Of a stretch of 64,000 nt of DNA, positions 1-64,000 are shown in pieces. The translations under genes were made by a program, and so were the position numbers. The stretch comes from Ideonella alba (GTDB lineage Bacteria; Pseudomonadota; Gammaproteobacteria; Burkholderiales; Burkholderiaceae_C). Below the pieces are notes generated by a model. That model was given only the letters and a program-made list of their open reading frames with translations, was not told the origin of the DNA and made no database searches. The DNA is taken from contig NZ_JAGQDF010000004.1 in NCBI RefSeq assembly GCF_018069875.1, forward strand, positions 310,001 to 374,000, read 5' to 3'. Position 1 is the first letter of the stretch, and every line of letters starts with the position of its first letter.

Positions 1-824
1 TGTGGCTGCGCAGCACCGACGACGGTGACGACAAGGACCGCGTGATGCGCAAGTCCGACGGCTCGTTCACCTACTTCGTGCCCGACGTGGCCTACCACGT
101 GACCAAGTGGGAGCGCGGCTTCAGCAAGGTCATCAACTGCCAGGGCACCGACCACCACGGCACCATCGCCCGGGTGCGCGCCGGCCTGCAGGGCGTGGGC
201 GCGGGCATTCCCCAGGGCTACCCGGACTACGTGCTCAACACCATGGTGCGGGTGGTGCGCGACGGCGCCGAGGTGAAGATCAGCAAGCGCGCCGGCAGCT
301 ACGTCACGCTGCGCGACCTGATCGACTGGACCAGCAAGGACGCGGTGCGCTTCTTCCTGATCAGCCGCAAGGCCGACACCGAGTTCACGTTCGATGTGGA
401 CCTGGCCCTGAAGCAGAACGACGAGAACCCGGTCTTCTACGTGCAGTACGCGCACGCGCGCATCTGCTCGGTGCTGGCCCAGGCCGCCGACAAGGGCCTG
501 ACGCCCGAGGGCGCCGACCCGTCGCTGCTCACCGCCCCCACCGAGCTGGCGCTGATGCTCAAGCTGGCCGACTACCCCGGCATGCTCACCAGCGCCGCGC
601 GCGACCTGGCCCCGCACGACGTGGCCTTCTACCTGCGCGACCTGGCTGCCGCCTTCCACAGCTACTACGCCGCCGAGCGCTTCCTGGTGGACGACGCGGC
701 CCTGGCCCGCGCCCGCTTAGGCCTGCTGGCCGCCACCCGCCAGGTGCTGCGCAATGCGCTGGCGCTGCTGGGCGTGGGCGCCCCTGACCAAATGTCGCGC
801 GACGCCGCGCCGGAGACCGCATGA
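1..824 (+). CDS. argS: Arginyl-tRNA synthetase, C-terminal part (5' end outside window)
   Basis: Class I aminoacyl-tRNA synthetase that charges tRNA-Arg in the cytoplasm. The window opens inside the gene; the first complete codon is at position 3. Visible are the QGTDHHGT segment of the Rossmann catalytic domain, the KISKRAG loop that corresponds to the KMSKS signature, and the DALR-type all-helical anticodon-binding domain beginning around [13 protein letters not shown]. The stop overlaps the ATG of the next gene (ATGA), so the SPOR gene is translationally coupled. Identification is firm; the missing N-terminus is only a window effect. Confidence 0.95.
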
Positions 825-1498
825 ACCGCACCCCCCCGGCCGGCGCCCAGCGCGGCGGCACCTTCGTCGGCATCATCATCGGCCTGCTGATCGGCCTGGG
901 TCTGGCGCTGCTGGTGGCGCTGTACATCGCCAAGGTGCCGGTGCCCTTCGTCGAGAAGGTGCCGCACCGCACGCCCGAGCAGGACGCCGCCGAAATCGAG
1001 CGCAACCGCAACTGGGACCCGAACGCGCCGCTGGCCGGCAAGCAGGCCGGCAAGCCGGTGAACGACGCGGCGGCCCCGGCGGCCAGCGCCCCGGCCACGG
1101 CGCCGGCCGCGCCGGCCGTGGTGCCTGACAAGCGCGCTGCCGCGTCGGCGCCCAGCCCGACCGCCCCCGCGGCCGAGCCGGCCAAGCCGGGCCGCGACCC
1201 GGCCGCCATCCTCTCCGGCCAGAGCCCCGCGGGCACCGACGCGGCGTCCAAGGACCCGTTCGTCTACTTCGTGCAGGCCGGCGCCTATTCCAACGCCGAC
1301 GATGCCGAACAGCAGCGCGCCCGCCTGGCCATGCAGGGCATGACCGCCAAGGTCACCGAGCGTGAGCAGGGCGGCCGCACCGTGCACCGCGTGCGCCTGG
1401 GCCCCTACGACACCCGCGCCGAGGCCGAGGCCCTGCAGGACCGCCTGAAGGCCGGCGGCGCAGAAGCCGTGCTGGTGCGCCTGGAGCGTCCGCACTGA
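821..1498 (+). CDS. SPOR domain-containing membrane protein
   Basis: A 225-aa protein with one N-terminal transmembrane helix (about residues 15-38, [20 protein letters not shown]), a long Ala/Pro-rich periplasmic linker, and a C-terminal SPOR domain (about 148-222: [21 protein letters not shown], then [18 protein letters not shown]). SPOR domains bind denuded septal peptidoglycan, and the architecture resembles FtsN-like division or cell-wall proteins. It overlaps argS by 4 bases. An argS-SPOR-dsbA order is familiar from Burkholderiales. Division function is inferred from the domain only. Confidence 0.88.
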
Positions 1499-1594
1499 GG
1501 CCGCCGGCGGGCACCGATTGAACTTCCGGTCATCGCCACGGTCGCACCAGGCGTTGACACCTCACTTTCCTTGGCAGCACACAGGACGAACGAC

Positions 1595-2239
1595 ATGCTG
1601 AACCGGCGCGAATTCACGGGGGCCCTGGTGGCCGTTGGCGGTGTGGCCACCACCAGCCTGGCCCAGGCCCAGGGCGGCCCGGTCGAGGGCACCCACTACA
1701 TGCGCCTGGCCAGCCCGGTGCCGGTGTCGGTGCCCGGCAAGGTGGAGGTGCTGGAATTCTTCATGTACAGCTGCCCGCACTGCTTCCAGTTCGACCCGGC
1801 GCTGGAAGCCTGGGTCAAGAAGCAGCCCGCCGACGTGGCCTTCCGCCGCGTGCCGGTGGCCTTCCGCCCCAACCTGGAGATCCACCAGCGCCTGTACTAC
1901 GCGCTGGAGGCGCTGGGCCAGCTGGAAGCGCTGCACACCAAGGCCTTCAACAGCATCCACGTCGAGCACAAGATGCTGCTCAAGGACGAGGACGTGGCCG
2001 CCTGGGGCGCCGCCAACGGTCTGGACGGCGCCAAGCTGCTGGACACCATGAAGTCCTTCTCGGTGGCCGGCAAGGTGCGCGCCGCCAAGCAGACCATGGA
2101 GGCCTACCGCGTCGACGGCGTGCCGATGCTGGCCATCCAGGGCCGCTGGACCACCTCGGGCTCGACCGCCGGCACCCACGAGAAGGCGCTGGCCGTGGCC
2201 GACTACCTGGTCGCGCAAGCCCGGAAGACCAAGACCTGA
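1595..2239 (+). CDS. dsbA: Thiol:disulfide interchange protein DsbA
   Basis: Periplasmic disulfide oxidase of the DsbA family, about 214 aa. The N-terminus MLNRREFTGALVAVGG is followed by an Ala-rich stretch ending AQA, which looks like a signal peptide with a twin-arginine flavour. The active site is C60-P-H-C63 in FMYSCPHCFQFDP, and the cis-Pro loop is VDGVPMLAI. The ATG at 1595 was preferred over the TTG at 1571 because AGGAC lies just upstream and the signal peptide then starts properly. It follows the SPOR gene by 96 bp and has its own hairpin terminator downstream. Confidence 0.93.
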   Translation: MLNRREFTGALVAVGGVATTSLAQAQGGPVEGTHYMRLASPVPVSVPGKVEVLEFFMYSCPHCFQFDPALEAWVKKQPADVAFRRVPVAFRPNLEIHQRLYYALEALGQLEALHTKAFNSIHVEHKMLLKDEDVAAWGAANGLDGAKLLDTMKSFSVAGKVRAAKQTMEAYRVDGVPMLAIQGRWTTSGSTAGTHEKALAVADYLVAQARKTKT

Positions 2240-2312
2240 CCCCCTGGGCTGGCCGCTGCGCGGCGTCACCCCTCCGCCGGGGCCCGGTGCACGCCGTGCG
2301 ACGCCCGCGCTG

Positions 2313-2353
2313 AGCCCCAGGCTGGCGCACTGACCCCGCTGGGGCTGTCTTTT
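2313..2353 (+). terminator. Intrinsic terminator after dsbA
   Basis: AGCCCCAG (2313-2320) pairs with CTGGGGCT (2339-2346), followed by GTCTTTTT. An alternative tighter hairpin CCCC-GCT-GGGG lies in the right arm. It separates dsbA from the lptA-lptB-rpoN operon. Confidence 0.65.
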
Positions 2354-2420
2354 TCGTGCCAACGGGCTGGCGCTCGGGTGCCGGGGCCGTAGAATGGTCT
2401 GCAATTTCCGTGCCGCAGCC

Positions 2421-2980
2421 ATGTCCCGCCGCCCTCCCCTCTGTCTGATCGCCGCGCTGGCGCTGCTGGCCTGCGTGCCGGCCCGGGCCGAGCGGGCCGA
2501 CCGGACCAAGCCGCTGGTGGTGGAGAGCGACGGCAAGAAGGCCGCCTCGGTGGACCTGAGCAAGCGCACCACCACCGTCGTCGGTAACGTGGTGATCACC
2601 CAGGGCACGCTGCAGATCAAGGCCGACAAGGTGGACGTGCGCGAAGACGCGCCCGGCCGCTTCAGCGCCACCGCGCTGGGCAGCGCCGCCCAGCCCGCCA
2701 CCTTCCGCCAGAAGCGCGACCGGGTGGACGAGGTCATCGAGGCCCAGGCGCTGCGCATCGAGTACGACGGCGGCGCCGACCGCATCCGCCTGGTCGGTGA
2801 GGCCCGCATGCGCATCCTGCGCGCCGGCCAGCCGGCCGACGAGGCCACCGCGGCCGTGATCGTCTACGACCAGCCGGCCGACACGCTCACCTTCGAGGGC
2901 GGCAGCCCCGGCAGCACCGCGGCGTCCAGCCGCCCGCGCCTGGTGTTCGTGCCACGCGCCGACAACCCCGAGGCCCCGCG

Positions 2981-2984
<4 letters not shown>
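2421..2984 (+). CDS. lptA: LPS transport periplasmic protein LptA
   Basis: Periplasmic bridge protein of the Lpt machine that carries lipopolysaccharide from LptC to LptD/E. It has a signal peptide ([23 protein letters not shown]) and an OstA-like beta-jellyroll (about residues 30-165) with the typical opening [21 protein letters not shown]. The ATG at 2421 gives a clean signal peptide; an in-frame start at 2394 would add nine residues with no benefit. The stop overlaps the TTG start proposed for lptB. Unlike in many relatives, no lptC or kdsC lies immediately upstream. Confidence 0.92.
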
Positions 2985-3763
<779 letters not shown>

Positions 3764-3818
3764 CCATGACGGCCCTGCTGTATTCCCTGCCCGTCATCCC
3801 GGCTGAGCGGCGAGCGCG

Positions 3819-5329
3819 ATGAAACCGACCCTGCAGGTCCGCCTCTCGCAGCACCTGGCGCTGACGCCCCAGCTGCAGCAGTCGATCCGCCTGCTGCAGC
3901 TGTCCACGCTGGAGCTGCACCAGGAGGTCGAGCAGATGCTCGACCAGAACCCCTTCCTCGAAACCGAGGACGAAGGGCCCGGCTTCGAATTCACCTCGGT
4001 GGACCGCGCCAGCAGCACCAGCCAGCGCGAAGAGGCCGACAGCGCCGGCGCCTCGGTGGGTGAAGGCGGCGACGAGTCCGCCGGGGTGGACAGCGCCGAC
4101 TTCGGCACCACCGAGCGCGACGACTGGGAAAACGGCACCGAGCGCGACGACTTCGACGGCATCCGCGAAACCCCCGGCACCGGCAGCGGCCAGGGCAACG
4201 ACGACGACTTCGAGCCGCAGGAGCGCAGCGTCAGCGGCCCCACGCTGCAGGAGCACCTGCGCCAGCAGCTGCTGGGCATGCGCCTGTCGCCGCAGGACGC
4301 CGCCGCAGTGCATGTGCTGATCGAGTCGCTCGACGAGGACGGCTACCTGGATGGCACGCTGGAGGACATCGCCGAGCGCGTGGCCGACAGCCTGGGCCTG
4401 GGTGACCTGGACGACCGCGACGAGCTGCTGGACCAGCTGCGCTGCGGCCTGGCCTGGCTGCAGAGCATGGAGCCCGCCGGCGTGGGCGCTGCCAACCTGG
4501 GCGACTGCCTGTGCCTGCAGCTGCGCCACCGCCCCGCGGGCCCGGCGCGCGACTGCGCGATGGCCATCGCCCGCAGCCACCTCGAGCTGCTCGCCCGGCG
4601 CGACCTGAAGAAGCTGGCCAGCGCCACCGGCGCCGACGAGCCCACCGTCAAGGCCGCGCAGGCGCTGATCGTGGCCTGCGAGCCCAAGCCCGGCCGGCCC
4701 TTCTCGCCGGCCGAGAGCCTGATCGTGGTGCCCGATGTGATCGTCGTGAAGAGCGGCCGCAACTGGAAGGTCACGCTCAACCCCGACGTGATGCCCAAGC
4801 TGCGCGTCAGCGAGCTCTACGCCCAGGCCATCCGCGGCCAGCGCGGCGGCGGCAACCTGTCGGCGCGGCTGCAGGAAGCACGCTGGTTCATCCGCAACAT
4901 CCAGCAGCGCTTCGACACCATCCAGCGCGTCAGCCAGGCCATCGTCGAGCGCCAGAAGGCCTTCTTCACGCACGGCGAGATCGCGATGAAGCCGCTGGTG
5001 CTGCGCGAGATCGCCGACGAGCTGGGCCTGCACGAATCCACCATCTCCCGCGTGACCACCGCCAAGTACATGGCCACGCCCTTTGGCACCTTCGAGCTGA
5101 AGTACTTCTTCGGCTCCAGCCTGAACACCGACGCCGGTGGCAACGCCAGCTCCACCGCGGTGCGGGCGCTGATCAAGCAGTTCGTCGCCGCCGAGGACAT
5201 CAAGAAGCCGCTGTCCGACAGCCAGATCGCCGACATGCTGGAAGAGCAGGGCATCCAGGTGGCGCGCCGCACCGTGGCCAAGTACCGTGAAGCCTTGAAG
5301 ATTGCGCCGGCCAACCTGCGCAAAGCCAT

Positions 5330-5333
<4 letters not shown>
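3819..5333 (+). CDS. rpoN: RNA polymerase sigma-54 factor RpoN
   Basis: Sigma factor that directs RNA polymerase to -24/-12 promoters and needs AAA+ activators. The 504-aa product shows the Gln/Leu-rich region I (LSQHLALTPQLQQSIRLLQLS), an acidic region II (about residues 45-150), the core-binding domain, the HTH, and the RpoN box ARRTVAKYRE near the C-terminus. The stop overlaps the GTG start of the following methyltransferase (GTGA). The hpf and ptsN genes often found after rpoN are absent here. Confidence 0.97.
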
Positions 5334-6616
<1,283 letters not shown>

Positions 6617-6619
6617 AGC

Positions 6620-6955
6620 TCAGCGCTTGACCACCGGCCTGCCCGTGAGTGTGGCCAGATAGCGCGAGACGCGGTCGTGCTGAGCCGTCATGCGCTCGGC
6701 CATGCCCTTTTGCGGCGTGGCCAGCAGGCGGTCCATCGACGCCGAGGTGATCGTGGCCACCGCCACCGGCGGCACCACGCTGCGGTCGACGTAGACCTCG
6801 TACTCGTAGCCGCCAATGGTGGCGATGTGGTCCACGGTCGCGGTGCGTGCTGCGACGGCTTCGCTCAGGGCCCGACGGGCCAGATCCGACGGTTCCTGGG
6901 CGCACACGGCGGCGGACAGGGACCAGGCCATCACGGCGCTCAACCATCGTGTCAC
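6620..6955 (-). CDS. Small exported protein of unknown function
   Basis: A 111-aa protein with no family I recognise. The chosen GTG start at 6955 gives a clear Sec signal peptide (MTRWLSAVMAWSLSAAVCA, cut before QEPSD) and has AGGCGG upstream; a longer frame back to 7024 begins with a low-quality Arg-rich stretch. The mature part is helical, with a central segment IGGYEYEVYVDRSVVPPVAVATI that could be a short beta-hairpin, so it is probably periplasmic. It lies 25 bp behind the FrnE-like gene on the same strand, so cotranscription is likely. Confidence 0.6.
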   Translation of the reverse strand: MTRWLSAVMAWSLSAAVCAQEPSDLARRALSEAVAARTATVDHIATIGGYEYEVYVDRSVVPPVAVATITSASMDRLLATPQKGMAERMTAQHDRVSRYLATLTGRPVVKR

Positions 6956-6980
6956 GAGGTGCCGCCTGTCTGTGCCGGCT

Positions 6981-7637
6981 TCAGGCCGCGGCCGCCCCGG
7001 CCGCCTGCCGCAGCGCCTGCGCAAACACTTCGGGCGGCTGCCCGCCGCTGACCAGGTACTGGCGGTTGATCACCACCGCGGGCACCGAGTGGATGCCGGC
7101 CTGCTGCCACAGCGCCTGCTCCTGGCGCACCTCGGCGGCGTAGCGCTGCGGATCGTCGATCACTGCGGCGGCCTCGGCGGCGTCCAGCCCGGCCTCGGCC
7201 GCGGCGGCGCGCAGCACCGCCGGGTCGGCCGGGTTCAGGCCGTCGCGGTGGTAGGCCAGCAGCAGCGCCTGCTTCAGCGCCTTCTGTTCGGTCTCACCCA
7301 CGGTGCCGGCCCAGTGCAGCAGGCGGTGGCCGTCGAAGGTGTTCCAGATGCGGGTGCGGTTGGCGGTGCGCATCGGAAAGCCCAGCGCTTCGGCGCGCTG
7401 CTGGATCATCTGCGCGGCGCCGGCCAGTTCCTCGCGGCTGCGGCCGTACTTGCGTGACAGGTGCCCGGCGATCTCCTCGCCCTCGGGCGGCATCTGCGGG
7501 TTCAGCTCGAAGGGCTGGAAGCGCAGCGATACCGGGCCGATCTCGGGGCCTACCTGGGCCAGCGCCTGCTCCAGCGAGGCCAGGCCGATCGCGCACCAGG
7601 GGCACACGATGTCGGAGACGAACTCGATCTGCATCAT
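6981..7637 (-). CDS. DsbA-family oxidoreductase (FrnE-like)
   Basis: A cytoplasmic thioredoxin-fold protein of 218 aa with no signal peptide. The redox motif CPWC sits at residues 12-15 (FVSDIVCPWCAIG), a helical insertion follows, and the cis-Pro segment is HSVPAVVINRQYLVSGGQPP. This matches the FrnE/DSBA oxidoreductase family (related to 2-hydroxychromene-2-carboxylate isomerases), linked in other bacteria to oxidative stress. Substrate is unknown. ATG pairs at 7637 and 7634 are both possible starts. It is divergent from the lipoprotein gene, sharing a 74-bp promoter region. Confidence 0.85.
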   Translation of the reverse strand: MMQIEFVSDIVCPWCAIGLASLEQALAQVGPEIGPVSLRFQPFELNPQMPPEGEEIAGHLSRKYGRSREELAGAAQMIQQRAEALGFPMRTANRTRIWNTFDGHRLLHWAGTVGETEQKALKQALLLAYHRDGLNPADPAVLRAAAAEAGLDAAEAAAVIDDPQRYAAEVRQEQALWQQAGIHSVPAVVINRQYLVSGGQPPEVFAQALRQAAGAAAA

Positions 7638-7711
7638 GGCCCTAGTCTAGGTCCATGGCGCGCTCACTTATGATCGACGGCACATCGACCTGACAAACAA
7701 CAGGGGGAGAC

Positions 7712-9730
7712 ATGATGCGATGGACAGGATGGCGCGCGGCGCGCCGGGCAGGGGTGACTGTGCTCTGCGCAGTCCTGGTGGCCTGCGGAGGCGGTGGCGG
7801 TGGAGGCGGTGGCTCGGATCCTGTGACGCCGCCAGGCGACACGACCAGTGGCCTGCTGCCCACTGCGCCGGCGGTCGGCGCGACCCTGCATGTCGACGCC
7901 ACCGTCCTGCGCCCGCTGCGCGACGGCACGGTCAGCGTCTACCGGGGCCGCACGATCAACTCGGGCGCGACCACCGAGTACGACAACACCGTCACGCAAA
8001 GCGTCAGCGGCACGCGTCTGCTGGACCAGGCCAGCAATGACCTGGGCCAGGGGCCGGCCACGGCCGATCCGGTCGTCGTGGCCAACGGCCGGGTCACGAT
8101 GAACACCAGCATGCCCTGGACCGACGGCGGCCCGCAGAACCCCTTCGAGCTGGTGCTGCTGAGCTCACCGGTGCGGCTTGGCGAGCGGCATGTTGCCATC
8201 GACAAGCGCTACACCGACGTGGGCACCGATCTGGATGGCGACAAGCTGAATGACCAGATGGATGTGGCCATCTGGACCCTGGTGAAGTCCGAGGACACGA
8301 TCGATCTGCCGCAGCGCAGCGACGTCAAGGCCGTGCGTGTGGACACCGAGATCCGGCTGCGTGCCCGCTACAGCAGCGACGGCTCGACCAGCGATGTCGT
8401 CTCGGCCACGGTCTCCGAGTGGTACGCACCGGGACTGGGTCTGGTCCGGCGAACGCTCGATCTGCCCGGCTCCATCCCCCGCGCCCAGGCCGAGGAGGTG
8501 CTGGTGACGATGGATGCGCTCGACACCGGCCTGGGTTACACGCCGCTGCAGGTCCAGGTTGGCGCCAGCGGCTCGCCGGTGGCGGGACAGACCCTGCCCG
8601 AGCCCCGCGCCGCGGCAGCCTGGGACAGCCACGCGGTGGTGGCCACCAGCATCCCGGGCCGCAGGGCGTCAGAAGGTCTGGCCTTCAGCCAGCTCGATGC
8701 GCGCGGACAGGTGATCAAGACCGCGGTGTTCCGCAGCCAGGACATCCTGGAGCCCGGCAACGCCGTCGTCGACGTTCAGCTGCTGGCCACGCCCGATGCC
8801 CTGCTGACCGTGCTCTCCTCCAGCCGCGGCAGCCGCCTGCTGAGGCTGGACACCACCGGGCAGACGCGGCTGGATGCCGGCAGCGTGGCGCTGGTCAGTG
8901 GTCCGCTGGAAGCGGACTACGACAGGGTCCTGACCACCGCAACCGTGGTGGGCAACACGCTGTGGTTGGCCTGGATCGCCCCAGACGGTCAGAACAGTCA
9001 GTTTGAAGACCTCTACACCCAGTTCATGCGTGCGTTCGATCTGCGTGGGGTCCCGCTGGGGCCGGTGCTGCGGGTGGCCACCAGCACCAACCCGCTGGGC
9101 TGGCGCGCCCGGCGTCTGGACGCCGCGCCAGAGGCGGGCGTGCTGAGCTTTGCCGAGGTGGAGGCCAGCAGCGACGCCTGGCAACTGGCCCAGGCCCGGC
9201 CGACCGATCAGACGCTGGCGCCCCTGGTCAGCCTCCGTCCGCTGCCGGGCACCAACGGCGTCTGCGGAACCGCGGGCCCCTACAGCGGCCGTATGCAGGT
9301 CCAGGCCCTGGGCAGCACCTCCTTGCTGCTGTGCCAGACCTCGTTCAATCACCTGGGCCTGGCTGACCTGGGCAGCCAGCTCACCGTGCCGCGCGACGGC
9401 TCGGGCCGCCTGAGTGCGAGCTCGCTGCTGGGTGCGGATTGGACAGCCCGGGGCGCCCTGGTGGACCTGGGCGCCAGCGCGCAGACCCTGGCCCTCGGCG
9501 CTGAGCAGTCCGGACGCCTGTTCAGCTGGGACACCCAGGACAGCCGCTTCTACCGGCTGGCCGAGTTGCCGCTGGTGGCGGGCCAGACCGACGCCGCGCA
9601 TGTGCGCACGCTGGCCCGCTGGTCGTCGCTGGGCGCCGGGCCAGCGTATCTGATGCCCATGGGCAACCGGGTGCTGGTGATCAACCGCCAGACCGATGGG
9701 ACCCTGAGCACCCACATCGCCTGGCGCTGA
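7712..9730 (+). CDS. Large lipoprotein with poly-glycine linker, unknown function
   Basis: A 672-aa predicted lipoprotein. The hydrophobic signal peptide ends in lipobox LVAC (Cys25), followed directly by nine glycines that would act as a flexible tether, then a Pro/Thr-rich spacer. The remainder is a beta-rich domain that I cannot assign; the second half has repeated segments of the type LARWSSLG and LWLAWI that recall beta-propeller blades, which is only an impression. There are two possible ATGs (7712 and 7715). AGGGGGAG just upstream is better spaced for 7715. It runs convergent to the helicase gene. Confidence 0.75.
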   Translation: MMRWTGWRAARRAGVTVLCAVLVACGGGGGGGGGSDPVTPPGDTTSGLLPTAPAVGATLHVDATVLRPLRDGTVSVYRGRTINSGATTEYDNTVTQSVSGTRLLDQASNDLGQGPATADPVVVANGRVTMNTSMPWTDGGPQNPFELVLLSSPVRLGERHVAIDKRYTDVGTDLDGDKLNDQMDVAIWTLVKSEDTIDLPQRSDVKAVRVDTEIRLRARYSSDGSTSDVVSATVSEWYAPGLGLVRRTLDLPGSIPRAQAEEVLVTMDALDTGLGYTPLQVQVGASGSPVAGQTLPEPRAAAAWDSHAVVATSIPGRRASEGLAFSQLDARGQVIKTAVFRSQDILEPGNAVVDVQLLATPDALLTVLSSSRGSRLLRLDTTGQTRLDAGSVALVSGPLEADYDRVLTTATVVGNTLWLAWIAPDGQNSQFEDLYTQFMRAFDLRGVPLGPVLRVATSTNPLGWRARRLDAAPEAGVLSFAEVEASSDAWQLAQARPTDQTLAPLVSLRPLPGTNGVCGTAGPYSGRMQVQALGSTSLLLCQTSFNHLGLADLGSQLTVPRDGSGRLSASSLLGADWTARGALVDLGASAQTLALGAEQSGRLFSWDTQDSRFYRLAELPLVAGQTDAAHVRTLARWSSLGAGPAYLMPMGNRVLVINRQTDGTLSTHIAWR

Positions 9731-9743
9731 CCCCGGGGTGGCC

Positions 9744-11807
9744 TCACCAGGCCGATCGCAGCCGCGCCCGCAGGTCCAGCGGCGGCCTGGTGGGCGGGCC
9801 CTTGGCGGCCTCTGCCGCTGCCTCGGCCGCACGGGCGCGGCGCGCTGGTGAATCGGCCTCGAACAGCGGCAGCAGCGCCTCCGGGATGAAGCGCGTGCGG
9901 CCGCCGTACAGGTGGCGCTCGCCCATCGCCCGCTGCTGGGTGACATAGAAGCGCTGCGGCACGATCAGCTGCAGGTGGCGCTTGGCGCGGGTCATGCCCA
10001 CGTAGAGCAGGCGGCGCTCTTCCTCCAGCTGCTGGGCGCTGCCGGTGGACAGGTCGGACGGCAGGCAGCCGTCGACCATATTCAGCAGGTACACCGCCTG
10101 CCACTCCTGGCCCTTGGCCGAGTGCAGCGTGGAGAGGATCAGGTAGTCCTCGTCCTTCAGCGGCGGGCCGCTTTCGTCGCTGGTGGCTTCGGGTGGGTCC
10201 AGTGTCAGCTCCGTCACGAAGCGCTCGCGGCTGGCGTGGCCGGCGGCCAGCTGCAGCAGTTGCTGCAGGTCCAGCGCGCGCACCGCGGCGTCTTCCTCGT
10301 GCAGGCGCTCGAGCTGCGGCAGGTACCAGTCGATCGCCAGCGCCAGTTCGTCGGGCCAGCCGCGCTGGCCGCTGCGCAGGGTCTGGCACAGCGTGGCGAA
10401 GGCGGCCAGGTCGGCACGCGCGGCGCTGGGCACGCGCGCGGCGGCCAGGGCGGCCCAGGGTTCGGGTGAAGCGTCCATCGCGTCCAGCAGCGCCGCGGCG
10501 CGGCCCGGGCCGATGCCGGGCAGCAGCGTCAGCAGCCGAAAGCCCGCCAGCCGGCTGCGCGGGTTGTCGATCCAGCGCAGCAGCGCCAGCAGGTCCTTGA
10601 CGTGGGCCGCCTCCAGAAACTTCAGGCCGCCGAACTTGACGAAGGGGATGCGCCGGCGCGCCAGCTCCAGCTCGAGGGCGGCGCTGTGGCTGCCGGTGCG
10701 AAACAGCACCGCCTGGCTCTTGAGCTTCAGGCCGCCTTCGCGCAGGCGCAGCACCTCGTCGGCCACCCAGCGGGCCTGCGCGGCTTCGTCGTCCACCGCC
10801 ACCAGCAGTGGCTTTTCGCTGCTGGCGCGGGTGCTGAAGAGCGTCTTGGCGAAACGCTCGGGGGCGAGCGCGATCACCGCGTTGCTGGCGTCCAGCAGCG
10901 GCTGGGTGCTGCGGTAGTTCTCGGCCAGCGTCACCACCTGCGCGGGCGGCGTGAAGCGGGCGGGGAAGTCCAGGATGTTGCGCACCTCGGCGGCGCGGAA
11001 GCCGTAGATCGCCTGCGCGTCATCGCCCACCACCGTCAGGCCCTGGCCCTGCGGCTTGAGGGCGCGCAGGATGGCTTCCTGCAGCCGGTTGGTGTCCTGG
11101 TACTCGTCGACCAGCACATGCGTGAAGCGCGCCTCCAGCGCGGCGGCGATCTCGGGGCTGGCCTGCAGCATCTCCAGCCACCACAGCAGCAGGTCGTCGT
11201 AGTCCAGCGTCTGCTGGTCCAGCTTGGCGGCGACATAGGCGCCAAACAGGCGGCGCAGCGCGGCCTCGTGCGCCACGCACCAGGGCCAGTGTTCGCGCAG
11301 CAGCGCGTCCAGCGGCTCGCGGCTGTTCACCGCGCGCGAGTAGATCGCCAGGCAGGTGCCCTTCAGCGGAAAACGCTCGGTCGTGTGGTCGGCCACGCCG
11401 GTCTGCTGGCGGCACTGGCCCATCAGGTCCTCGGCGTCACCGCGGTCGATGATGCTGAAGGTCGGCGGCAGGCCGATGGCGTCGGCGTGCTCACGCAGCA
11501 GCCGCGCGCCGATGCCGTGGAAGGTGCCGGCCCAGGGCAGCAGCGGGGCGCGCGCGGTGGGCGGCAGGCCCAGCGCCTGGTGCAGCAGGCGGCCGGCGCG
11601 CCGGGCCAGTTCCTGCGCGGCGCGGCGCGAGAAGCTCAGCAGCAGGATGCGCTGCGGATCGGCCCCGTCCTGCACCAGCCGCGCCAGGCGCGCGGCCAGC
11701 GTCATCGTCTTGCCCGAGCCGGCGCCGGCGATCACCAGCAGCGGTGCGTCGCCGTGGTCCACGGCAGCCTGCTGGGCGGGGTTCAGGGCGGGAGTGCTGG
11801 CCGACAT
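9744..11807 (-). CDS. UvrD/Rep-family ATP-dependent DNA helicase
   Basis: SF1A helicase of 687 aa. Motifs in order: I GAGSGKTMT, Ia, II DEYQDTN, III GDDAQAIYGFR, IV LAENYRS, V LSTLHSAKGQEWQAVYL and VI LLYVGMTRAKR. It is somewhat shorter than E. coli UvrD (720 aa) and lacks an evident UvrD-type C-terminal extension, so it may be a UvrD paralogue rather than the main mismatch-repair helicase. ATG 11807 (MSASTPALNPAQQAAV) places the Q motif correctly; longer frames are non-coding. A LexA-like box sits 15 bp upstream. Confidence 0.9.
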   Translation of the reverse strand: MSASTPALNPAQQAAVDHGDAPLLVIAGAGSGKTMTLAARLARLVQDGADPQRILLLSFSRRAAQELARRAGRLLHQALGLPPTARAPLLPWAGTFHGIGARLLREHADAIGLPPTFSIIDRGDAEDLMGQCRQQTGVADHTTERFPLKGTCLAIYSRAVNSREPLDALLREHWPWCVAHEAALRRLFGAYVAAKLDQQTLDYDDLLLWWLEMLQASPEIAAALEARFTHVLVDEYQDTNRLQEAILRALKPQGQGLTVVGDDAQAIYGFRAAEVRNILDFPARFTPPAQVVTLAENYRSTQPLLDASNAVIALAPERFAKTLFSTRASSEKPLLVAVDDEAAQARWVADEVLRLREGGLKLKSQAVLFRTGSHSAALELELARRRIPFVKFGGLKFLEAAHVKDLLALLRWIDNPRSRLAGFRLLTLLPGIGPGRAAALLDAMDASPEPWAALAAARVPSAARADLAAFATLCQTLRSGQRGWPDELALAIDWYLPQLERLHEEDAAVRALDLQQLLQLAAGHASRERFVTELTLDPPEATSDESGPPLKDEDYLILSTLHSAKGQEWQAVYLLNMVDGCLPSDLSTGSAQQLEEERRLLYVGMTRAKRHLQLIVPQRFYVTQQRAMGERHLYGGRTRFIPEALLPLFEADSPARRARAAEAAAEAAKGPPTRPPLDLRARLRSAW

Positions 11808-11821
11808 CGGTGGACAGCATA

Positions 11822-11837
11822 CTGGATACATCCACAG
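11822..11837 (-). promoter_or_regulatory. LexA-like box upstream of the UvrD-like helicase
   Basis: On the minus strand the sequence reads CTGTGGATGTATCCAG, i.e. CTGT-N8-CCAG, one base from the SOS consensus CTGT-N8-ACAG. The same CCAG deviation is known for the E. coli uvrD operator. It lies just upstream of the helicase ATG, where LexA could block initiation. Motif match only. Confidence 0.45.
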
Positions 11838-11968
11838 CCCGCACAGCCCCTGACGGGCGCCCGCCAACCGGGCGGCTATGCTGCGCGGGCTGTCGCACGG
11901 ACGCGGCGAATGTCGTCTGTCTCCTGGCACGCCCCCCTGGCCATGGCCCCACCCGGCATTCCGCGCTG

Positions 11969-14623
11969 ATGATCGATCCTCCGCACTGGCAGCGCCTGTC
12001 CGCCCTGCTGGATGAGGCGCTGGACCTGCCCGAGGACCAGCGCGCCGCCTGGCTGGACGCACTGTGCGCCCGTGAGCCCGGCCTGGCCGACGCGCTGCGC
12101 AGCCTGTTCCAGGGCCTGCGCACCCAGCCCGATTCGGCCCCTGCCGCCGCCTTCCAGCAGTGGCTGGCGCCCGCGCTGGCAGAACCCCAGCTGTCCACCC
12201 AGCCGGGCCAGACCCTGGGCCCCTGGCGGCTGGAGGAGAAGATCGGCGAAGGCGGCATGGGCCAGGTCTGGCGCGCCACGCGCGTGGACGGCCTGTACCA
12301 GGGCGCGGCGGCGATCAAGCTGCTGCGCAGCGACCGCGCCGGCCCCGGCCTGAGCGCCCGCTTCGCCCGCGAACGCCATGCACTGGCCCGGCTGAACCAC
12401 CCCGCCATCGCCCGGCTGCTGGATGCCGGCGAGGCCCAGGGCCAGGTCTACCTGGTGCTGGAGCTGGTGCCGGGCCGCACGCTGAGCGACTGGGTGCGCC
12501 AGCATCGCCCGTCGCTGGCCCAGCGCGTGGCCCTGCTGGGGCGCATCGCCGAGGCGGTGGAGGCCGCGCATGCGCAGCTGATCGTGCACCGCGACCTGAA
12601 GCCCGGCAACGTGATGATCACCGACGAAGGCCAGCCCAAGCTGCTGGACTTCGGCATCGCCGCCCTGCTGGACGATCCCGCCGAGCCGGGCGAGCTCACG
12701 CGCAGCACCGGCCGCGGCCTGACCGTGGGCTACGCCGCGCCCGAGCAGATCATCGGCCTGTCGGTGGGGGTCGCGGCCGATGTGTTCTCGCTGGGCGTGA
12801 TCCTGTTCGAGCTGGTCACCGGGGCCCTGCCCTTCAGCCAGCGCCGCCAGCCGCGCCCGGTGATGGAGATGGCGGTGCTGGAAGACCCGCCGCACCGCCT
12901 GGGCGCCGTGACGCCCGACCCCGAAGGCCCGGGCGCCGCACCCGATGGCTGGCGGGCCAATGGCGATCTGGCCGCGGTGATCGACAAGGCGCTGCGCAAG
13001 GACCCGGCGGAGCGCTACACCGGCGTGCGGGCGCTGATCGACGACCTGGACCACTGGGCCGCGCACCGCCCGGTCAGCGCGCGCCGCGGCCACTGGCGCC
13101 ACCGCAGCGGCCTGTGGCTGCGCCGCCATGCGCTGCTGGCGGCCAGCGTGGGCCCGGTCGGCCTGTCGCTGGCGCTGGGCCTGGGTCTGAGCCTGTGGCA
13201 ATGGCAGCGCGCCGAGCAAGCCGCCGCCCTGGCCCGCACCCGCGAGGCGCAGAGCCAGCAGCTGAGCAGCTTCATGCTGGGCGAGCTGGCCGACCGCCTG
13301 CGCCCGCTGGGCCGGCTGGACATCCTGGCCGGCCTGGGCGAGCGCAGCCTGACCGTGCTGGCCGAACAGCCCGGCGCCGACGAGGCCCCACTGGACCGCC
13401 TGCACCGCGCACAGGCGCTGCTGGTGCTGGGCGAGGTCGACAGCAGCCGCGGCCGCGGCCAGACGGCCACCGCCGTGGCCGCGCTGCAGGCCGCCGAGGA
13501 CCTGCTGCGGCCGCTGGACGGCGCCGCCGGCGTGCCCGCCGACGACTGGTTCGCCACGCTGGGCGCGGTGCATTTCTGGCGCGGCCAGATCGCCTTCGAC
13601 CAGGGCGACCTGGGCCCCGCGGCGGCGCAGCTGGAGCGCTACCGCGCGCTGTCGCAGCGCTGGCTGGACCAGCGGCCCGGCGCCGCCAGCGCGGCGCAGG
13701 AACTGGCCTACGCCCACGCCAGCCTGGCCGCGGTGCAGCTGCAGCGCGGCCAGTGGGGGCCGGCGCGGCAGTCCTTCGAGGCCGTGCTGGCCGACAAGCG
13801 CCGACGCCTGGCCGCGGCGCCCACCGACGCGGCAGCCCGCGTGGCCGTGGCCAACGGCCTGCTGCAGCTGGCCGATGTGCTGCATGTGCAAGGCCTGGAG
13901 CAGGACAGCCTGGCGCTGCTGGACGAGGCCCGCGCGCTGCTCGACGCGCTGCAGCGCCAGCAGACCGGCCAGGCCAGCTGGATCGCCGACCTGGCGCGCG
14001 TCGAGCAGGCCCGCGCCGCCCGCCTGGCCGACCTGGGCCGCCACGACGAAGCCCGCCGCAGCGCCGCCGAGGCGCGCCGCGCCTCGCAGCAGGTGCTGGC
14101 GGCCTCGCCCAGCGCCGCGCGCTGGCGCCTGGAAGCGCTGTGGGGCGACACCCAGCACCTGCTGCAGGCACCGCCCGACGCCGCCACCCACGCCGCCCGC
14201 CAGGCGCTGCTGGCCGACTGGCCGGCGCTGGACTCGGACGAGCCGCTGGCCCAGGCGCTGCAGGCGCGGCGCGCGCTGCTGGAGGCCGACACCGCGCTGG
14301 CGCAACGCGACACCCCCACCGCCCAGCGCCTGATCGACCAGGCCGAGTCGCGGCTGACGCCGCTGCTGGCGCGCCAGCCGCTGAAGTGGCAGTGGTCCGA
14401 CACTCTGGCCCACGCCCAGCTGCGCCGGCTGCGCGCGGACCCCTCGGCGGCGTCCTGCGCCGCCGCCGCCGCGCGCCTGCAGCCCGCGGTCGAGAGCGGC
14501 CAGGCCGGCATCGTGCTCGAGGCCTGGCTGTCGGCCCAGGCCTGCGCGCAGGCGCGACCGATCGCCGCGGCCGACCTGCAACGCCTGCGGGCCGGCGGCT
14601 ACCAGCCCCGCCGTCTTCCCTGA
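11969..14623 (+). CDS. Transmembrane Ser/Thr protein kinase with C-terminal TPR-like region
   Basis: PknB-type (Hanks) kinase of 884 aa. After an 80-residue N-terminal helical segment comes the kinase domain (about 84-355): G-loop IGEGGMGQV, Lys117 in AAIKLL, HRDLKPGNV (Asp209 catalytic), DFG (227-229) and the YAAPEQI activation segment. One transmembrane helix (about 384-408) leads to a roughly 475-residue extracytoplasmic helical region with TPR-like repeats. This layout is common in proteobacterial and myxobacterial regulatory kinases. No dedicated phosphatase is adjacent. ATG 11969 is the only sensible start. Target unknown. Confidence 0.85.
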   Translation: MIDPPHWQRLSALLDEALDLPEDQRAAWLDALCAREPGLADALRSLFQGLRTQPDSAPAAAFQQWLAPALAEPQLSTQPGQTLGPWRLEEKIGEGGMGQVWRATRVDGLYQGAAAIKLLRSDRAGPGLSARFARERHALARLNHPAIARLLDAGEAQGQVYLVLELVPGRTLSDWVRQHRPSLAQRVALLGRIAEAVEAAHAQLIVHRDLKPGNVMITDEGQPKLLDFGIAALLDDPAEPGELTRSTGRGLTVGYAAPEQIIGLSVGVAADVFSLGVILFELVTGALPFSQRRQPRPVMEMAVLEDPPHRLGAVTPDPEGPGAAPDGWRANGDLAAVIDKALRKDPAERYTGVRALIDDLDHWAAHRPVSARRGHWRHRSGLWLRRHALLAASVGPVGLSLALGLGLSLWQWQRAEQAAALARTREAQSQQLSSFMLGELADRLRPLGRLDILAGLGERSLTVLAEQPGADEAPLDRLHRAQALLVLGEVDSSRGRGQTATAVAALQAAEDLLRPLDGAAGVPADDWFATLGAVHFWRGQIAFDQGDLGPAAAQLERYRALSQRWLDQRPGAASAAQELAYAHASLAAVQLQRGQWGPARQSFEAVLADKRRRLAAAPTDAAARVAVANGLLQLADVLHVQGLEQDSLALLDEARALLDALQRQQTGQASWIADLARVEQARAARLADLGRHDEARRSAAEARRASQQVLAASPSAARWRLEALWGDTQHLLQAPPDAATHAARQALLADWPALDSDEPLAQALQARRALLEADTALAQRDTPTAQRLIDQAESRLTPLLARQPLKWQWSDTLAHAQLRRLRADPSAASCAAAAARLQPAVESGQAGIVLEAWLSAQACAQARPIAAADLQRLRAGGYQPRRLP

Positions 14624-14655
14624 CACCCTTCACCGTGACCTGACCAGGAGAGCCC

Positions 14656-15129
14656 ATGACCCCCGACCCCGCACCGAGCGCCGCCCCCGACGGCTCGTTC
14701 CGCACCATCACCTACAGCGTCGTGCCGCTGGTCACGCCGGACGACGCGGTGATGCAGCGCTGCGCCTACTTCCACATCCAGGACCAGGTCTGGCAGCCGG
14801 TGGCGCCGCAGGACCTGACCACCGCTTATGGCTCGGACTTCGTCTGCCTGGAGCAACCGCGCGGGCGCGACCTGCCCGATGGCCTGCTGGGCCCGGAGCG
14901 CTACGACCACGAGGCCACGCTGTTCGCCGCCGTGGCCAAGACGCTGACCACCTCCAAGGGTCTGCCCAACACCTTCCTGGCCAGCGAGCTCGACGGCCGG
15001 CCCCGGGTGGTGATGCCGGTGGCGCCGGGCAGCACGCGCGGCGTGATCCTGCTGTTCGTGCGCCACCGCGGCGACCAGGTGCTGGGCCTGGTGCCCACGC
15101 GCGACCCGGAGATCAAGGGCACGCTCTGA
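14656..15129 (+). CDS. Conserved-looking hypothetical protein
   Basis: A 157-aa soluble protein with no signal peptide or transmembrane segment, and no family I recognise. It is mixed alpha/beta, with segments such as TYSVVPLVTPDDAVMQRCAYFH, VCLEQPRG and RGVILLFVRHR. ATG 14656 has AGGAG 7 bp upstream. It follows the kinase by 32 bp on the same strand, so it may be cotranscribed and could be a kinase substrate or partner; that is inference from position only. Confidence 0.6.
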   Translation: MTPDPAPSAAPDGSFRTITYSVVPLVTPDDAVMQRCAYFHIQDQVWQPVAPQDLTTAYGSDFVCLEQPRGRDLPDGLLGPERYDHEATLFAAVAKTLTTSKGLPNTFLASELDGRPRVVMPVAPGSTRGVILLFVRHRGDQVLGLVPTRDPEIKGTL

Positions 15130-15219
15130 GAGGCTGAGAGTCCGGCCCGGGCGCTGAAGCGCCGGTTCAAGACCCGGCGCAGCGGTTCGTCGGGCAACTG
15201 CGGCTATGCTCGCGGCCCG

Positions 15220-15786
15220 ATGCCGCTGCCCACCGCCCCCTGCCACCCACCGCGCCTGCGCCGCCGCCACTGGCTGGCGGCCGGCCTGGGCGCCAGCGTG
15301 GGCGCCGTGCTGCCGTCGCTGGTGCGCGCCGACGACGGCCCGCTGCCGCAGCCCTGGGCCCCCCACCGCCCGGTGCCCGCGCCGCTGGTGCTGCCCGGCC
15401 ACGGCGGCCCGGGGCTGGACCTGGCCGCGCTGCGCGGTCAGCCCGTGCTGCTGAACTTCTGGGCCAGCTGGTGCGAGCCCTGCCGCAGCGAGATGCCCTC
15501 GCTGGAGCTGCTGGCCGCGCGCCACGAGGCCGAGGGCCTGCGCATCTGGCTGATCAACTTCCGAGAAACCCCGGCGGCGATCGACCGCTTCCTGGCCCTG
15601 CTGCCGGTGGACCTGCCAATCGCCCGCGACGCCGACGGCGCCGCTGCCCGCGCCTGGGCAGCCCGGGTGTTCCCGACCACGGTGCTGATCGGCCGCGATG
15701 GCCGGCCGGTGTGCACCTGGACCGGCGAGGTCGACTGGACCGCGCCGTCCGCGCGCGCGCGCTTCGCCGCGCTGCTCAAACGCTGA
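15220..15786 (+). CDS. TlpA/ResA-like periplasmic thioredoxin
   Basis: A 188-aa thiol-disulfide protein. An Arg-rich N-terminus with RRRHWLAAGLGASVGAVLP looks like a (possibly twin-arginine) signal peptide. The thioredoxin fold holds the redox site WCEPC at about residues 84-88 in NFWASWCEPCRSEMPSLE, with the cis-Pro region ARVFPTTVLIGRDG. Such proteins usually reduce apocytochromes or other periplasmic disulfides. It sits 23 bp before the transglutaminase-like gene on the same strand. Confidence 0.85.
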   Translation: MPLPTAPCHPPRLRRRHWLAAGLGASVGAVLPSLVRADDGPLPQPWAPHRPVPAPLVLPGHGGPGLDLAALRGQPVLLNFWASWCEPCRSEMPSLELLAARHEAEGLRIWLINFRETPAAIDRFLALLPVDLPIARDADGAAARAWAARVFPTTVLIGRDGRPVCTWTGEVDWTAPSARARFAALLKR

Positions 15787-15808
15787 ATCGTCCCTTCTGG
15801 AGCCTGTG

Positions 15809-16906
15809 ATGACCCTGCTCACCCGCCGCACCCTTCTGGCCACCGCGGCCGCCGTCCCCTGCCTGGCCGGCGCGCAACCCGCCGAGCGCCGCTTCGCGCC
15901 GCAGCCCGGCGACTGGCGGAGCTTCGACCTGACCCTGGACGTGGAGGTGCCCGTCGCCAAGGGCACGACGAAGCTGTGGCTGCCGCTGCCCGACCTGGAC
16001 ACGCCCTGGCAGCAGACCGACGGCCACCGCTTCAGCGGCAACGCCGGCCAGCTGCGCCTGGTGGCCGATGCACCGCGCGGCGTGCGCATGCTGCACGCCG
16101 AGTTCGCGCCCGGCGTGGAGCGGCCGCGCGTGAGCGTCACCTCGCGCGTGCGCACCCGCAGCCGTGCGGTGGACTGGTCGGCCCGCAGCGCCGCGAAGGA
16201 AGACCCGGCCGTGCTGCGCGGCGCGCTGGCCGCCACTGAACTGCTACCGCTGGACGGCATCGTCAAGACCACTGCCCAGGAAGCCACCCGAGGCGCGCGC
16301 AGCGACCTGGACAAGGTGCGCGGCATCTACCAGTGGGTGGTGGCCCACGCCTACCGCGAACCCAAGACCCGCGGCTGCGGCACCGGCGACATCAAGAGCA
16401 TGCTGGAGAGCGGCAACCTGGGCGGCAAGTGCGCCGACCTGAACGCCATCTTCGTCGGCCTGTGCCGCGCCAGCGGCGTGCCGGCGCGGGATGTCTACGG
16501 CCTGCGCGTCGCGCCCTCGGCCTTCGGCTACAAGGAGCTGGGCGCCAATTCAGCGTCGCTCAAGGGCGCGCAGCACTGCCGCGCCGAGGTCTTCCTGGCC
16601 GGCCACGGCTGGGTGGCGATGGACCCGGCCGACGTGCTGAAGGTGATGCGCCAGGAAACGCCCGAGTGGATCAAGGACCCGGCGCACGCCGTGGCCGCGC
16701 CGGTGATGGCGGGCCTGTTCGGCAGCTGGGAAGGCAACTGGGTGGGCTACAACACCGCCCACGACCTGCGCCTGCCCGGCCGCGCCGAGCAGGGCACGCT
16801 GCCCTTCTTCATGTACCCGCAGGGCGAGAACGCCGAAGGCCGCTTCGACGACCTGGCGCCCGACGCCTTCCGCTACACGATCGCCGCGACCGAAATCAAA
16901 GCCTGA
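15809..16906 (+). CDS. Transglutaminase-like cysteine protease family protein, exported
   Basis: A 365-aa protein with a signal peptide (RRTLLATAAAVPCLAGA, twin-arginine-like) and a transglutaminase-core domain. The catalytic triad is visible: Cys208 in GGKCADLNAIF, His256 in the HCRAEVFL motif and Asp272 in WVAMDPAD. Bacterial members of this group usually hydrolyse peptides or isopeptides rather than crosslink proteins. ATG 15809 follows TTCTGGAG. The neighbouring thioredoxin could keep the active-site Cys reduced in the periplasm; that link is inference. The gene runs into the repeat-rich intergenic region. Confidence 0.85.
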   Translation: MTLLTRRTLLATAAAVPCLAGAQPAERRFAPQPGDWRSFDLTLDVEVPVAKGTTKLWLPLPDLDTPWQQTDGHRFSGNAGQLRLVADAPRGVRMLHAEFAPGVERPRVSVTSRVRTRSRAVDWSARSAAKEDPAVLRGALAATELLPLDGIVKTTAQEATRGARSDLDKVRGIYQWVVAHAYREPKTRGCGTGDIKSMLESGNLGGKCADLNAIFVGLCRASGVPARDVYGLRVAPSAFGYKELGANSASLKGAQHCRAEVFLAGHGWVAMDPADVLKVMRQETPEWIKDPAHAVAAPVMAGLFGSWEGNWVGYNTAHDLRLPGRAEQGTLPFFMYPQGENAEGRFDDLAPDAFRYTIAATEIKA

Positions 16907-16917
16907 CCGCGGCTGAT

Positions 16918-17323
16918 CAGGGCTGGGCGCAGGCCAGCGCACGGCCGGGTCCACGGGCTCGCAGAGCTCGCCCGGCGCGACAGGCGAGCTGACGTCCTCA
17001 GGACGTCAGCACGTCCAGTCTTGCCCGAAGCGGCCTGCGCACCCCCGGCGGGGGGTGGGCTGACGTACCCGTCAGCCCGGGGGCACAAAGTTCTTCCAGC
17101 GCACGGCCTGGTCCACGGGCTCGCAGAGCTCGCCCGGCGCGACAGGCGAGCTGACGTCCTCAGGACGTCAGCACGTCCAGTCTTGCCCGAAGCGGCCTGC
17201 GCACCCCCTCTGGGACCGGATACCCGAATCAACAGGGCTGAGCGCAGGCCAGCGCACGGCCGCTCCGAAGCGGCCTGCGCACCCCCTCGGGGGGTGGGCT
17301 GACGTACCCGTCAGCCCGGGGGC
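16918..17323. repeat. Mosaic intergenic repeat region (423 bp without a gene)
   Basis: The interval 16907-17329 codes for nothing convincing but is built of repeated blocks. A 99-bp block occurs at 16948-17046 and again at 17110-17208 (offset 162). A 36-bp block occurs at 17049-17084 and 17288-17323. A 29-bp block occurs at 16918-16946 and 17233-17261 with one mismatch. A 21-bp block occurs three times (17026-17046, 17188-17208, 17266-17286). The blocks contain two kinds of hairpin: a near-perfect palindrome at 16988-17010 and 17150-17172, and GGGCTGACG/CGTCAGCCC with a 4-base loop at 17057-17078 and 17296-17317. It resembles REP/BIME-type extragenic elements and may terminate both converging transcripts. 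Confidence 0.75.
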
Positions 17324-17329
17324 TCCATC

Positions 17330-17779
17330 TCACTCTTTGCGGAAGTTGTCGTGGCAGGCCTTGCAGGTCTTGCCGGCGTCGCCGAAGGCGGCCTTGATCT
17401 GATCCAGGTTGCCGGTCTTGGCGGCGGCGTTGAGCTTGCCCACCGCGTCGATCATGGCCTGGCTGCCCTCCTTGAACTTGGCGGCGTCGGTCCAGATCTC
17501 GGGCTTGGCGCGGGTCTCGCCCTTGTCGGTGCCCTCGACGAAGGCGGTGAAGGGCAGGCGCGACAGGGTGGCGACAATCTCAGCGTTGGACTGGGCGGCG
17601 GCGGCGTCGAAGGGCACCTTGCCCTGGGCCATCGCACCAATGCGGCCGAAGTGGGCGGCCATCACGGTGAAGGCACCCTTGCGGTACTTGATCGCGTCCT
17701 CGGGCTTCTGGAACTGGGCGTGGGCCGGCAGGGCGGCGAACAAGGTGGCGCAGGTCAGGGCCAGGGCAAGACGTTTCAT
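17330..17779 (-). CDS. Cytochrome c' (class II c-type cytochrome)
   Basis: A 149-aa periplasmic haem protein with a clean signal peptide (MKRLALALTCATLFAALPAHA), a four-helix-bundle sequence, and the haem-binding CKACH motif near the C-terminus, which is diagnostic of cytochrome c'. These proteins bind NO and CO and are tied to nitrosative stress tolerance or electron transfer. It is divergent from a cytochrome b561 gene, a pairing often seen in betaproteobacteria. Confidence 0.93.
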   Translation of the reverse strand: MKRLALALTCATLFAALPAHAQFQKPEDAIKYRKGAFTVMAAHFGRIGAMAQGKVPFDAAAAQSNAEIVATLSRLPFTAFVEGTDKGETRAKPEIWTDAAKFKEGSQAMIDAVGKLNAAAKTGNLDQIKAAFGDAGKTCKACHDNFRKE

Positions 17780-17976
17780 GCAGATCCTCCGGTGTGGGGT
17801 GGTCGGGTGTACAGGGCACGTACCGCGCGCCAGGCACAGCAGCGGGCGGGTCGTGTCGAGTGTACGCAGCCCGGCCCGGCGCTATTCCCCGCCGCGTGAA
17901 AAGCCCCGGGGGGATTCCCGGCCGGGGCCGGATCGCGGTATGGTCGCGTCAGGACATAGCCAAGCCCTCCACCGAG

Positions 17977-18669
17977 ATGAACTCCCCCACCCCCGTGCGC
18001 GTCTGGGACCTGCCCACCCGTCTGTTCCACTGGACCCTGGTGCTCTGCGTGATCGGCCTGGTCGTCACCGGCCAGATCGGCGGCAACCTGATCGAGTGGC
18101 ACCTGCGCCTGGGCATGGTGGTCGGCGCGCTGCTGATCTTCCGCGTGCTGTGGGGCCTGGTGGGCGGGCGCTGGTCGCGCTTTGCCAGCTTCGTGAAGAC
18201 GCCTGGCACCATCGTGCGCTACCTGAAGGGCCAGACCGGGCCGGACGAGCACCTGGACGTGGGCCACAACCCGCTGGGTGCGCTCAGCGTGCTGGCGCTG
18301 CTGGGCCTGCTGCTGCTGCAGGTGGCCACCGGGCTGGTGGCCGACGACGAGATCGCCACCACCGGCCCGCTCAACCGCTTCGTCACCAGTGCGCAGGCCA
18401 GCCTGGCCACCGGCTGGCACACCGAGCTGGGCAAGCTGCTGCTGATCGTGCTGGTGGTGCTGCACATCAGCGCCATCGTCTTCTACCTGAAGAAGAAGGG
18501 CCAGAACCTGGTGCGCCCGATGCTGCACGGCGACAAGCCGCTGCCCCCGGACACCCCCGCCAGCGCCGACGGCTGGGGCCAGCGCCTGCTGGCGCTGGTG
18601 CTGTTCGCGGCCTGCGTGGCGCTGATGGGCTGGGTGTTCTCGCTGGGTGAGGCGGCCCCGGCGTTCTGA
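17977..18669 (+). CDS. Cytochrome b561 family membrane protein
   Basis: A 230-aa integral membrane protein with a four-helix di-haem b fold. It starts MNSPTPVRVWDLPTRLFHW, the typical VWDLPTRxFHW signature of the Ni-Fe hydrogenase b-type/cytochrome b561 family; further His residues lie in helices 2-4 (VVLHISAIVFY). A C-terminal transmembrane helix ends the protein. ATG 17977 was chosen at the signature; upstream codons are out of character. It probably delivers quinol electrons to a c-type cytochrome, and the divergent cytochrome c' is the obvious candidate partner. Confidence 0.88.
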   Translation: MNSPTPVRVWDLPTRLFHWTLVLCVIGLVVTGQIGGNLIEWHLRLGMVVGALLIFRVLWGLVGGRWSRFASFVKTPGTIVRYLKGQTGPDEHLDVGHNPLGALSVLALLGLLLLQVATGLVADDEIATTGPLNRFVTSAQASLATGWHTELGKLLLIVLVVLHISAIVFYLKKKGQNLVRPMLHGDKPLPPDTPASADGWGQRLLALVLFAACVALMGWVFSLGEAAPAF

Positions 18670-18714
18670 CGCACGCCGGGTAGACTCGCGCTCCCCGGTC
18701 ACCTCGCGCAGGCG

Positions 18715-19206
18715 ATGGACACCCCGCAGATCCAGCTGCTCAGCCCCGACACGCCCGAGGCGCTCGACGCCACGCGGACCATCTTCCGCGAGTACGCCAC
18801 CGCGCTGGGTGTGGACCTGTGCTTCCAGGGCTTCGAGGCCGAGCTGGCCGCGCTGCCCGGCGACTACGCCGCCCCCACCGGCGGCCTGCTGCTGGCCTGG
18901 GTGGACGGCGAGCTGGCCGGCTGCGGCGCCTTCCGTCCGCTGCCCGATGTGGACTACGCCAACGCCTGCGAGATGAAGCGCCTGTACGTGCGCCGCGCCT
19001 TCCGCCGCTTCGGCCTGGGCCGGCAACTGGCGCAGGCGCTGATGGACACCGCGCTGCAGGCCGGCTACTCGGCCATGCTGCTCGACACCCTGGACGACAT
19101 GGAGGCCGCGCGCGAGCTCTACGCCAGCCTGGGCTTCGAGGAAGTGCCGCCCTACTACTACAACCCGATCCCCGGCGCCCACTACCTGAAGGCCGACCTG
19201 GGCTGA
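18715..19206 (+). CDS. GNAT family N-acetyltransferase
   Basis: A 163-aa acetyl-CoA-dependent acyltransferase. The GNAT core is seen in EMKRLYVRRAFRRFGLGRQLAQAL (motif A, with the RxxGxG-type acetyl-CoA loop) and LDTLDDMEAARELYASLGFEEV (motif B). The acceptor substrate cannot be predicted. It lies 24 bp before the acyl-CoA operon and may be part of its leader transcript. Confidence 0.85.
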   Translation: MDTPQIQLLSPDTPEALDATRTIFREYATALGVDLCFQGFEAELAALPGDYAAPTGGLLLAWVDGELAGCGAFRPLPDVDYANACEMKRLYVRRAFRRFGLGRQLAQALMDTALQAGYSAMLLDTLDDMEAARELYASLGFEEVPPYYYNPIPGAHYLKADLG

Positions 19207-19242
19207 GCCCTTGCCCCGCGGGCAGGCGGCATGGAGACAGCG

Positions 19243-20448
19243 ATGCAGCAGCAGCAGCATGTTCTGGTGGCCGGGGTCGGCATGATCCCCTTTGCCAAAC
19301 CCGGCGCCAGCGCGCCCTACCCGCAGATGGCCGCCGAGGCCACCCGCCTGGCGCTGGCCGACGCCGGCCTGGACTACGCCCAGGTGCAGCAGGCCTATGT
19401 GGGCTATGTCTACGGCGACTCCACCGCCGGCCAGCGCGCGCTCTATGAGGTGGGGCTGAGCGGCATCCCGATTCTCAACGTCAACAACAACTGCTCGACC
19501 GGCTCCACCGCGCTGTGGCTGGCGCGCCAGGCGGTGGCGCACGGCGCGGCCGACTGCGTGCTGGCGCTGGGCTTCGAGCAGATGAAGCCCGGCGCGCTGG
19601 GCGCGGTGTTCGACGACCGGCCCACGCCCTTCGACCGCTTCGACGCCGCCACCGAAGACCTGGTGGGCCACGCCGAGATCCCGCTGGCGCTGCGCTACTT
19701 CGGCGGCGCCGGCCTGGCCCACATGCGGCAGTGGGGCACGCCGCTGGAGACCTTCGCCGCGATCCGCGCCAAGGCCAGCCGGCACGCGGCGAACAACCCG
19801 CTGGCGCTGCTGCGCAAGCCGCTCAGCACCGAGGAGGTGATGGCCGCGCCGGTGGTCTGGCCCGGCGTGATGACGCGGCTGATGGCCTGCCCACCCACCT
19901 GCGGCGCGGCGGCGGCCCTGATCTGCTCGGACGACTTCGCACGCCGCCACGGCCTGCGCCGCGACGTGCGCATCCGCGCCCAGGCCATGACCACCGACGG
20001 CCCCGCCACGTTCGAGGCCGGCGACATGCGCGAGGTGGTGGGCTTCAGCATGGCACGCGCCGCTGCGCGGCAGGTGTATGAACAGGCCGGCGTCGGTCCT
20101 GAGGACGTGCAACTGGTCGAGCTGCACGACTGCTTCGCCCACAACGAGCTGCTGAGCTACGAGGCGCTGGGCCTGTGCCCCGAGGGCGGCGCCGCGCAGT
20201 TCGTGGCCGATGGCGACAACACCTACGGCGGCCGGGTGGTCACCAACCCGTCGGGCGGCCTGCTCAGCAAGGGCCACCCGCTGGGCGCCACCGGGCTGGC
20301 GCAGTGCACCGAGCTGGTCCAGCAGCTGCGCGGCCAGGCGGGCGCGCGCCAGGTGCCCGGCGCGCGGCTGGCGCTGCAGCACAACCTGGGCCTGGGCGGT
20401 GCCTGCGTGGTCACACTGTACGAAGCCGTGGAAGGCGCCGCCGCATGA
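19243..20448 (+). CDS. Thiolase-family protein (SCP-x / lipid-transfer-like acetyl-CoA acyltransferase)
   Basis: Thiolase-fold enzyme of about 401 aa. The nucleophile is in NNNCSTGSTALWLARQ, the HDCFAHNE motif supplies the second catalytic region, and the C-terminal glycine loop is GHPLGATG. The sequence resembles the sterol-carrier-protein-x type, which cleaves 3-ketoacyl-CoA. ATG 19243 has GGAG at ideal spacing; ATG 19231 is the alternative. The stop overlaps the acyl-CoA dehydrogenase start (ATGATG), and a CoA transferase follows, making a compact catabolic operon for a branched or unusual acyl-CoA. Confidence 0.87.
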   Translation: MQQQQHVLVAGVGMIPFAKPGASAPYPQMAAEATRLALADAGLDYAQVQQAYVGYVYGDSTAGQRALYEVGLSGIPILNVNNNCSTGSTALWLARQAVAHGAADCVLALGFEQMKPGALGAVFDDRPTPFDRFDAATEDLVGHAEIPLALRYFGGAGLAHMRQWGTPLETFAAIRAKASRHAANNPLALLRKPLSTEEVMAAPVVWPGVMTRLMACPPTCGAAAALICSDDFARRHGLRRDVRIRAQAMTTDGPATFEAGDMREVVGFSMARAAARQVYEQAGVGPEDVQLVELHDCFAHNELLSYEALGLCPEGGAAQFVADGDNTYGGRVVTNPSGGLLSKGHPLGATGLAQCTELVQQLRGQAGARQVPGARLALQHNLGLGGACVVTLYEAVEGAAA

Positions 20449-21587
20449 TGCCGCGCCTGCACCAGCACGCCTGGATGGACGCCGACATCGCCGCCTTCCG
20501 CGACGCGGTGCGCCGCTACGTGGATGCCGAGATCGCGCCCCACGTGGCCGACTGGCGCCGCCAGGGCCATGTGCCGCGCGAGGTCTGGCGCGGCTTCGGC
20601 GCGATGGGCTTTCTGCTGCCCGAGCTGCCTGAACCCTGGGGCGGTGCTGGCGCCCCGCTGGCCTACCAGATGGTGGTCACGGATGAGCTGGCGCGCGCCG
20701 AGGTCAGCGGCACCGTGGCCGTGCACACCATCGCCGCGCACTACATCCTGGACTACGGCACGCCCGAGCAGCAGGCGCGCTGGCTGCCGCGCCTGGCCAG
20801 CGGCGAGCTGCTGGCCGGCATCGCGATGACCGAGCCCGGCGCCGGCTCCGACCTGAAGGCGGTGCGCACCCGCGCCCGCCGCGACGGCGACGACTACGTG
20901 GTCGACGGCAGCAAGGTCTTCATCACCAACGGCCACAGCGCCAACCTGCTGGTGCTGGTGGTGCGCACCGGGGGCGAGGGATCGAAAGGCGTGTCGCTGC
21001 TGGTGGCCGAGACCGAGGGCCTGCCGGGCTTTCAGGCGCGCATCCTCGAGAAGATCGGCATGCACGCCAGCGACACCTGCGAGCTGTTCTTCGACAACAT
21101 GCGCGTGCCGGCGGCGAACCTGCTGGGCGGCGTCGAGGGCCAGGGCTTTGCGCAGCTGATGAGCCAGCTGCCCTATGAGCGCACGCTGCTGGCGGTGGGG
21201 GCGGCGGCGGCGATCGACCTGGCGGTGGCGCTGACGCTGGACCACGTCAAGCAGCGCCAGGCCTTCGGCGGCACGCTGTGGGACCTGCAGACGGTGCGCT
21301 TCACGCTGGCCGAGGTGGCCACACAGGCCCATGTGGTGCGCAGCTTCGTCAACGACTGCATCCAGCGCCTGCACGACGGCACCCTGGACGACAGTGCCGC
21401 CTTCATGGCCAAGTGGTGGACCACCGAGCAGCAGTGCCAGGTCACCGACCGCTGCCTGCAGCTCTTCGGCGGCTACGGCTACATGGCCGAGACGCCGATC
21501 GCGCGCCTGTTTGCCGACGCACGGGTGCAGAAGATCTACGGCGGCGCCAATGAGATCATGAAGGACCTGATCGCCCGCACGCTGTGA
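20445..21587 (+). CDS. Acyl-CoA dehydrogenase
   Basis: FAD-dependent alpha,beta-dehydrogenase of 380 aa. It has the signature AMTEPGAGSDL, the FAD/substrate segment FITNGHSANLLVLV, the dimer region FGGYGYMAETPIAR and the catalytic Glu in IYGGANEIMKDL. It overlaps the thiolase stop upstream and the CoA-transferase start downstream (TGATG), so the three genes are translationally coupled. The chain length of the substrate is not readable from the sequence. Confidence 0.93.
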   Translation: MMPRLHQHAWMDADIAAFRDAVRRYVDAEIAPHVADWRRQGHVPREVWRGFGAMGFLLPELPEPWGGAGAPLAYQMVVTDELARAEVSGTVAVHTIAAHYILDYGTPEQQARWLPRLASGELLAGIAMTEPGAGSDLKAVRTRARRDGDDYVVDGSKVFITNGHSANLLVLVVRTGGEGSKGVSLLVAETEGLPGFQARILEKIGMHASDTCELFFDNMRVPAANLLGGVEGQGFAQLMSQLPYERTLLAVGAAAAIDLAVALTLDHVKQRQAFGGTLWDLQTVRFTLAEVATQAHVVRSFVNDCIQRLHDGTLDDSAAFMAKWWTTEQQCQVTDRCLQLFGGYGYMAETPIARLFADARVQKIYGGANEIMKDLIARTL

Positions 21588-22651
21588 TGAACACCTCTCT
21601 CGCCCCGGTCCTGCAGGGCCTGACCATCGTCGAGTTCGAAGGCCTGGGCCCGGGCCCGCTGGCCGGTCGCTGGCTGGCCCAGCATGGCGCCAACGTGATC
21701 GCGCTGGTGCGCCCCGGCCCCGCCGCGGTGGCTGACCAATTGGGCGGCTCCGGTCCCAGCCCGCTGCGCGAGGGCAAGCGCATCGAGCCCGTCAACCTGA
21801 AGACCCCCGAGGGCCTGGCCCGCGCGCGCGACCTGATCGCCAGCGCCGACGCGCTGATCGAGGGCAACCGCCCCGGCGTGATGGAGCGCCTGGGCCTGGG
21901 CCCCGCCGACTGCGCAGCGCTGAACCCGCGCCTGGTCTACGGCCGAATGACCGGCTGGGGCCAGAGCGGCCCGCTGGCCCACGCCGCCGGCCACGACATG
22001 AACTACATCGCGCTGACCGGCCTGATGGGCCTGGCCGCGCGGCCGGGCCAGATGCCGCAGGTGCCGCCCACGGTGCTGGGCGACGCCGCTGGCGCACTGG
22101 GCCTGGCCTTCGGCATCGCTGCCGGCGTGCTGGCCGCGCGCACCACCGGCCAGGGCCGCGTGGTCGATGCCGCGATCACCGACGTGGTGGCCATGCTCGG
22201 CGGCCTGGTGCACTGGATCCACGGCGGCGGCCAGCTCGCCGCTGGCGCACCCAGCCCCTTCCACGACTCGCCCTTCTACGACGCCTATGCCTGCGCCGAC
22301 GGCGGCGTGGTCACGCTGGGCGCACTGGAGCCGCCGTTCTACGCACTGCTGCTGTCCAGGCTGGGCCTGAGCGATGTGGACCCCGCCGCGCAGTACGACG
22401 TCAGCACCTGGCCGGCACTGAAGGCCCGCTTCACCGCCCTGTTCGCCAGCCAGCCGCGCGCCCACTGGTGTGCGCTGCTGGAGGGCACCGATGTGTGCTT
22501 TGCGCCAGTGCTGGGCCTGGAAGAGGCGCTGGACCACCCGCACCACCAGGCGCGCGGCACCTTCACGCGCGATGCGCAGGGGCGCATCAGCGCAGCGGCG
22601 GCGCCGCGTTTCGCGCCGCTGGCCCCGGCGGCATCCAGCCCATCGACATGA
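21587..22651 (+). CDS. CaiB/BaiF family CoA transferase (alpha-methylacyl-CoA racemase-like)
   Basis: A 354-aa family III CoA-transferase fold. Visible are the N-terminal LQGLTIVEFEGLGPGPLAGR segment, the catalytic Asp in AAGHDMNYIALTG and the C-terminal LEEALDHPHHQARG motif. The His-Asp arrangement and the sequence type fit alpha-methylacyl-CoA racemase, which fits a branched-chain acyl-CoA route with the two upstream genes. A GTG at 21584 is a possible alternative start. Confidence 0.88.
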   Translation: MNTSLAPVLQGLTIVEFEGLGPGPLAGRWLAQHGANVIALVRPGPAAVADQLGGSGPSPLREGKRIEPVNLKTPEGLARARDLIASADALIEGNRPGVMERLGLGPADCAALNPRLVYGRMTGWGQSGPLAHAAGHDMNYIALTGLMGLAARPGQMPQVPPTVLGDAAGALGLAFGIAAGVLAARTTGQGRVVDAAITDVVAMLGGLVHWIHGGGQLAAGAPSPFHDSPFYDAYACADGGVVTLGALEPPFYALLLSRLGLSDVDPAAQYDVSTWPALKARFTALFASQPRAHWCALLEGTDVCFAPVLGLEEALDHPHHQARGTFTRDAQGRISAAAAPRFAPLAPAASSPST

Positions 22652-22708
22652 CACCACGGCGGGAGCGCCACAGGCTCGGCGACCCGCACCAACCCAGGAG
22701 GAAAACCC

Positions 22709-23950
22709 ATGAAGCCTGCCCATTATCTGCCCATCGTCGCCCTGCTCGGCACCGCCCTGTGCGCCCAGGCCGTCACCCTGCGCGTGCCCCAGGACCGACG
22801 CTCGATCCAGCGCGCGATTGAAGCGGCCCAGGACGGGGACGACGTGCTGGTGTCGCCAGGCACCTACAACGAGAACATCGACTTCCTCGGCAAGGCCATC
22901 ACCGTGCACAGCACCGATGGCCCGAAGAGCACCATCATCGACGGCGGCCAGCGTGACTCGGTGGTGATCTTCCAGAACGGCGAAGGCCGCCAATCGGTGA
23001 TCAGGGGCTTCACGCTGCGCAACGGCAATGCCGCGCAATTCCCGCTCAACGGCGGTGGGGTGAACGTGGTGATGGCCTCGCCAACGATCGACGGCAACCA
23101 CATCACCGGCAGCTCGGCCTGCAGCGGCAACGGCGTGGGCCTGTATTTCTCAGGGGCGCTGGTCCGCCGCAACCGCATCTTCGGCAACCACCAGAACGGC
23201 TGCTCGGGCGGCACCCTCGGCGGTGGCATCTACATCGGTGGCAGTGGTGACGCTGTCGTGGTGGACAACGTCATCGAGAACAACCAGACCGACATGGCAG
23301 GCGGCGGCATCGGCATCAACGCCAGCGGCGTGGTGCGCGTCGAGCGCAACATCATCCGCGGCAACCTGGCGGGCTCCCAGGGCGGTGGCGTGGCGACGTA
23401 CAACGACAGTCAGCCGATCGTGGCCAGCAACCTGGTGGTCGCCAACCGCGCCGTGCAAGGTGGCGGTCTGTACCTGTCGCCGCCGTTCGGCTCGACCGGT
23501 GGTGTCTGGGTGAACAACACCGTCGCCGACAACCTCGGCGACAACGGCAGCGAGATCCACACCACCGGGTTCGCCGATCAGATCCAGCTGACCAACAACA
23601 TCGTCCGCGCCTCCGGGACCGCGGTCGCGGTGGTCTGCGACACCTCCTACAGCACGGCGCCGCCACAGTTCCGCACCAACGACCTGTTCGCCACCCGGGG
23701 CACCCTGCTGTCGGGCAGTTGCACCGGCATCATCGGCACCCAGGGCAACCTGTCGGTCGACCCGCTGCTCACCGGTGGCAAGCCGGCCGTGGCCTACCGG
23801 CTGCAGGCCGGCTCGCCGGCGATCGATGCGGGGCAGGCCACCGCAGCCGTGGGCCGGCGGGACCTGGCCGGCCAGCGCCGTGTCGTCGACGGCAATGGCG
23901 ACGGACAGGCCGTGATCGACCTGGGCGCCTACGAATGGGCCCTGCCCTGA
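22709..23950 (+). CDS. Secreted right-handed beta-helix (NosD/pectate-lyase-like) protein
   Basis: A 413-aa exported protein with signal peptide MKPAHYLPIVALLGTALCAQA. It then has the PbH1-type opening LRVPQDRRSIQRAIEAAQDG and VLVSPGTYNENIDF, followed by repeated parallel beta-helix rungs such as VIRGFTLRNGNA, PTIDGNHITG and VVDNVIENNQ. The C-terminus RRDLAGQRRVVDGNGDG..DLGAYEW matches the choice-of-anchor Q type ending. Many relatives are surface or extracellular polysaccharide-binding proteins or lyases. No catalytic residues can be assigned. AGGAGG-like RBS upstream. Confidence 0.8.
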   Translation: MKPAHYLPIVALLGTALCAQAVTLRVPQDRRSIQRAIEAAQDGDDVLVSPGTYNENIDFLGKAITVHSTDGPKSTIIDGGQRDSVVIFQNGEGRQSVIRGFTLRNGNAAQFPLNGGGVNVVMASPTIDGNHITGSSACSGNGVGLYFSGALVRRNRIFGNHQNGCSGGTLGGGIYIGGSGDAVVVDNVIENNQTDMAGGGIGINASGVVRVERNIIRGNLAGSQGGGVATYNDSQPIVASNLVVANRAVQGGGLYLSPPFGSTGGVWVNNTVADNLGDNGSEIHTTGFADQIQLTNNIVRASGTAVAVVCDTSYSTAPPQFRTNDLFATRGTLLSGSCTGIIGTQGNLSVDPLLTGGKPAVAYRLQAGSPAIDAGQATAAVGRRDLAGQRRVVDGNGDGQAVIDLGAYEWALP

Positions 23951-23962
23951 GGCTGCAGCGCG

Positions 23963-24463
23963 TCAGCCGCCCGGCGAGAAGGCCGGGTGGTAGCTCACCT
24001 CGCCCTGGGGCAGCACGCCAGCCAGCGGCAAGGCCATGAAGTACGCGGCCGGCGGCCCGGGATAGACCAGGCCCGGGCGCGCCGCAAAGCCGAAGCGGCC
24101 GTAGTAGGCCGGATCGCCCAGCAGTACGCAGCCCGCAGCGCCCTGTGACCGCAGGCGCTCCAGCGCGGCCTGCATCAGCGCCGAGCCGACGCCCTGGCGC
24201 TGCCAGGCCGGCAGCACCGAGATCGGCCCCAGGCCGTGCCAGCCTGGCGAGCCGTCGCTGATCGTCACCGGTGACACCGCCACGTGGCCGACCACCACGC
24301 CGTCCACCTCGGCCACCAGCGACACGCTCAGCGCCCCGGCGTCGCGCAGGCCGCGCACGATGCGCGGCTCGGAGCCGTCGGAATGCGGGTGGCCGCGGAA
24401 GGCCAGTTCAGTGACGACATGGATCGCGGCGCTGTCGTCGGGCGATTCGGGGCGGATCTGCAT
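23963..24463 (-). CDS. YhbS-like GNAT N-acetyltransferase
   Basis: A 166-aa acetyltransferase. GNAT motif A is LGPISVLPAWQRQGVGSALMQAAL, followed by GCVLLGDPAYYGRFGF and a C-terminal YPGPPAAYFMALPL, a set typical of YhbS-type proteins. The substrate is unknown. It is the last gene of a minus-strand group behind the FCSD-like flavoprotein. Confidence 0.87.
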   Translation of the reverse strand: MQIRPESPDDSAAIHVVTELAFRGHPHSDGSEPRIVRGLRDAGALSVSLVAEVDGVVVGHVAVSPVTISDGSPGWHGLGPISVLPAWQRQGVGSALMQAALERLRSQGAAGCVLLGDPAYYGRFGFAARPGLVYPGPPAAYFMALPLAGVLPQGEVSYHPAFSPGG

Positions 24464-24489
24464 GGGGTCGCCATGCTGCCACAGCGTCC

Positions 24490-25863
24490 TCAGGCGAAGC
24501 TGTCGCCCATCAGCGTGGTGAACCAGGTCTGCATCTGGCGGTAGTTGCCGCTGCTGATGCTGGCCGCCTCGGTGGCCTTGGCGCCCACGCTGCTGCCGTT
24601 GTTGGCGGCCAGCTTCATGCTGCGCGTGGCCGGGTCGAACTGGTAGACCGCGGTCAGCCACGAGGCGGTGCCGGCGGTGATGGGCGAGTAGCAGGCCGAG
24701 TTGGCCACCGGCGCCGCATCGGGCTGCTGGCCCGAGAGCAGGCGCACCACCGCGTCGGCGCAGATCTTGGCCTCCTGGTTGGCCACGTGGCCGGCCTTGG
24801 GCAGGCCGCACTGCGCGGCGTCGCCGATCACGTGCACGCCGGGCACCGCCGTGGATTCGTAGCTCAGCACATCCACCGCCGCCCAGCGGCCGCCGTTGCC
24901 ATTGGCCAGGCCGGCCAGCGCCAGCCACTCGCCGGCGGCACTGCCGGCGGCGCGCTGCGGCGGGATCGGGTTGACCACGTCGGCCTGCACGCGCTGCGGC
25001 GCACCCAGCGCATCGGTCCACTGCACCTGGCGCGTGGCGGCGTCGATCTGCAGGCCGCTGATGCCGGCCTGGTAGTCGATGACACCGCCGTGCACCACGC
25101 TGAAGGCGCGGGTGAAGGTCTCGACCTCGGCCTGGATGACCGGGTTGTGGTCCAGCACGATGACGCGGGCGCCGGGGCCGCGGGCCTTCAGCGCATCGGC
25201 CACCAGGCAGGCGCGCTCGTAGGGGCCGGGCGGGCAGCGGTAGGGTGCGGCGGGAATGCTCATCACGAAGGTGCCGCCGGCCGGCATTGAGGCGATCTGC
25301 TGGCGCAGCAGCTCGGTCTGCGGGCCGGCGCGCCAGGCGTGCGGCGTGCGCTGCGCGTAGTCGGTGGCGCTCAGGCCGTAGGCCTCGTCGAAGGCGATGC
25401 CGGGGGCCAGCACCAGGCGGTCGTAGTCCAGCGTGCTGCCGTCGTCCAGCGTCAGGCGGCGCGCGGCGGCATCCAGCGACTGCACCCGCGCCTGGCGCAG
25501 CACCACGCCGTAGCGGTCGGCCACGGCCTGGCGGCCGTAGCCCAGGCTGGTCAGCGTGCGGGCGCCGGTGAGCACCTCGTTGCTGAGGATGTTGGAGGTG
25601 TAGCTGCCGTCGGGGTCGACCAGCGTCACCCGCAGGCCCGCGCCGCCCCACAGGCGCAGGTACTTGGCCACGGTGGTGCCGGCCATGCCGCCACCCACCA
25701 CCACCACCTGCGCGCTGGGGCCGCTGGGCACCAGGCGGTAGACCACGTTGCGGCTGCCGCCGTCACTGTCGGAGCGGGCGGCGCCACTGAGCAGCGCACC
25801 GCCCAGCGAGGCCAGGCCGAAGGCCAGCCACTGGCGGCGGCCGAGGGGTCGAGGCGTGTTCAT
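24490..25863 (-). CDS. FCSD-like flavoprotein (sulfide dehydrogenase flavoprotein chain)
   Basis: A 457-aa FAD/NAD(P)-binding protein with a twin-arginine signal (RRQWLAFGLASLGGALLSG) and the dinucleotide fold VVVVGGGMAGTTVAKYL. The motif PYRCPPGPYERACL and the C-terminal NSACYSPITAGTASW are hallmarks of flavocytochrome c sulfide dehydrogenase, where two Cys form the redox disulfide. ATG 25863 has AGGAG in place. The preceding gene encodes a c-type cytochrome, the expected electron-accepting subunit. It probably oxidises sulfide in the periplasm. Confidence 0.88.
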   Translation of the reverse strand: MNTPRPLGRRQWLAFGLASLGGALLSGAARSDSDGGSRNVVYRLVPSGPSAQVVVVGGGMAGTTVAKYLRLWGGAGLRVTLVDPDGSYTSNILSNEVLTGARTLTSLGYGRQAVADRYGVVLRQARVQSLDAAARRLTLDDGSTLDYDRLVLAPGIAFDEAYGLSATDYAQRTPHAWRAGPQTELLRQQIASMPAGGTFVMSIPAAPYRCPPGPYERACLVADALKARGPGARVIVLDHNPVIQAEVETFTRAFSVVHGGVIDYQAGISGLQIDAATRQVQWTDALGAPQRVQADVVNPIPPQRAAGSAAGEWLALAGLANGNGGRWAAVDVLSYESTAVPGVHVIGDAAQCGLPKAGHVANQEAKICADAVVRLLSGQQPDAAPVANSACYSPITAGTASWLTAVYQFDPATRSMKLAANNGSSVGAKATEAASISSGNYRQMQTWFTTLMGDSFA

Positions 25864-25877
25864 CGGGTCTCCTGGTG

Positions 25878-26240
25878 TCATTGCTGCAGGTAGCGGATCA
25901 CGGCCGCGATCTGCGCGTCGGTGTAGCCCTGGGCATGGGCGGCCATGATGTCGGTGCGTGCCGGGTGCGCGGCCAGGCTGCGGTAGCGCTGCACCTCGTC
26001 GGCCTCGCCGGTGATCGCTTCGAAGCCGCCCTGGCCGCCGGTGCCGTGGCACTGGAAGCAGTTGGACGCCAGCAGGCGCCCGGTGGTGTTGGCGGGCTGG
26101 CTGAGCAGCGTGGCGGCACCGCCGCCGTTGCCGCTGCCGCCATCGCCGCCGCCGTCGCTGCCGCCACCGCCGCCACAGGCGGTGAGTGCGGCGCACAGGG
26201 CCACGGCAACAAGGCCGCGCCCGGCTGGGGTGTGGAACAT
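25878..26240 (-). CDS. Lipoprotein c-type cytochrome (FCSD cytochrome-subunit-like)
   Basis: A 120-aa monohaem cytochrome. The signal peptide ends at lipobox LTAC, then comes a Gly/Ser/Asp-rich tether, the haem site CFQCH, the Met-ligand region and a final helix (AQIAAVIRYLQQ). It is small compared with di-haem FccA, so electron transfer would go through one haem anchored to a membrane. ATG 26240 is favoured by GGGAG upstream and by the signal peptide. It is separated from the flavoprotein by 14 bp. Confidence 0.85.
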   Translation of the reverse strand: MFHTPAGRGLVAVALCAALTACGGGGGSDGGGDGGSGNGGGAATLLSQPANTTGRLLASNCFQCHGTGGQGGFEAITGEADEVQRYRSLAAHPARTDIMAAHAQGYTDAQIAAVIRYLQQ

Positions 26241-26326
26241 GGGGTGGGTCTCCCGTGAAGGCATGACCCATTGTTCGGCGCGCCGATGAGCGCCGGCTTA
26301 AACCCCCGGGGGTGTGCAGCGCGTCG

Positions 26327-26902
26327 TCAGCCGGCCTTCAGCGGGCGCCGCATCAGCCAGCGGCCATCCACCTGCCGCAGCGGCACGAAGCCCGCGGCCT
26401 CGAACATCGACAGCGGGCCGGTGTGCATCGCGGCCGCGTCGGCGGCCACGGGGTCGGCCCAGGCGTCCACCGCCTCGAAGCCCTGGGCCTGCAGCTGGGC
26501 GCAGGCCTGGGCCAGCAGCGCGGTGGCCACGCCGCGGCCGCGCCAGGCCGGCGCGACGACGAAGCAGGTGATCGCGCCCAGGCGGTCGGCCAGCGGCTCG
26601 GGCGCGTCGTCCATGATGCGGCAATCGGTCCAGGCGCCGGCATGGCACCAGCCGATGACCGCGCCGTCGGCCAGGGCCACCGCGCCGGTCTGCTGGCCGC
26701 TGGCGATGCGCTGGCAGGCGCGCGCCCGGTTGTCCTGGGCGGTGCTGGCCTGCCAGTCCTGGTGGTCGTGGTCGAAGCTCGGGAACTGGCAGTAGCAGCT
26801 GGCCCAGCGCGGATGGTCGGCAAAGGCCACGTGGTCGAAGAAGTGCAGCCAGGCCGGTCCCAGCGCAGACGACATCGGCTGCACGGCGAAGGCAGGGTTC
26901 AT
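26327..26902 (-). CDS. GNAT family N-acetyltransferase
   Basis: A 191-aa acetyltransferase. Motif A reads ITCFVVAPAWRGRGVATALLAQA and the C-terminal half LSMFEAAGFVPLRQVDGRWLM. A preceding segment rich in aromatic and acidic residues (FPSFDHDHQDWQ) is typical of the group annotated simply as GNAT. Substrate unknown. It is divergent from the MacA-like gene. ATG 26902 follows AGGAGC. Confidence 0.8.
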   Translation of the reverse strand: MNPAFAVQPMSSALGPAWLHFFDHVAFADHPRWASCYCQFPSFDHDHQDWQASTAQDNRARACQRIASGQQTGAVALADGAVIGWCHAGAWTDCRIMDDAPEPLADRLGAITCFVVAPAWRGRGVATALLAQACAQLQAQGFEAVDAWADPVAADAAAMHTGPLSMFEAAGFVPLRQVDGRWLMRRPLKAG

Positions 26903-26975
26903 GCGCACGCTCCTGGGGCAAAGGCATCGGACCGGTCGGGGCACCCAGTATGCGCGCAGGACAGGGGGCGGATTC

Positions 26976-28289
26976 ATGGCATGCTCGCCACCCATGGCCG
27001 AGTCTGTCTCCTCCCCCGCCCCTGCCGCCGGTGCTGCGGCGCTGTCCGCCCTGCGCATCCAGCGTGACGGTCCCGGCCGCGCGCGCCGCCGCCGCCGCTG
27101 GCCCTGGATCCTGGGCGGCCTGGTCGTGCTGGGCCTGGCCGCGGCGCTGCTGATGCCGCGCCGGCCCGCGGTGCAGGTGGGCACGGTGCAGGCCTCGCAC
27201 GGCGCGCAGCAGTATGTGCAGCTGGCGGCGTCCGGCTACGTGGTGGCGCAGCGGCGCGCGGCGGTGTCGTCCAAGGCCACCGGCCGGCTGCTGGAGTTGC
27301 GCGTGCGCGAGGGCAGCACCGTCAAGGCCGGCGAGCTGATCGCGCGCCTGGATGCGTCCGACGTGGGGGCCGCGCTGGCCGCGTCCGAGGCCGGCGTGCG
27401 CCAGGCCGAGGCCGCGCTGAAGCAGGCCGAGGCCGGCCTGGTCCAGGCGCGCGCCCTGCAGGCCCAGGCCGAGGAAGACCTCAAGCGCACCCGCGGCCTG
27501 GCGGCGCAGCAGTTCGTCTCGCCGCAGGCGGTGGACGCGGCCGAGACCCGCGCCGCCACAGCCCGCAGCAGCACCGCCGCGGCGCAGGCCGCGCTGGGCA
27601 CCGCGCAGGCCGCCATCGGCGTGGCGCGGGCGCAGGTGCGGGTGCAGCAGGTGGGGCGCGACTCCACCGAGATCCGCGCCCCGTTCGACGGCGTGGTGCT
27701 GCTCAAGAACGCCAACGTGGGCGACCTGATCACGCCCTTCTCCAACGCCAGCGGCACCTCGGGCGCGGTGGTCACGCTGGCCGACATGGCCACGCTGGAG
27801 GTGGAGGCCGACGTCAGCGAGTCGAACGTGGGCAAGCTCAAGCTGGAGCAGCCGGTGGAGATCACGCTCGACGCGCTGCCCGGCGAGCGCTTCCGCGGCA
27901 ATGTGGCGCGCATCGTGCCCACGGTCGACCGCGCCAAGGCCACGGTGATGACCAAGGTGCGCTTCGAGAAGCTCGACCCGCGCATCCTGCCCGAGATGAG
28001 CGCCAAGGTGGGCTTTCTCAGCCAGGCGGTGACCGACGAGGATTTCAAGCCGCTGCTGGCGGTGTCGCCTCAGGCCCTGGTCGAGCGCGACGGCAAGCCG
28101 CAGCTGTGGCGCCTGGGCGCCGGCGACGTGCTGGAAGCCGTGCCGGTGCGCCGCGGCCGCACGCTGGGCGAGCTGGTCGAGGTGAGCGCCGACGGCCTGA
28201 AGGCCGGCGACCGGGTGGTGCTGGCACCGGCGGCCTCGCTGCAGGCGGGCACCGCGGTCAGCGTGGCCGCCTCGGGTGCCGGCCGATGA
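26976..28289 (+). CDS. Periplasmic adaptor (MacA/HlyD-like) of an ABC exporter
   Basis: Membrane-fusion protein of about 437 aa. It has a positively charged N-terminus and one transmembrane anchor (WPWILGGLVVLGLAAALL), then the lipoyl half-motif (ATGRLLELRVREGSTVKAGE), a long alpha-helical hairpin rich in Ala/Gln (about 135-225), the second lipoyl half (IRAPFDGVVLLKNANVGD) and beta-barrel and membrane-proximal domains. The first ATG with a G-rich RBS is 26976; 26994 is an alternative. Its stop overlaps the ATPase start, giving a three-gene adaptor-ATPase-permease operon. Confidence 0.87.
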   Translation: MACSPPMAESVSSPAPAAGAAALSALRIQRDGPGRARRRRRWPWILGGLVVLGLAAALLMPRRPAVQVGTVQASHGAQQYVQLAASGYVVAQRRAAVSSKATGRLLELRVREGSTVKAGELIARLDASDVGAALAASEAGVRQAEAALKQAEAGLVQARALQAQAEEDLKRTRGLAAQQFVSPQAVDAAETRAATARSSTAAAQAALGTAQAAIGVARAQVRVQQVGRDSTEIRAPFDGVVLLKNANVGDLITPFSNASGTSGAVVTLADMATLEVEADVSESNVGKLKLEQPVEITLDALPGERFRGNVARIVPTVDRAKATVMTKVRFEKLDPRILPEMSAKVGFLSQAVTDEDFKPLLAVSPQALVERDGKPQLWRLGAGDVLEAVPVRRGRTLGELVEVSADGLKAGDRVVLAPAASLQAGTAVSVAASGAGR

Positions 28290-28993
28290 GCACGCCCGGC
28301 GCCGCGGCGCCGCTGATCCGGGTGCGCCAGCTGGCCAAGAGCTACCAGCGCGGCGACCAGCTGATCCCGGTGCTGCAAGGCATCGACCTGGAGGTGCAGG
28401 CCGGCGAGTTCATCGCGCTGATGGGGCCCAGCGGCTCGGGCAAGAGCACGCTGCTGAACCTGCTGGCCGGCATCGACCAGCCCAGCAGCGGCATGATCGA
28501 GATCGGCGGCGTCGACATCGCCACGCTGGACGAGGGCGAGCTGGCCGACTGGCGCGCCGCGCACGTGGGCTTCATCTTCCAGTTCTACAACCTGCTGCCG
28601 GTGCTCAGCGCGCACGAGAACGTCGAGCTGCCGCTGCTGCTGACCGACCTGTCGAGCCGCGAGCGGGCCGAGCGGGTGGACCAGGTGCTGTCCCTGGTGG
28701 GTCTCACCGACCGCGCCGACCACTACCCCAATGAACTCTCCGGCGGCCAGCAGCAGCGCGTGGCGATTGCCCGCGCGCTGGTGACCGACCCCTCGCTGAT
28801 CGTGGCCGACGAGCCCACCGGCGACCTCGACCGCGCCACCGGCGAGGAGGTGCTGCGCCTGATGGACGCGCTGGTGCGCGACCTGGGCAAGACCATCGTC
28901 ATGGTCACCCACGACCCCAAGGCCGCGGCGCGCGCGCAGCGCCTGGTGCACCTGGAAAAGGGCGTGCTGGTCGACGAGTTGCCGGAGGCCTGA
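28286..28993 (+). CDS. MacB/LolD-type ABC transporter ATP-binding protein
   Basis: A 235-aa ATPase with Walker [11 protein letters not shown]-loop [19 protein letters not shown], signature [15 protein letters not shown], Walker [13 protein letters not shown] and the H-loop MVTHD. The FYNLLP sequence is typical of the MacB/LolD/FtsE subgroup, whose permeases are mechanotransmission devices. It overlaps the adaptor stop (ATGA) and lies 1 bp before the permease. Confidence 0.93.
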
Positions 28994-28994
28994 G

Positions 28995-30152
28995 GTGTTC
29001 CTGCTGCGCCTGCTGCTGCGCAACGCCTTCCGGCACCGCCTGCGCACCGCGCTGACCATCGTCGGCCTGGTGGTGGCGATCGGCGCCTTCGGCCTGCTGC
29101 GCACGCTGGTGGACGCCTGGTACGCCGGTGTCGAGGCCAGCTCCAGCACCCGCCTGGTGACGCGCCATGCGGTGTCGCTGACCTTTGCGCTGCCGCTGTC
29201 GTATGCGCAGCGGATGAAGGCGGTGCCTGGGGTCACGGTGGTCTCGTGGGCCAACTGGTTCGGCGGCATCTACATCGACGAGCGCAACTTCTTCCCGCAG
29301 TTCGCGGTCGAGCCCGACACCTACCTGCGCCTGTACCCCGAGTACCTGCTGAGCGACGAGGAGCGCCTGGCCTTCCTGAAGGACCGCCAGGGCGCGGTGG
29401 TCGGCCGCAAGCTGGCGCAGAAGTACGGCTGGAAGCTGGGCGACACCGTGCCGCTGCGCGGCACGATCTACCCCGGCACCTGGAGCTTCACGATCCGCGG
29501 CATCTACGACGGCGCGCAAAGCCGCACCGACGAGAACCAGATGCTGTTCCACTACGCGCTGATCAACGAGAGCATCAAGAAGCGCTTCCCCGGCCGCGGC
29601 GACAACACCGGTGCCTTCATCGTCGGCATCGACCAGCCGGCGAATGCGGCGCTGGTCTCGCAGGCGATCGACGCCGAGTTCCGCAACTCGCTGGCCGAGA
29701 CGCTGACCGAAACCGAAGCCGCGTTCCAGCTGAGCTTCGTCTCGATGAGTGACGCGCTGCTGGCGGCGATCGAGGCGGTCAGCCTGATCGTCGTGGTGAT
29801 CATCATGGTGGTGATGGCCAACACCATGGCGATGACCGCGCGCGAGCGCCTGTCGGAATACGCCACGCTCAAGGCGCTGGGCTTCGGGCCGGGCTTCGTG
29901 GCGCGGCTGCTGCTGGGCGAGAGCCTGCTGATCGCGGCGCTGGGCGGTGGTCTGGCGATCGCGCTGACCTTCCCGATGGTGGCCGGCATCGGCGCGGGCC
30001 TGAGCAGCTTCCTGCCGGTGTTTGAAGTGTCCGGCACCACGGTGGCGCTGCAGGCGCTGGCCGCGCTGGTGGTGGGCCTGGTGGCCGCCGCCTGGCCGAC
30101 CTGGCGCATGGCGCGCATCGACATCGTCGACGGGCTGCGGCACGTGGCTTGA
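28995..30152 (+). CDS. FtsX/MacB-type ABC transporter permease
   Basis: A 385-aa permease with one N-terminal transmembrane helix (about 20-38), a roughly 220-residue periplasmic domain and three C-terminal helices. The FtsX core is recognisable in [33 protein letters not shown]. The GTG start has GGAGG 6 bases upstream within the end of the ATPase gene. With the adaptor and ATPase it would form a tripartite exporter needing an outer-membrane TolC; no tolC lies in this operon. The substrate is unknown. Confidence 0.9.
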
Positions 30153-30197
30153 TCGGGGCGGCTTGATCGGGGTGGCCTGAGCGGCCAGGCCGTGGGT

Positions 30198-30956
30198 TCA
30201 GAGCGCCTGCGCCAGCCCCACGTACTCGGCCACCGGCACTTCTTCCGCGCGGCGTTGCAGGTCGAACTGGCCGCCAAAACCCTGCGCCTCGAGCCAGCGG
30301 CCCAGCGTGTGGCGCAGCAGCTTGCGGCGCTGCGAGAAGGCCACCTGGACCATCTCCTCCAGCCGCGCGGCGTCCAGCTGCGGCGGCTGCGGCCAGGGCA
30401 GCATGCGCACGATGGCCGAGTCCACCGCCGGCGGCGGATCGAAGCTCTCGGGCGGCACGTCGAACAGCGATTCGATGTCGTAGCGCCACTGCAGCATCAC
30501 GCTCAGGCGCCCGTAGGCCTTGCTGCCAGGCGCGGCGGCCATGCGGTCGACCACTTCCTTCTGCAGCATGAAGTGCTGGTCCTCGACGATGTCGGCCACC
30601 GGCAGCAGGTGGAACAGGATGGGCGAGGAGATGTTGTAGGGCAGGTTGCCTGCCACCCGCAGCTTCGGCGCGCCCAGGCGGGCGGCCAGCGCGCGCCAGT
30701 CGACCTGCAGAACGTCGGACTCGACCACGTCCAGGTCAGGGCGCTGGCGCAGCCGGGCGGCCAGGTCACGGTCGAGCTCGATCACGGTGAGCCGGCCGCT
30801 GCGCTCGACCAGCGGCTGCGTCAGCGCCGCCAGGCCGGGGCCGATCTCGACCAGGGCCTGGCCGGGCCGCGGGTCGATCGCCCGCACGATGCCGGCGATG
30901 ATGGCGCTGTCGGTCAGGAAGTGCTGGCCAAAGCGCTTGCGCGCCAGGTGCTTCAC
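30198..30956 (-). CDS. rsmA: 16S rRNA dimethyladenosine transferase RsmA (KsgA)
   Basis: Dimethylates A1518 and A1519 of 16S rRNA during 30S assembly. It has the typical N-terminus [12 protein letters not shown] motif [12 protein letters not shown] and the catalytic NLPYNIS. Length is about 252 aa with the GTG start at 30956, which overlaps the surA stop (GTGA). The pdxA gene that often sits between surA and rsmA is missing. Confidence 0.95.
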
Positions 30957-32272
30957 TGCGGCGGCTCGCGCATCTCGATGTAGGCGCGGGCGCGCAGCTC
31001 GTCGATCCACTCGGTGAAGGCGGCGTCGTACTTCTGCTCGCGCAGCGCGTTGCGCGCCTGCTCGCGCAGCTGGCGGATGTCCACCGGCACCTGGCGGCGG
31101 TCGGTCACCTGCAGCAGGTGCACGCCGAAACGCGACTGGAAGGGCTCGGACATGCTGCCCACCGGCAGGCGGTTCATCACCTCCTCGAACTCGGGCACGA
31201 AGGCGCCCGGGTTGGCCCAGCCCAGGTCGCCGCCCTGGGCGGCGCTGCCGTCCTCGGAGACGCTGCGCGCCACCTCGTCGAAGCGGCGCTTGCCGCTGGC
31301 GATCTGATCGCGCAGCTCGCCCAGGCGGCGCGCCGCGGCGTCCACGCTCAGGCTGGCGCCGGGCCGCAGCAGGATGTGCGAGGCGCGGGTCTGGGTGGCG
31401 GTGGCGATGGCCTCGCTGCGCTCGAGCAGCTTGAGCACATGGAAGCCGGCGCCGCTGCGCACCGGGGCGGCCACCACGGCGCCCACCGCCAGCGGCTTGA
31501 CCGCCTCGACGAACAGGTCGGGCAGGCGGTCGGCCGGGCGGCTGCCCAGCTCGCCGCCGCGTTCGCGGCCGGCGCTGTCGTCCGACATGTCTCGCGCCAC
31601 CACGGCGAAGCTCTCGCCGCCACGCACGCGGCGCAGCGCCTCGTCGGCGCGCGCCTGGCGCTGCGCGACCACGTCGGCCGCGGCGCCTTCGGGCACGCTG
31701 ACCAGGATCTGGGCGATGTTGAGGGTCTGGGTGGCGCCGGCCTGGTTGCGCCGGGCCTCGATGAAGTTCTCGACCTCGCTGTCGGTGACGCGGATGCGCG
31801 CGGGCACCTCGCGCTCGCGGGCGCGCTCGGCCAGCAGCTGGTCGCGCAGGTTGGCGCGCAGGCGCTGGTAGTCCATGCCCTCGTCGCGCAGGCGGGTGCG
31901 GAACTGCTCGAGCGTCATCTTGTTGGCCGAGGCGATGTTGGCCACCGCGCGGTCAACCTCGAGGTCGTCGGCCTTCAAGCCGCTTTCGCGCGCCCAGGTG
32001 ACCTGCACGCGCTCGTCGATCAGGTCGCGCAGCGCCTGGCGGCGCAGCTCGTCCTCGGGCGGCATGGGGCTGTTGGCGCGGCGCAGGTCCTCGCGCAGGC
32101 GCTGCGCGCGCTGTTCAACCTCGATCTGGGTGACCAGCTCGTTGTTGACCACCGCCACGATGTAGTCGGCCGAACGCGCCGTCGTGCGGCTGCTCTGGCC
32201 ATGGGCGGCGGTGCCAAGGCTCAGGGCCAGAGCCAGGCTCAGGCAGGTCAGCAGGGAGGTGTGCTTGCTCAT
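30953..32272 (-). CDS. surA: Periplasmic chaperone / peptidyl-prolyl isomerase SurA
   Basis: Chaperone that escorts outer-membrane proteins across the periplasm to BamA. The 439-aa protein has a signal peptide ([25 protein letters not shown]), the SurA N-domain (about 35-160), two parvulin domains (about 180-285 and 295-400) and the short C-terminal helix. The start ATG overlaps the lptD stop (ATGA). The order lptD-surA-rsmA is the classical operon. Confidence 0.95.
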
Positions 32273-34626
32273 GGGGAGGTGGTGCTGGCCGCGCCGTCGT
32301 CGCGCAGCATTCGGTAGCCGGGGATATTGTCCTTCAGGACCTTGAGGGGGCTGGGCCCCAGGCGGGACAGGCCGATCAGCTCGAGCTGCACCATCAGCCG
32401 GGTGGTGGCCTCGCTGGTGCCGGTGGACACGCGTTCGGCCACGACGCGGCCGATCCAGCAGCCGGCGTCGTACTCCAGACCGGCCAGGCCTTCGGTGACA
32501 CGGGCATCGCGCCGGCTGAAGTTGATGCGGCCCACGCCGTAGAGCGTGCCGCCGCAGGCGCTGCCACCGGCGCGCGGGGTCTCGCGCTGGTAGATCGGCC
32601 ATTGCCAGCCGAGTTCCACCTGCTCGGACAGCTCGCGCGCGAAGCGGTAGGTGGCCGACAGCGTCTTGAAGTCTCCCGGCTGCCAGCGCGCCGCCAGGAT
32701 CGAGCGGGTGGTGCGCTGGCGGTCGGTGTTGTATTGCAGGTTGACGTCGAAGCGCCACTGGGGCACCACGGTGCTGGAGCCGAACAGCAGCACGTCGGAG
32801 AAGCGCGAGGCGGCCACGCCGCTCTCGGCGCCTAGGCCCGAGGCGCCCAGGCGCTCGGGGGTGATGCGCTGGTCCTTGAACAGGTAGCGCTGGGCCAGGC
32901 CCAGGCGCAGCAACTCGCCGCCGCCCACCGGGTCGAACCAGCGGCTGCCGGCGCCCAGCGTGACCTGGTGGACATCGGTGACGAAGTCCACGCCCGAGAA
33001 GCCGTTGTCCTGGTAGATCGAGATCTCGTTGAAATCGTTCACCGAGCTGTCGAAGTTGGGCAGCGTGTCCTGGTTGCGCCAGGGCGTGCGCACGTAGTGC
33101 AGGCGCGGCTCCAGCGTCTGCGACAGCGTGCGGCCGAACAGCTCGGTGCTGCGCTCGAAGCGCAGGCCGGTGTCCAGGCTCAGCGTGGGAATGGCGCGGC
33201 TGGCGCGGGTGCGGCCGTCGCTCATCGCCTGGTCGGTGCGGTAGCTGGCGGCGTTGATCGCCATGCGCGGCGTGAACCAGCCCCAGGACAGGTCGTGCGG
33301 CCACCACAGCGCGCCCAGCAGGTGGGCGCGTTCGCCGTCGGGGCGGGTGTCGCCGGTGGCGCGGTTGCGCAGCGTGAAGTGGTTGAACTCCAGCTGCGTC
33401 GACCAGTTCAACCCGGCCAGCGCCTCGCCCTGGCCCATCAGGCCCAGCTGCGGCAGGCGCTGGTAGGGCGGCAGGATCGGCGCGTCGGCCACCTGCAACG
33501 TGCGCCAGCCCAGCACCCGCGCATAGGCCTGCAGCGGCAGGCCCAGCCAGGAGGACAGCGGCTGGCTGGCGCGCAGGTCCTGGGCCAGCAGGCGCGGCGT
33601 CAGGCTGGGCAGCACGCGCGAGAAATCCTTCCAGTAGCTGTCGTCGCTGGCGTGCTGCAGGTCGAGCTGGTAGTGCAGGCCGCTGGCGCGCTCGCCCTGC
33701 AGGTCGATGTCGGCGGCGCCACGGCTGCGCCCGGTGGTGCGGTCGTTGGGCAGCCAGTGGGCCTTCAGGCGGCCCTCGTCCTGCGCCCACAGGTAGCGGT
33801 ACTCGCCGGTCAGCGACAGGCCGCGGCGGGTCAGCACGCCGGGGGTCAGCGTCAGGTCGTGGTCGGGCGCCAGGTTGACGTAGTAGGGCGTCTCCAGCTC
33901 GAAGCCGTTGCGACTGTCGAACGGGTAGATGGTGGGCGGCAGCCAGCCCGACTTGCGCTCGCCGGTGGCCGGAAAGCTCAGCACCGGCAGCGCCAGGATG
34001 GGCACGCCCAGGAAGCGCAGCGAGGCGCCCTCGGCGCGGCCGTCGTTGTGCTCGAAATCCAGCGACAGCCGGTCGGCCTGCAGCACCCAGTCGGCGGTGT
34101 CGGGGTCGTCGGCGCGGCAGCTGGTGTAGCTGGCCTGCTCGGCGGCCAGGCGATCGGTGCCGGTGAAGTTCAGCACCCGCGCCGTGCCGCCGCCGCCGGT
34201 GCGGGCGATGCGGTAGCGGGCGCCGTCGATCTGGCCTTCGCGGGTGTCCAGCTTCACCTCGGCACTGCGGCCTTCGAGCAGGTTGCCGGCCTGCTCCACC
34301 CGCACCGGGGCACGCGCCCAGGCACGGCGCTGGCGGGTGGAGAACTCCAGCAGGTCGGTGGTCAGGCGCAGGTCGCCCTGGCGCAGATCGACGTTGCCGC
34401 GGGCGACGCTGAGGTCGTCCAGCTGGCTGCGGATCTGGTCGGCCTCCAGCGTGACCCGGTCGTCGGTGGTGTCGATCTTCATCGCCGCCACCGGCGCCGC
34501 GCTCAGGCCCAGCGCCACCGCGGCAGCCACCGGCACCAGCCGCGGCAGGCGCGCGCTGGACAGGCGGTGAGCGGCGGTGGACGGGCGTGGGCGGAGCACG
34601 GCGGGACGATGGCGGGCACGGCCCAC
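32269..34626 (-). CDS. lptD: LPS-assembly outer-membrane protein LptD
   Basis: Outer-membrane translocon that inserts LPS in the outer leaflet with LptE. The 785-aa product has a long Arg-rich signal region ending in AAPVAA, the periplasmic OstA/LptA-like domain (about 50-190) and the C-terminal 26-strand barrel ending with the LQLELIGLSRLG-type strand. The GTG start at 34626 gives the usual length; GTG 34599 is an alternative. Disulfide-forming Cys pairs are visible (YTSCRADD and CGGTLYG/DAGCW). It is divergent from the AmgK-like gene across 37 bp. Confidence 0.95.
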   Translation of the reverse strand: MGRARHRPAVLRPRPSTAAHRLSSARLPRLVPVAAAVALGLSAAPVAAMKIDTTDDRVTLEADQIRSQLDDLSVARGNVDLRQGDLRLTTDLLEFSTRQRRAWARAPVRVEQAGNLLEGRSAEVKLDTREGQIDGARYRIARTGGGGTARVLNFTGTDRLAAEQASYTSCRADDPDTADWVLQADRLSLDFEHNDGRAEGASLRFLGVPILALPVLSFPATGERKSGWLPPTIYPFDSRNGFELETPYYVNLAPDHDLTLTPGVLTRRGLSLTGEYRYLWAQDEGRLKAHWLPNDRTTGRSRGAADIDLQGERASGLHYQLDLQHASDDSYWKDFSRVLPSLTPRLLAQDLRASQPLSSWLGLPLQAYARVLGWRTLQVADAPILPPYQRLPQLGLMGQGEALAGLNWSTQLEFNHFTLRNRATGDTRPDGERAHLLGALWWPHDLSWGWFTPRMAINAASYRTDQAMSDGRTRASRAIPTLSLDTGLRFERSTELFGRTLSQTLEPRLHYVRTPWRNQDTLPNFDSSVNDFNEISIYQDNGFSGVDFVTDVHQVTLGAGSRWFDPVGGGELLRLGLAQRYLFKDQRITPERLGASGLGAESGVAASRFSDVLLFGSSTVVPQWRFDVNLQYNTDRQRTTRSILAARWQPGDFKTLSATYRFARELSEQVELGWQWPIYQRETPRAGGSACGGTLYGVGRINFSRRDARVTEGLAGLEYDAGCWIGRVVAERVSTGTSEATTRLMVQLELIGLSRLGPSPLKVLKDNIPGYRMLRDDGAASTTSP

Positions 34627-34663
34627 GTAAAATTCGATTATCTCCGAGGGCCTTCGCCACCCT

Positions 34664-35713
34664 ATGACCGTTTCTCCCGATCAGATCGAGTGGCCCGACG
34701 CGGCCCGACACAGCGCCTTCCTGGCCTGGATCACGCCGTTGGCCGACAGCCAGGGCCTGCGCCTGGACACGCTGGCGCCCGCCTCGGCCGACGCCAGCTT
34801 TCGCCGCTACTTCCGCCTGGCCACGCTGGACGGCGGCTCGCGCATCGTGATGGACGCGCCGCCACCGCAGGAGGACGTGCGCCCCTTCATCGACATCGCC
34901 GGGCGCATCGCCCGCGCCGGCCTGCACGCGCCGGCGGTGCTGGCGGCCGACGAGGCCCAGGGCTTCGTGCTGCTGGCCGACCTGGGCCGCACGCCCTACC
35001 TGGCCGCGCTGCGCGAGGCCAGCACCGCCCAGGCCGACACCCTGATGCGCGACGCCTTCAAGGCCCTGGTGCAGTTCCAGGGCCAGGTCGACCCCAGCGG
35101 CCTGCCGGCGTATGACGACGCGCTGCTGCGCCGCGAGCTGGCGCTGTTCCCCGAGTGGTGCGTGCAGCGCGAGTTCGGCATCACCTGGACCGAGGCCCAG
35201 CAGGGCCTGTGGACGCGGGTGTGCGACGCGCTGGTGGCCAGCGCGCTGGCCCAGCCCACGGTGGCGGTGCATCGCGACTGGATGCCGCGCAACCTGATGC
35301 TCAGCGAGCCCAACCCCGGCATCCTGGACTTCCAGGACGCGGTGCGCGGCCCGGTGACCTACGACGTGGCCTCGATGCTGCGCGACGCCTTCATCTCCTG
35401 GGACGAGGAACGCGAGATCGACTGGACCGTGCGCTACTGGGAGCGCGCCCGCCGCGCCGGTCTGCCGGTCAACGAGGACTTCGGCGAATACTGGCGCCAG
35501 GTCGAGTGGATGGGCCTGCAGCGCCACCTGAAGGTGCTGGGCATCTTCTGCCGCCTCAAGCACCGTGACGGCAAGCCCGCCTACAGCGCCGACCTGCCGC
35601 GCTTCTTCGCCTACGCCACCAAGGTGGCGATGCGCTACGCGCCGCTCAAGCCCCTGCTGCCGCTGATCGAGCCGATGCAGGACGCCAAGGTGGCGGTGGG
35701 CTACACCTTCTGA
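34664..35713 (+). CDS. amgK: AmgK-like aminoglycoside-phosphotransferase-family sugar kinase
   Basis: A 349-aa kinase with an APH fold. The catalytic loop is VHRDWMPRNLML (HxDxxxxN) and the metal site is ILDFQDAV. Family and position (divergent from lptD) match AmgK, the anomeric N-acetylmuramate/N-acetylglucosamine kinase of the peptidoglycan recycling shortcut to UDP-MurNAc. In Pseudomonas and most betaproteobacteria murU follows directly; here a convergent LysR gene comes instead. The symbol rests on family and context, so moderate certainty. Confidence 0.8.
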   Translation: MTVSPDQIEWPDAARHSAFLAWITPLADSQGLRLDTLAPASADASFRRYFRLATLDGGSRIVMDAPPPQEDVRPFIDIAGRIARAGLHAPAVLAADEAQGFVLLADLGRTPYLAALREASTAQADTLMRDAFKALVQFQGQVDPSGLPAYDDALLRRELALFPEWCVQREFGITWTEAQQGLWTRVCDALVASALAQPTVAVHRDWMPRNLMLSEPNPGILDFQDAVRGPVTYDVASMLRDAFISWDEEREIDWTVRYWERARRAGLPVNEDFGEYWRQVEWMGLQRHLKVLGIFCRLKHRDGKPAYSADLPRFFAYATKVAMRYAPLKPLLPLIEPMQDAKVAVGYTF

Positions 35714-35735
35714 GCGCGGCCGCGCCCGCGGCGCC

Positions 35736-36704
35736 TCAGGAACAGGCCGCGCCCGGCGGCCCGGCCAGGGTTTCGCATCCGGCCGCGGCCAGCCAGGGGT
35801 CGCGCGCCTCGCCGCCGAACACCTCCAGCAGGTAGTCCCACAGCGCCCGCGTGCGCGCCGGCACGTAGCGGCGCGAGGGCATGCCGATCCACAACTGGCT
35901 GCTGAACAGCCGCCAGCCCGGCAGCACCCGCTCCAGCGCGCCCTCGCGCAGCGCGTCGTCGATGACGAAGGACGGCAGCGCCGCAATGCCCAGCCCGGCC
36001 AGCGCAGCCGCGTAGTTGGTGTCGGTGTGGCTGGTGCTGAGCACGCAGCGCTTGTCGGGCGTGGCGATGAAGGCCTCGCCGCTGGCGCCATGCACGAAGC
36101 GCACGCCGCGCTGGATCTCGGAGATTGGCGGGATCAGCACATCGTGCTGCGCCATCTCGGCCGGGTGCAGCGGACGGCCGCGGCGATCCAGGTACTCGGG
36201 CGCGGCGCAGGTGATCACCTCGGTCAGCGCCAGCAGGCGGGCGACGAAGCCGCCGTCGGGGGCGTCACGGCCGGCCATCAGCGTGATGTCGAAGCTCTCG
36301 TCCACCGCCTCCACCGGCCCGGGCGCGCTGAGCTCCACCGTCACCTGCGGGTGGCGGCGGTGGAACTCGGGCAGGTGCTTGGCCAGCTGGTGCACCGCCA
36401 CCGCCGGCGGCGCCAGCACGCGCAGGTGGCCGCGCGCCTCGGACACCGCGGCGCCGGCCAGGGCCTCGGCCTCCTCCACCTCGGCCAGGATGCGCCGGGC
36501 GCTGTCCAGGTAGGCCTCGCCCACGTCGGTCAGCGCCAGCTTGCGGGTGGTGCGGTTCAGCAGCCGAGCGCCCAGGTGGGCCTCGAGCTCGGCCACCAGC
36601 CGGGTCACCACCGCCGGCGCCAGGTCCAGCGCGCGGGCGGCGCCGGCCAGGCTGCCTTCGTCGACGACGCGGGCAAAGACCCGCATGGCGCGCAGCGTGT
36701 CCAT
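35736..36704 (-). CDS. LysR-family transcriptional regulator
   Basis: A 322-aa regulator with an N-terminal winged HTH (MDTLRAMRVFARVVDEGSLAGAARALDLAPAVVTRLVAELE, residues 1-60 in part) and a periplasmic-binding-like effector domain (about 90-300). No co-inducer can be predicted. It is convergent with amgK (22 bp between stops) and divergent from the first DUF4148 gene, which could be its target because LysR genes often regulate the divergent neighbour. Confidence 0.9.
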   Translation of the reverse strand: MDTLRAMRVFARVVDEGSLAGAARALDLAPAVVTRLVAELEAHLGARLLNRTTRKLALTDVGEAYLDSARRILAEVEEAEALAGAAVSEARGHLRVLAPPAVAVHQLAKHLPEFHRRHPQVTVELSAPGPVEAVDESFDITLMAGRDAPDGGFVARLLALTEVITCAAPEYLDRRGRPLHPAEMAQHDVLIPPISEIQRGVRFVHGASGEAFIATPDKRCVLSTSHTDTNYAAALAGLGIAALPSFVIDDALREGALERVLPGWRLFSSQLWIGMPSRRYVPARTRALWDYLLEVFGGEARDPWLAAAGCETLAGPPGAACS

Positions 36705-36771
36705 TCAACTATTCCTTTTTCAGCAATGGTGCATGTTCGTGACGACAGTTTATTCGCAGGCCGTCAATCCG

Positions 36772-37344
36772 TACAGTTCATCCCATCGATGAGCCGAACC
36801 CAATAACAGAGCGACTCACCGAGGTGGGACAGGACGATCCTGAAAAGCAAGTGCTTACCTTGATTCGCCGTGCCCCGTGTACGAACCAACCACCTCCGTT
36901 TGAACAGGACCTCACCATGAACCGCACCGTCAAGACCGTTTTCGCCGCCGCCCTGGCCATCGCCGCCGGCGCCAGCTTCGCCCAGTCCAGCCGCAACATC
37001 CCCACCACCTGGGCCAACGAAGACATGTCGGTCAACACCTACGTCAACACCCGCGCCCAGGTCCAGGCCGAGCTGGCCGCCGCCCGCGCCAACGGCCAGA
37101 TGGACACTTTCGACAACCTGGCCTACCTGAAGCAGGAGCGCGTGGGCAACCCGGTCGCCCCGATTCTGGCCAAGGTGCGCGAAGGCGCCCAGGCCGTGGC
37201 CGCCACCCAGACCGGTGGCCTGACCCGCGAACAGGTGCGCGCCGACCTGGACGCCGCCCGCCGCTCGGGCGAGTTCAACCCGTTCGACAACCTGGCCTAC
37301 ATGAACAGCACCGGCGCCCGCAGCGCCAAGGTGGCTCCGGCTGC
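36772..37344. repeat. 573-bp direct repeat, copy 1 (DUF4148 gene plus its leader)
   Basis: As read here, this block is identical to 39854-40426 (offset 3082). It starts at TACAGTTCATCCC, 145 bp before the gene, and ends six codons before the stop. Similarity continues with a few changes through the stop and the terminator hairpin. Upstream of the block the two copies are only about 55 % identical (27 of 49 positions, 36723-36771 vs 39805-39853), at the same spacing. Confidence 0.9.
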
Positions 37345-37366
37345 CGTGGCCGCCAACGGCAAGTGA
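36917..37366 (+). CDS. DUF4148 exported protein, copy 1
   Basis: A 149-aa secreted protein of the DUF4148 type, common in Burkholderiales. The signal peptide is MNRTVKTVFAAALAIAAGASFA. The mature part holds two related units, TRAQVQAELAAARANGQMD..FDNLAYL and TREQVRADLDAARRSGEFNPFDNLAYM, so the protein itself is an internal duplication. Function is unknown; relatives are small periplasmic proteins. AGGAC precedes ATG 36917. A strong terminator follows. The gene recurs almost unchanged at 39999. Confidence 0.85.
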   Translation: MNRTVKTVFAAALAIAAGASFAQSSRNIPTTWANEDMSVNTYVNTRAQVQAELAAARANGQMDTFDNLAYLKQERVGNPVAPILAKVREGAQAVAATQTGGLTREQVRADLDAARRSGEFNPFDNLAYMNSTGARSAKVAPAAVAANGK

Positions 37367-37404
37367 TCCCGCGCCGGCCTGCACGGCCGGCCTGCTGACC
37401 ACCC

Positions 37405-37445
37405 AACGCCCCGTGGAGGCCCCCTCCGCGGGGCGTTTCTTTTTC
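37405..37445 (+). terminator. Intrinsic terminator after DUF4148 copy 1
   Basis: AACGCCCCG (37405-37413) pairs with CGGGGCGTT (37429-37437), with an inner GGAGG/CCTCC-like extension, followed by TCTTTTTC. The hairpin is shared with copy 2, but the T-run is present only here. Confidence 0.8.
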
Positions 37446-37549
37446 AGCAGTGCGTGGCTCGCCTGTCCTCGGCCCCCCTGAGCCCGGCCGCTGCCGATGG
37501 CCTGCCCCTGGTATACATTGAAGCCGTCGTGAAGCCGGGCTTCAAGCCG

Positions 37550-39106
37550 ATGAACATCAGAACTGCAGGGGTGGTCGTCTGCCTGGTCTGCGTCGCCTTG
37601 GCGGGCTGCGCGGTGGCGGCAGCACCGCCCGAGACGCCATCCGTCCCGCGCGCGGCTGACACGTCAGTCCAGGACCGCGCGCTGCTGGAGCGCCTGCTGG
37701 CCCAGATTGAGCTGCGCCGCCTGGTGGAAACGCTGGCCGTGCGTGACGCGCTGGTCAACGGATTGGCGAAAGTCAGCGGCGAGGTGGATCGGCGCATGGC
37801 GGCCGGTGTGGCGCCACGCGTCCAGCTGCTGGAGACCCAGGCCGAACTGGCCGACGCGCGGATCTCCCGCCAGCAACTGGTGTCAGCGCTGGAGCAGCGG
37901 CAGGCGGACTACCTGCAGCGCTACGGCGAGGCCGCCGACTTGTCCGGCCCGTTCTCCTTGTTCGGTCCCATGCCAGGCCTGGATCAGGTGCGGCAGAGGG
38001 CGGGCTCGCGGGCCGACGAAGCCGAGGATGCCTGGCAGGCGCTCCGCCGACTTGAACCGCTGATGCCCATGTACCAGTCCCGGGCCAACGCACTGACCCA
38101 GCTGGTCACCATCAGGCAGAGCCAGTTCGACATCGGCCAGGTCTCGGTGTCGGAGTACTCGGTCCTGTTGGGCAGGCTGGCCGCGGCCCAGGCCCAGGCA
38201 GTCACGGCGGAGGCCCAGCGCCGCATCGGCTGGGCCCGACTGCAGGCAGCCATCGGGCGGCTTCAGCCAGCGGACCTGGCGCCGCGAGTGGCGGCGTTTG
38301 CCGCGGCTGCGGCGTCGTCCCCGCCCATCACCTCGGCTTCAGCCGTTCAGCATGTACCGGCTCCTGGCCCGACTCCAGCACCCCCGCGCTCGCCCGACGC
38401 CGACAACCTCGAAGCCCCGGCGGCCGGCGCTCCGTCGACCGATCCCACCCGCCCCGCCGACACCTCCACGGCGACCTGTGGCGACGGCCGCAGCACCGGC
38501 GGCCTGCCACCCATGGACTGGCCACCGCCGCGGCCCACGTCCGAGACCGAGATCTCGCGCCAGGCCCTGTTGGTCGAGGGTGCGCCCACCACCCTGGGAG
38601 ACGTAGGCCGGCGGCTGCAGGGCGCGCTGGACAAGTTGAACTACACCAACGCCTACCTGTCGGTGCCCAATGGATTTGCGCTGGTCAGCCGGATCGAGCG
38701 CATCCTCGAGGACGGGCGGCCCAGCCCCGGCCCCGGCCGCTGGAGCCAGGACCCGCCGCGCAACCGCGAGCTCAGCTTCGGCGCCTTCGTGCAATCGCTG
38801 TTCCGCGCGCCGGTGGGCCGCTACCGGGTGATCGTGTTCGTTGTCACCGATGCGCCGCGCAACCGCCAGGTGCCGCAGACCGCGGAGACCGAGCGCCGCC
38901 TGCAGGACCTGCTGGACTGCGGCAGCACCCAGCTGCCGGTCGAGGTGGCGCGCCTGCCCTTCTCGGCGCGGGTACGTGCCCAGGCGCTGATCTACGAGTT
39001 CGACAAGCGCAACGCCAACACGCCCGCCGAGCCGGCCACCCAGGCGCAGCTGGACGCCCGCCAGCACTTGACAGCGGCCGGCATCCTCGGTGAGCTGTAC
39101 CGGTGA
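37550..39106 (+). CDS. TolC-like coiled-coil lipoprotein with unassigned C-terminal domain
   Basis: A 518-aa predicted lipoprotein (signal MNIRTAGVVVCLVCVALAGC, lipobox LAGC, Cys20). Residues 40-240 are long amphipathic helices with two segments that look like the helical hairpins of outer-membrane efflux proteins: GVAPRVQLLETQAELADARI, and FDIGQVSVSEYSVLLGRLAAAQ, which resembles the TolC 'G.VS..D.L..R..L..A' pattern; barrel strands are missing. A Pro/Ala-rich linker (255-330) leads to a compact domain (335-518) with YRVIVFVVTD and ALIYEFDKR that I cannot name. ATG 37550 is chosen for the lipobox. The TIR gene follows after 10 bp. Confidence 0.7.
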   Translation: MNIRTAGVVVCLVCVALAGCAVAAAPPETPSVPRAADTSVQDRALLERLLAQIELRRLVETLAVRDALVNGLAKVSGEVDRRMAAGVAPRVQLLETQAELADARISRQQLVSALEQRQADYLQRYGEAADLSGPFSLFGPMPGLDQVRQRAGSRADEAEDAWQALRRLEPLMPMYQSRANALTQLVTIRQSQFDIGQVSVSEYSVLLGRLAAAQAQAVTAEAQRRIGWARLQAAIGRLQPADLAPRVAAFAAAAASSPPITSASAVQHVPAPGPTPAPPRSPDADNLEAPAAGAPSTDPTRPADTSTATCGDGRSTGGLPPMDWPPPRPTSETEISRQALLVEGAPTTLGDVGRRLQGALDKLNYTNAYLSVPNGFALVSRIERILEDGRPSPGPGRWSQDPPRNRELSFGAFVQSLFRAPVGRYRVIVFVVTDAPRNRQVPQTAETERRLQDLLDCGSTQLPVEVARLPFSARVRAQALIYEFDKRNANTPAEPATQAQLDARQHLTAAGILGELYR

Positions 39107-39116
39107 GCGCAGGCCG

Positions 39117-39743
39117 ATGAGCAGCGTCTTCATCAGCTACCGGCGCGGCGACAGCGAGTCGGACGCCGGCCGTCTGGCCGAGAACCTGGAAACTCTGCTG
39201 GGCAAGGACCAGGTCTTCCGTGACCACGAGGACATCGCCCCTGGCGCGCGCTTCAGCGAGGTGCTCGACCAGGCCCTGTCGCGCGCCGACGTGGCCGTCG
39301 TCGTGATCGGCCCGGGCTGGCTGACCGAGCTGCAGCGTCGCGCTGCGCTGCCCGAGCGCGACTTCGTGCGGCTCGAGGTAGCCCGCGCCCTCGAACGCAT
39401 GCCCCGCGTGATCCCCGTGCTGCTGAAGGGCGCCACGCTGCCCAGTGATGCTGACCTGCCGCCAGACCTGCACGGCCTGTCGCGTTTCCAGGCGGTCGTG
39501 CTGCGCAACGATGCGGCTTGGCAGGACGACGTGAAGCGTCTGGCGCGCGCGATCGGGCTGCCCTACCGCTGGGACTGGCTGGCCGCACGGGCGGCGGGCT
39601 TCCTGCTGTTGCTGTTCGGCGGGCTGTTCTGGGCCCCGATTCCCAGCGACATGAACCGCTGGATCGTCATGGGCGGCGTGGCCGCCTATGCCGCGGCCGA
39701 AGCCGTGGCCGCGCGCCGTCAGCGGCCCTCCCACACGCGCTGA
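39117..39743 (+). CDS. TIR-domain protein with two C-terminal transmembrane helices
   Basis: A 208-aa protein. Residues 1-140 form a bacterial TIR domain: VFISYRRGDSESDAGRL (BB-loop side), VFRDHEDIAPGARF, VVVIGPGWL and a Glu (E87 in FVRLEVARAL) at the place of the catalytic Glu of TIR NADases. Two hydrophobic segments (about 157-173 and 181-199) would anchor it in the inner membrane with TIR in the cytosol. TIR effectors in bacteria often degrade NAD+ when an associated sensor is triggered; here the only partner is the lipoprotein encoded 10 bp upstream. ATG 39117 has AGG upstream. Confidence 0.82.
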   Translation: MSSVFISYRRGDSESDAGRLAENLETLLGKDQVFRDHEDIAPGARFSEVLDQALSRADVAVVVIGPGWLTELQRRAALPERDFVRLEVARALERMPRVIPVLLKGATLPSDADLPPDLHGLSRFQAVVLRNDAAWQDDVKRLARAIGLPYRWDWLAARAAGFLLLLFGGLFWAPIPSDMNRWIVMGGVAAYAAAEAVAARRQRPSHTR

Positions 39744-39853
39744 TCCTTCTTGACCCGACCCGGCCCGCAGTCCGGTGCGGCCTGGGAGGTTCGTTCGCGT
39801 TTTCGCAATGAAGCATATCCGTTGTGGCTGTTTATTCCTGCAATCCGAGTCTA

Positions 39854-40426
39854 TACAGTTCATCCCATCGATGAGCCGAACCCAATAACAGAGCGACTCA
39901 CCGAGGTGGGACAGGACGATCCTGAAAAGCAAGTGCTTACCTTGATTCGCCGTGCCCCGTGTACGAACCAACCACCTCCGTTTGAACAGGACCTCACCAT
40001 GAACCGCACCGTCAAGACCGTTTTCGCCGCCGCCCTGGCCATCGCCGCCGGCGCCAGCTTCGCCCAGTCCAGCCGCAACATCCCCACCACCTGGGCCAAC
40101 GAAGACATGTCGGTCAACACCTACGTCAACACCCGCGCCCAGGTCCAGGCCGAGCTGGCCGCCGCCCGCGCCAACGGCCAGATGGACACTTTCGACAACC
40201 TGGCCTACCTGAAGCAGGAGCGCGTGGGCAACCCGGTCGCCCCGATTCTGGCCAAGGTGCGCGAAGGCGCCCAGGCCGTGGCCGCCACCCAGACCGGTGG
40301 CCTGACCCGCGAACAGGTGCGCGCCGACCTGGACGCCGCCCGCCGCTCGGGCGAGTTCAACCCGTTCGACAACCTGGCCTACATGAACAGCACCGGCGCC
40401 CGCAGCGCCAAGGTGGCTCCGGCTGC
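39854..40426. repeat. 573-bp direct repeat, copy 2
   Basis: Second copy of the block at 36772-37344. Together the copies bracket the lipoprotein/TIR pair, so the cassette could be lost or amplified by homologous recombination between them. Confidence 0.9.
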
Positions 40427-40448
40427 GCTGGCCGCCAACAAGCAGTGA
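39999..40448 (+). CDS. DUF4148 exported protein, copy 2
   Basis: A 149-aa protein identical to the one starting at 36917 except for the extreme C-terminus (AALAANKQ here, AAVAANGK there). Same signal peptide, same internal two-unit structure and same RBS. The identical 82 bp directly before the ATG suggest the same translational control, whereas sequence before 39854 differs, so transcription may be regulated differently. Its terminator hairpin has lost the T-run. Confidence 0.85.
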   Translation: MNRTVKTVFAAALAIAAGASFAQSSRNIPTTWANEDMSVNTYVNTRAQVQAELAAARANGQMDTFDNLAYLKQERVGNPVAPILAKVREGAQAVAATQTGGLTREQVRADLDAARRSGEFNPFDNLAYMNSTGARSAKVAPAALAANKQ

Positions 40449-40486
40449 TCCTGCGCCGGCCTGCACGGCCGACCTGCTGACCACCC

Positions 40487-40518
40487 AACGCCCCGTGGAG
40501 GCCACTCCGCGGGGCGTT
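40487..40518 (+). other. Degenerate terminator hairpin after DUF4148 copy 2
   Basis: The stem AACGCCCCG (40487-40495) / CGGGGCGTT (40510-40518) is kept from copy 1, but it is followed by CCTGCGTGG instead of a T-run, so it should terminate poorly and could allow read-through toward the GGDEF gene at 40582. Confidence 0.55.
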
Positions 40519-40581
40519 CCTGCGTGGAGGGTCTGACTGTGGCGCCCTCAGGTCTGGGCGCCAGCGGCCGATAAGACCGAC

Positions 40582-41328
40582 ATGCGTCGAGCCGTCCGCC
40601 TGTTCTTCCTGACCCGCCCGCTGTGGCTGAGCATTCCGGTGCTCATGGCCTTCAGCGTGGCCGCGTCGGTGGGCGCACTGATCCTGCTGACCGAGCTGAT
40701 GGGCCTGGGCTACCCGCCCACGTTCCGCCGCTCGCTGATGGTGGCCACGATCGCGCCGATGCTGGTCTCGGGCCCCATCGGCGGCTTCATCGTGCACCTG
40801 CTGCGCGAGGTGGATGGCGCCCACCGCCGCGCCCAGCACCTGGCCTGGCACGACGAGCTGACCGGCCTGCTGAACCGCCGCCGCTTCACCGAGCTGGGCC
40901 AGCAGGCGCTGGAGCGCGCGCTGCAGCAGGACGAGGCGATCACCGCCGTGCTGCTGGACGTGGACGACTTCAAGCAGGTCAACGACCGCCACGGCCACGC
41001 CGCCGGCGACGCCGTGCTGCAGACGCTGGGCCACGTGCTGACCGTGTCGCTGCGGCGCAGCGACCTGTCGGGGCGCTGGGGCGGCGAGGAGTTTGCGCTG
41101 GTGCTGCCCGGCGCCGGGCGCGAGGACGCGGCCGGCATCGTCGAGCGCCTGCGCCAGGCCGTGGCCAGCACACCCATCGATGTCGGCGGTCAGCCGCTGG
41201 CCTGCACCGTGTCGATCGGTGTGGCCGACGGGCGCCCTGGTGACAGTTTCGACGCGCTGATACGCCGCGCCGACGACGCCATGTACCGCGCCAAGACCAG
41301 CGGCAAGAACCGCGTGTGCGCGGCCTGA
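40582..41328 (+). CDS. Membrane GGDEF-domain diguanylate cyclase
   Basis: A 248-aa protein with two transmembrane helices (about 15-38 and 50-72) and a GGDEF domain (about 85-245). The active site is GGEEF, with an RxxD inhibitory site five residues before it (RRSDLSGRWGGEEF), so it should make c-di-GMP and be product-inhibited. The short periplasmic loop leaves little room for a sensor. It resembles the protein at 50248 in layout and domain sequence, suggesting paralogues. Confidence 0.9.
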   Translation: MRRAVRLFFLTRPLWLSIPVLMAFSVAASVGALILLTELMGLGYPPTFRRSLMVATIAPMLVSGPIGGFIVHLLREVDGAHRRAQHLAWHDELTGLLNRRRFTELGQQALERALQQDEAITAVLLDVDDFKQVNDRHGHAAGDAVLQTLGHVLTVSLRRSDLSGRWGGEEFALVLPGAGREDAAGIVERLRQAVASTPIDVGGQPLACTVSIGVADGRPGDSFDALIRRADDAMYRAKTSGKNRVCAA

Positions 41329-41475
41329 TCGACCGCGTCGCCCTGTTCGCCAGGATGGCCCTGCTCGCCCGGTGAGCGGCTGAACCGCGCCGGCCCCGCT
41401 GGCACCATCGCCCAGGCACGCCTCCCCGCACCGCCCCCGGTACCGCCAGCGCAGGCGCTGGGTTAGGCTGTGCCC

Positions 41476-42771
41476 ATGAACATCGCCGTGATCGGGGGCG
41501 GCATCGCCGGGCTGACGGCCGCGTGGCAGCTGTCGCGGCAGCAGCACCGGGTGACGCTGTTCGAGCGCCACGCCGTGCCCGGCTTCGTGGCCAGTTCGGT
41601 GACCTTGGATGGCACGCAGGCCGGCCTGCGCGTGGACGTGCCGCTGCGCGTGTTCTACCCCGGCTACTACCCCACGCTGACCCGCCTGTACGCCGAACTG
41701 GGCGTGGCCACCGAGCCGGTGGACTACGCCACCAGCTTCAGCGGCGCCGATGGCGGCCTGTACTTCCGCTGGCGCAATGCGCGCTGGGGCAGCTGGTCGG
41801 TGCCCTATGTGTGGCCGCAGGACCTGGCCCATCCGCGGGCGCGTCGCATTGCCGCGGGCGCCCTGCGCTTCCAGCGCCGCGCCCGCGCCGCGCTGGCCGC
41901 AGGGGCCTTGAACGGCGCCAGCATCGGCGAGTTCGTGGCCGACGAGCGCATCGCGCCCGAGTTCGTCGACGGCCTGCTGCTGCCCGCCATCGCCACCATC
42001 GGCACCTGCCACACCCAGGACGCCCGCGCCTACCCCGCCCAGGTGGTGGCCGGCTACGCCGCCGCCGGCCTGGCCCGCCACAGCGTGCGCCGCGCCAGCG
42101 ACGGCGCCGACGCCGTGGCCGCCCAACTGCTGGCCGGCATCCACCAGGTGCACTGCCAGGCCGGCGTGCAGGCCGTGCGGCGCAGCCAGCACGGCGACGG
42201 CAGCGTGACCGTGCTGCACGCCCGCGGCGACGAGGCCTTCGACCACGTCGTCTTCGCCACCCAGGCCAACCAGGCCCTGGCCCTGCTGGCCGACGCCACA
42301 CCCGACGAAACCGCCGCCCTCTCAGCCTTCCGCTACCGCGCGCTGGAGGTGGTGATGCACCGCGACCCCACGCTGATGCCCACCCGCCGCACCGACTGGT
42401 CGCCCGTCAACGCCCGCGTGTGCGCCGAGCACCCGCAGCCCGAGAGCACCATCTGGATCAACCGCGTGCAGCCCGCACTGCGCCACGCCGAACCGATCTT
42501 CCAGACCGTGATGCCCCAGCGCGCCCCGCGCGACGACCGCGTGATCAGCCGGGCGCGGTTTGAGCGGCCGCTGGTGGACGCCGGCAACACGGCGGCGCTG
42601 GCGGCGCTGCAGCGACTGCATGGGCAGCCGGGGCGGCGGGTGTGGTGGTGTGGGTCGTATGCCGAGGCGGGGGTGCCGTTGCTGGAGAGTGCGGTGAGGT
42701 CGGCGGTGGGGGTGGCGAGCTGCGTGACCCGCGCAGGCGGCGTCGATCCATCCTTGCATCGGCCAACTTGA
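41476..42771 (+). CDS. FAD-dependent amine-oxidase-like oxidoreductase
   Basis: A 431-aa protein with an N-terminal Rossmann fold (IAVIGGGIAGLTAAWQLSRQ, ending FERH) and the amine oxidase/protoporphyrinogen oxidase-like body. Similar proteins elsewhere neighbour cyclopropane-fatty-acid-synthase genes, but none is present here. ATG 41476 is used; a GTG at 41470 is in frame. The last 12 codons run into the ParD operator. The substrate is unknown. Confidence 0.83.
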   Translation: MNIAVIGGGIAGLTAAWQLSRQQHRVTLFERHAVPGFVASSVTLDGTQAGLRVDVPLRVFYPGYYPTLTRLYAELGVATEPVDYATSFSGADGGLYFRWRNARWGSWSVPYVWPQDLAHPRARRIAAGALRFQRRARAALAAGALNGASIGEFVADERIAPEFVDGLLLPAIATIGTCHTQDARAYPAQVVAGYAAAGLARHSVRRASDGADAVAAQLLAGIHQVHCQAGVQAVRRSQHGDGSVTVLHARGDEAFDHVVFATQANQALALLADATPDETAALSAFRYRALEVVMHRDPTLMPTRRTDWSPVNARVCAEHPQPESTIWINRVQPALRHAEPIFQTVMPQRAPRDDRVISRARFERPLVDAGNTAALAALQRLHGQPGRRVWWCGSYAEAGVPLLESAVRSAVGVASCVTRAGGVDPSLHRPT

Positions 42772-42784
42772 CAACAGTTGTCAA
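42768..42784. promoter_or_regulatory. Palindromic operator before parDE
   Basis: TTGACAAC-A-GTTGTCAA is a perfect 8+1+8 inverted repeat that overlaps the stop of the FAD gene and ends 18 bp before the ParD start. ParD-type antitoxins repress their own operon through such palindromes, so this is the likely autoregulatory site. Confidence 0.7.
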
Positions 42785-42802
42785 CGCCCACAAGATGCCC
42801 GC

Positions 42803-43054
42803 ATGAGCCGCGCCACCATGAGCTTCGCCCTGCCCGAATCGATGCGCGAGTACATCGACCAACGGGTCGCGACCGGCCACTACGGCAACACCAGCGAGTA
42901 CATCCGCGACCTGGTCCGCCGGGACCAGGAAGCCCAAGCCCGGCAGCGGCTGCGCGACCTGATCGAAGAAGGCCTGGCCTCCGGCCCTGGCCGGCGCCGC
43001 ACCAAGGCCGACGCGCAGGCACTGCTGGCCATCGCACGCGGCGACACCGATTGA
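42803..43054 (+). CDS. parD: ParD-family antitoxin
   Basis: An 83-aa type II antitoxin. The N-terminal ribbon-helix-helix is MSFALPESMREYIDQRVATGHYGNTSEYIRDLVRRD in the typical ParD/CopG arrangement (RHH DNA binding by residues 1-45), and the C-terminal helix region wraps the toxin. It overlaps the toxin start by four bases, so both are coupled. Autoregulation is likely through the palindrome at 42768-42784. Confidence 0.9.
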   Translation: MSRATMSFALPESMREYIDQRVATGHYGNTSEYIRDLVRRDQEAQARQRLRDLIEEGLASGPGRRRTKADAQALLAIARGDTD

Positions 43055-43377
43055 AGCCCGCGGTTCTGCGCCCGCAGGCGCTGCGCGATCAGCAGGACGA
43101 GGTCAGGTACTACCGCCGACAGGCCGGCAGCCGGGTGGCGGTGAAGGTGGCCAAGGCCACCGAGGCTGCACTCGACCAGATGGAGCTGGAGCCCGGCATC
43201 GGCTCACCCACGCTGGGCAAGGCCCTTGGCATTCCGGGGCTTCGGACGTGGCGGGTGCCCAGGTTCCCGCTGATCTGGTGCTACTTTGAGCGGGCCGACC
43301 ATCTGGACGTGGTCCGGCTGCTGGGCGAGCGGCAGGACATGGCAGGGATTCTGAGCGGCGAGTTCGGCAAGGACTGA
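43051..43377 (+). CDS. parE: ParE-family toxin (RelE/ParE superfamily)
   Basis: A 108-aa toxin read from a TTG start at 43051 that overlaps the parD stop (TTGA). It shows the RelE/ParE pattern: helix QDEVRYYRRQAGSRVAVKVAKATEAAL, PGIGSP, then strands LRTWRVPRFPLIWCYFERADHLDVVRLLGERQD. ParE toxins usually poison DNA gyrase, and the stable pair can maintain the neighbouring island. The non-ATG start would be missed by simple gene callers. Confidence 0.85.
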   Translation: MKPAVLRPQALRDQQDEVRYYRRQAGSRVAVKVAKATEAALDQMELEPGIGSPTLGKALGIPGLRTWRVPRFPLIWCYFERADHLDVVRLLGERQDMAGILSGEFGKD

Positions 43378-43503
43378 AGATGCCAGCAGAGTCGGGCCAC
43401 CGGCCAGAGCCCGCGCCGCGCCAATGACCGTCACTCGGCATCCGCTGCTGGCGGCGCATGGATGGTCGGCGGGATCAGGCCAGATTCCAGTAGGCTGAGG
43501 CCC

Positions 43504-43977
43504 ATGATGAGCCTGTCGTCCGACCCGATCACCATTCCAGAGGCCGTGAAGCAACTGCTCGGCATCGTCCAGCGACTGCACACTGCCTTTCCACACAAGG
43601 CCTTCACCCTGGACGGCCGGTTGGTCGGCGACCTGGGCGAGGTCCTGGTGGAGCAGGTGTACGACCTGACGCTGCTGGAGGGTCTGCAGAAGCACTACGA
43701 CGCAAAGACGCCCGACGGCAAGCACGTCCAGATCAAGGCCACGATGAAGGCCAACGTGACGTTCCCGGTGGACCACACCCCCGACTACTACCTGGCCGTG
43801 AAGATCCACCCTGACGGACGCCTCGAGGAAATCTTCAATGGCCCGGGATCGATCGTGCGAGAACTGATCAAGGGCCGGAAAGCCACCAAGACGAACCTGC
43901 ATTCGATCTCCATCGGCGCGCTGGGGAAGGTGCAGGGTGACGTGGACGCGGCAGAGAAGATCTCGCTGCGGCGATGA
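43504..43977 (+). CDS. DUF6998-like protein, possible PD-(D/E)xK nuclease fold
   Basis: A 157-aa soluble protein. LDGRLVGDLGEVLVEQVYDL, the HYDAKTPDGKHVQIKATM segment and the C-terminal basic RR end match what I recall of DUF6998. The E...D...QxK spacing (GEV, YDA, QIK) is that of a PD-(D/E)xK restriction-like core. The product is therefore a candidate nuclease or nucleic-acid binder, unproven. ATG 43504 is followed by a second ATG. It lies in the accessory region just after parDE. Confidence 0.6.
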   Translation: MMSLSSDPITIPEAVKQLLGIVQRLHTAFPHKAFTLDGRLVGDLGEVLVEQVYDLTLLEGLQKHYDAKTPDGKHVQIKATMKANVTFPVDHTPDYYLAVKIHPDGRLEEIFNGPGSIVRELIKGRKATKTNLHSISIGALGKVQGDVDAAEKISLRR

Positions 43978-44365
43978 CCGGCGTGAGGGCGGTGCCTTTG
44001 CTGTGCTTGGCGGCGGCTATCGGCCATCTCCAGTCGGTCGACCCCTCAAAGCGAGCGGCTGCAAGGCGCAGGAAGCCGATGTTCATCGGACTTATGCATG
44101 AGGCTTTTAAGAGTCATTCGACGCTCCCCAGCAAAATGTCGGCGGCAGCGGCCAGCGGACGTTCGACGCATGCGGGCCTGGAATCACTTCTACAACTGGC
44201 ACAGCCCTCATCACGAAATCGGCTGCCAACCACCGATGTCCCGAATCAAGAGATCACGAAAGAACCTCTTGACTCCTCACACCTAGGCCTTTCGTTTGCC
44301 CATGAGCAACTGCATAGACGTCTAGGTAGCCACACTTATTGCGAGGATGCTGCCCCACCCCTACA
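43978..44365. other. Gene-poor stretch of lower GC inside the island
   Basis: Between the DUF6998 gene and the LexA-like box I see no convincing gene. Short open frames (e.g. 43974-44426 +) have no RBS, biased composition or recognisable motif. No tRNA cloverleaf or inverted repeats of a mobile element were found. The base composition is visibly lower in GC than the flanks. It may be decayed DNA. Confidence 0.5.
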
Positions 44366-44381
44366 CTGTACGTATAAACAG
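44366..44381 (+). promoter_or_regulatory. Consensus-type LexA (SOS) box overlapping a -10 element
   Basis: CTGTACGTATAAACAG matches CTGT-N8-ACAG exactly and has the TA-rich centre of real SOS boxes. A possible -10 TATAAA (44373-44378) lies inside it. The small CxxC protein begins 38 bp downstream, so its transcription would be LexA-repressed. Confidence 0.65.
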
Positions 44382-44418
44382 TCACGGGGCCGCTTATGTC
44401 CGGGGAAAGTGACGCCGC

Positions 44419-44640
44419 ATGCCTAAGAAATCGACGATGCTAGATGTGGCCGCTACGAGGTGCCGGTTCTGTAGGCAGTCATGGCTGCCTGCTGAAGGCG
44501 TGTCTGCCCGCCACTCGTATTGCGATGCATGTGCAGAGGAGCGTCGCGCAGCGGCGTTCGTGGCGTTCGGTGGCCCGCCGCCAGCAATGCAGCAGCCGCT
44601 GGACTCGCATCTGCTTCCTAGACAGTTGCGTCGTGGCTAA
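44419..44640 (+). CDS. Small CxxC-CxxC protein (possible zinc ribbon), candidate SOS gene
   Basis: A 73-aa protein with CRFCRQSW (Cys pair at about 15 and 18) and YCDACAEERR (pair at about 35 and 38), a spacing that fits a zinc ribbon. The C-terminal 25 residues are low-complexity. No family is recognised. GGGGAA lies 12-17 bp upstream of the ATG, a weak RBS. The LexA-like box directly upstream is the main argument that it is a real gene. Its stop slightly overlaps the 3' end of the convergent kinase. Confidence 0.45.
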   Translation: MPKKSTMLDVAATRCRFCRQSWLPAEGVSARHSYCDACAEERRAAAFVAFGGPPPAMQQPLDSHLLPRQLRRG

Positions 44641-45668
44641 CAGCCCTCGAAGAACTCCTCGAGTTCTTTGATTGTCTGCCGAGCTCCCTGAAGGGCGGAG
44701 GAGCCGCCCAACGTCTTCCTTCTACCAGTCGACCCTAGCGGTTCTGACCATGCGGTCCATCGGTGCTTTCGAGGTGACTGCCACGACCATTCGACCACCT
44801 TCAGGCGCTTTCCGGTGGTGAGCTCCCATCGGACAGAGTTGGCCTTAACCTCGACCTGCCACGCCGGCGTCTCAAGTGACGACAATGCGTTGAGAAGCTG
44901 CTGTGCGGACTGGAAGCGCAGAGTGGTGTCATCATTAAGCGCCTTGCGAATCATTCGCCGCCATCCGCTGGGCACGTGCGGCAGCCAACGCAGCGTGTTG
45001 GCGTAACCGCCAGCGGGAACGGTCGCCCGAGGCGCGGGGTCCGCGTCGTACCACTGCTGGCCGTGCAGCAGGCGATACAGCGTCATTCCAAGCGCCCAGA
45101 TGTCGGACTTTGCGCTTGTCAGCCAGGTCGACCAAACTTCGAAAGCGATGTGATCCTTGTAGCCGGCCGCTGAGCCGTAGCCGTGCAACAGGCGGTCTGT
45201 CACCAAGCCGAAGTCACTAAGCAAGGCGACGCCGTTTCCGTCCAACAGAATGTTGCCTGGCTTGATGTCGCGATGGAGCATGCCTCGGGCGTGAAGCGCA
45301 TCCAGGCCGAGCGCCACTTCGGTGGCAATCTTGCGCGCTTCTGCCAGCGTCATCGGTCCTCGCTCATAGGCGCTCTGGAGCGAGCCTCCGGCGCAGAACG
45401 CCATACACAAATGGATGTTGTTCCCGCAAGGGGTTTCGGAGATGCTGTGAACGCGCACGACATTGCGGTGCTCCGCGGCGGAGAGCCTTTGAGCCTCCGC
45501 CAGCAGACCGGCCTTGCGCTTGTTCCACTCCACCGCGGTCTCGGTAGCTGACCTCGACATCACCTTTACGGCCACCTGGCCGTGAACGCCATCAAGGCCT
45601 TCGAAAACCTCGCCGAACGCACCTGCACCCAGCTTGCCCAGGAGCTGCAAAGGCGGAACGATGACCAT
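44637..45668 (-). CDS. Cytosolic Ser/Thr protein kinase
   Basis: A 343-aa Hanks-type kinase without a transmembrane segment. G-loop LGAGAFGEV, Lys35 in VAVKVM, HRDIKPGNILL (Asp134, Asn139), DFG (152-154) and SDIWALGMTLYRLL are intact, so it should be active. The C-terminal 75 residues (about 268-343; VKANSVRWELTTGKRLKVVEW) are an extra basic/aromatic domain of unknown nature. ATG 45668 overlaps the stop of the upstream gene (TGATG), so the pair is translationally coupled. Lower GC than the chromosome suggests horizontal acquisition. Confidence 0.85.
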   Translation of the reverse strand: MVIVPPLQLLGKLGAGAFGEVFEGLDGVHGQVAVKVMSRSATETAVEWNKRKAGLLAEAQRLSAAEHRNVVRVHSISETPCGNNIHLCMAFCAGGSLQSAYERGPMTLAEARKIATEVALGLDALHARGMLHRDIKPGNILLDGNGVALLSDFGLVTDRLLHGYGSAAGYKDHIAFEVWSTWLTSAKSDIWALGMTLYRLLHGQQWYDADPAPRATVPAGGYANTLRWLPHVPSGWRRMIRKALNDDTTLRFQSAQQLLNALSSLETPAWQVEVKANSVRWELTTGKRLKVVEWSWQSPRKHRWTAWSEPLGSTGRRKTLGGSSALQGARQTIKELEEFFEGC

Positions 45669-46141
45669 CAGAGCTCCCTTGCGGCAATGATTAGCATCGC
45701 AGCCTCCCTGCTCCCCTTACGCAGCGCTGCACCAGTGGTTTTCGACGTCCAAAAGCCCTCGTCCTCGAGATACTCGTCGACATTCCGGTCGCCGTACTTG
45801 CGGCTAATGACACCCTTGGCCAGCGACTGGACGCTTGCAACGGAAGCGGCTGCCGCGATGACAACTCCGCGGACCTCCGCGCTGTGTAGAAGTGACAGCG
45901 TCGCCTTCGATTGAGGCGCGGCACTTGCCTTCACCACCACCGATTTGATTTGCTGTTCCTTCAGAAAGCTGGCGCACCGCTGATGCAGAACGTGCAGCGC
46001 CGGCTCTCTTGGGCCGGATTGCAGGCTCCAGGTCTGGTCGTAATCGACCGAAATGGGGTCGTTCTTATCCGTCGGCACCTCTGCCACGACCACCTTCACA
46101 GCGTCACCCGAAACCACGAAACTGGCGAGTCTCTTAGACAT
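45668..46141 (-). CDS. Unknown protein, predicted RNase H/RuvC-like fold, partner of the kinase
   Basis: A 157-aa soluble protein. Its first strand KRLASFVVSGDAVKVVVAEV, then LKEQQIKSVVVKAS and a late helix REAAMLIIAA recall the layout of RNase H/RuvC-fold families (DUF3010 is the nearest I can think of), but I cannot match it to a family with confidence. ATG 46141 has a strong AGGAGG RBS 8 bp upstream; a frame back to 46177 is non-coding. It is cotranscribed with the kinase and could be its substrate, sensor or effector. Confidence 0.72.
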   Translation of the reverse strand: MSKRLASFVVSGDAVKVVVAEVPTDKNDPISVDYDQTWSLQSGPREPALHVLHQRCASFLKEQQIKSVVVKASAAPQSKATLSLLHSAEVRGVVIAAAASVASVQSLAKGVISRKYGDRNVDEYLEDEGFWTSKTTGAALRKGSREAAMLIIAAREL

Positions 46142-46624
46142 CTTTCTGCCTCCTCTGAGGCTGAATATGTTACCCAACGCTACTCAGCAGTTCGCGCGTC
46201 GGCTGCCGAAAGCTTCAGGCGGGCTGAGCATCGCACAGCTCACGGACGACAAAGTCTTTGAAGACACACGGCCACTCATAGGAATTGCCCGCAGCCAAAG
46301 TGGAGCCGAGGAGGACGTTTACGACCCTAACTAAGGGGTCGATAGGTTATTGCCCAGCATCGGCTCGCTGTCGCTATCACCGGCGGCTCGCACTCGCCTC
46401 GGGTAAATCATCAAGAAGCTCGAGGAAGATGACAGAACGCTTGTAGGACCCATTAAAGAAAAAGTGTGCGCGTGTGCCGGCCGTCACCATAATCTTGCAC
46501 ATCGGCTTTCCGCACCTTGCTGTCGCTCATCGCGTTTGGACCAGAGGCAGCAACAGATCGATAGCTACTGTCCGTCGAGCCCACCCCGACCAAACACGGT
46601 CAGTCCGAGCCAGCCGTCTGCCAA
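46142..46624. other. Island boundary region without a clear gene
   Basis: This 483-bp stretch carries the promoter region of the kinase pair (minus strand) and otherwise only short frames. A 55-codon frame at 46167-46334 (+) ends in a plausible hydrophilic tail (QLTDDKVFEDTRPLIGIA), but it has no RBS and overlaps that promoter region, so it is left unannotated. No integrase, tRNA or terminal repeats were found. Confidence 0.5.
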
Positions 46625-46656
46625 CAAAAAAGCCCCAAGCGCCAAGCACCTGGGGC
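46625..46656 (-). terminator. Intrinsic terminator after ssb
   Basis: On the minus strand GCCCCA pairs with TGGGGC (46632-46637 / 46651-46656), followed by CTTTTTTG, about 28 bp after the ssb stop. Confidence 0.75.
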
Positions 46657-46684
46657 CTCCTTGGGCCAGTTCTGAGAAGAACCC

Positions 46685-47179
46685 TCAGAACGGAATATCG
46701 TCATCCATGTCATCAAACCCCGTGCTCGACTTGGGCGCCGGGCGCGGTGCCGGGGCCGAGCGGGGAGCGGGCGCGGGGCGGGCGGCCGGCTCGCGGCTGT
46801 AGCCGCCGCCTTCGTCGTCGCCACCACCGCCGCCGCCACCGCCTTCACGGCCGCCCAGCAGCTGCATGGTCTCGGCGACGATTTCGGTGGTGTAGCGGTC
46901 GTTGCCGTCCTTGTCCTGCCACTTGCGGGTCTTCAGGCGGCCTTCGATGTAGACGGGGCGGCCCTTCTTCAGGTATTCGCCGGCCACTTCGGCCTGGCGG
47001 TCGTACAGCACGACCGAGTGCCATTCGGTCTCTTCCTGGCGCTCGCCGGTGTCGCGGCTCTTCCAGTTGCGGGTGGTGGCCAGGCGCAGGTTGCAGACGG
47101 CGGCGCCGCTGGGGGTGTAGCGCACTTCTGGGTCACGGCCCAGGTTGCCGATGAGGATGACTTTGTTGATCGAGGCCAT
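46685..47179 (-). CDS. ssb: Single-stranded DNA-binding protein
   Basis: A 164-aa SSB. The OB-fold (1-110) starts [20 protein letters not shown] and includes [22 protein letters not shown] Gly-rich then Ala/Pro-rich flexible linker follows, and the C-terminal acidic tip DDDIPF binds partner proteins such as RecQ and helicases. It coats ssDNA in replication and repair. It is not next to uvrA as in many bacteria; uvrA lies 15 kb away. Confidence 0.97.
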
Positions 47180-47311
47180 GGGGCGCTCCAGGGAAGACGG
47201 TGGGCCAGACCGGCAGGCGCCGTTGGCGATAGACCCTTGATTGTGCCGCAAGGGCCCGGGCGTACCATTCCCCAGCAAGGGGGTGCGGGTGCGCCCCCAC
47301 CGGAGGCCCCG

Positions 47312-47731
47312 ATGAACCGTCTGCTCACCCCCTGGCTGCTGAGCCTGACGTTGGCGCTGGGCGCCTGCCAGGCGGCCACGCCGCCCGCCACGCCGCCGGC
47401 CGCCAATGTGCCGGCCGATCTGCCGGGCCTGGGCCAGGCGCTGGACCAGGCGATTGGCGACGCGGCCTGCCGCGCCGATGCCGATTGCCGCACCGTGCCG
47501 CTGGGCCACCGGGCCTGCGGCGGGCCGTCGTCGTACCGGGCGTATTCGCTGCTGGGCGGACAGCAGGCGCGCATCCTGGTTCTGGCCCAGGCCCAGCGCG
47601 AAGCCATGCGCGCCCAGGTGGAGCAGCGCGGCCTGGTGTCCGACTGCCGGGCGCTGATGGACCCGGGCGCGCAGTGCCTGGCCGGGCGCTGCGTGCCGCG
47701 CAGCGATGGCAACGGTCGCGCGGTGTACTGA
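47312..47731 (+). CDS. Cysteine-containing lipoprotein, unknown function
   Basis: A 139-aa lipoprotein with signal [19 protein letters not shown] (lipobox LGAC) and a Pro/Ala/Thr-rich spacer. The domain has six further Cys residues ([36 protein letters not shown]) that could form three disulfides in the periplasm. GGAGG precedes ATG 47312. It is divergent from ssb and convergent with the cupin gene. No family recognised. Confidence 0.75.
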
Positions 47732-48235
47732 TCAGGGCTCGCCGTCCCAGTAGTCCAGCGCCTCACCCTGGCGCTGCACCACCCGGGTGGTGGGCGTCCA
47801 GGCCATGGTCTTGCCGGAGTCGGGGTACTCGCACAGCTCGGGGTATTGGCGGGTGCTGATCGACAGGTACTTGAGCGGCGCGTCCGAGGTGTTGAGGATG
47901 TGGTGCGGGTACTCGGGGCCGGCGGGCAGGAACATCACGTCGCCCGCCTTGATCGCCAGCCGCTCACCCGCCACGCGCAGCGTGCCGCTGCCTTCCAGCA
48001 CGATGAACATCTCCTCTTGCGCATGGTGCAGGTGGTAGGGGCAGATCTGCTGGCCGGGCGGCACCACGTCCACCGAGCAGCCCAGCTGGCGCGCCGCGGT
48101 GCCGCGGGCCAGCACGGCGCCGCGGCCGGCGTACAGCGGCGGGCGCGCGAAGTCTTCGGCCTGCGCCGGGTCGGCCAGGGCCTCGTCGATGTTGCGGATC
48201 AGCGCCTGGCGCAGGCGTTGGGCGTTGTCGGTCAT
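47732..48235 (-). CDS. Cupin-domain protein
   Basis: A 167-aa single-cupin protein. Metal-binding motif 1 is CPYHLHHAQEEMFIVLEGSG (His-His-Glu) and motif 2 GDVMFLPAGPEYPHHILNTS. The mid-length N-terminal helix region precedes the barrel. Function could be sugar isomerase-like, dioxygenase-like or binding; it cannot be decided. AGGAGG upstream of ATG 48235. It shares a 64-bp divergent promoter with recQ. Confidence 0.85.
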   Translation of the reverse strand: MTDNAQRLRQALIRNIDEALADPAQAEDFARPPLYAGRGAVLARGTAARQLGCSVDVVPPGQQICPYHLHHAQEEMFIVLEGSGTLRVAGERLAIKAGDVMFLPAGPEYPHHILNTSDAPLKYLSISTRQYPELCEYPDSGKTMAWTPTTRVVQRQGEALDYWDGEP

Positions 48236-48299
48236 GGATCCTCCTGATGGGGGTACACCAGCATAGCGAGGCGGTGCGCCAGCTACCATCTCGCCCTTG

Positions 48300-50180
48300 A
48301 TGCCGAACGCCACGCCTTCCCCTGCCCTGTCGATCCTGCACGAGGTCTTCGGCTACAGCGCCTTCCGCGGCCACCAGGCCGAGATCGTCGACCATGTGAT
48401 TGCCGGCGGCGACGCGCTGGTGCTGATGCCCACCGGCGGCGGCAAGAGCCTGTGCTACCAGGTGCCGGCCATCGCCCGCCACCGCGCCGGCCAGGGTGTG
48501 ACCGTGGTGGTCAGCCCGCTGATCGCGCTGATGCACGACCAGGTGGGCGCGCTGGAAGAGGCCGGCGTGCACGCCGCCTTCCTGAACAGCTCGCTCGACT
48601 CAGCCGGCGTGCAGCATGTGGAGCGCGAACTGCTCTCAGGCCGGCTGGTGCTGCTGTACGCCGCGCCCGAGCGCATCACCCACCCGCGCTTTCTGGCGAT
48701 GCTGGATTCGCTGCACGAGCGCGGCCAGCTGGGCCTGTTCGCGATCGACGAGGCGCACTGCGTCAGCCAGTGGGGCCATGATTTCCGCGAGGAGTACCTG
48801 CAGCTGGGCGTTCTGGCCGAGCGCTTTGCCGGCGTGCCGCGCCTGGCGCTCACCGCCACCGCCGACACGCACACGCGGGCCGACATCGTCGAGCGCCTGT
48901 CGCTGCAGGGCGCGCAGGCCTTTGTCAGCAGCTTTGACCGGCCGAACATCCGTTACACCATCGTCGAAAAGGACAACGCCCGCCTGCAGCTGCTGCGCTG
49001 GCTGCGCGACGAACACGTGGGCGACGCCGGCATCGTCTACTGCCAGAGCCGCAAGAAGGTGGAGGAAACCGCCGAGTGGCTGAGCGCCGAGGGCATCCCC
49101 GCGCTGCCCTACCACGCCGGCCTGGAGGCCGAGATGCGCCGCCGCCACCAGGACCGCTTCCTGCGCGAGGAGGGCCTGGTGATGGTGGCCACGGTGGCCT
49201 TCGGCATGGGCATCGACAAGCCCGATGTGCGCTTCGTGGCCCACCTGGACCTGCCCAAGAACATCGAGGGCTACTACCAGGAGACCGGCCGCGGTGGCCG
49301 CGATGGCGAACCCGCCGACGCCTGGATGGCCTACGGCCTGGCCGACGTGGTCAACCAGCGCCGCATGATCGACGAGAGCACCGCGGGCGACGAGTTCAAG
49401 CACCTGCAGCGCGGCAAACTGGATGCGCTGCTGGCGCTGTGCGAAAGCCTGGACTGCCGCCGCGTGCGCCTGCTGCAGTACTTTGGCGAGGAGCGCCCCG
49501 CCGGCTGGCGCTGCATGAACTGCGACAACTGCCTGCAGCCGCCCGCCCGTTGGGACGCCACCGAGGCCGCGCGCAAGGCGCTGTCGTGCATCTACCGCTG
49601 CCACCAGCACTCGGGCTTCGGCTTCGGCTCGGGCCACCTGATCGACGTGCTGCGCGGCCAGTCCACCGACAAAACCCGCGCCCGCGGCCACGAAGGCCTG
49701 TCCACCTGGGGCATCGGCCGCGACCTGAGCGAGCCGCAGTGGCGCGGCGTGATCCGCCAGCTGATCGCGCTGGGCCATGTCACCACCGAAGGCGAGTACC
49801 ACACGCTGGCGCTGGCTGATTCAGCCCGCGCGGTGCTGCGCGGCGAGGTGGCCATCGAGCTGCGCGAGCCGCGCGAGCCCACGCCGCGCAGCCGCAGTCG
49901 CGGCAAGGGCAGCACCGCCAGCCCGCGCAAGCTGCCGTCGATGGCGGCCTCGCTGGATGTGGACGGCCAGGCGCGCTTCGCGGCGCTGAAGGCCTGGCGC
50001 GCCGAGGTGGCCAAGGAGCACAATCTGCCGGCCTATATCGTCTTCAACGACGCCACACTGGCCCAGATGGCCGCCGAGCACCCCGGTACGCTGGACGACC
50101 TGGCGGGCATCAGCGGCGTCGGTGCCAAGAAGCTGGAAGCCTACGGGCGGCAGATCCTGCGGGTGCTGGACGCAGGTTGA
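48300..50180 (+). CDS. recQ: ATP-dependent DNA helicase RecQ
   Basis: SF2 3'-5' helicase of 626 aa for recombination-fork repair. Motifs: 0 [62 protein letters not shown] and [12 protein letters not shown], then the zinc-binding RQC domain (CMNCDNC) and a C-terminal HRDC domain (about 545-626). ATG 48300 is chosen; TTG 48297 is immediately before it. Confidence 0.97.
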
Positions 50181-50247
50181 GTCGGCCGCCGCGGGCTCAA
50201 GTCGGCGGCGCGGGGGACGACAAGGTGTTGTCCGCCGACGCGCGCCC

Positions 50248-51009
50248 ATGCAGTACCCCCCCGTCGACTCCCTGCCGCGCCGCCGCCACTGGCTGCGGGT
50301 GCTGGTCATCACCGCGGTGGCCACGGCGGCCTCGCTGGCGCTGACGGCGCTGATCGTGGTGGTCGCGATGGGCCATGAATGGGCGCCCGCGGTCTGGTTG
50401 CCGGCCACGCTGGCACCCATGCTGATCGCGCCGCTGACGGCCTGGCCGATCCTGTCGCTGACCTATGCCCTGGATGCCGCCCACGCGGCCCTGCGGGAGG
50501 TCGCCGGCACCGATCCGCTGACCCAACTGCTCCACCGCGGCCGCTTCACCGAGCTGTTCCAGCACGACCTGGCCCAGGCGGCGCAGCGCGGCACCACGCC
50601 GGCCTTGCTGATCCTGGACCTGGACCACTTCAAGCAGGTCAACGACCAGCACGGCCACGCCGCGGGCGACGCCCTGCTGCGCGCGGTGGCCCGCACGCTG
50701 TGCGAGCGCGTGCGCGACGGCGACCGCGTGGCGCGCTGGGGCGGCGAGGAGTTCGTCGTGGGCCTGGGGGCGCACACCGGCGATGAGCTGCCGGCGCTGG
50801 GCCAGCGCCTGTGCGAGGCGATCGCGGCGATCCGGCTGCCGCTGGCCGATGGCACCACGCTGGGCACCAGCGCCAGCCTGGGCGGGGCGCGCTGGCGCGG
50901 CCCGGGCGACAGCCTGGACGCGCTGCTGCTGCGCGCCGATGCGGCGCTCTACCGCGCCAAGCAGGCCGGCCGCAACCGCCTGTGCCTGACCGACGACCCG
51001 GCGAGCTGA
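50248..51009 (+). CDS. Membrane GGDEF-domain diguanylate cyclase
   Basis: A 253-aa protein with two transmembrane helices (about 16-42 and 48-75) and a GGDEF domain (about 85-245) with GGEEF. The RxxD inhibitory site is present (RDGDRVARWGGEEF). Domain order and sequence (e.g. DLDHFKQVNDQHGHAAGDALL) closely resemble the protein at 40582, so they are likely paralogues. It makes c-di-GMP from GTP at the inner membrane. Confidence 0.9.
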   Translation: MQYPPVDSLPRRRHWLRVLVITAVATAASLALTALIVVVAMGHEWAPAVWLPATLAPMLIAPLTAWPILSLTYALDAAHAALREVAGTDPLTQLLHRGRFTELFQHDLAQAAQRGTTPALLILDLDHFKQVNDQHGHAAGDALLRAVARTLCERVRDGDRVARWGGEEFVVGLGAHTGDELPALGQRLCEAIAAIRLPLADGTTLGTSASLGGARWRGPGDSLDALLLRADAALYRAKQAGRNRLCLTDDPAS

Positions 51010-51120
51010 GGCTTGTCCTCCAAATGAGGGAGTGAACCCCCGCAGTTGCGGGAATGTGCCGCTGAAGTTCCGGCGCGAGGCTTCCGATACCGGCTCATCA
51101 GCCCGTCGCCGGAGCCCGAC

Positions 51121-51777
51121 ATGCCGCCGCTGCCCCGCCCGCACACCGCCCGCGAAGAACACGCCAATGCCGCCAGCCATGCGCTGGGGCTGCTGGCGGC
51201 CGTGCTGGTGCTGGCCATGCTGGCCAGTGACCTGGCGGCGCCGCTGCTGGCGCTGGCGCGCGCGCACCAGCGCATCGGGCTGTGGGTGTTCGGCGTGACG
51301 ATGGGCCTGTGCTTTGCCGCCTCGGCGCTGTTCCATGCCTGCGCCGACGGCCCGTGGCGCCGCGCGCTGCGGCGCGCCGACCACGCGGCGATCTACCTGT
51401 TCATGGCCGGCAGCTACACGCCGTTTGCGCTGCGCGATGTGCCGGGCGGCGATGGCTGGCTGGTGTTTGGCGCGGTGTGGGTGCTGGCCACGCTGGGCAT
51501 GGCCGCCAAGATGCTGGACCGGCTGCGCGGCAAGCTGCTGAGCACCGCGCTGTACGTGGGTTTCGGCTGGGTGGTGGTGGCCGCGCTGCGGCCGGTGCTG
51601 GCGACCCTGCCGCCCTGGCCGCTGCTGCTGGTGGTGGGCGGCGCGCTGGCCTACTCGGTGGGCACGGTGTTCTACCTGCTGGACAAGCGCTGGCGCTGGG
51701 GCCACCTGGCCTGGCACCTGTGCGTGCTGGCGGGCTGCGGCTGCCACGCGGCGGCGGTGCTGGTCAGTCTGCGCTGA
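51121..51777 (+). CDS. PAQR/hemolysin III family membrane protein (TrhA-like)
   Basis: A 218-aa protein with seven transmembrane helices. The family signatures are present: REEHANAASHALGLL at the N-terminus, ASALFHACADGPWRRALRRADHAAIYLFMAGSYTPF in the middle (zinc-site SxxxH and HxxxY) and HLAWHLCVLAGCGCHAAAV near the end. In E. coli TrhA takes part in membrane energy homeostasis; true haemolytic activity should not be assumed from the old family name. ATG 51121 is used. Confidence 0.9.
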   Translation: MPPLPRPHTAREEHANAASHALGLLAAVLVLAMLASDLAAPLLALARAHQRIGLWVFGVTMGLCFAASALFHACADGPWRRALRRADHAAIYLFMAGSYTPFALRDVPGGDGWLVFGAVWVLATLGMAAKMLDRLRGKLLSTALYVGFGWVVVAALRPVLATLPPWPLLLVVGGALAYSVGTVFYLLDKRWRWGHLAWHLCVLAGCGCHAAAVLVSLR

Positions 51778-51843
51778 CCGCGGTCCGCCCAGGGCGGCGG
51801 ACACCTCGACAACACCGTTGCGCGCGCGGTCGCGCGGCGCCGC

Positions 51844-54800
51844 TCAGGCCACCGGGCTGCGCCGGGCGCTGCGCGCCGCGCTGCGGGCCACCGGCGGCGC
51901 CGGATCGACCGGGTCCGTGGACGCCAGGCGCCAGGTGTTGCGGCCGCCGGCCTTGGCCTCGTAGAGGGCGGCATCGGCGGCGGCGGTCAGTTCGTCCTGG
52001 GTGCGGCCATGGCGCGGGTACAGCGCCGCGCCGATGCTGGGGCTGCTGTGCAGCGGCCGGCCAGCGTGGACCATGGGCTCGGCGAAGGCGGCCAGCAGGC
52101 GCTCGCAGCTGGCCTGCACCTGCGCGGGGTCGGCCGGCCAGGCCAACAGCACGGCGAACTCATCGCCCCCCATGCGGGCCACGCTGTCGCTGGCACGCAC
52201 CTGGGCCTGCAGGCGGCGCGCCACCTCCACCAGCAGCGCATCACCGGCGGCGTGGCCCAGCTGGTCGTTGACCTGCTTGAAGTGGTCCAGGTCGACCACC
52301 AGCAGTGCAAAGCCCTGGCCCTGGCGGCGGGCCAGGCGTTCGAGCTGGTCGAAGCGCTCGCCGAACAGGCGGCGGTTGGCCAGGCCGGTCAGCGCATCGG
52401 TGAAGGCCATCTGCTCCAGCCGGGCCTGGCTGTCGCGCAGCGCGGCGGTGCGTTCCTCCACCAGCTGCTCCAGCGCGGCCTGGCGGCGGCGCAGCCAGGC
52501 GGTGCGCGCCTGCACCAGCGCGAACAGCGCGCCCAGGCCCATCAGGCCCAGCAGCGCGCGGAAGGCCGGGGTCTGGTGCCAGGCCGCGGGGATCACCACT
52601 TCCAGCTGCAGCGGCTGGCTGCTCCAGGCGCCGTTGCGGTTGGTGGCGCGCACCCGCAGCGCATGGCGGCCGGGCGAGAGGTTGGTGTAGGTGGCCCAGC
52701 GGTGGCGCGATTCGGTGCTGACCCAGTCGCCGTCCACGCCGTCCAGGCGGTGGCCGTAGCGCAGCAGCTCGGGCGCCGAGTAGTCCAGCGCCGAGAACTC
52801 CACCGCCAGGCCGCGGGTGCCCACCGGCAGCTCCAGCCGGCCCTGGCGCACGGCCGTGGCCCACTGGGCGCGCGGCAGCGGCTTGCCGTCCACGCGCAGC
52901 TCGCTGATCACCACCGCGGGGTCGTGGCGCCAGGCCTGCCAGCGGGCGGGGTCGATGGCGGTGAGGCCGCCGACGCCGCCGAAGAACAGCGTGCCGTCGG
53001 GCGCGCGGGTGCCGGACTTGGCCCAGTAGGTGGCCACGCCCACGCCGTCGGCCAGGCGCTGGGGCACGGCCTGCAGGGTGTCGGGGTCGATCCAGGCGAG
53101 GCCGTCGTCGGTGCTGACCCAGACGCGGCCCTGCTCGTCGGCCAGCATCTGGGCGATGTTCAGGTCCTGCAGCCCCTGGTCCTCGCCGACCACCTGCACC
53201 CGGGCGTCGGGCTGCAGCGGCCGCTCCACCACGTAGACGCCGGCCCCGCCGGTGCCCAGCCACAGGCGGCCGCGGGTGTCGGTGAGCAGGGCGTTGACGA
53301 TCAGGCCCTTGAGCGCCGGACCCTGGGCCTGCGGCGAGGGGAAGGCGCCGAGCCGGCCGGTGGCCGGGTCCAGCAGCGCCAGGCCCGAGCGGGTGCCCAG
53401 CCACAGGCGGCCGTCGCCGGCCGGGGCGATCATCTCGACCCGGCGGTCGGTCAGCTCGGTGTGGACGACCCCGCCGGTGCCGCGCTCGTCCAGGCGCCAC
53501 AGGCCGTCGGCGGCCCCGATCCACAGCGTGCCGGGCTCGCTGTGCAGCGACCACACGGTGGCGGTGGCCGGGCGCCCGGGCACCGCCACGCGCTCCACGC
53601 GGTCCAGCCGCTCGGTGGTGCGGTACAGGCCATGCTCGCTGCCGATGTAGACGTGGCCGGCGTGGCGCACCAGCGCATAGACCGCGCCCTCGGGCAGCCG
53701 CTGCGCCGGCGTGCCCGGCTGGGCGCGCAGCTGGCGCACGCGGCCGAGCACCGGGTCCAGTTCCTCGATGCCCAGCGGGCTACCCACCCAGACCCGGCCG
53801 TCGGGCAGCGCCAGCACCGCGTCGGCGCTGTCATGCGACAGGCCACGGGAGCCACCGGTGCGGCCGGTGCGGCCGTAGAGCGTGGCCACCTGGCGGGCGG
53901 CGACGGGGTCATGGCGCATCAGGCTGCGGTCGCTGCCGATCCACAGCAGGCCGTCGCGGTCGGTCCAGACCAGCCACATTGCGTCGCTGTCCAGGCCGTT
54001 GGGTTGCAGCGGGTCATGGCGCACCGGCTGGCCGACCAGGGTCTGCGGATCCACCCGCAGCAGGCCGCGGGTCTTGCTGGCCAGCCAGATGTCACCGGTG
54101 GCGGCCTGGGTGATGTCCACGGTCTCGGCGCGGTAGGGCTGCGGGGTGGCGCCGTCGCGCTCGCGCACGGTCAGCAGCCGCTGCTGGGCCGGGTCCCACA
54201 CGCGGGTGCCGGTGCGCAGGCCCAGCCAGAGGCGGCCGCTGCGGTCCTCGAACAGGCTGCGGACGATGGCGTCGGGCACGCCGGCCACGCGCTCGAACTG
54301 CCGCTGTTGCGGGTCGGAGCACCACAGACCGTGGTCGGTGCCTACCCACAGGCGGCCGTCGCGGGCGTTCACCAGGGCGGTGATGCGCAGCGACGTGGCC
54401 CCCTCGTGGACCAGGGCCACGCGCTCGACGCGGCGGGTGGGCGGGTCCAGGCGCACCAGGCCGCCGTCGCCGCCCACCCACAGGCGCTGCCCGGGGGCGT
54501 CGGCCAGGGCGCTGACGCTGGGGTGGGGCAGGCCGTCGGCGGCGGCGGGGAAGTGCTCGAAATCGTCGCTGTCGGGCCGGAAGCGCACCAGGCCGGCCGA
54601 CATCGTGCCGGCCCACAGGCGGCCCTGGCGGTCGCGGAACAGGCGCTGGACGAAGGCATCGGGCAGCGCGCCGGGCCGGCCGGGGGCGGCGCGGTAGGCG
54701 CTCATGCGCTGGCCGTCCCAGCGCACCAGGCCGTTCTGGGTGCCGATCCAGAGCTGGCCGCTGGCGTCCTGCTCGATCGCGGTGGGCCCCAGGCTGTTGG

Positions 54801-54972
54801 GCAGGCCGTTCTCGTTGGCGATGCGCTGGATGATCGGGTCGGCCACGGCGCGCCAGTCGGTGCCGGCCTGGGCGGCGGGCAGCAGGGCCAGCCACAGGCC
54901 CAGGCCCGCCAGCCCGCAGACCGCAGGCAGCGGGCGGGGCGTTCGGCGGTGGCGGGCGGTATGGCTGGACAT
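51844..54972 (-). CDS. Two-component-propeller sensor diguanylate cyclase
   Basis: A 1042-aa membrane protein. Signal region MSSHTARHRRTPRPLPAVCG and hydrophobic stretch, then about 600 residues of beta-propeller repeats of the reg_prop type (e.g. GQLWIGTQNGLVRWDG, GRLWAGTMSAGLVRF), a Y_Y_Y immunoglobulin-like domain (about 695-765), one transmembrane helix (about 785-805), a short coiled coil and a GGDEF domain (motif MGGDEF at about 934-939, RxxD five residues before). It would sense a periplasmic ligand and make c-di-GMP. ATG 54972 is chosen because it starts the signal peptide. Confidence 0.9.
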   Translation of the reverse strand: MSSHTARHRRTPRPLPAVCGLAGLGLWLALLPAAQAGTDWRAVADPIIQRIANENGLPNSLGPTAIEQDASGQLWIGTQNGLVRWDGQRMSAYRAAPGRPGALPDAFVQRLFRDRQGRLWAGTMSAGLVRFRPDSDDFEHFPAAADGLPHPSVSALADAPGQRLWVGGDGGLVRLDPPTRRVERVALVHEGATSLRITALVNARDGRLWVGTDHGLWCSDPQQRQFERVAGVPDAIVRSLFEDRSGRLWLGLRTGTRVWDPAQQRLLTVRERDGATPQPYRAETVDITQAATGDIWLASKTRGLLRVDPQTLVGQPVRHDPLQPNGLDSDAMWLVWTDRDGLLWIGSDRSLMRHDPVAARQVATLYGRTGRTGGSRGLSHDSADAVLALPDGRVWVGSPLGIEELDPVLGRVRQLRAQPGTPAQRLPEGAVYALVRHAGHVYIGSEHGLYRTTERLDRVERVAVPGRPATATVWSLHSEPGTLWIGAADGLWRLDERGTGGVVHTELTDRRVEMIAPAGDGRLWLGTRSGLALLDPATGRLGAFPSPQAQGPALKGLIVNALLTDTRGRLWLGTGGAGVYVVERPLQPDARVQVVGEDQGLQDLNIAQMLADEQGRVWVSTDDGLAWIDPDTLQAVPQRLADGVGVATYWAKSGTRAPDGTLFFGGVGGLTAIDPARWQAWRHDPAVVISELRVDGKPLPRAQWATAVRQGRLELPVGTRGLAVEFSALDYSAPELLRYGHRLDGVDGDWVSTESRHRWATYTNLSPGRHALRVRATNRNGAWSSQPLQLEVVIPAAWHQTPAFRALLGLMGLGALFALVQARTAWLRRRQAALEQLVEERTAALRDSQARLEQMAFTDALTGLANRRLFGERFDQLERLARRQGQGFALLVVDLDHFKQVNDQLGHAAGDALLVEVARRLQAQVRASDSVARMGGDEFAVLLAWPADPAQVQASCERLLAAFAEPMVHAGRPLHSSPSIGAALYPRHGRTQDELTAAADAALYEAKAGGRNTWRLASTDPVDPAPPVARSAARSARRSPVA

Positions 54973-55074
54973 GGGCCCGGACAGGCCGGCGGGCCCGTGG
55001 CGGCGGTCAAGAGGGTGAATTGTGGGGCGGACCCCGCTCAGACGAGCCGGCAATAAGACCGGTTCACGCCCTTC

Positions 55075-56838
55075 TCAATCGGCATGGCACTCGTGAACAT
55101 AAGTGCCGGGTGCGTCGCAGAGTACCGATTCGACCGGCGGCGTGCGCGCCTTGACGCGGCGGCCGCTGCCGTGGGCCGTCAGCCAGGCCTGCCAGGTGGG
55201 CCACCAGGAGCCCTCGCGGCGCTCGGCGCCGTCGGCCCAGTGCTCGGGATCCACCCAGGGGTCGCCGGGCGCGCGTGTGCGCAGCGCATGGTGGCGCCGC
55301 GGGTGGCCGGGCTCGCTGACGATGCCGGCGTTGTGACCGGCATTGGTGAGCACGAAGCTGAGCTCGCCATCGACCAGGCGGTGGATCTTGTAGACCGACT
55401 TCCAGGGCGACACATGGTCCTGCTCGGTGCCCACCACGAACAGCGGCTGGCGGATGTCGCCCAGCGAGACCGGCCGGCCCTGCACCGGGTAGCGTCCCTC
55501 GGCCAGCTCGTTGCGCAGGTAGCAGCGGCGCAGGTACTCGCTGTGCATCACCGCCGGCATGCGGGTGGTGTCGGCGTTCCAGGCCATCAGGTCGCTGGGC
55601 GCGTCGGCCTCGCCCAGCCACAGCGCGCGCAGGCGCTGCGACCACACCAGCTCGCGCGAGTGCAGGTAGGCGAAGCTGCCGGCCATCTGGCGGCCGCTGA
55701 GGAAGCCGCGCTCGGCCATCATGTCCTCGATCAGCGCGACCTGCGATTCGTCGATCAGCACGCCCATCTCGCCGGGTTCGGCGAAGTCGGTCTCGGCCGC
55801 CAGCAGCGACACGCTGGCCAGCGGCGGCAGCGCCGCACCGCCGGCCACGCCACCCGGGCGCGCCAGCGCGGCCGCGGCGATCGACAGCAGCGTGCCGCCC
55901 AGGCAGTAGCCGGCGGCATGCACCGGCTGGCCGCCGCACAGCCGGCCGATCGCGGCCAGGTTGTCCAGCACGCCCTGCTCCAGGTAGTCCTCCAGGCCGA
56001 GCAGGGCGTCGGACTCGTCGGGGTTGTGCCAGCTGAGGATGTAGACGGTGTGGCCCTGCTCCACCAGCCAGCGCACCATGGAGTTGTGCGGCGACAGGTC
56101 CAGGATGTAGTACTTCATGATCCACGAGGGGACGATGAAGACCGGCTCGGCCTGCACATTGGCGGTCAGCGGCAGGTACTGGATCAGCTCGCTCAGGGCG
56201 TTGCGGTGCACCACCCGGCCGGGGGTGACCGCCACCTCCACGCCGGGGCGGTAGGCCTGCGCCGGCGGGCGCAGCGGCGCCAGGCCCTGGTCGCGCCGCC
56301 AGGCGTCGAGCGCGTTGAGCGCGCCGTCCACCAGGTTGCCGCCCAGGCGCTCAGCGGTGCGCTGCAGCACCTCGGGGTGGGCCAGACCGGCATTGGCGGG
56401 CGAGAGCATGTCCAGCCACTGGCGCGCCAGGAAGCGCGTCATCTCCTGGTGGTGCGCGGTCATGCCGCGCAGCGCGGTGGCGTCGGCCCACCAGCGTTCG
56501 GCGGCATGCTGGGCGTGGACCATCGGCGCCCAGGGCCATTGCTGCCAGGCGGGGTGGCGAAAGCGCGGGTCGCGGGTGTCGTCCGGGGCGCCGCCCAGCG
56601 CCTGGCCCCAGCACTGCAGCGCGGCCTGCTGGGCGCTGGCGGCCAGCCGTGCGGCCTGCGCCGGCTGGGTGGCCAGGTGCAGTGCCCAGTCGGTGAAGGC
56701 CAGGGCCAGCGAGATCGGCGACAGCCCGCCCCACAGCGGCGCGGCGGCGGCGTGGAAGCGGCTGTCGAGGGCCTGGGCGGCGGCGCGGGCAGCCTGCTCG
56801 GGATCGGTGCTGGCGTCAGGGGTGGAGGGGGTGTCCAT
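55075..56838 (-). CDS. phaC: Class I poly(3-hydroxyalkanoate) synthase PhaC
   Basis: Polymerises 3-hydroxyacyl-CoA to PHA granules. The 587-aa protein has the N-terminal PhaC region and an alpha/beta-hydrolase domain with the lipase-like box GYCLGG (Cys312), the Asp of VVGTEQDHVSPWKS and the His of LTNAGHNAGIV as catalytic triad. Length matches the class I enzyme (589 aa in Cupriavidus). ATG 56838 is preceded by an in-frame GTG at 56844. No phaA/phaB/phaP is adjacent; it heads a minus-strand group with phosphatase and acetate-kinase genes. Confidence 0.93.
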   Translation of the reverse strand: MDTPSTPDASTDPEQAARAAAQALDSRFHAAAAPLWGGLSPISLALAFTDWALHLATQPAQAARLAASAQQAALQCWGQALGGAPDDTRDPRFRHPAWQQWPWAPMVHAQHAAERWWADATALRGMTAHHQEMTRFLARQWLDMLSPANAGLAHPEVLQRTAERLGGNLVDGALNALDAWRRDQGLAPLRPPAQAYRPGVEVAVTPGRVVHRNALSELIQYLPLTANVQAEPVFIVPSWIMKYYILDLSPHNSMVRWLVEQGHTVYILSWHNPDESDALLGLEDYLEQGVLDNLAAIGRLCGGQPVHAAGYCLGGTLLSIAAAALARPGGVAGGAALPPLASVSLLAAETDFAEPGEMGVLIDESQVALIEDMMAERGFLSGRQMAGSFAYLHSRELVWSQRLRALWLGEADAPSDLMAWNADTTRMPAVMHSEYLRRCYLRNELAEGRYPVQGRPVSLGDIRQPLFVVGTEQDHVSPWKSVYKIHRLVDGELSFVLTNAGHNAGIVSEPGHPRRHHALRTRAPGDPWVDPEHWADGAERREGSWWPTWQAWLTAHGSGRRVKARTPPVESVLCDAPGTYVHECHAD

Positions 56839-56902
56839 GGTCACGATTGGAGCGCGACGCGCCGCCGCCGTTCGCGCCAGCGGCCGGGTTTCTTGACCGA
56901 GG

Positions 56903-58783
56903 TCAGCTGCCGACGGGGCCGCCGTCGGCGCGGCGGATCACCAGCGTGGCCGACCGGGGCCGGCCGTCGGGGCGCTGGTCGGGCCAGTTCGAGAAGCGGC
57001 GCGGCTGGGCCGGGTCGTTGCGCTCGCCGGGTGCCTCGCCCGGGTGCTGGATGTTGATGAACATCGTGCGGCCATCGGGCGTGCCGGTGGCGCCGGTGAT
57101 CTCGCAGCCCACCGGGCCGACCAGGAAGCGGCGCACCTCACCGCTGGCCGGGTCGGCGGCCAGCATGGCGTTGTTGCCCAGGCCGGCGTGCTCGCCGCGG
57201 CCCATCACGCTGCTGCTCATGTCGGTCTGGATCCAGAGCAGGCCGCGGCCGTCGACCCACAGGCCGTCGGGGCAGCCGAAGGCGTCGCCGCGGATGTTGC
57301 CGCGCGCCTCGGGGCGCTCGGCCGCGGGGTCGCCGGCCAGCACGAAGTGGTTCCAGCGGAAGGCCTCGCCGTCATGGTCGCCGTCTTCCTTCCAGCGGAT
57401 GATCTGGCCCATGGTGTTGCGCGCGCGCGGGTTGGCGGCATCGGGCGCGGGCTGGCCTTCGGTGCCGCGGCGGCTGTGGTTGGTCAGCGTGCTGTAGACC
57501 CAGCCGTCATGGTCGACCGCGGTCCATTCGGGGCGGTCCATCTTGGTGGCGCCCAGCAGGTCGCTGGCCTGGCGGGCCTTGACCAGCACCTCGCCCTGGT
57601 CGGCGAAGCCGTTGGCCGCGGTCAAGGGGCCCTGGCCGTGCACCAGCGGCAGCCAGCGGCCGCGGCCGTCGGCATCGAAGCGGGCGACGCTGAGTGTGCC
57701 GTGGTCCAGCAGTGTGGCGTTGGCGCGGGCGCCGCCGGGCTGGATCTTGTCGCGGCTGACGAAGCGGTAGAGGTACTCGTTGGCGGCGTCCTCGCCCATG
57801 TAGACCACCGCCCGGCCGTCGCGCGTGCGCACGGTAGTGGCGCCCTCGTGCGCGGCGCGGCCCAGTGCGGTGCGCTTGACCGGCGTGCTGGCGGGGTCGA
57901 AAGGGTCGATCTCGACCACCCAGCCGAAGCGGTTGGGCTCGTTCGGGTGGCGGCCGGCGTCGAAGCGCTCGTCGTGCAGGTGCCAGCCCAGCCAGGCCTG
58001 CTCGCCGGCCCGCAGGCCCCAGCGGCGCTGGTGGGCGTCGGGCTCGGGTGGCGGCTGGAAGTAGCCGATGAAGTTTTCCTCGCAGGTCAGGTAGGTGCCC
58101 CAGGGCGTGATGCCGCTGGCGCAGTTGTTGAACGTGCCCAGGATGCGCTCGCCCTTGGGATCGGCGGCGGTGCGCAGCAGCGGGTGGCCGGCGGCCGGGC
58201 CGCCCACCGCCATCGGCGTGCTGGCGGTGATGCGCCGGGCATGGCGCGAGGGCCGCACCACGTCCCAGCGCCCACCCTGCTCGCGCACCTCGATCACCGA
58301 CACGCCGTGCGCGGCCTGCGACTTGCGGACCTTCTCGGCGTTCCAGCCGGCGCGGCCGTCGGGGAACAGCAGTTCGGGATCGACGTACTCGTGGTTCATC
58401 ACCAGCAGGCCGCTGCGGCTGCCGTCCAGGCTGAAGAAGTGCAGGCCGTCGTGGTGCATGCCCAGCTGCGCGGCCTGCTCGTCGGCGCTGTTGCCGGCGT
58501 CCCAGCGGAAGGCGGGCATTGCGCCGGCCAGGCCCACCGGGTCGCCCCAGGGGGCGATGACCTGGGTGGTGTAGCCCTCGGGCACGCTGACCGTGTCGGT
58601 GCGCGACACCGGCACCGGCTTGAAGCCGATCAGCGACGGCGTGGCGGCAGCGGCCAGCGGGGCGGCCCAGCCGGCCGCCGCCAGCGCCACGCCGTGGCGC
58701 AGCGCCGAGCGGCGCGAGGCGTCAATCACCTCGGCCAGGTGCGGGTGGGGGCTGGGGTTGCTGTCTTCGGGTTCGGTGTTCAT
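56903..58783 (-). CDS. PhoX-family (DUF839) alkaline phosphatase, exported
   Basis: A 626-aa protein with an N-terminal twin-arginine-like signal (RRSALRHGVALAAAGW) and the PhoX/DUF839 beta-propeller fold: LVMNHEYVDPELLFPDG, TCEENFIGYFQPP, GRAAHEGATT and VYMGEDAANEYLYRFVS. PhoX enzymes are calcium/iron-dependent phosphomonoesterases of the periplasm that release phosphate from organic esters. No Pho box was identified. It lies 64 bp from the phaC start and 10 bp before the acetate kinase stop. Confidence 0.88.
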   Translation of the reverse strand: MNTEPEDSNPSPHPHLAEVIDASRRSALRHGVALAAAGWAAPLAAAATPSLIGFKPVPVSRTDTVSVPEGYTTQVIAPWGDPVGLAGAMPAFRWDAGNSADEQAAQLGMHHDGLHFFSLDGSRSGLLVMNHEYVDPELLFPDGRAGWNAEKVRKSQAAHGVSVIEVREQGGRWDVVRPSRHARRITASTPMAVGGPAAGHPLLRTAADPKGERILGTFNNCASGITPWGTYLTCEENFIGYFQPPPEPDAHQRRWGLRAGEQAWLGWHLHDERFDAGRHPNEPNRFGWVVEIDPFDPASTPVKRTALGRAAHEGATTVRTRDGRAVVYMGEDAANEYLYRFVSRDKIQPGGARANATLLDHGTLSVARFDADGRGRWLPLVHGQGPLTAANGFADQGEVLVKARQASDLLGATKMDRPEWTAVDHDGWVYSTLTNHSRRGTEGQPAPDAANPRARNTMGQIIRWKEDGDHDGEAFRWNHFVLAGDPAAERPEARGNIRGDAFGCPDGLWVDGRGLLWIQTDMSSSVMGRGEHAGLGNNAMLAADPASGEVRRFLVGPVGCEITGATGTPDGRTMFINIQHPGEAPGERNDPAQPRRFSNWPDQRPDGRPRSATLVIRRADGGPVGS

Positions 58784-58793
58784 CGGTGCTCCG

Positions 58794-59903
58794 TCAGGCG
58801 TCCAGCAGGCTGAACGCCGCCTGTGCCGCCACGCGGCCTTCATCGGTGGGCACGACCCACAGCTCGACTGCGCTGTCCGCCGCATGGATGGCGGCCACGC
58901 GGTCGCCGCGGGCGGCGCTGTTGGTGCTGGGGTCGAGCCGCACGCCCAGGTGGGCCAGGCCGGCGGCCAGCTCGGCGCGCAGCGCGGCGTCATGCTCCCC
59001 GATGCCGCCGGTGAAGGCGATCGCGTCCAGCCCGCCCAGCACCGCGGCCAGCGCGCCGGCCTCGCGCAGGCAGCGGTGGGTGAACAGGGCGATGGCTTCG
59101 GCGGCGGCCGGTTCGGTGCTGGCGCGCAGGGTGCGCATGTCGGCGCTCAGGCCCGACACGCCTTTCAGGCCGCTGCGGCGGTAGAGCAGGTCTTCCAGCG
59201 CGTCGGCGCTCCAGCCCTGGCGCAGCAGGTGCAGCAGCACGCCGGGGTCGAGGCTGCCGCTGCGCGTGCCCATCATCAGGCCTTCCAGTGCCGAGAAGCC
59301 CATGGTGGTGGCCACCGAGCGGCCGCCGCGCAGCGCGCACAGGCTGGCGCCGTTGCCCAGGTGGGCCAGCAGCACCCGGCCGCCGGCGCGCGCGCTGTGC
59401 TGCGGCAGCGTCTGCGCCAGGTACTGGTAGGACAGGCCGTGAAAGCCGTAGCGGCGCAGGCCCTGCGCGGCCAGTGCGCGGTCGGTGGGCAGGGCCCGCT
59501 CGACCGCCGGCAGCGTGGCGTGGAAGGCGGTGTCGAAGCAGCCCACCTGCGGCAGCTGCGGCAGCGCCTGCAGGAAGGCGGCCACGCCGTCCAGGTTGTG
59601 CGGCTGGTGCAGCGGCGCCAGCGGGGCCAGCGCGCGCAGGCGCTGCAGCGCGGCGGCGTCCAGCCGGCAGGGTGCGATGAACGCCTCGCCGCCGTGGACG
59701 ATGCGGTGGGCCACCGCCAGCAGCCGGGCGCCGCGCTGGGTGCAGTCGTGCAGCAGGCGCTGCAGCGCCGCGCTGAAGGCGGCTTCGCCGGCGGCCTCCA
59801 GGCCCTCGATCTGGCCGGTCCACAGCGCCGCGCCCTGGCGCGGGTAGAGGCCGAACTTCAGCGACGAGGAACCGGCGTTGACGGCCAGCACGGCCTCGGT
59901 CAC
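58794..59903 (-). CDS. ackA: Acetate/propionate family kinase
   Basis: Phosphotransferase interconverting acetyl-phosphate + ADP and acetate + ATP. The ASKHA-fold protein has AVNAGSSSLKFGLY at the N-terminus, LAHLGNGASLCALRGG, GFSALEGLMMGTRSGSLDPG and AFTGGIGEHDAALR. At 369 aa it is about 30 residues shorter than E. coli AckA; internal loops are trimmed but motifs are intact. GTG 59903 with GGAGGG upstream fits the motif start. It lies downstream of the Pta fusion gene and is separated from it by a tandem repeat. Confidence 0.9.
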   Translation of the reverse strand: MTEAVLAVNAGSSSLKFGLYPRQGAALWTGQIEGLEAAGEAAFSAALQRLLHDCTQRGARLLAVAHRIVHGGEAFIAPCRLDAAALQRLRALAPLAPLHQPHNLDGVAAFLQALPQLPQVGCFDTAFHATLPAVERALPTDRALAAQGLRRYGFHGLSYQYLAQTLPQHSARAGGRVLLAHLGNGASLCALRGGRSVATTMGFSALEGLMMGTRSGSLDPGVLLHLLRQGWSADALEDLLYRRSGLKGVSGLSADMRTLRASTEPAAAEAIALFTHRCLREAGALAAVLGGLDAIAFTGGIGEHDAALRAELAAGLAHLGVRLDPSTNSAARGDRVAAIHAADSAVELWVVPTDEGRVAAQAAFSLLDA

Positions 59904-59947
59904 TGGACGACCCTCCGCACGGCGTGCTCCGGGATGAGCGCTTGGGA

Positions 59948-60084
59948 GCGGCCCGGCGGGCTCACTGGAGTACCTTCGTGCTCCGCACTCCGGCATTCGC
60001 CCTTGAGGCGGCTCGGCGGGCTCACTGGAATACCTTCGTGCTCCGCACTCCGGCATTCGCCCTTGAGGCGGCTCGGCGGGCTCA
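59948..60084. repeat. 60-bp tandem repeat between pta and ackA
   Basis: A 60-bp unit (59948-60007) is followed by a second copy (60008-60067, two differences) and a partial third (60068-60084, starting GCGGCTCGGCGG) that ends at the pta stop. Each unit contains CTCCGCACTCCGGCATTCGC. Weaker traces continue to about 59912. It fills most of the 178-bp spacer. Confidence 0.85.
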
Positions 60085-61491
60085 TGCCGCCGCCTCCGGC
60101 GCCGTCTGGCGCGCCAGCAGGGCCGCCAGCGCGGCCGAGGCGACGCGCGAATCCGCCCCGTCGGCGCGGCTGGTCAGCGCGATCGGCACGCGCGCGCCCA
60201 GCACCACGCCGCAGCTGGAGGCGCCGGCCAGGTATTCGAGCTGCTTGGCCAGCATGTTGCCGGCCTCCAGGTCGGGCACGACCAGGATGTCGGCCTGGCC
60301 CGAAACCGGCGAGCTGATGCCCTTGATGCGCGCGGCCTCGGCCGAGATGGCGTTGTCGAAGGCCAGCGGACCGTCCAGCACAGCACCGCTGATCTGGCCG
60401 CGGTCGGCCATCTTGCACAGTGCGGCGGCGTCCAGCGTGGAGGCGATCCGCGGCGTCACCGTCTCCACCGCCGACAGGATGGCCACGCGCGGCCGCGCCA
60501 CGCCCAGCGCCTGCGCCAGCGTGATGGCGTTGCGCACGATGTCGGCCTTGACCTCCAGCGTGGGGGCGATGTTGATGGCCGCATCGGTCACCAGCAGCGG
60601 CTTGGGGTAGGCCGGCACGTCGAAGCGGAAGACATGCGACATGCGCCGGCCGGTGCGCAGCTTCGGTTCGGCCAGCACGGCCTGCATCAGCTCGTCGGTG
60701 TGCAGGCTGCCCTTCATCAGCATCGCCACCTCGCCGCTGGCGGCCAGGGCCGCGCCCTGGGCGGCGGCGGCGTGGCTGTGCGGCACGTCTACCAGGCGGT
60801 GGCGGGACAGGTCCAGGCCCAGGCTGCCGGCCAGCGATTGCAGGCGGTGCGCCGGGCCCACCAGCACCGGCTCGATCAGACCCTGGTCGGCGGCGTCCAG
60901 CGCACCGCGCAGCGAGGGCTCGTCGCAGGGGTGGACCACGGCGCAGCGCACCGGCGCGGCGCCGGAGACGGTCTGCACCCACTCGCGCAGCCGGGCGGCG
61001 GGGTCGAACAGGTGCAGCCGCGGCAGCGCGGGTCGCGGCCGGATGACCTTGTGGGCGGGCGCGCGCACCTCGGCGCGGCCGGTGACCACCTGCTCACCGG
61101 CCTGGTTGTGCACCTCGCAGTCCAGGCTCACGCCGCGCGTGGCCTCGTCCTTGGCGTTGACGGTGACGGTGACGGTCAGCGTGTCGCCCACCCGCACCGG
61201 GCGGTGAAAGCGCAGGTCCTGCGCGACGTAGATGGTGCCCGGCCCGGGGAACTCGGTGCCCAGCACGCTGGAGATCAGCGCGCCGGCCCACATGCCGTGG
61301 GCGATGACGCCGTGGAAGCGCGTGCCCTCGGCGTACTCGGGGTCGAGGTGGGCGGGGTTGTGGTCGCCCGAGACCAGCGCGAAGGCCTGGATGTCGGCCA
61401 TGCTGAGCGTGCGCACCAGCTGGGCGCGCTGGCCCAGGCGCAGCTCGTCGAAGGTCAGGTTCTCGATGGTGTCGGCGGCGATGTCGTCCAT
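60082..61491 (-). CDS. MaoC-Pta fusion: bifunctional enoyl-CoA hydratase / phosphate acetyltransferase
   Basis: A 469-aa protein. Residues 1-150 are a MaoC hot-dog hydratase (FALVSGDHNPAHLDPEYA, with the Asp/His pair, and FHGVIAHGMWAGALISSVLG), and residues about 165-469 a phosphate acetyl/butyryltransferase (EVAMLMKGSLHTDELMQAVL, RMSHVFRFDVPAYPKPLLVTDAAINIAPTLE, GQADILVVPDLEAGNMLAKQ). It would link hydroxyacyl/acyl-CoA handling with acyl-phosphate formation. The ackA gene follows. This fusion is typical for Burkholderiales. ATG 61491 is used. Confidence 0.9.
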   Translation of the reverse strand: MDDIAADTIENLTFDELRLGQRAQLVRTLSMADIQAFALVSGDHNPAHLDPEYAEGTRFHGVIAHGMWAGALISSVLGTEFPGPGTIYVAQDLRFHRPVRVGDTLTVTVTVNAKDEATRGVSLDCEVHNQAGEQVVTGRAEVRAPAHKVIRPRPALPRLHLFDPAARLREWVQTVSGAAPVRCAVVHPCDEPSLRGALDAADQGLIEPVLVGPAHRLQSLAGSLGLDLSRHRLVDVPHSHAAAAQGAALAASGEVAMLMKGSLHTDELMQAVLAEPKLRTGRRMSHVFRFDVPAYPKPLLVTDAAINIAPTLEVKADIVRNAITLAQALGVARPRVAILSAVETVTPRIASTLDAAALCKMADRGQISGAVLDGPLAFDNAISAEAARIKGISSPVSGQADILVVPDLEAGNMLAKQLEYLAGASSCGVVLGARVPIALTSRADGADSRVASAALAALLARQTAPEAAA

Positions 61492-61523
61492 GGGCCCGAT
61501 TCTGCGCCGGCCAGGTGACGGCT

Positions 61524-62258
61524 TCAGGACGCCGCGCTGTCCTCGCGCAGCGCCTTGAGCAGCGCATCCATGTGGATCACGGCGTGGCGCTGGTCGGGGG
61601 CGTCGAGCACGCCCTCGCGCTTGAGCTGCGAGATCAGGCGGCTGGCGGTCTCGATCGTCATGTCGAGCATCGCGCTCATCTCCAGGCGCGCGGGCAGCCA
61701 GACGCTGCCGCCGTCGGCGTACTCGCTGAGCTTGAGCAGCAGGCGCAGCATGCGGTGGCGCGCCGGGCCGGAGCACAGCTCGGTGAGCCACTCGTCCGCG
61801 TCGTCCAGGGCGCGCTGCCAGCGCTTCATCAGGTCGACCAGGATCTCGGGGCGGTCGCGCGAGAGTTCGTCGACCAGGGTGCGTGGCACGCGGCAGACGC
61901 TGACCTCGGTGCAGGCCACGGCGTCGGCAGCGTAGGTCTGGCCCAGCATGGCTTCGAGGCCCAGCATGTCGGAGCGGCCGGCCAGGCGCAGGATGCGGCG
62001 CTCGCCGCGCTCGCTGGTGCGCTCCAGGCGGACGATGCCCTCGCGCACGGTGTAGGCGGCGCTGCCCACTGCCTGGGCGGCATAGAGGCTCTGGCCGGGC
62101 TGCAGCCGGATGTCGGCGATGTGGACGTGGATGCTGTCCAGCGCCGCATGGTCCAGCACGCCGAAGAGGGCAAAACGCCGCACGCCGCAGTCGGCGCAGA
62201 CCTGGGCCTGCGGGTTGAACAGCGCGTGCTTCAGGGGAATCACGGAGGCGGGGCTCAT
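61524..62258 (-). CDS. Crp/Fnr-family transcriptional regulator, FNR-like
   Basis: A 244-aa regulator with an N-terminal cyclic-nucleotide-binding fold (about 40-160) and a C-terminal winged HTH (about 175-240, recognition helix MTIETASRLISQLKREG). Four Cys are placed at 21, 24, 116 and 122; FNR uses four Cys (20, 23, 29, 122) for its [4Fe-4S] cluster, and the third one is not matched here. It could still sense oxygen or NO with a changed ligand set. It lies 32 bp before the Pta fusion on the same strand, a likely regulator of that group. Confidence 0.88.
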   Translation of the reverse strand: MSPASVIPLKHALFNPQAQVCADCGVRRFALFGVLDHAALDSIHVHIADIRLQPGQSLYAAQAVGSAAYTVREGIVRLERTSERGERRILRLAGRSDMLGLEAMLGQTYAADAVACTEVSVCRVPRTLVDELSRDRPEILVDLMKRWQRALDDADEWLTELCSGPARHRMLRLLLKLSEYADGGSVWLPARLEMSAMLDMTIETASRLISQLKREGVLDAPDQRHAVIHMDALLKALREDSAAS

Positions 62259-62339
62259 CCGGCCAGTATGCCGGGGGCCCGGGCCCCGGTGGACGACAGG
62301 CCCTGTTGCCCTATCGGGCAGTGCGGTTGGGCCAGTCAG

Positions 62340-62363
62340 GCGTCAGTAAATACTCACTGACGC
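62340..62363. repeat. Inverted repeat between the Crp gene and the small ORF
   Basis: GCGTCAGT (62340-62347) and ACTGACGC (62356-62363) form an 8-bp stem with an 8-base AT-rich loop. It could be a terminator stem for the small minus-strand gene at 62376 or an operator for the regulator; no T-run follows on either strand. Confidence 0.45.
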
Positions 62364-62375
62364 TCAGGCGCTGCA

Positions 62376-62540
62376 TCAGCGCTTCTGGTCGGCCTTCTGG
62401 GTGCGGGCGCGGGTGCGGCTCTCGCTGTGGCCGACGGACGTCCAGAAGGGTTCGAACTTCTGGCCCTTGTCGGTACCGGCATCAAAGCGCCCCAACGGCA
62501 CGCGGGCAACCGGTTTGTAAGTGTGTGCTGACTTCTGCAT
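62376..62540 (-). CDS. Small basic protein of unknown function
   Basis: A 54-aa basic protein (begins [20 protein letters not shown], ends QKADQKR) with no signal or transmembrane segment. The sequence is not low-complexity and AGGAC sits upstream of ATG 62540. I recognise no family. It is divergent from uvrA, with a 168-bp shared region. Confidence 0.5.
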
Positions 62541-62708
62541 GGTGGGTCCTGTCTGGCAGCGCTTGCGGGGCTGCCTCGAGGATGCAACGCAGCATCGTTG
62601 ACGTCGGATGACAAGGCATTCACAAAAAAGCGACGGGTGACCGGGCGGGGCGGGCCGACTATCATGACCGGTTGCCTTCGCCCGGCGCCGTGCCGGGCCG
62701 CTCCCGCC

Positions 62709-64000
62709 ATGTCCGACCACGCCCACGTCCCCGGCCGCGCCCTGATCTCGGTGCGCGGCGCCCGCACCCACAACCTGAAGAACGTCGACCTCGACCTGCC
62801 CAAGCACGCGCTGGTGGTGATCACCGGGCTGTCGGGCTCGGGCAAGTCCAGCCTGGCCTTCGACACGCTGTACGCCGAGGGCCAGCGCCGCTACGTGGAG
62901 AGCCTGTCGGCCTATGCACGGCAGTTCCTGCAGCTGATGGACAAGCCCGATGTCGACGTGATCGAGGGCCTGTCGCCTGCCATCAGCATCGAGCAGAAGG
63001 CCACCAGCCACAACCCGCGCTCCACCGTGGGCACGGTGACCGAGATCCACGACTACCTGCGCCTGCTCTACGCCCGCGCCGGCACGCCCTTCTGCCCCGA
63101 CCACGGCCTGCCGCTGCAGGCGCAGAGCGTGAGCCAGATGGTCGACGCGGTGCTGGCCCTGCCCGAGGGCACCCGGCTGATGGTGCTGGCGCCGGTGGTG
63201 CGCGACCGCAAGGGCGAGTTCGCCGAGCTGTTCCAGGACATGCAGGCCCAGGGCTATGTGCGCTTCCGGGTGGACGGCGCGGTGCTGGACGCGGCGGACG
63301 TGCCGGCGCTCAAGAAGAACGAGAAGCACGACATCGACGTCGTCATCGACCGGCTGAAATCCGGCGAGGGCATGAAGCAGCGCCTGGCCGAGAGCTTCGA
63401 GGCCGCCCTGCGCATCGCTGACGGGCGGGCGATCGGGCTGGAGATGGACAGCGGCCAGGAGCACCTGTTCTCGTCGAAGTATGGCTGCCCGGTGTGCAGC
63501 TATTCGCTGCCGGAGCTGGAGCCGCGCCTCTTTTCGTTCAACGCGCCGGCCGGCGCCTGCCCGCACTGCGACGGCCTGGGCGTGCAGACGGTGTTCGACC
63601 CCGAGCGGGTGGTGGCCTTCCCGTCGCTGAGCCTGGGCTCGGGCGCGATCAAGGGCTGGGACCGGCGCAACGGCTACACCTTCTCGCTGCTGGAGAGCGT
63701 GGCCGCGCATTACCAGGCGGACATCGACCAGCCTTTCGAGGCCCTGCCCGAGGCGCTGCGCCAGGTCATCCTGTACGGCTCGGGCGAGGAAGAGATCAGC
63801 TTCACCTACGAGGCCGAGGGCAAGAACGGCAAGACGCGCAGCGTCAAGCGCTCGCACCCCTTCGAGGGCGTGATCCCGAACTTCGAGCGCCGCTACCGCG
63901 AGACCGACTCGGTCGCGGTGCGCGAGGACCTGGCGCGCTACCAGGCCGCCAAGCCCTGCGCCCACTGCGGCGGCACGCGCCTGAAGCGCGAGGCGCGGCA
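62709..64000 (+). CDS. uvrA: Excinuclease ABC subunit UvrA, N-terminal part (3' end outside window)
   Basis: Damage-recognition ATPase of nucleotide excision repair. Present are [19 protein letters not shown], Walker [16 protein letters not shown], the UvrA signature-domain insert with [14 protein letters not shown], the first zinc module ([19 protein letters not shown] and CPHCDGLG) and the second ([13 protein letters not shown]). About 430 of about 950 residues lie in the window. No LexA-type box is apparent upstream. ATG 62709 is the start. Confidence 0.96.

Follow-up and report, generated by a model that had tools for sequence, protein, structure and literature searches.

To our knowledge, the known bacterial TIR systems sense inside the cytoplasm. 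Effector swapping is a feature of CBASS. In Pycsar, the receptor is one of two proteins: PycTIR depletes NAD+, and PycTM disrupts the membrane (PMC11224242). TIR conflict systems are also the subject of PMC10907252 and PMC7159879, the available parts of which do not describe the gene pair reported here. Among titles and the opening parts of abstracts, a source that leaves bioRxiv and most subscription papers outside its scope, none described a pair formed by a TIR protein and a lipoprotein carrying the domain that we call LpC, and the matches listed for type III Thoeris were, as far as these partial texts go, all unrelated. LpC is a name coined in this analysis for the C-terminal domain of the lipoprotein.

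The pair lies within a 64,000-nucleotide stretch of Ideonella alba DNA, referred to as the window (features are listed in Table 1). The genome has a size of 5.5 Mb in 36 contigs, and the window sits on the one labelled C31. Our main reading, to which we give a probability of about one half, is that the cassette represents one instance of an envelope module of two genes that is widespread and in which LpC would detect or relay an envelope event and control a TIR or multi-helix partner through the membrane, the freed TIR then cleaving NAD+.

Compared with the described systems, the pair resembles Pycsar in that a single regulator type can have a TIR output or a membrane output (PMC11224242), but it differs in having no nucleotide cyclase or cyclic-nucleotide receptor and in having an exported regulator. 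Neither a CD-NTase nor a pyrimidine cyclase with a nucleotide receptor, as expected of CBASS or Pycsar, belongs to the pair; the GGDEF gene close by occurs natively at the empty site. As for Thoeris (ThsA/ThsB), ThsB models match partially and with low scores, but the locus has no ThsA-like partner, and the adjacent genes, DUF4148, LysR and GGDEF, include no ThsA-type effector. The SARM1 and Caenorhabditis elegans TIR-1 NADases differ from the 208-aa protein described here, from which their ARM and SAM domains are absent and in which the TIR is joined to a predicted membrane hairpin and accompanied by a separate exported partner. The likeness to TolC/OEP outer membrane factors is a weak helical resemblance of the lipoprotein N-terminus; the full TolC model spans 414 positions, compared with a 200-residue region in the lipoprotein, and the scores are below cut-offs.

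Table 1. Features of the cassette and its flanks (positions in the window)
Feature	Positions	Strand	Remarks
Left direct repeat (573 bp), comprising most of DUF4148 gene 1 and its upstream region	36772..37344	+	left flank native, compare G014 and G002
DUF4148 gene 1 (149 aa)	36917..37366	+	Pfam PF13663 E 5.7e-14; start signal-peptide-like by eye
Terminator-like hairpin between DUF4148 gene 1 and cassette	37405..37437	+	15-pair stem and T run
Lipoprotein gene (518 aa)	37550..39106	+	LAGC lipobox, residues 17-20, by eye
TolC/OEP-like helical region of lipoprotein, ~residues 45-240	37682..38269	+	weak Pfam and NCBIfam similarity
LpC domain, conserved exported C-terminal domain	38513..39103	+	37 loci among species genomes; 38-row alignment; AF2 pLDDT 86.8
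TIR protein (208 aa)	39117..39743	+	starts 10 bp after lipoprotein stop; Pfam TIR_2 E 8.3e-15
Codon of Glu87, putative catalytic residue	39375..39377	+	aligns with Glu of SARM1 WVHKE
Predicted membrane anchor: helical hairpin at the C-terminus (residues 152-201)	39570..39719	+	AF2 helices 152-170, 177-201
Right direct repeat (573 bp), comprising most of DUF4148 gene 2 and its upstream region	39854..40426	+	right flank native, compare G014 and G002
DUF4148 gene 2	39999..40448	+	protein 99% identical to copy 1 over residues 1-147

A reading made earlier from the letters of this DNA (the sequence-only reading) had described a two-gene unit between direct repeats, a lipoprotein gene followed after 10 bp by a TIR gene, and this arrangement was borne out. 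Linkage of the two genes in other genomes had been set beforehand as a test of the pairing, and it was found at 12 of 45 LpC loci. A search of 149 genomes (that of the window included) with the P0003 query gave matches in G000, G061, G103 and G117, and no match at E ≤0.001 in the other 15 genomes of the genus, in each of which at most 10 candidates were scored. In G061, from a different genus, a TIR protein with C-terminal helices follows a lipoprotein in which a proline-rich linker is combined with LpC. In G103 and G117, LpC stands behind an N-terminus like that of the FecR-bearing locus L068 and is followed by a multi-helix protein of ~140 aa. When 84,980 species genomes were scanned by pattern and evaluated with a four-row alignment, 37 of 137 candidate stretches were confirmed as LpC loci; this is a lower bound, since a locus had to match either of two short peptide patterns to be detected. 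The partner was a TIR protein in 8 of these loci, a multi-helix protein in 26 and neither in three (L048, at a contig end, L055 and L066). All 34 partner matches were on the same strand, 3′ of the LpC gene and at a distance of at most 942 nt, and none was detected elsewhere in the 342.7 kb of the 37 loci (ORFs of at least 70 aa in both cases). For the HMMs used, 14 multi-helix and 6 TIR partners had been chosen by eye; these match by construction, and the other matches are independent.

With L044, L046, L011, L100, L101, L108, L111 and the window added, the set comprises 45 distinct loci, all of them found via LpC, so that the counts (12 TIR, 30 multi-helix, 3 neither) say nothing on TIRs without LpC. 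Dropped as duplicates were L045, with a partner identical to that of L047, L010 (the contig of L075) and L012 and L110 (the contig of L079). Although near-identical, L052 and L078 were counted as two loci. In L051 three LpC genes in a row precede the TIR gene, and in L057 one extra gene lies between LpC and partner. The proposed pairing of a lipoprotein with a TIR therefore recurs, but the commoner partner of LpC is the small multi-helix membrane protein.

The LpC domain itself is confidently modelled (pTM 0.85), and the predicted structure was without a clear match among the folds compared, the N-terminal fold of BamC being one of them. No sequence relative was found in the PDB at E 1 or below, and the members scanned gave no Pfam model above cut-off, no specific NCBIfam model and no PADLOC match. 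A hydrophobic, export-like stretch precedes LpC in 34 of 37 proteins at a hydropathy of at least 1.45, and in 28 of 37 at 1.9; the stretch is missing in L064, L073 and L077, the last of which is at a contig edge. Since a simple lipobox rule was satisfied by only 9/37, many LpC proteins are not obviously lipoproteins. The parts that precede LpC vary: Pfam identified FecR in L058 and L068, sCache_2 in L060, and LysM with TPR in L070, with sub-threshold matches to CarboxypepD_reg in L053 and L067 and to M48 in L076. The predicted layout places LpC in the periplasm, preceded by an N-terminal part that can be exchanged.

The sequence-only reading had called the lipoprotein TolC-like. A weak helical resemblance is indeed present at its N-terminus, but both models score below cut-off (PF02321, E 0.0051, 17.1 versus 22 bits; TIGR01844, E 0.016, 14.2 versus 225 bits), so that the protein is not assigned to the TolC/OEP family, and no PDB sequence matched this region better than E 0.66. 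As a candidate for the conserved core, the TolC-like part was rejected, being below cut-offs and giving an OEP match in none of the 15 other LpC proteins scanned with Pfam (N-termini beyond those 15 were checked by eye only). The conserved part of the lipoprotein is LpC instead. The lipoprotein had no PADLOC match at E 0.5.

The distribution of LpC is wide and patchy. With the genome of the window included in each sample, LpC was present in 4 of 399 genomes drawn from its family, all four with a TIR partner, in 5 of 399 from its order (using a smaller alignment) and in 2 of 398 from its phylum; one of the 16 genomes of the genus carries the pair. Two plasmids carry LpC, both with a multi-helix partner, and no LpC relative was found in phage records or confirmed in viral contigs (one pattern, 4 candidate stretches). 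On a tree of 45 LpC domains, the TIR-partnered rows were clustered and required 4 changes (bootstrap 2–5; 0 of 500 shuffles as low); in this tree, which leaves out L108 and L111, 3 of the 12 TIR rows are the copies from L051, and the inner branches are weak. The tree may be compatible with a single origin of the TIR partnership. With regard to a possible defence-island location, 10 loci, among them two TIR loci, contributed one flanking protein each to a Pfam scan; the names obtained were mostly unrelated, and included one patatin-like protein (L047) and one relaxase.

Such a patchy occurrence in family and genus, together with the two plasmid copies, agrees better with accessory than with housekeeping genes, which makes it rather unlikely that the pair serves envelope-stress or physiological signalling unrelated to phage or rivals, with LpC reading the envelope, the partner adjusting transport or metabolism and the TIR making a signal molecule without killing. 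The FecR and Cache fusions, the majority of partners that are not TIRs and the mostly unrelated names of the 10 flanking proteins would nevertheless suit such a role. It is unlikely, too, that LpC is a guard or antitoxin restraining a constitutively harmful membrane partner (a TIR NADase or a pore-like multi-helix protein), so that loss of the envelope protein, and not a ligand, would be the trigger. Here the Cache, FecR and LysM N-termini argue against, as they resemble inputs, and so do the three LpC genes out of 45 that have no partner, whereas a regulator gene that comes first, junctions that are mostly short or overlapping, and two interchangeable kinds of partner, comparable to Pycsar in which both outputs are harmful (PMC11224242), are what a guard would be expected to display.

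Returning to the envelope module as our main reading, the fixed gene order, the mostly tight junctions, the exported LpC, the membrane partner and the exchangeable N-termini suggest that LpC relays the state of the envelope to its partner across the inner membrane. The first gene would provide an exported protein, here a lipoprotein, with LpC in the periplasm and an exchangeable N-terminal part. The product of the second would be its partner in the inner membrane, which is of the small multi-helix kind or, as here, a TIR anchored by a helical hairpin. The exported protein would detect or relay an envelope event and, by physical interaction, hold or release the partner through the membrane; released TIR domains would then assemble in the cytoplasm, cleave NAD+ with E87 and stop growth, which might be protective and possibly directed against phage. 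By analogy, the multi-helix protein may act as a membrane effector and the TIR as an NADase effector. Against the module reading, TIR is the minority partner and LpC genes without a partner do occur, although one of the three is at a contig end.

More tentatively, the loci may form a new outside-in immune or conflict family, in which LpC would be a receptor in the periplasm, fitted with sensor heads that can be exchanged, and would act across the inner membrane on a multi-helix membrane effector or on a TIR NADase like SARM1, the threat being read at the envelope and not in the cytoplasm. A TIR effector is of a known kind, and its tie to an exported, head-swapping LpC domain is the new part. 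A conserved pair of exported protein and membrane TIR with interchangeable outputs would amount to a receptor-like outside-in TIR pathway, a layout that would recall animal Toll receptors, and the LpC domain and the small membrane protein, both unnamed so far, would gain a testable joint role.

Position is the basis for treating the two kinds of partner as putatively equivalent. The multi-helix protein of L068, the sole one scanned, gave no Pfam model above cut-off, no specific NCBIfam model and no PADLOC match. When the multi-helix partner was compared by hhalign with the helices at the N-terminus of three TIR partners (L052, L054 and L078), no homology was detected (probability 0.2), a weak test since the template consisted of three sequences. 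The L068 partner and L078 had sub-threshold Pfam matches to the same part of Acyl_transf_3, which we take as shared helical composition.

The nearest relative of the TIR protein, by sequence (E 9e-6) as well as by fold, is SARM1. The claim that the NADase glutamate is retained was upheld: E87 is present and aligns with the catalytic glutamate of SARM1. This residue is E642 when counted back from the chain end at residue 700; the role of E642 is taken from PMC7282519. E87 is kept in all 12 TIR partners, namely in 10/10 aligned rows and, by eye, in L108 and L111. Judged from sequence, the TIR fold, the Pfam TIR_2 match above cut-off and the catalytic glutamate are what a TIR-domain NADase would have. 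A non-catalytic scaffold that merely assembles other proteins is highly improbable, since the nearest relative is an NAD+ hydrolase with its catalytic glutamate matched by a residue kept throughout the TIR partners, even though the fold by itself shows no activity. Of the two transmembrane helices claimed earlier, residues 155-173 form the single one detected by a hydropathy scan, but the second, at 177-201, is only modelled as a helix, in a region with a predicted pLDDT of 55-82 by blocks of ten, and confidence in the hairpin is modest.

The two 573-bp blocks that flank the pair had been described as apparently identical, and the comparison confirmed this (no difference in 573 bp, at an offset of 3082), an identity far beyond chance expectation. 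In two congeners, G014 and G002, the same site consists of LysR, a single DUF4148 gene and GGDEF, with no cassette. A stretch of 16 kb from G014 aligns at ~93% with positions 28838 to 44029 of the window, the cassette being the sole break; the species of the window thus has ~3.1 kb extra at this site, made up of the lipoprotein and TIR genes plus another copy of DUF4148. At a GC content of 0.717 in the cassette and 0.719 in the window, base composition is silent on its origin. Bracketing by DUF4148 repeats is not a feature of the module, as none of the ORFs in the 3.9 kb read at the G061 copy is a DUF4148 flank. The idea that the repeats are the ends of a mobile element was considered and rejected, because both are DUF4148 genes that belong natively at this position and the ORFs between them leave room for two genes only; no transposase or integrase was found among the ORFs between the DUF4148 copies, and the repeats do not qualify as element ends of a composite transposon or integron cassette.

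Outside the 573 bp, the two DUF4148 copies are diverged yet alignable, with a common terminator region downstream, and the differing flanks and 3′ ends support two real copies and not a mis-assembly. Directly upstream of the cores, left and right copies are identical in 36 of 57 columns, a match about as poor as that between the left copy and G014 (47 of 71), while the cores differ from G014 at 27 of 573 positions. This upstream divergence argues against a recent simple duplication, which would have copied the upstream part too. As judged from these comparisons, the data would fit a second copy that is older or incoming, with a core that gene conversion or recombination made uniform afterwards. 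If the two repeats recombined, the cassette would be cleanly removed, leaving the single-copy arrangement seen in G014. The proposal that the repeats allow loss of the cassette agrees with the empty site of the two congeners, but this state may equally be the one before gain, the cassette never having been acquired. The genus offers a comparison of species with and without the cassette. A simple scan found no sigma-70 promoter for the pair; as a terminator-like hairpin follows DUF4148 gene 1 (moderate support, with 3 such sites in the region versus 1.6 expected), the lipoprotein and TIR genes may have a promoter of their own.

Close to the cassette lies a second variable spot (window 44030-46610), where the synteny with a same-genus genome that has a cassette-free, single-DUF4148 site (G014) is interrupted from 44029 to 46611 and where the GC content is lower. 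A ParD/ParE-like toxin-antitoxin pair at 42803-43374 (Pfam E-values of 1.4e-7 and 1.7e-6) falls within a window segment that is syntenic with G014.

Genes in the gap in synteny with G014 (window 44030-46610)
Feature	Window coordinates	Strand	Remark
Protein kinase gene	44640-45668	minus	
ORF	45671-46177	minus	no Pfam match

In another congener (G005:C24, 436132-442671), four DUF4148-like matches, one of them with an internal stop, are arranged as two neighbouring pairs, and DUF4148 duplication is therefore recurrent within the genus. The genome of the window itself carries a distant second TIR gene (L002, G000:C30:201957-202394; 32% identity, 454-aa frame).

Among loci elsewhere that encode LpC, the conserved exported C-terminal domain of the cassette lipoprotein, a Hyphomonadaceae MAG shows a tandem of three LpC genes followed by a single TIR gene (L051, 3322-7201). 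At L060 (372-1592), LpC is fused to an sCache_2 sensor domain and the partner is a multi-helix protein; this fusion is the clearest hint at ligand sensing among the LpC family. An LpC and multi-helix pair (L100, 5866-7041) is carried by a 15.6-kb Nostocales plasmid, the annotation of which also includes an integrase and ParA/ParB.
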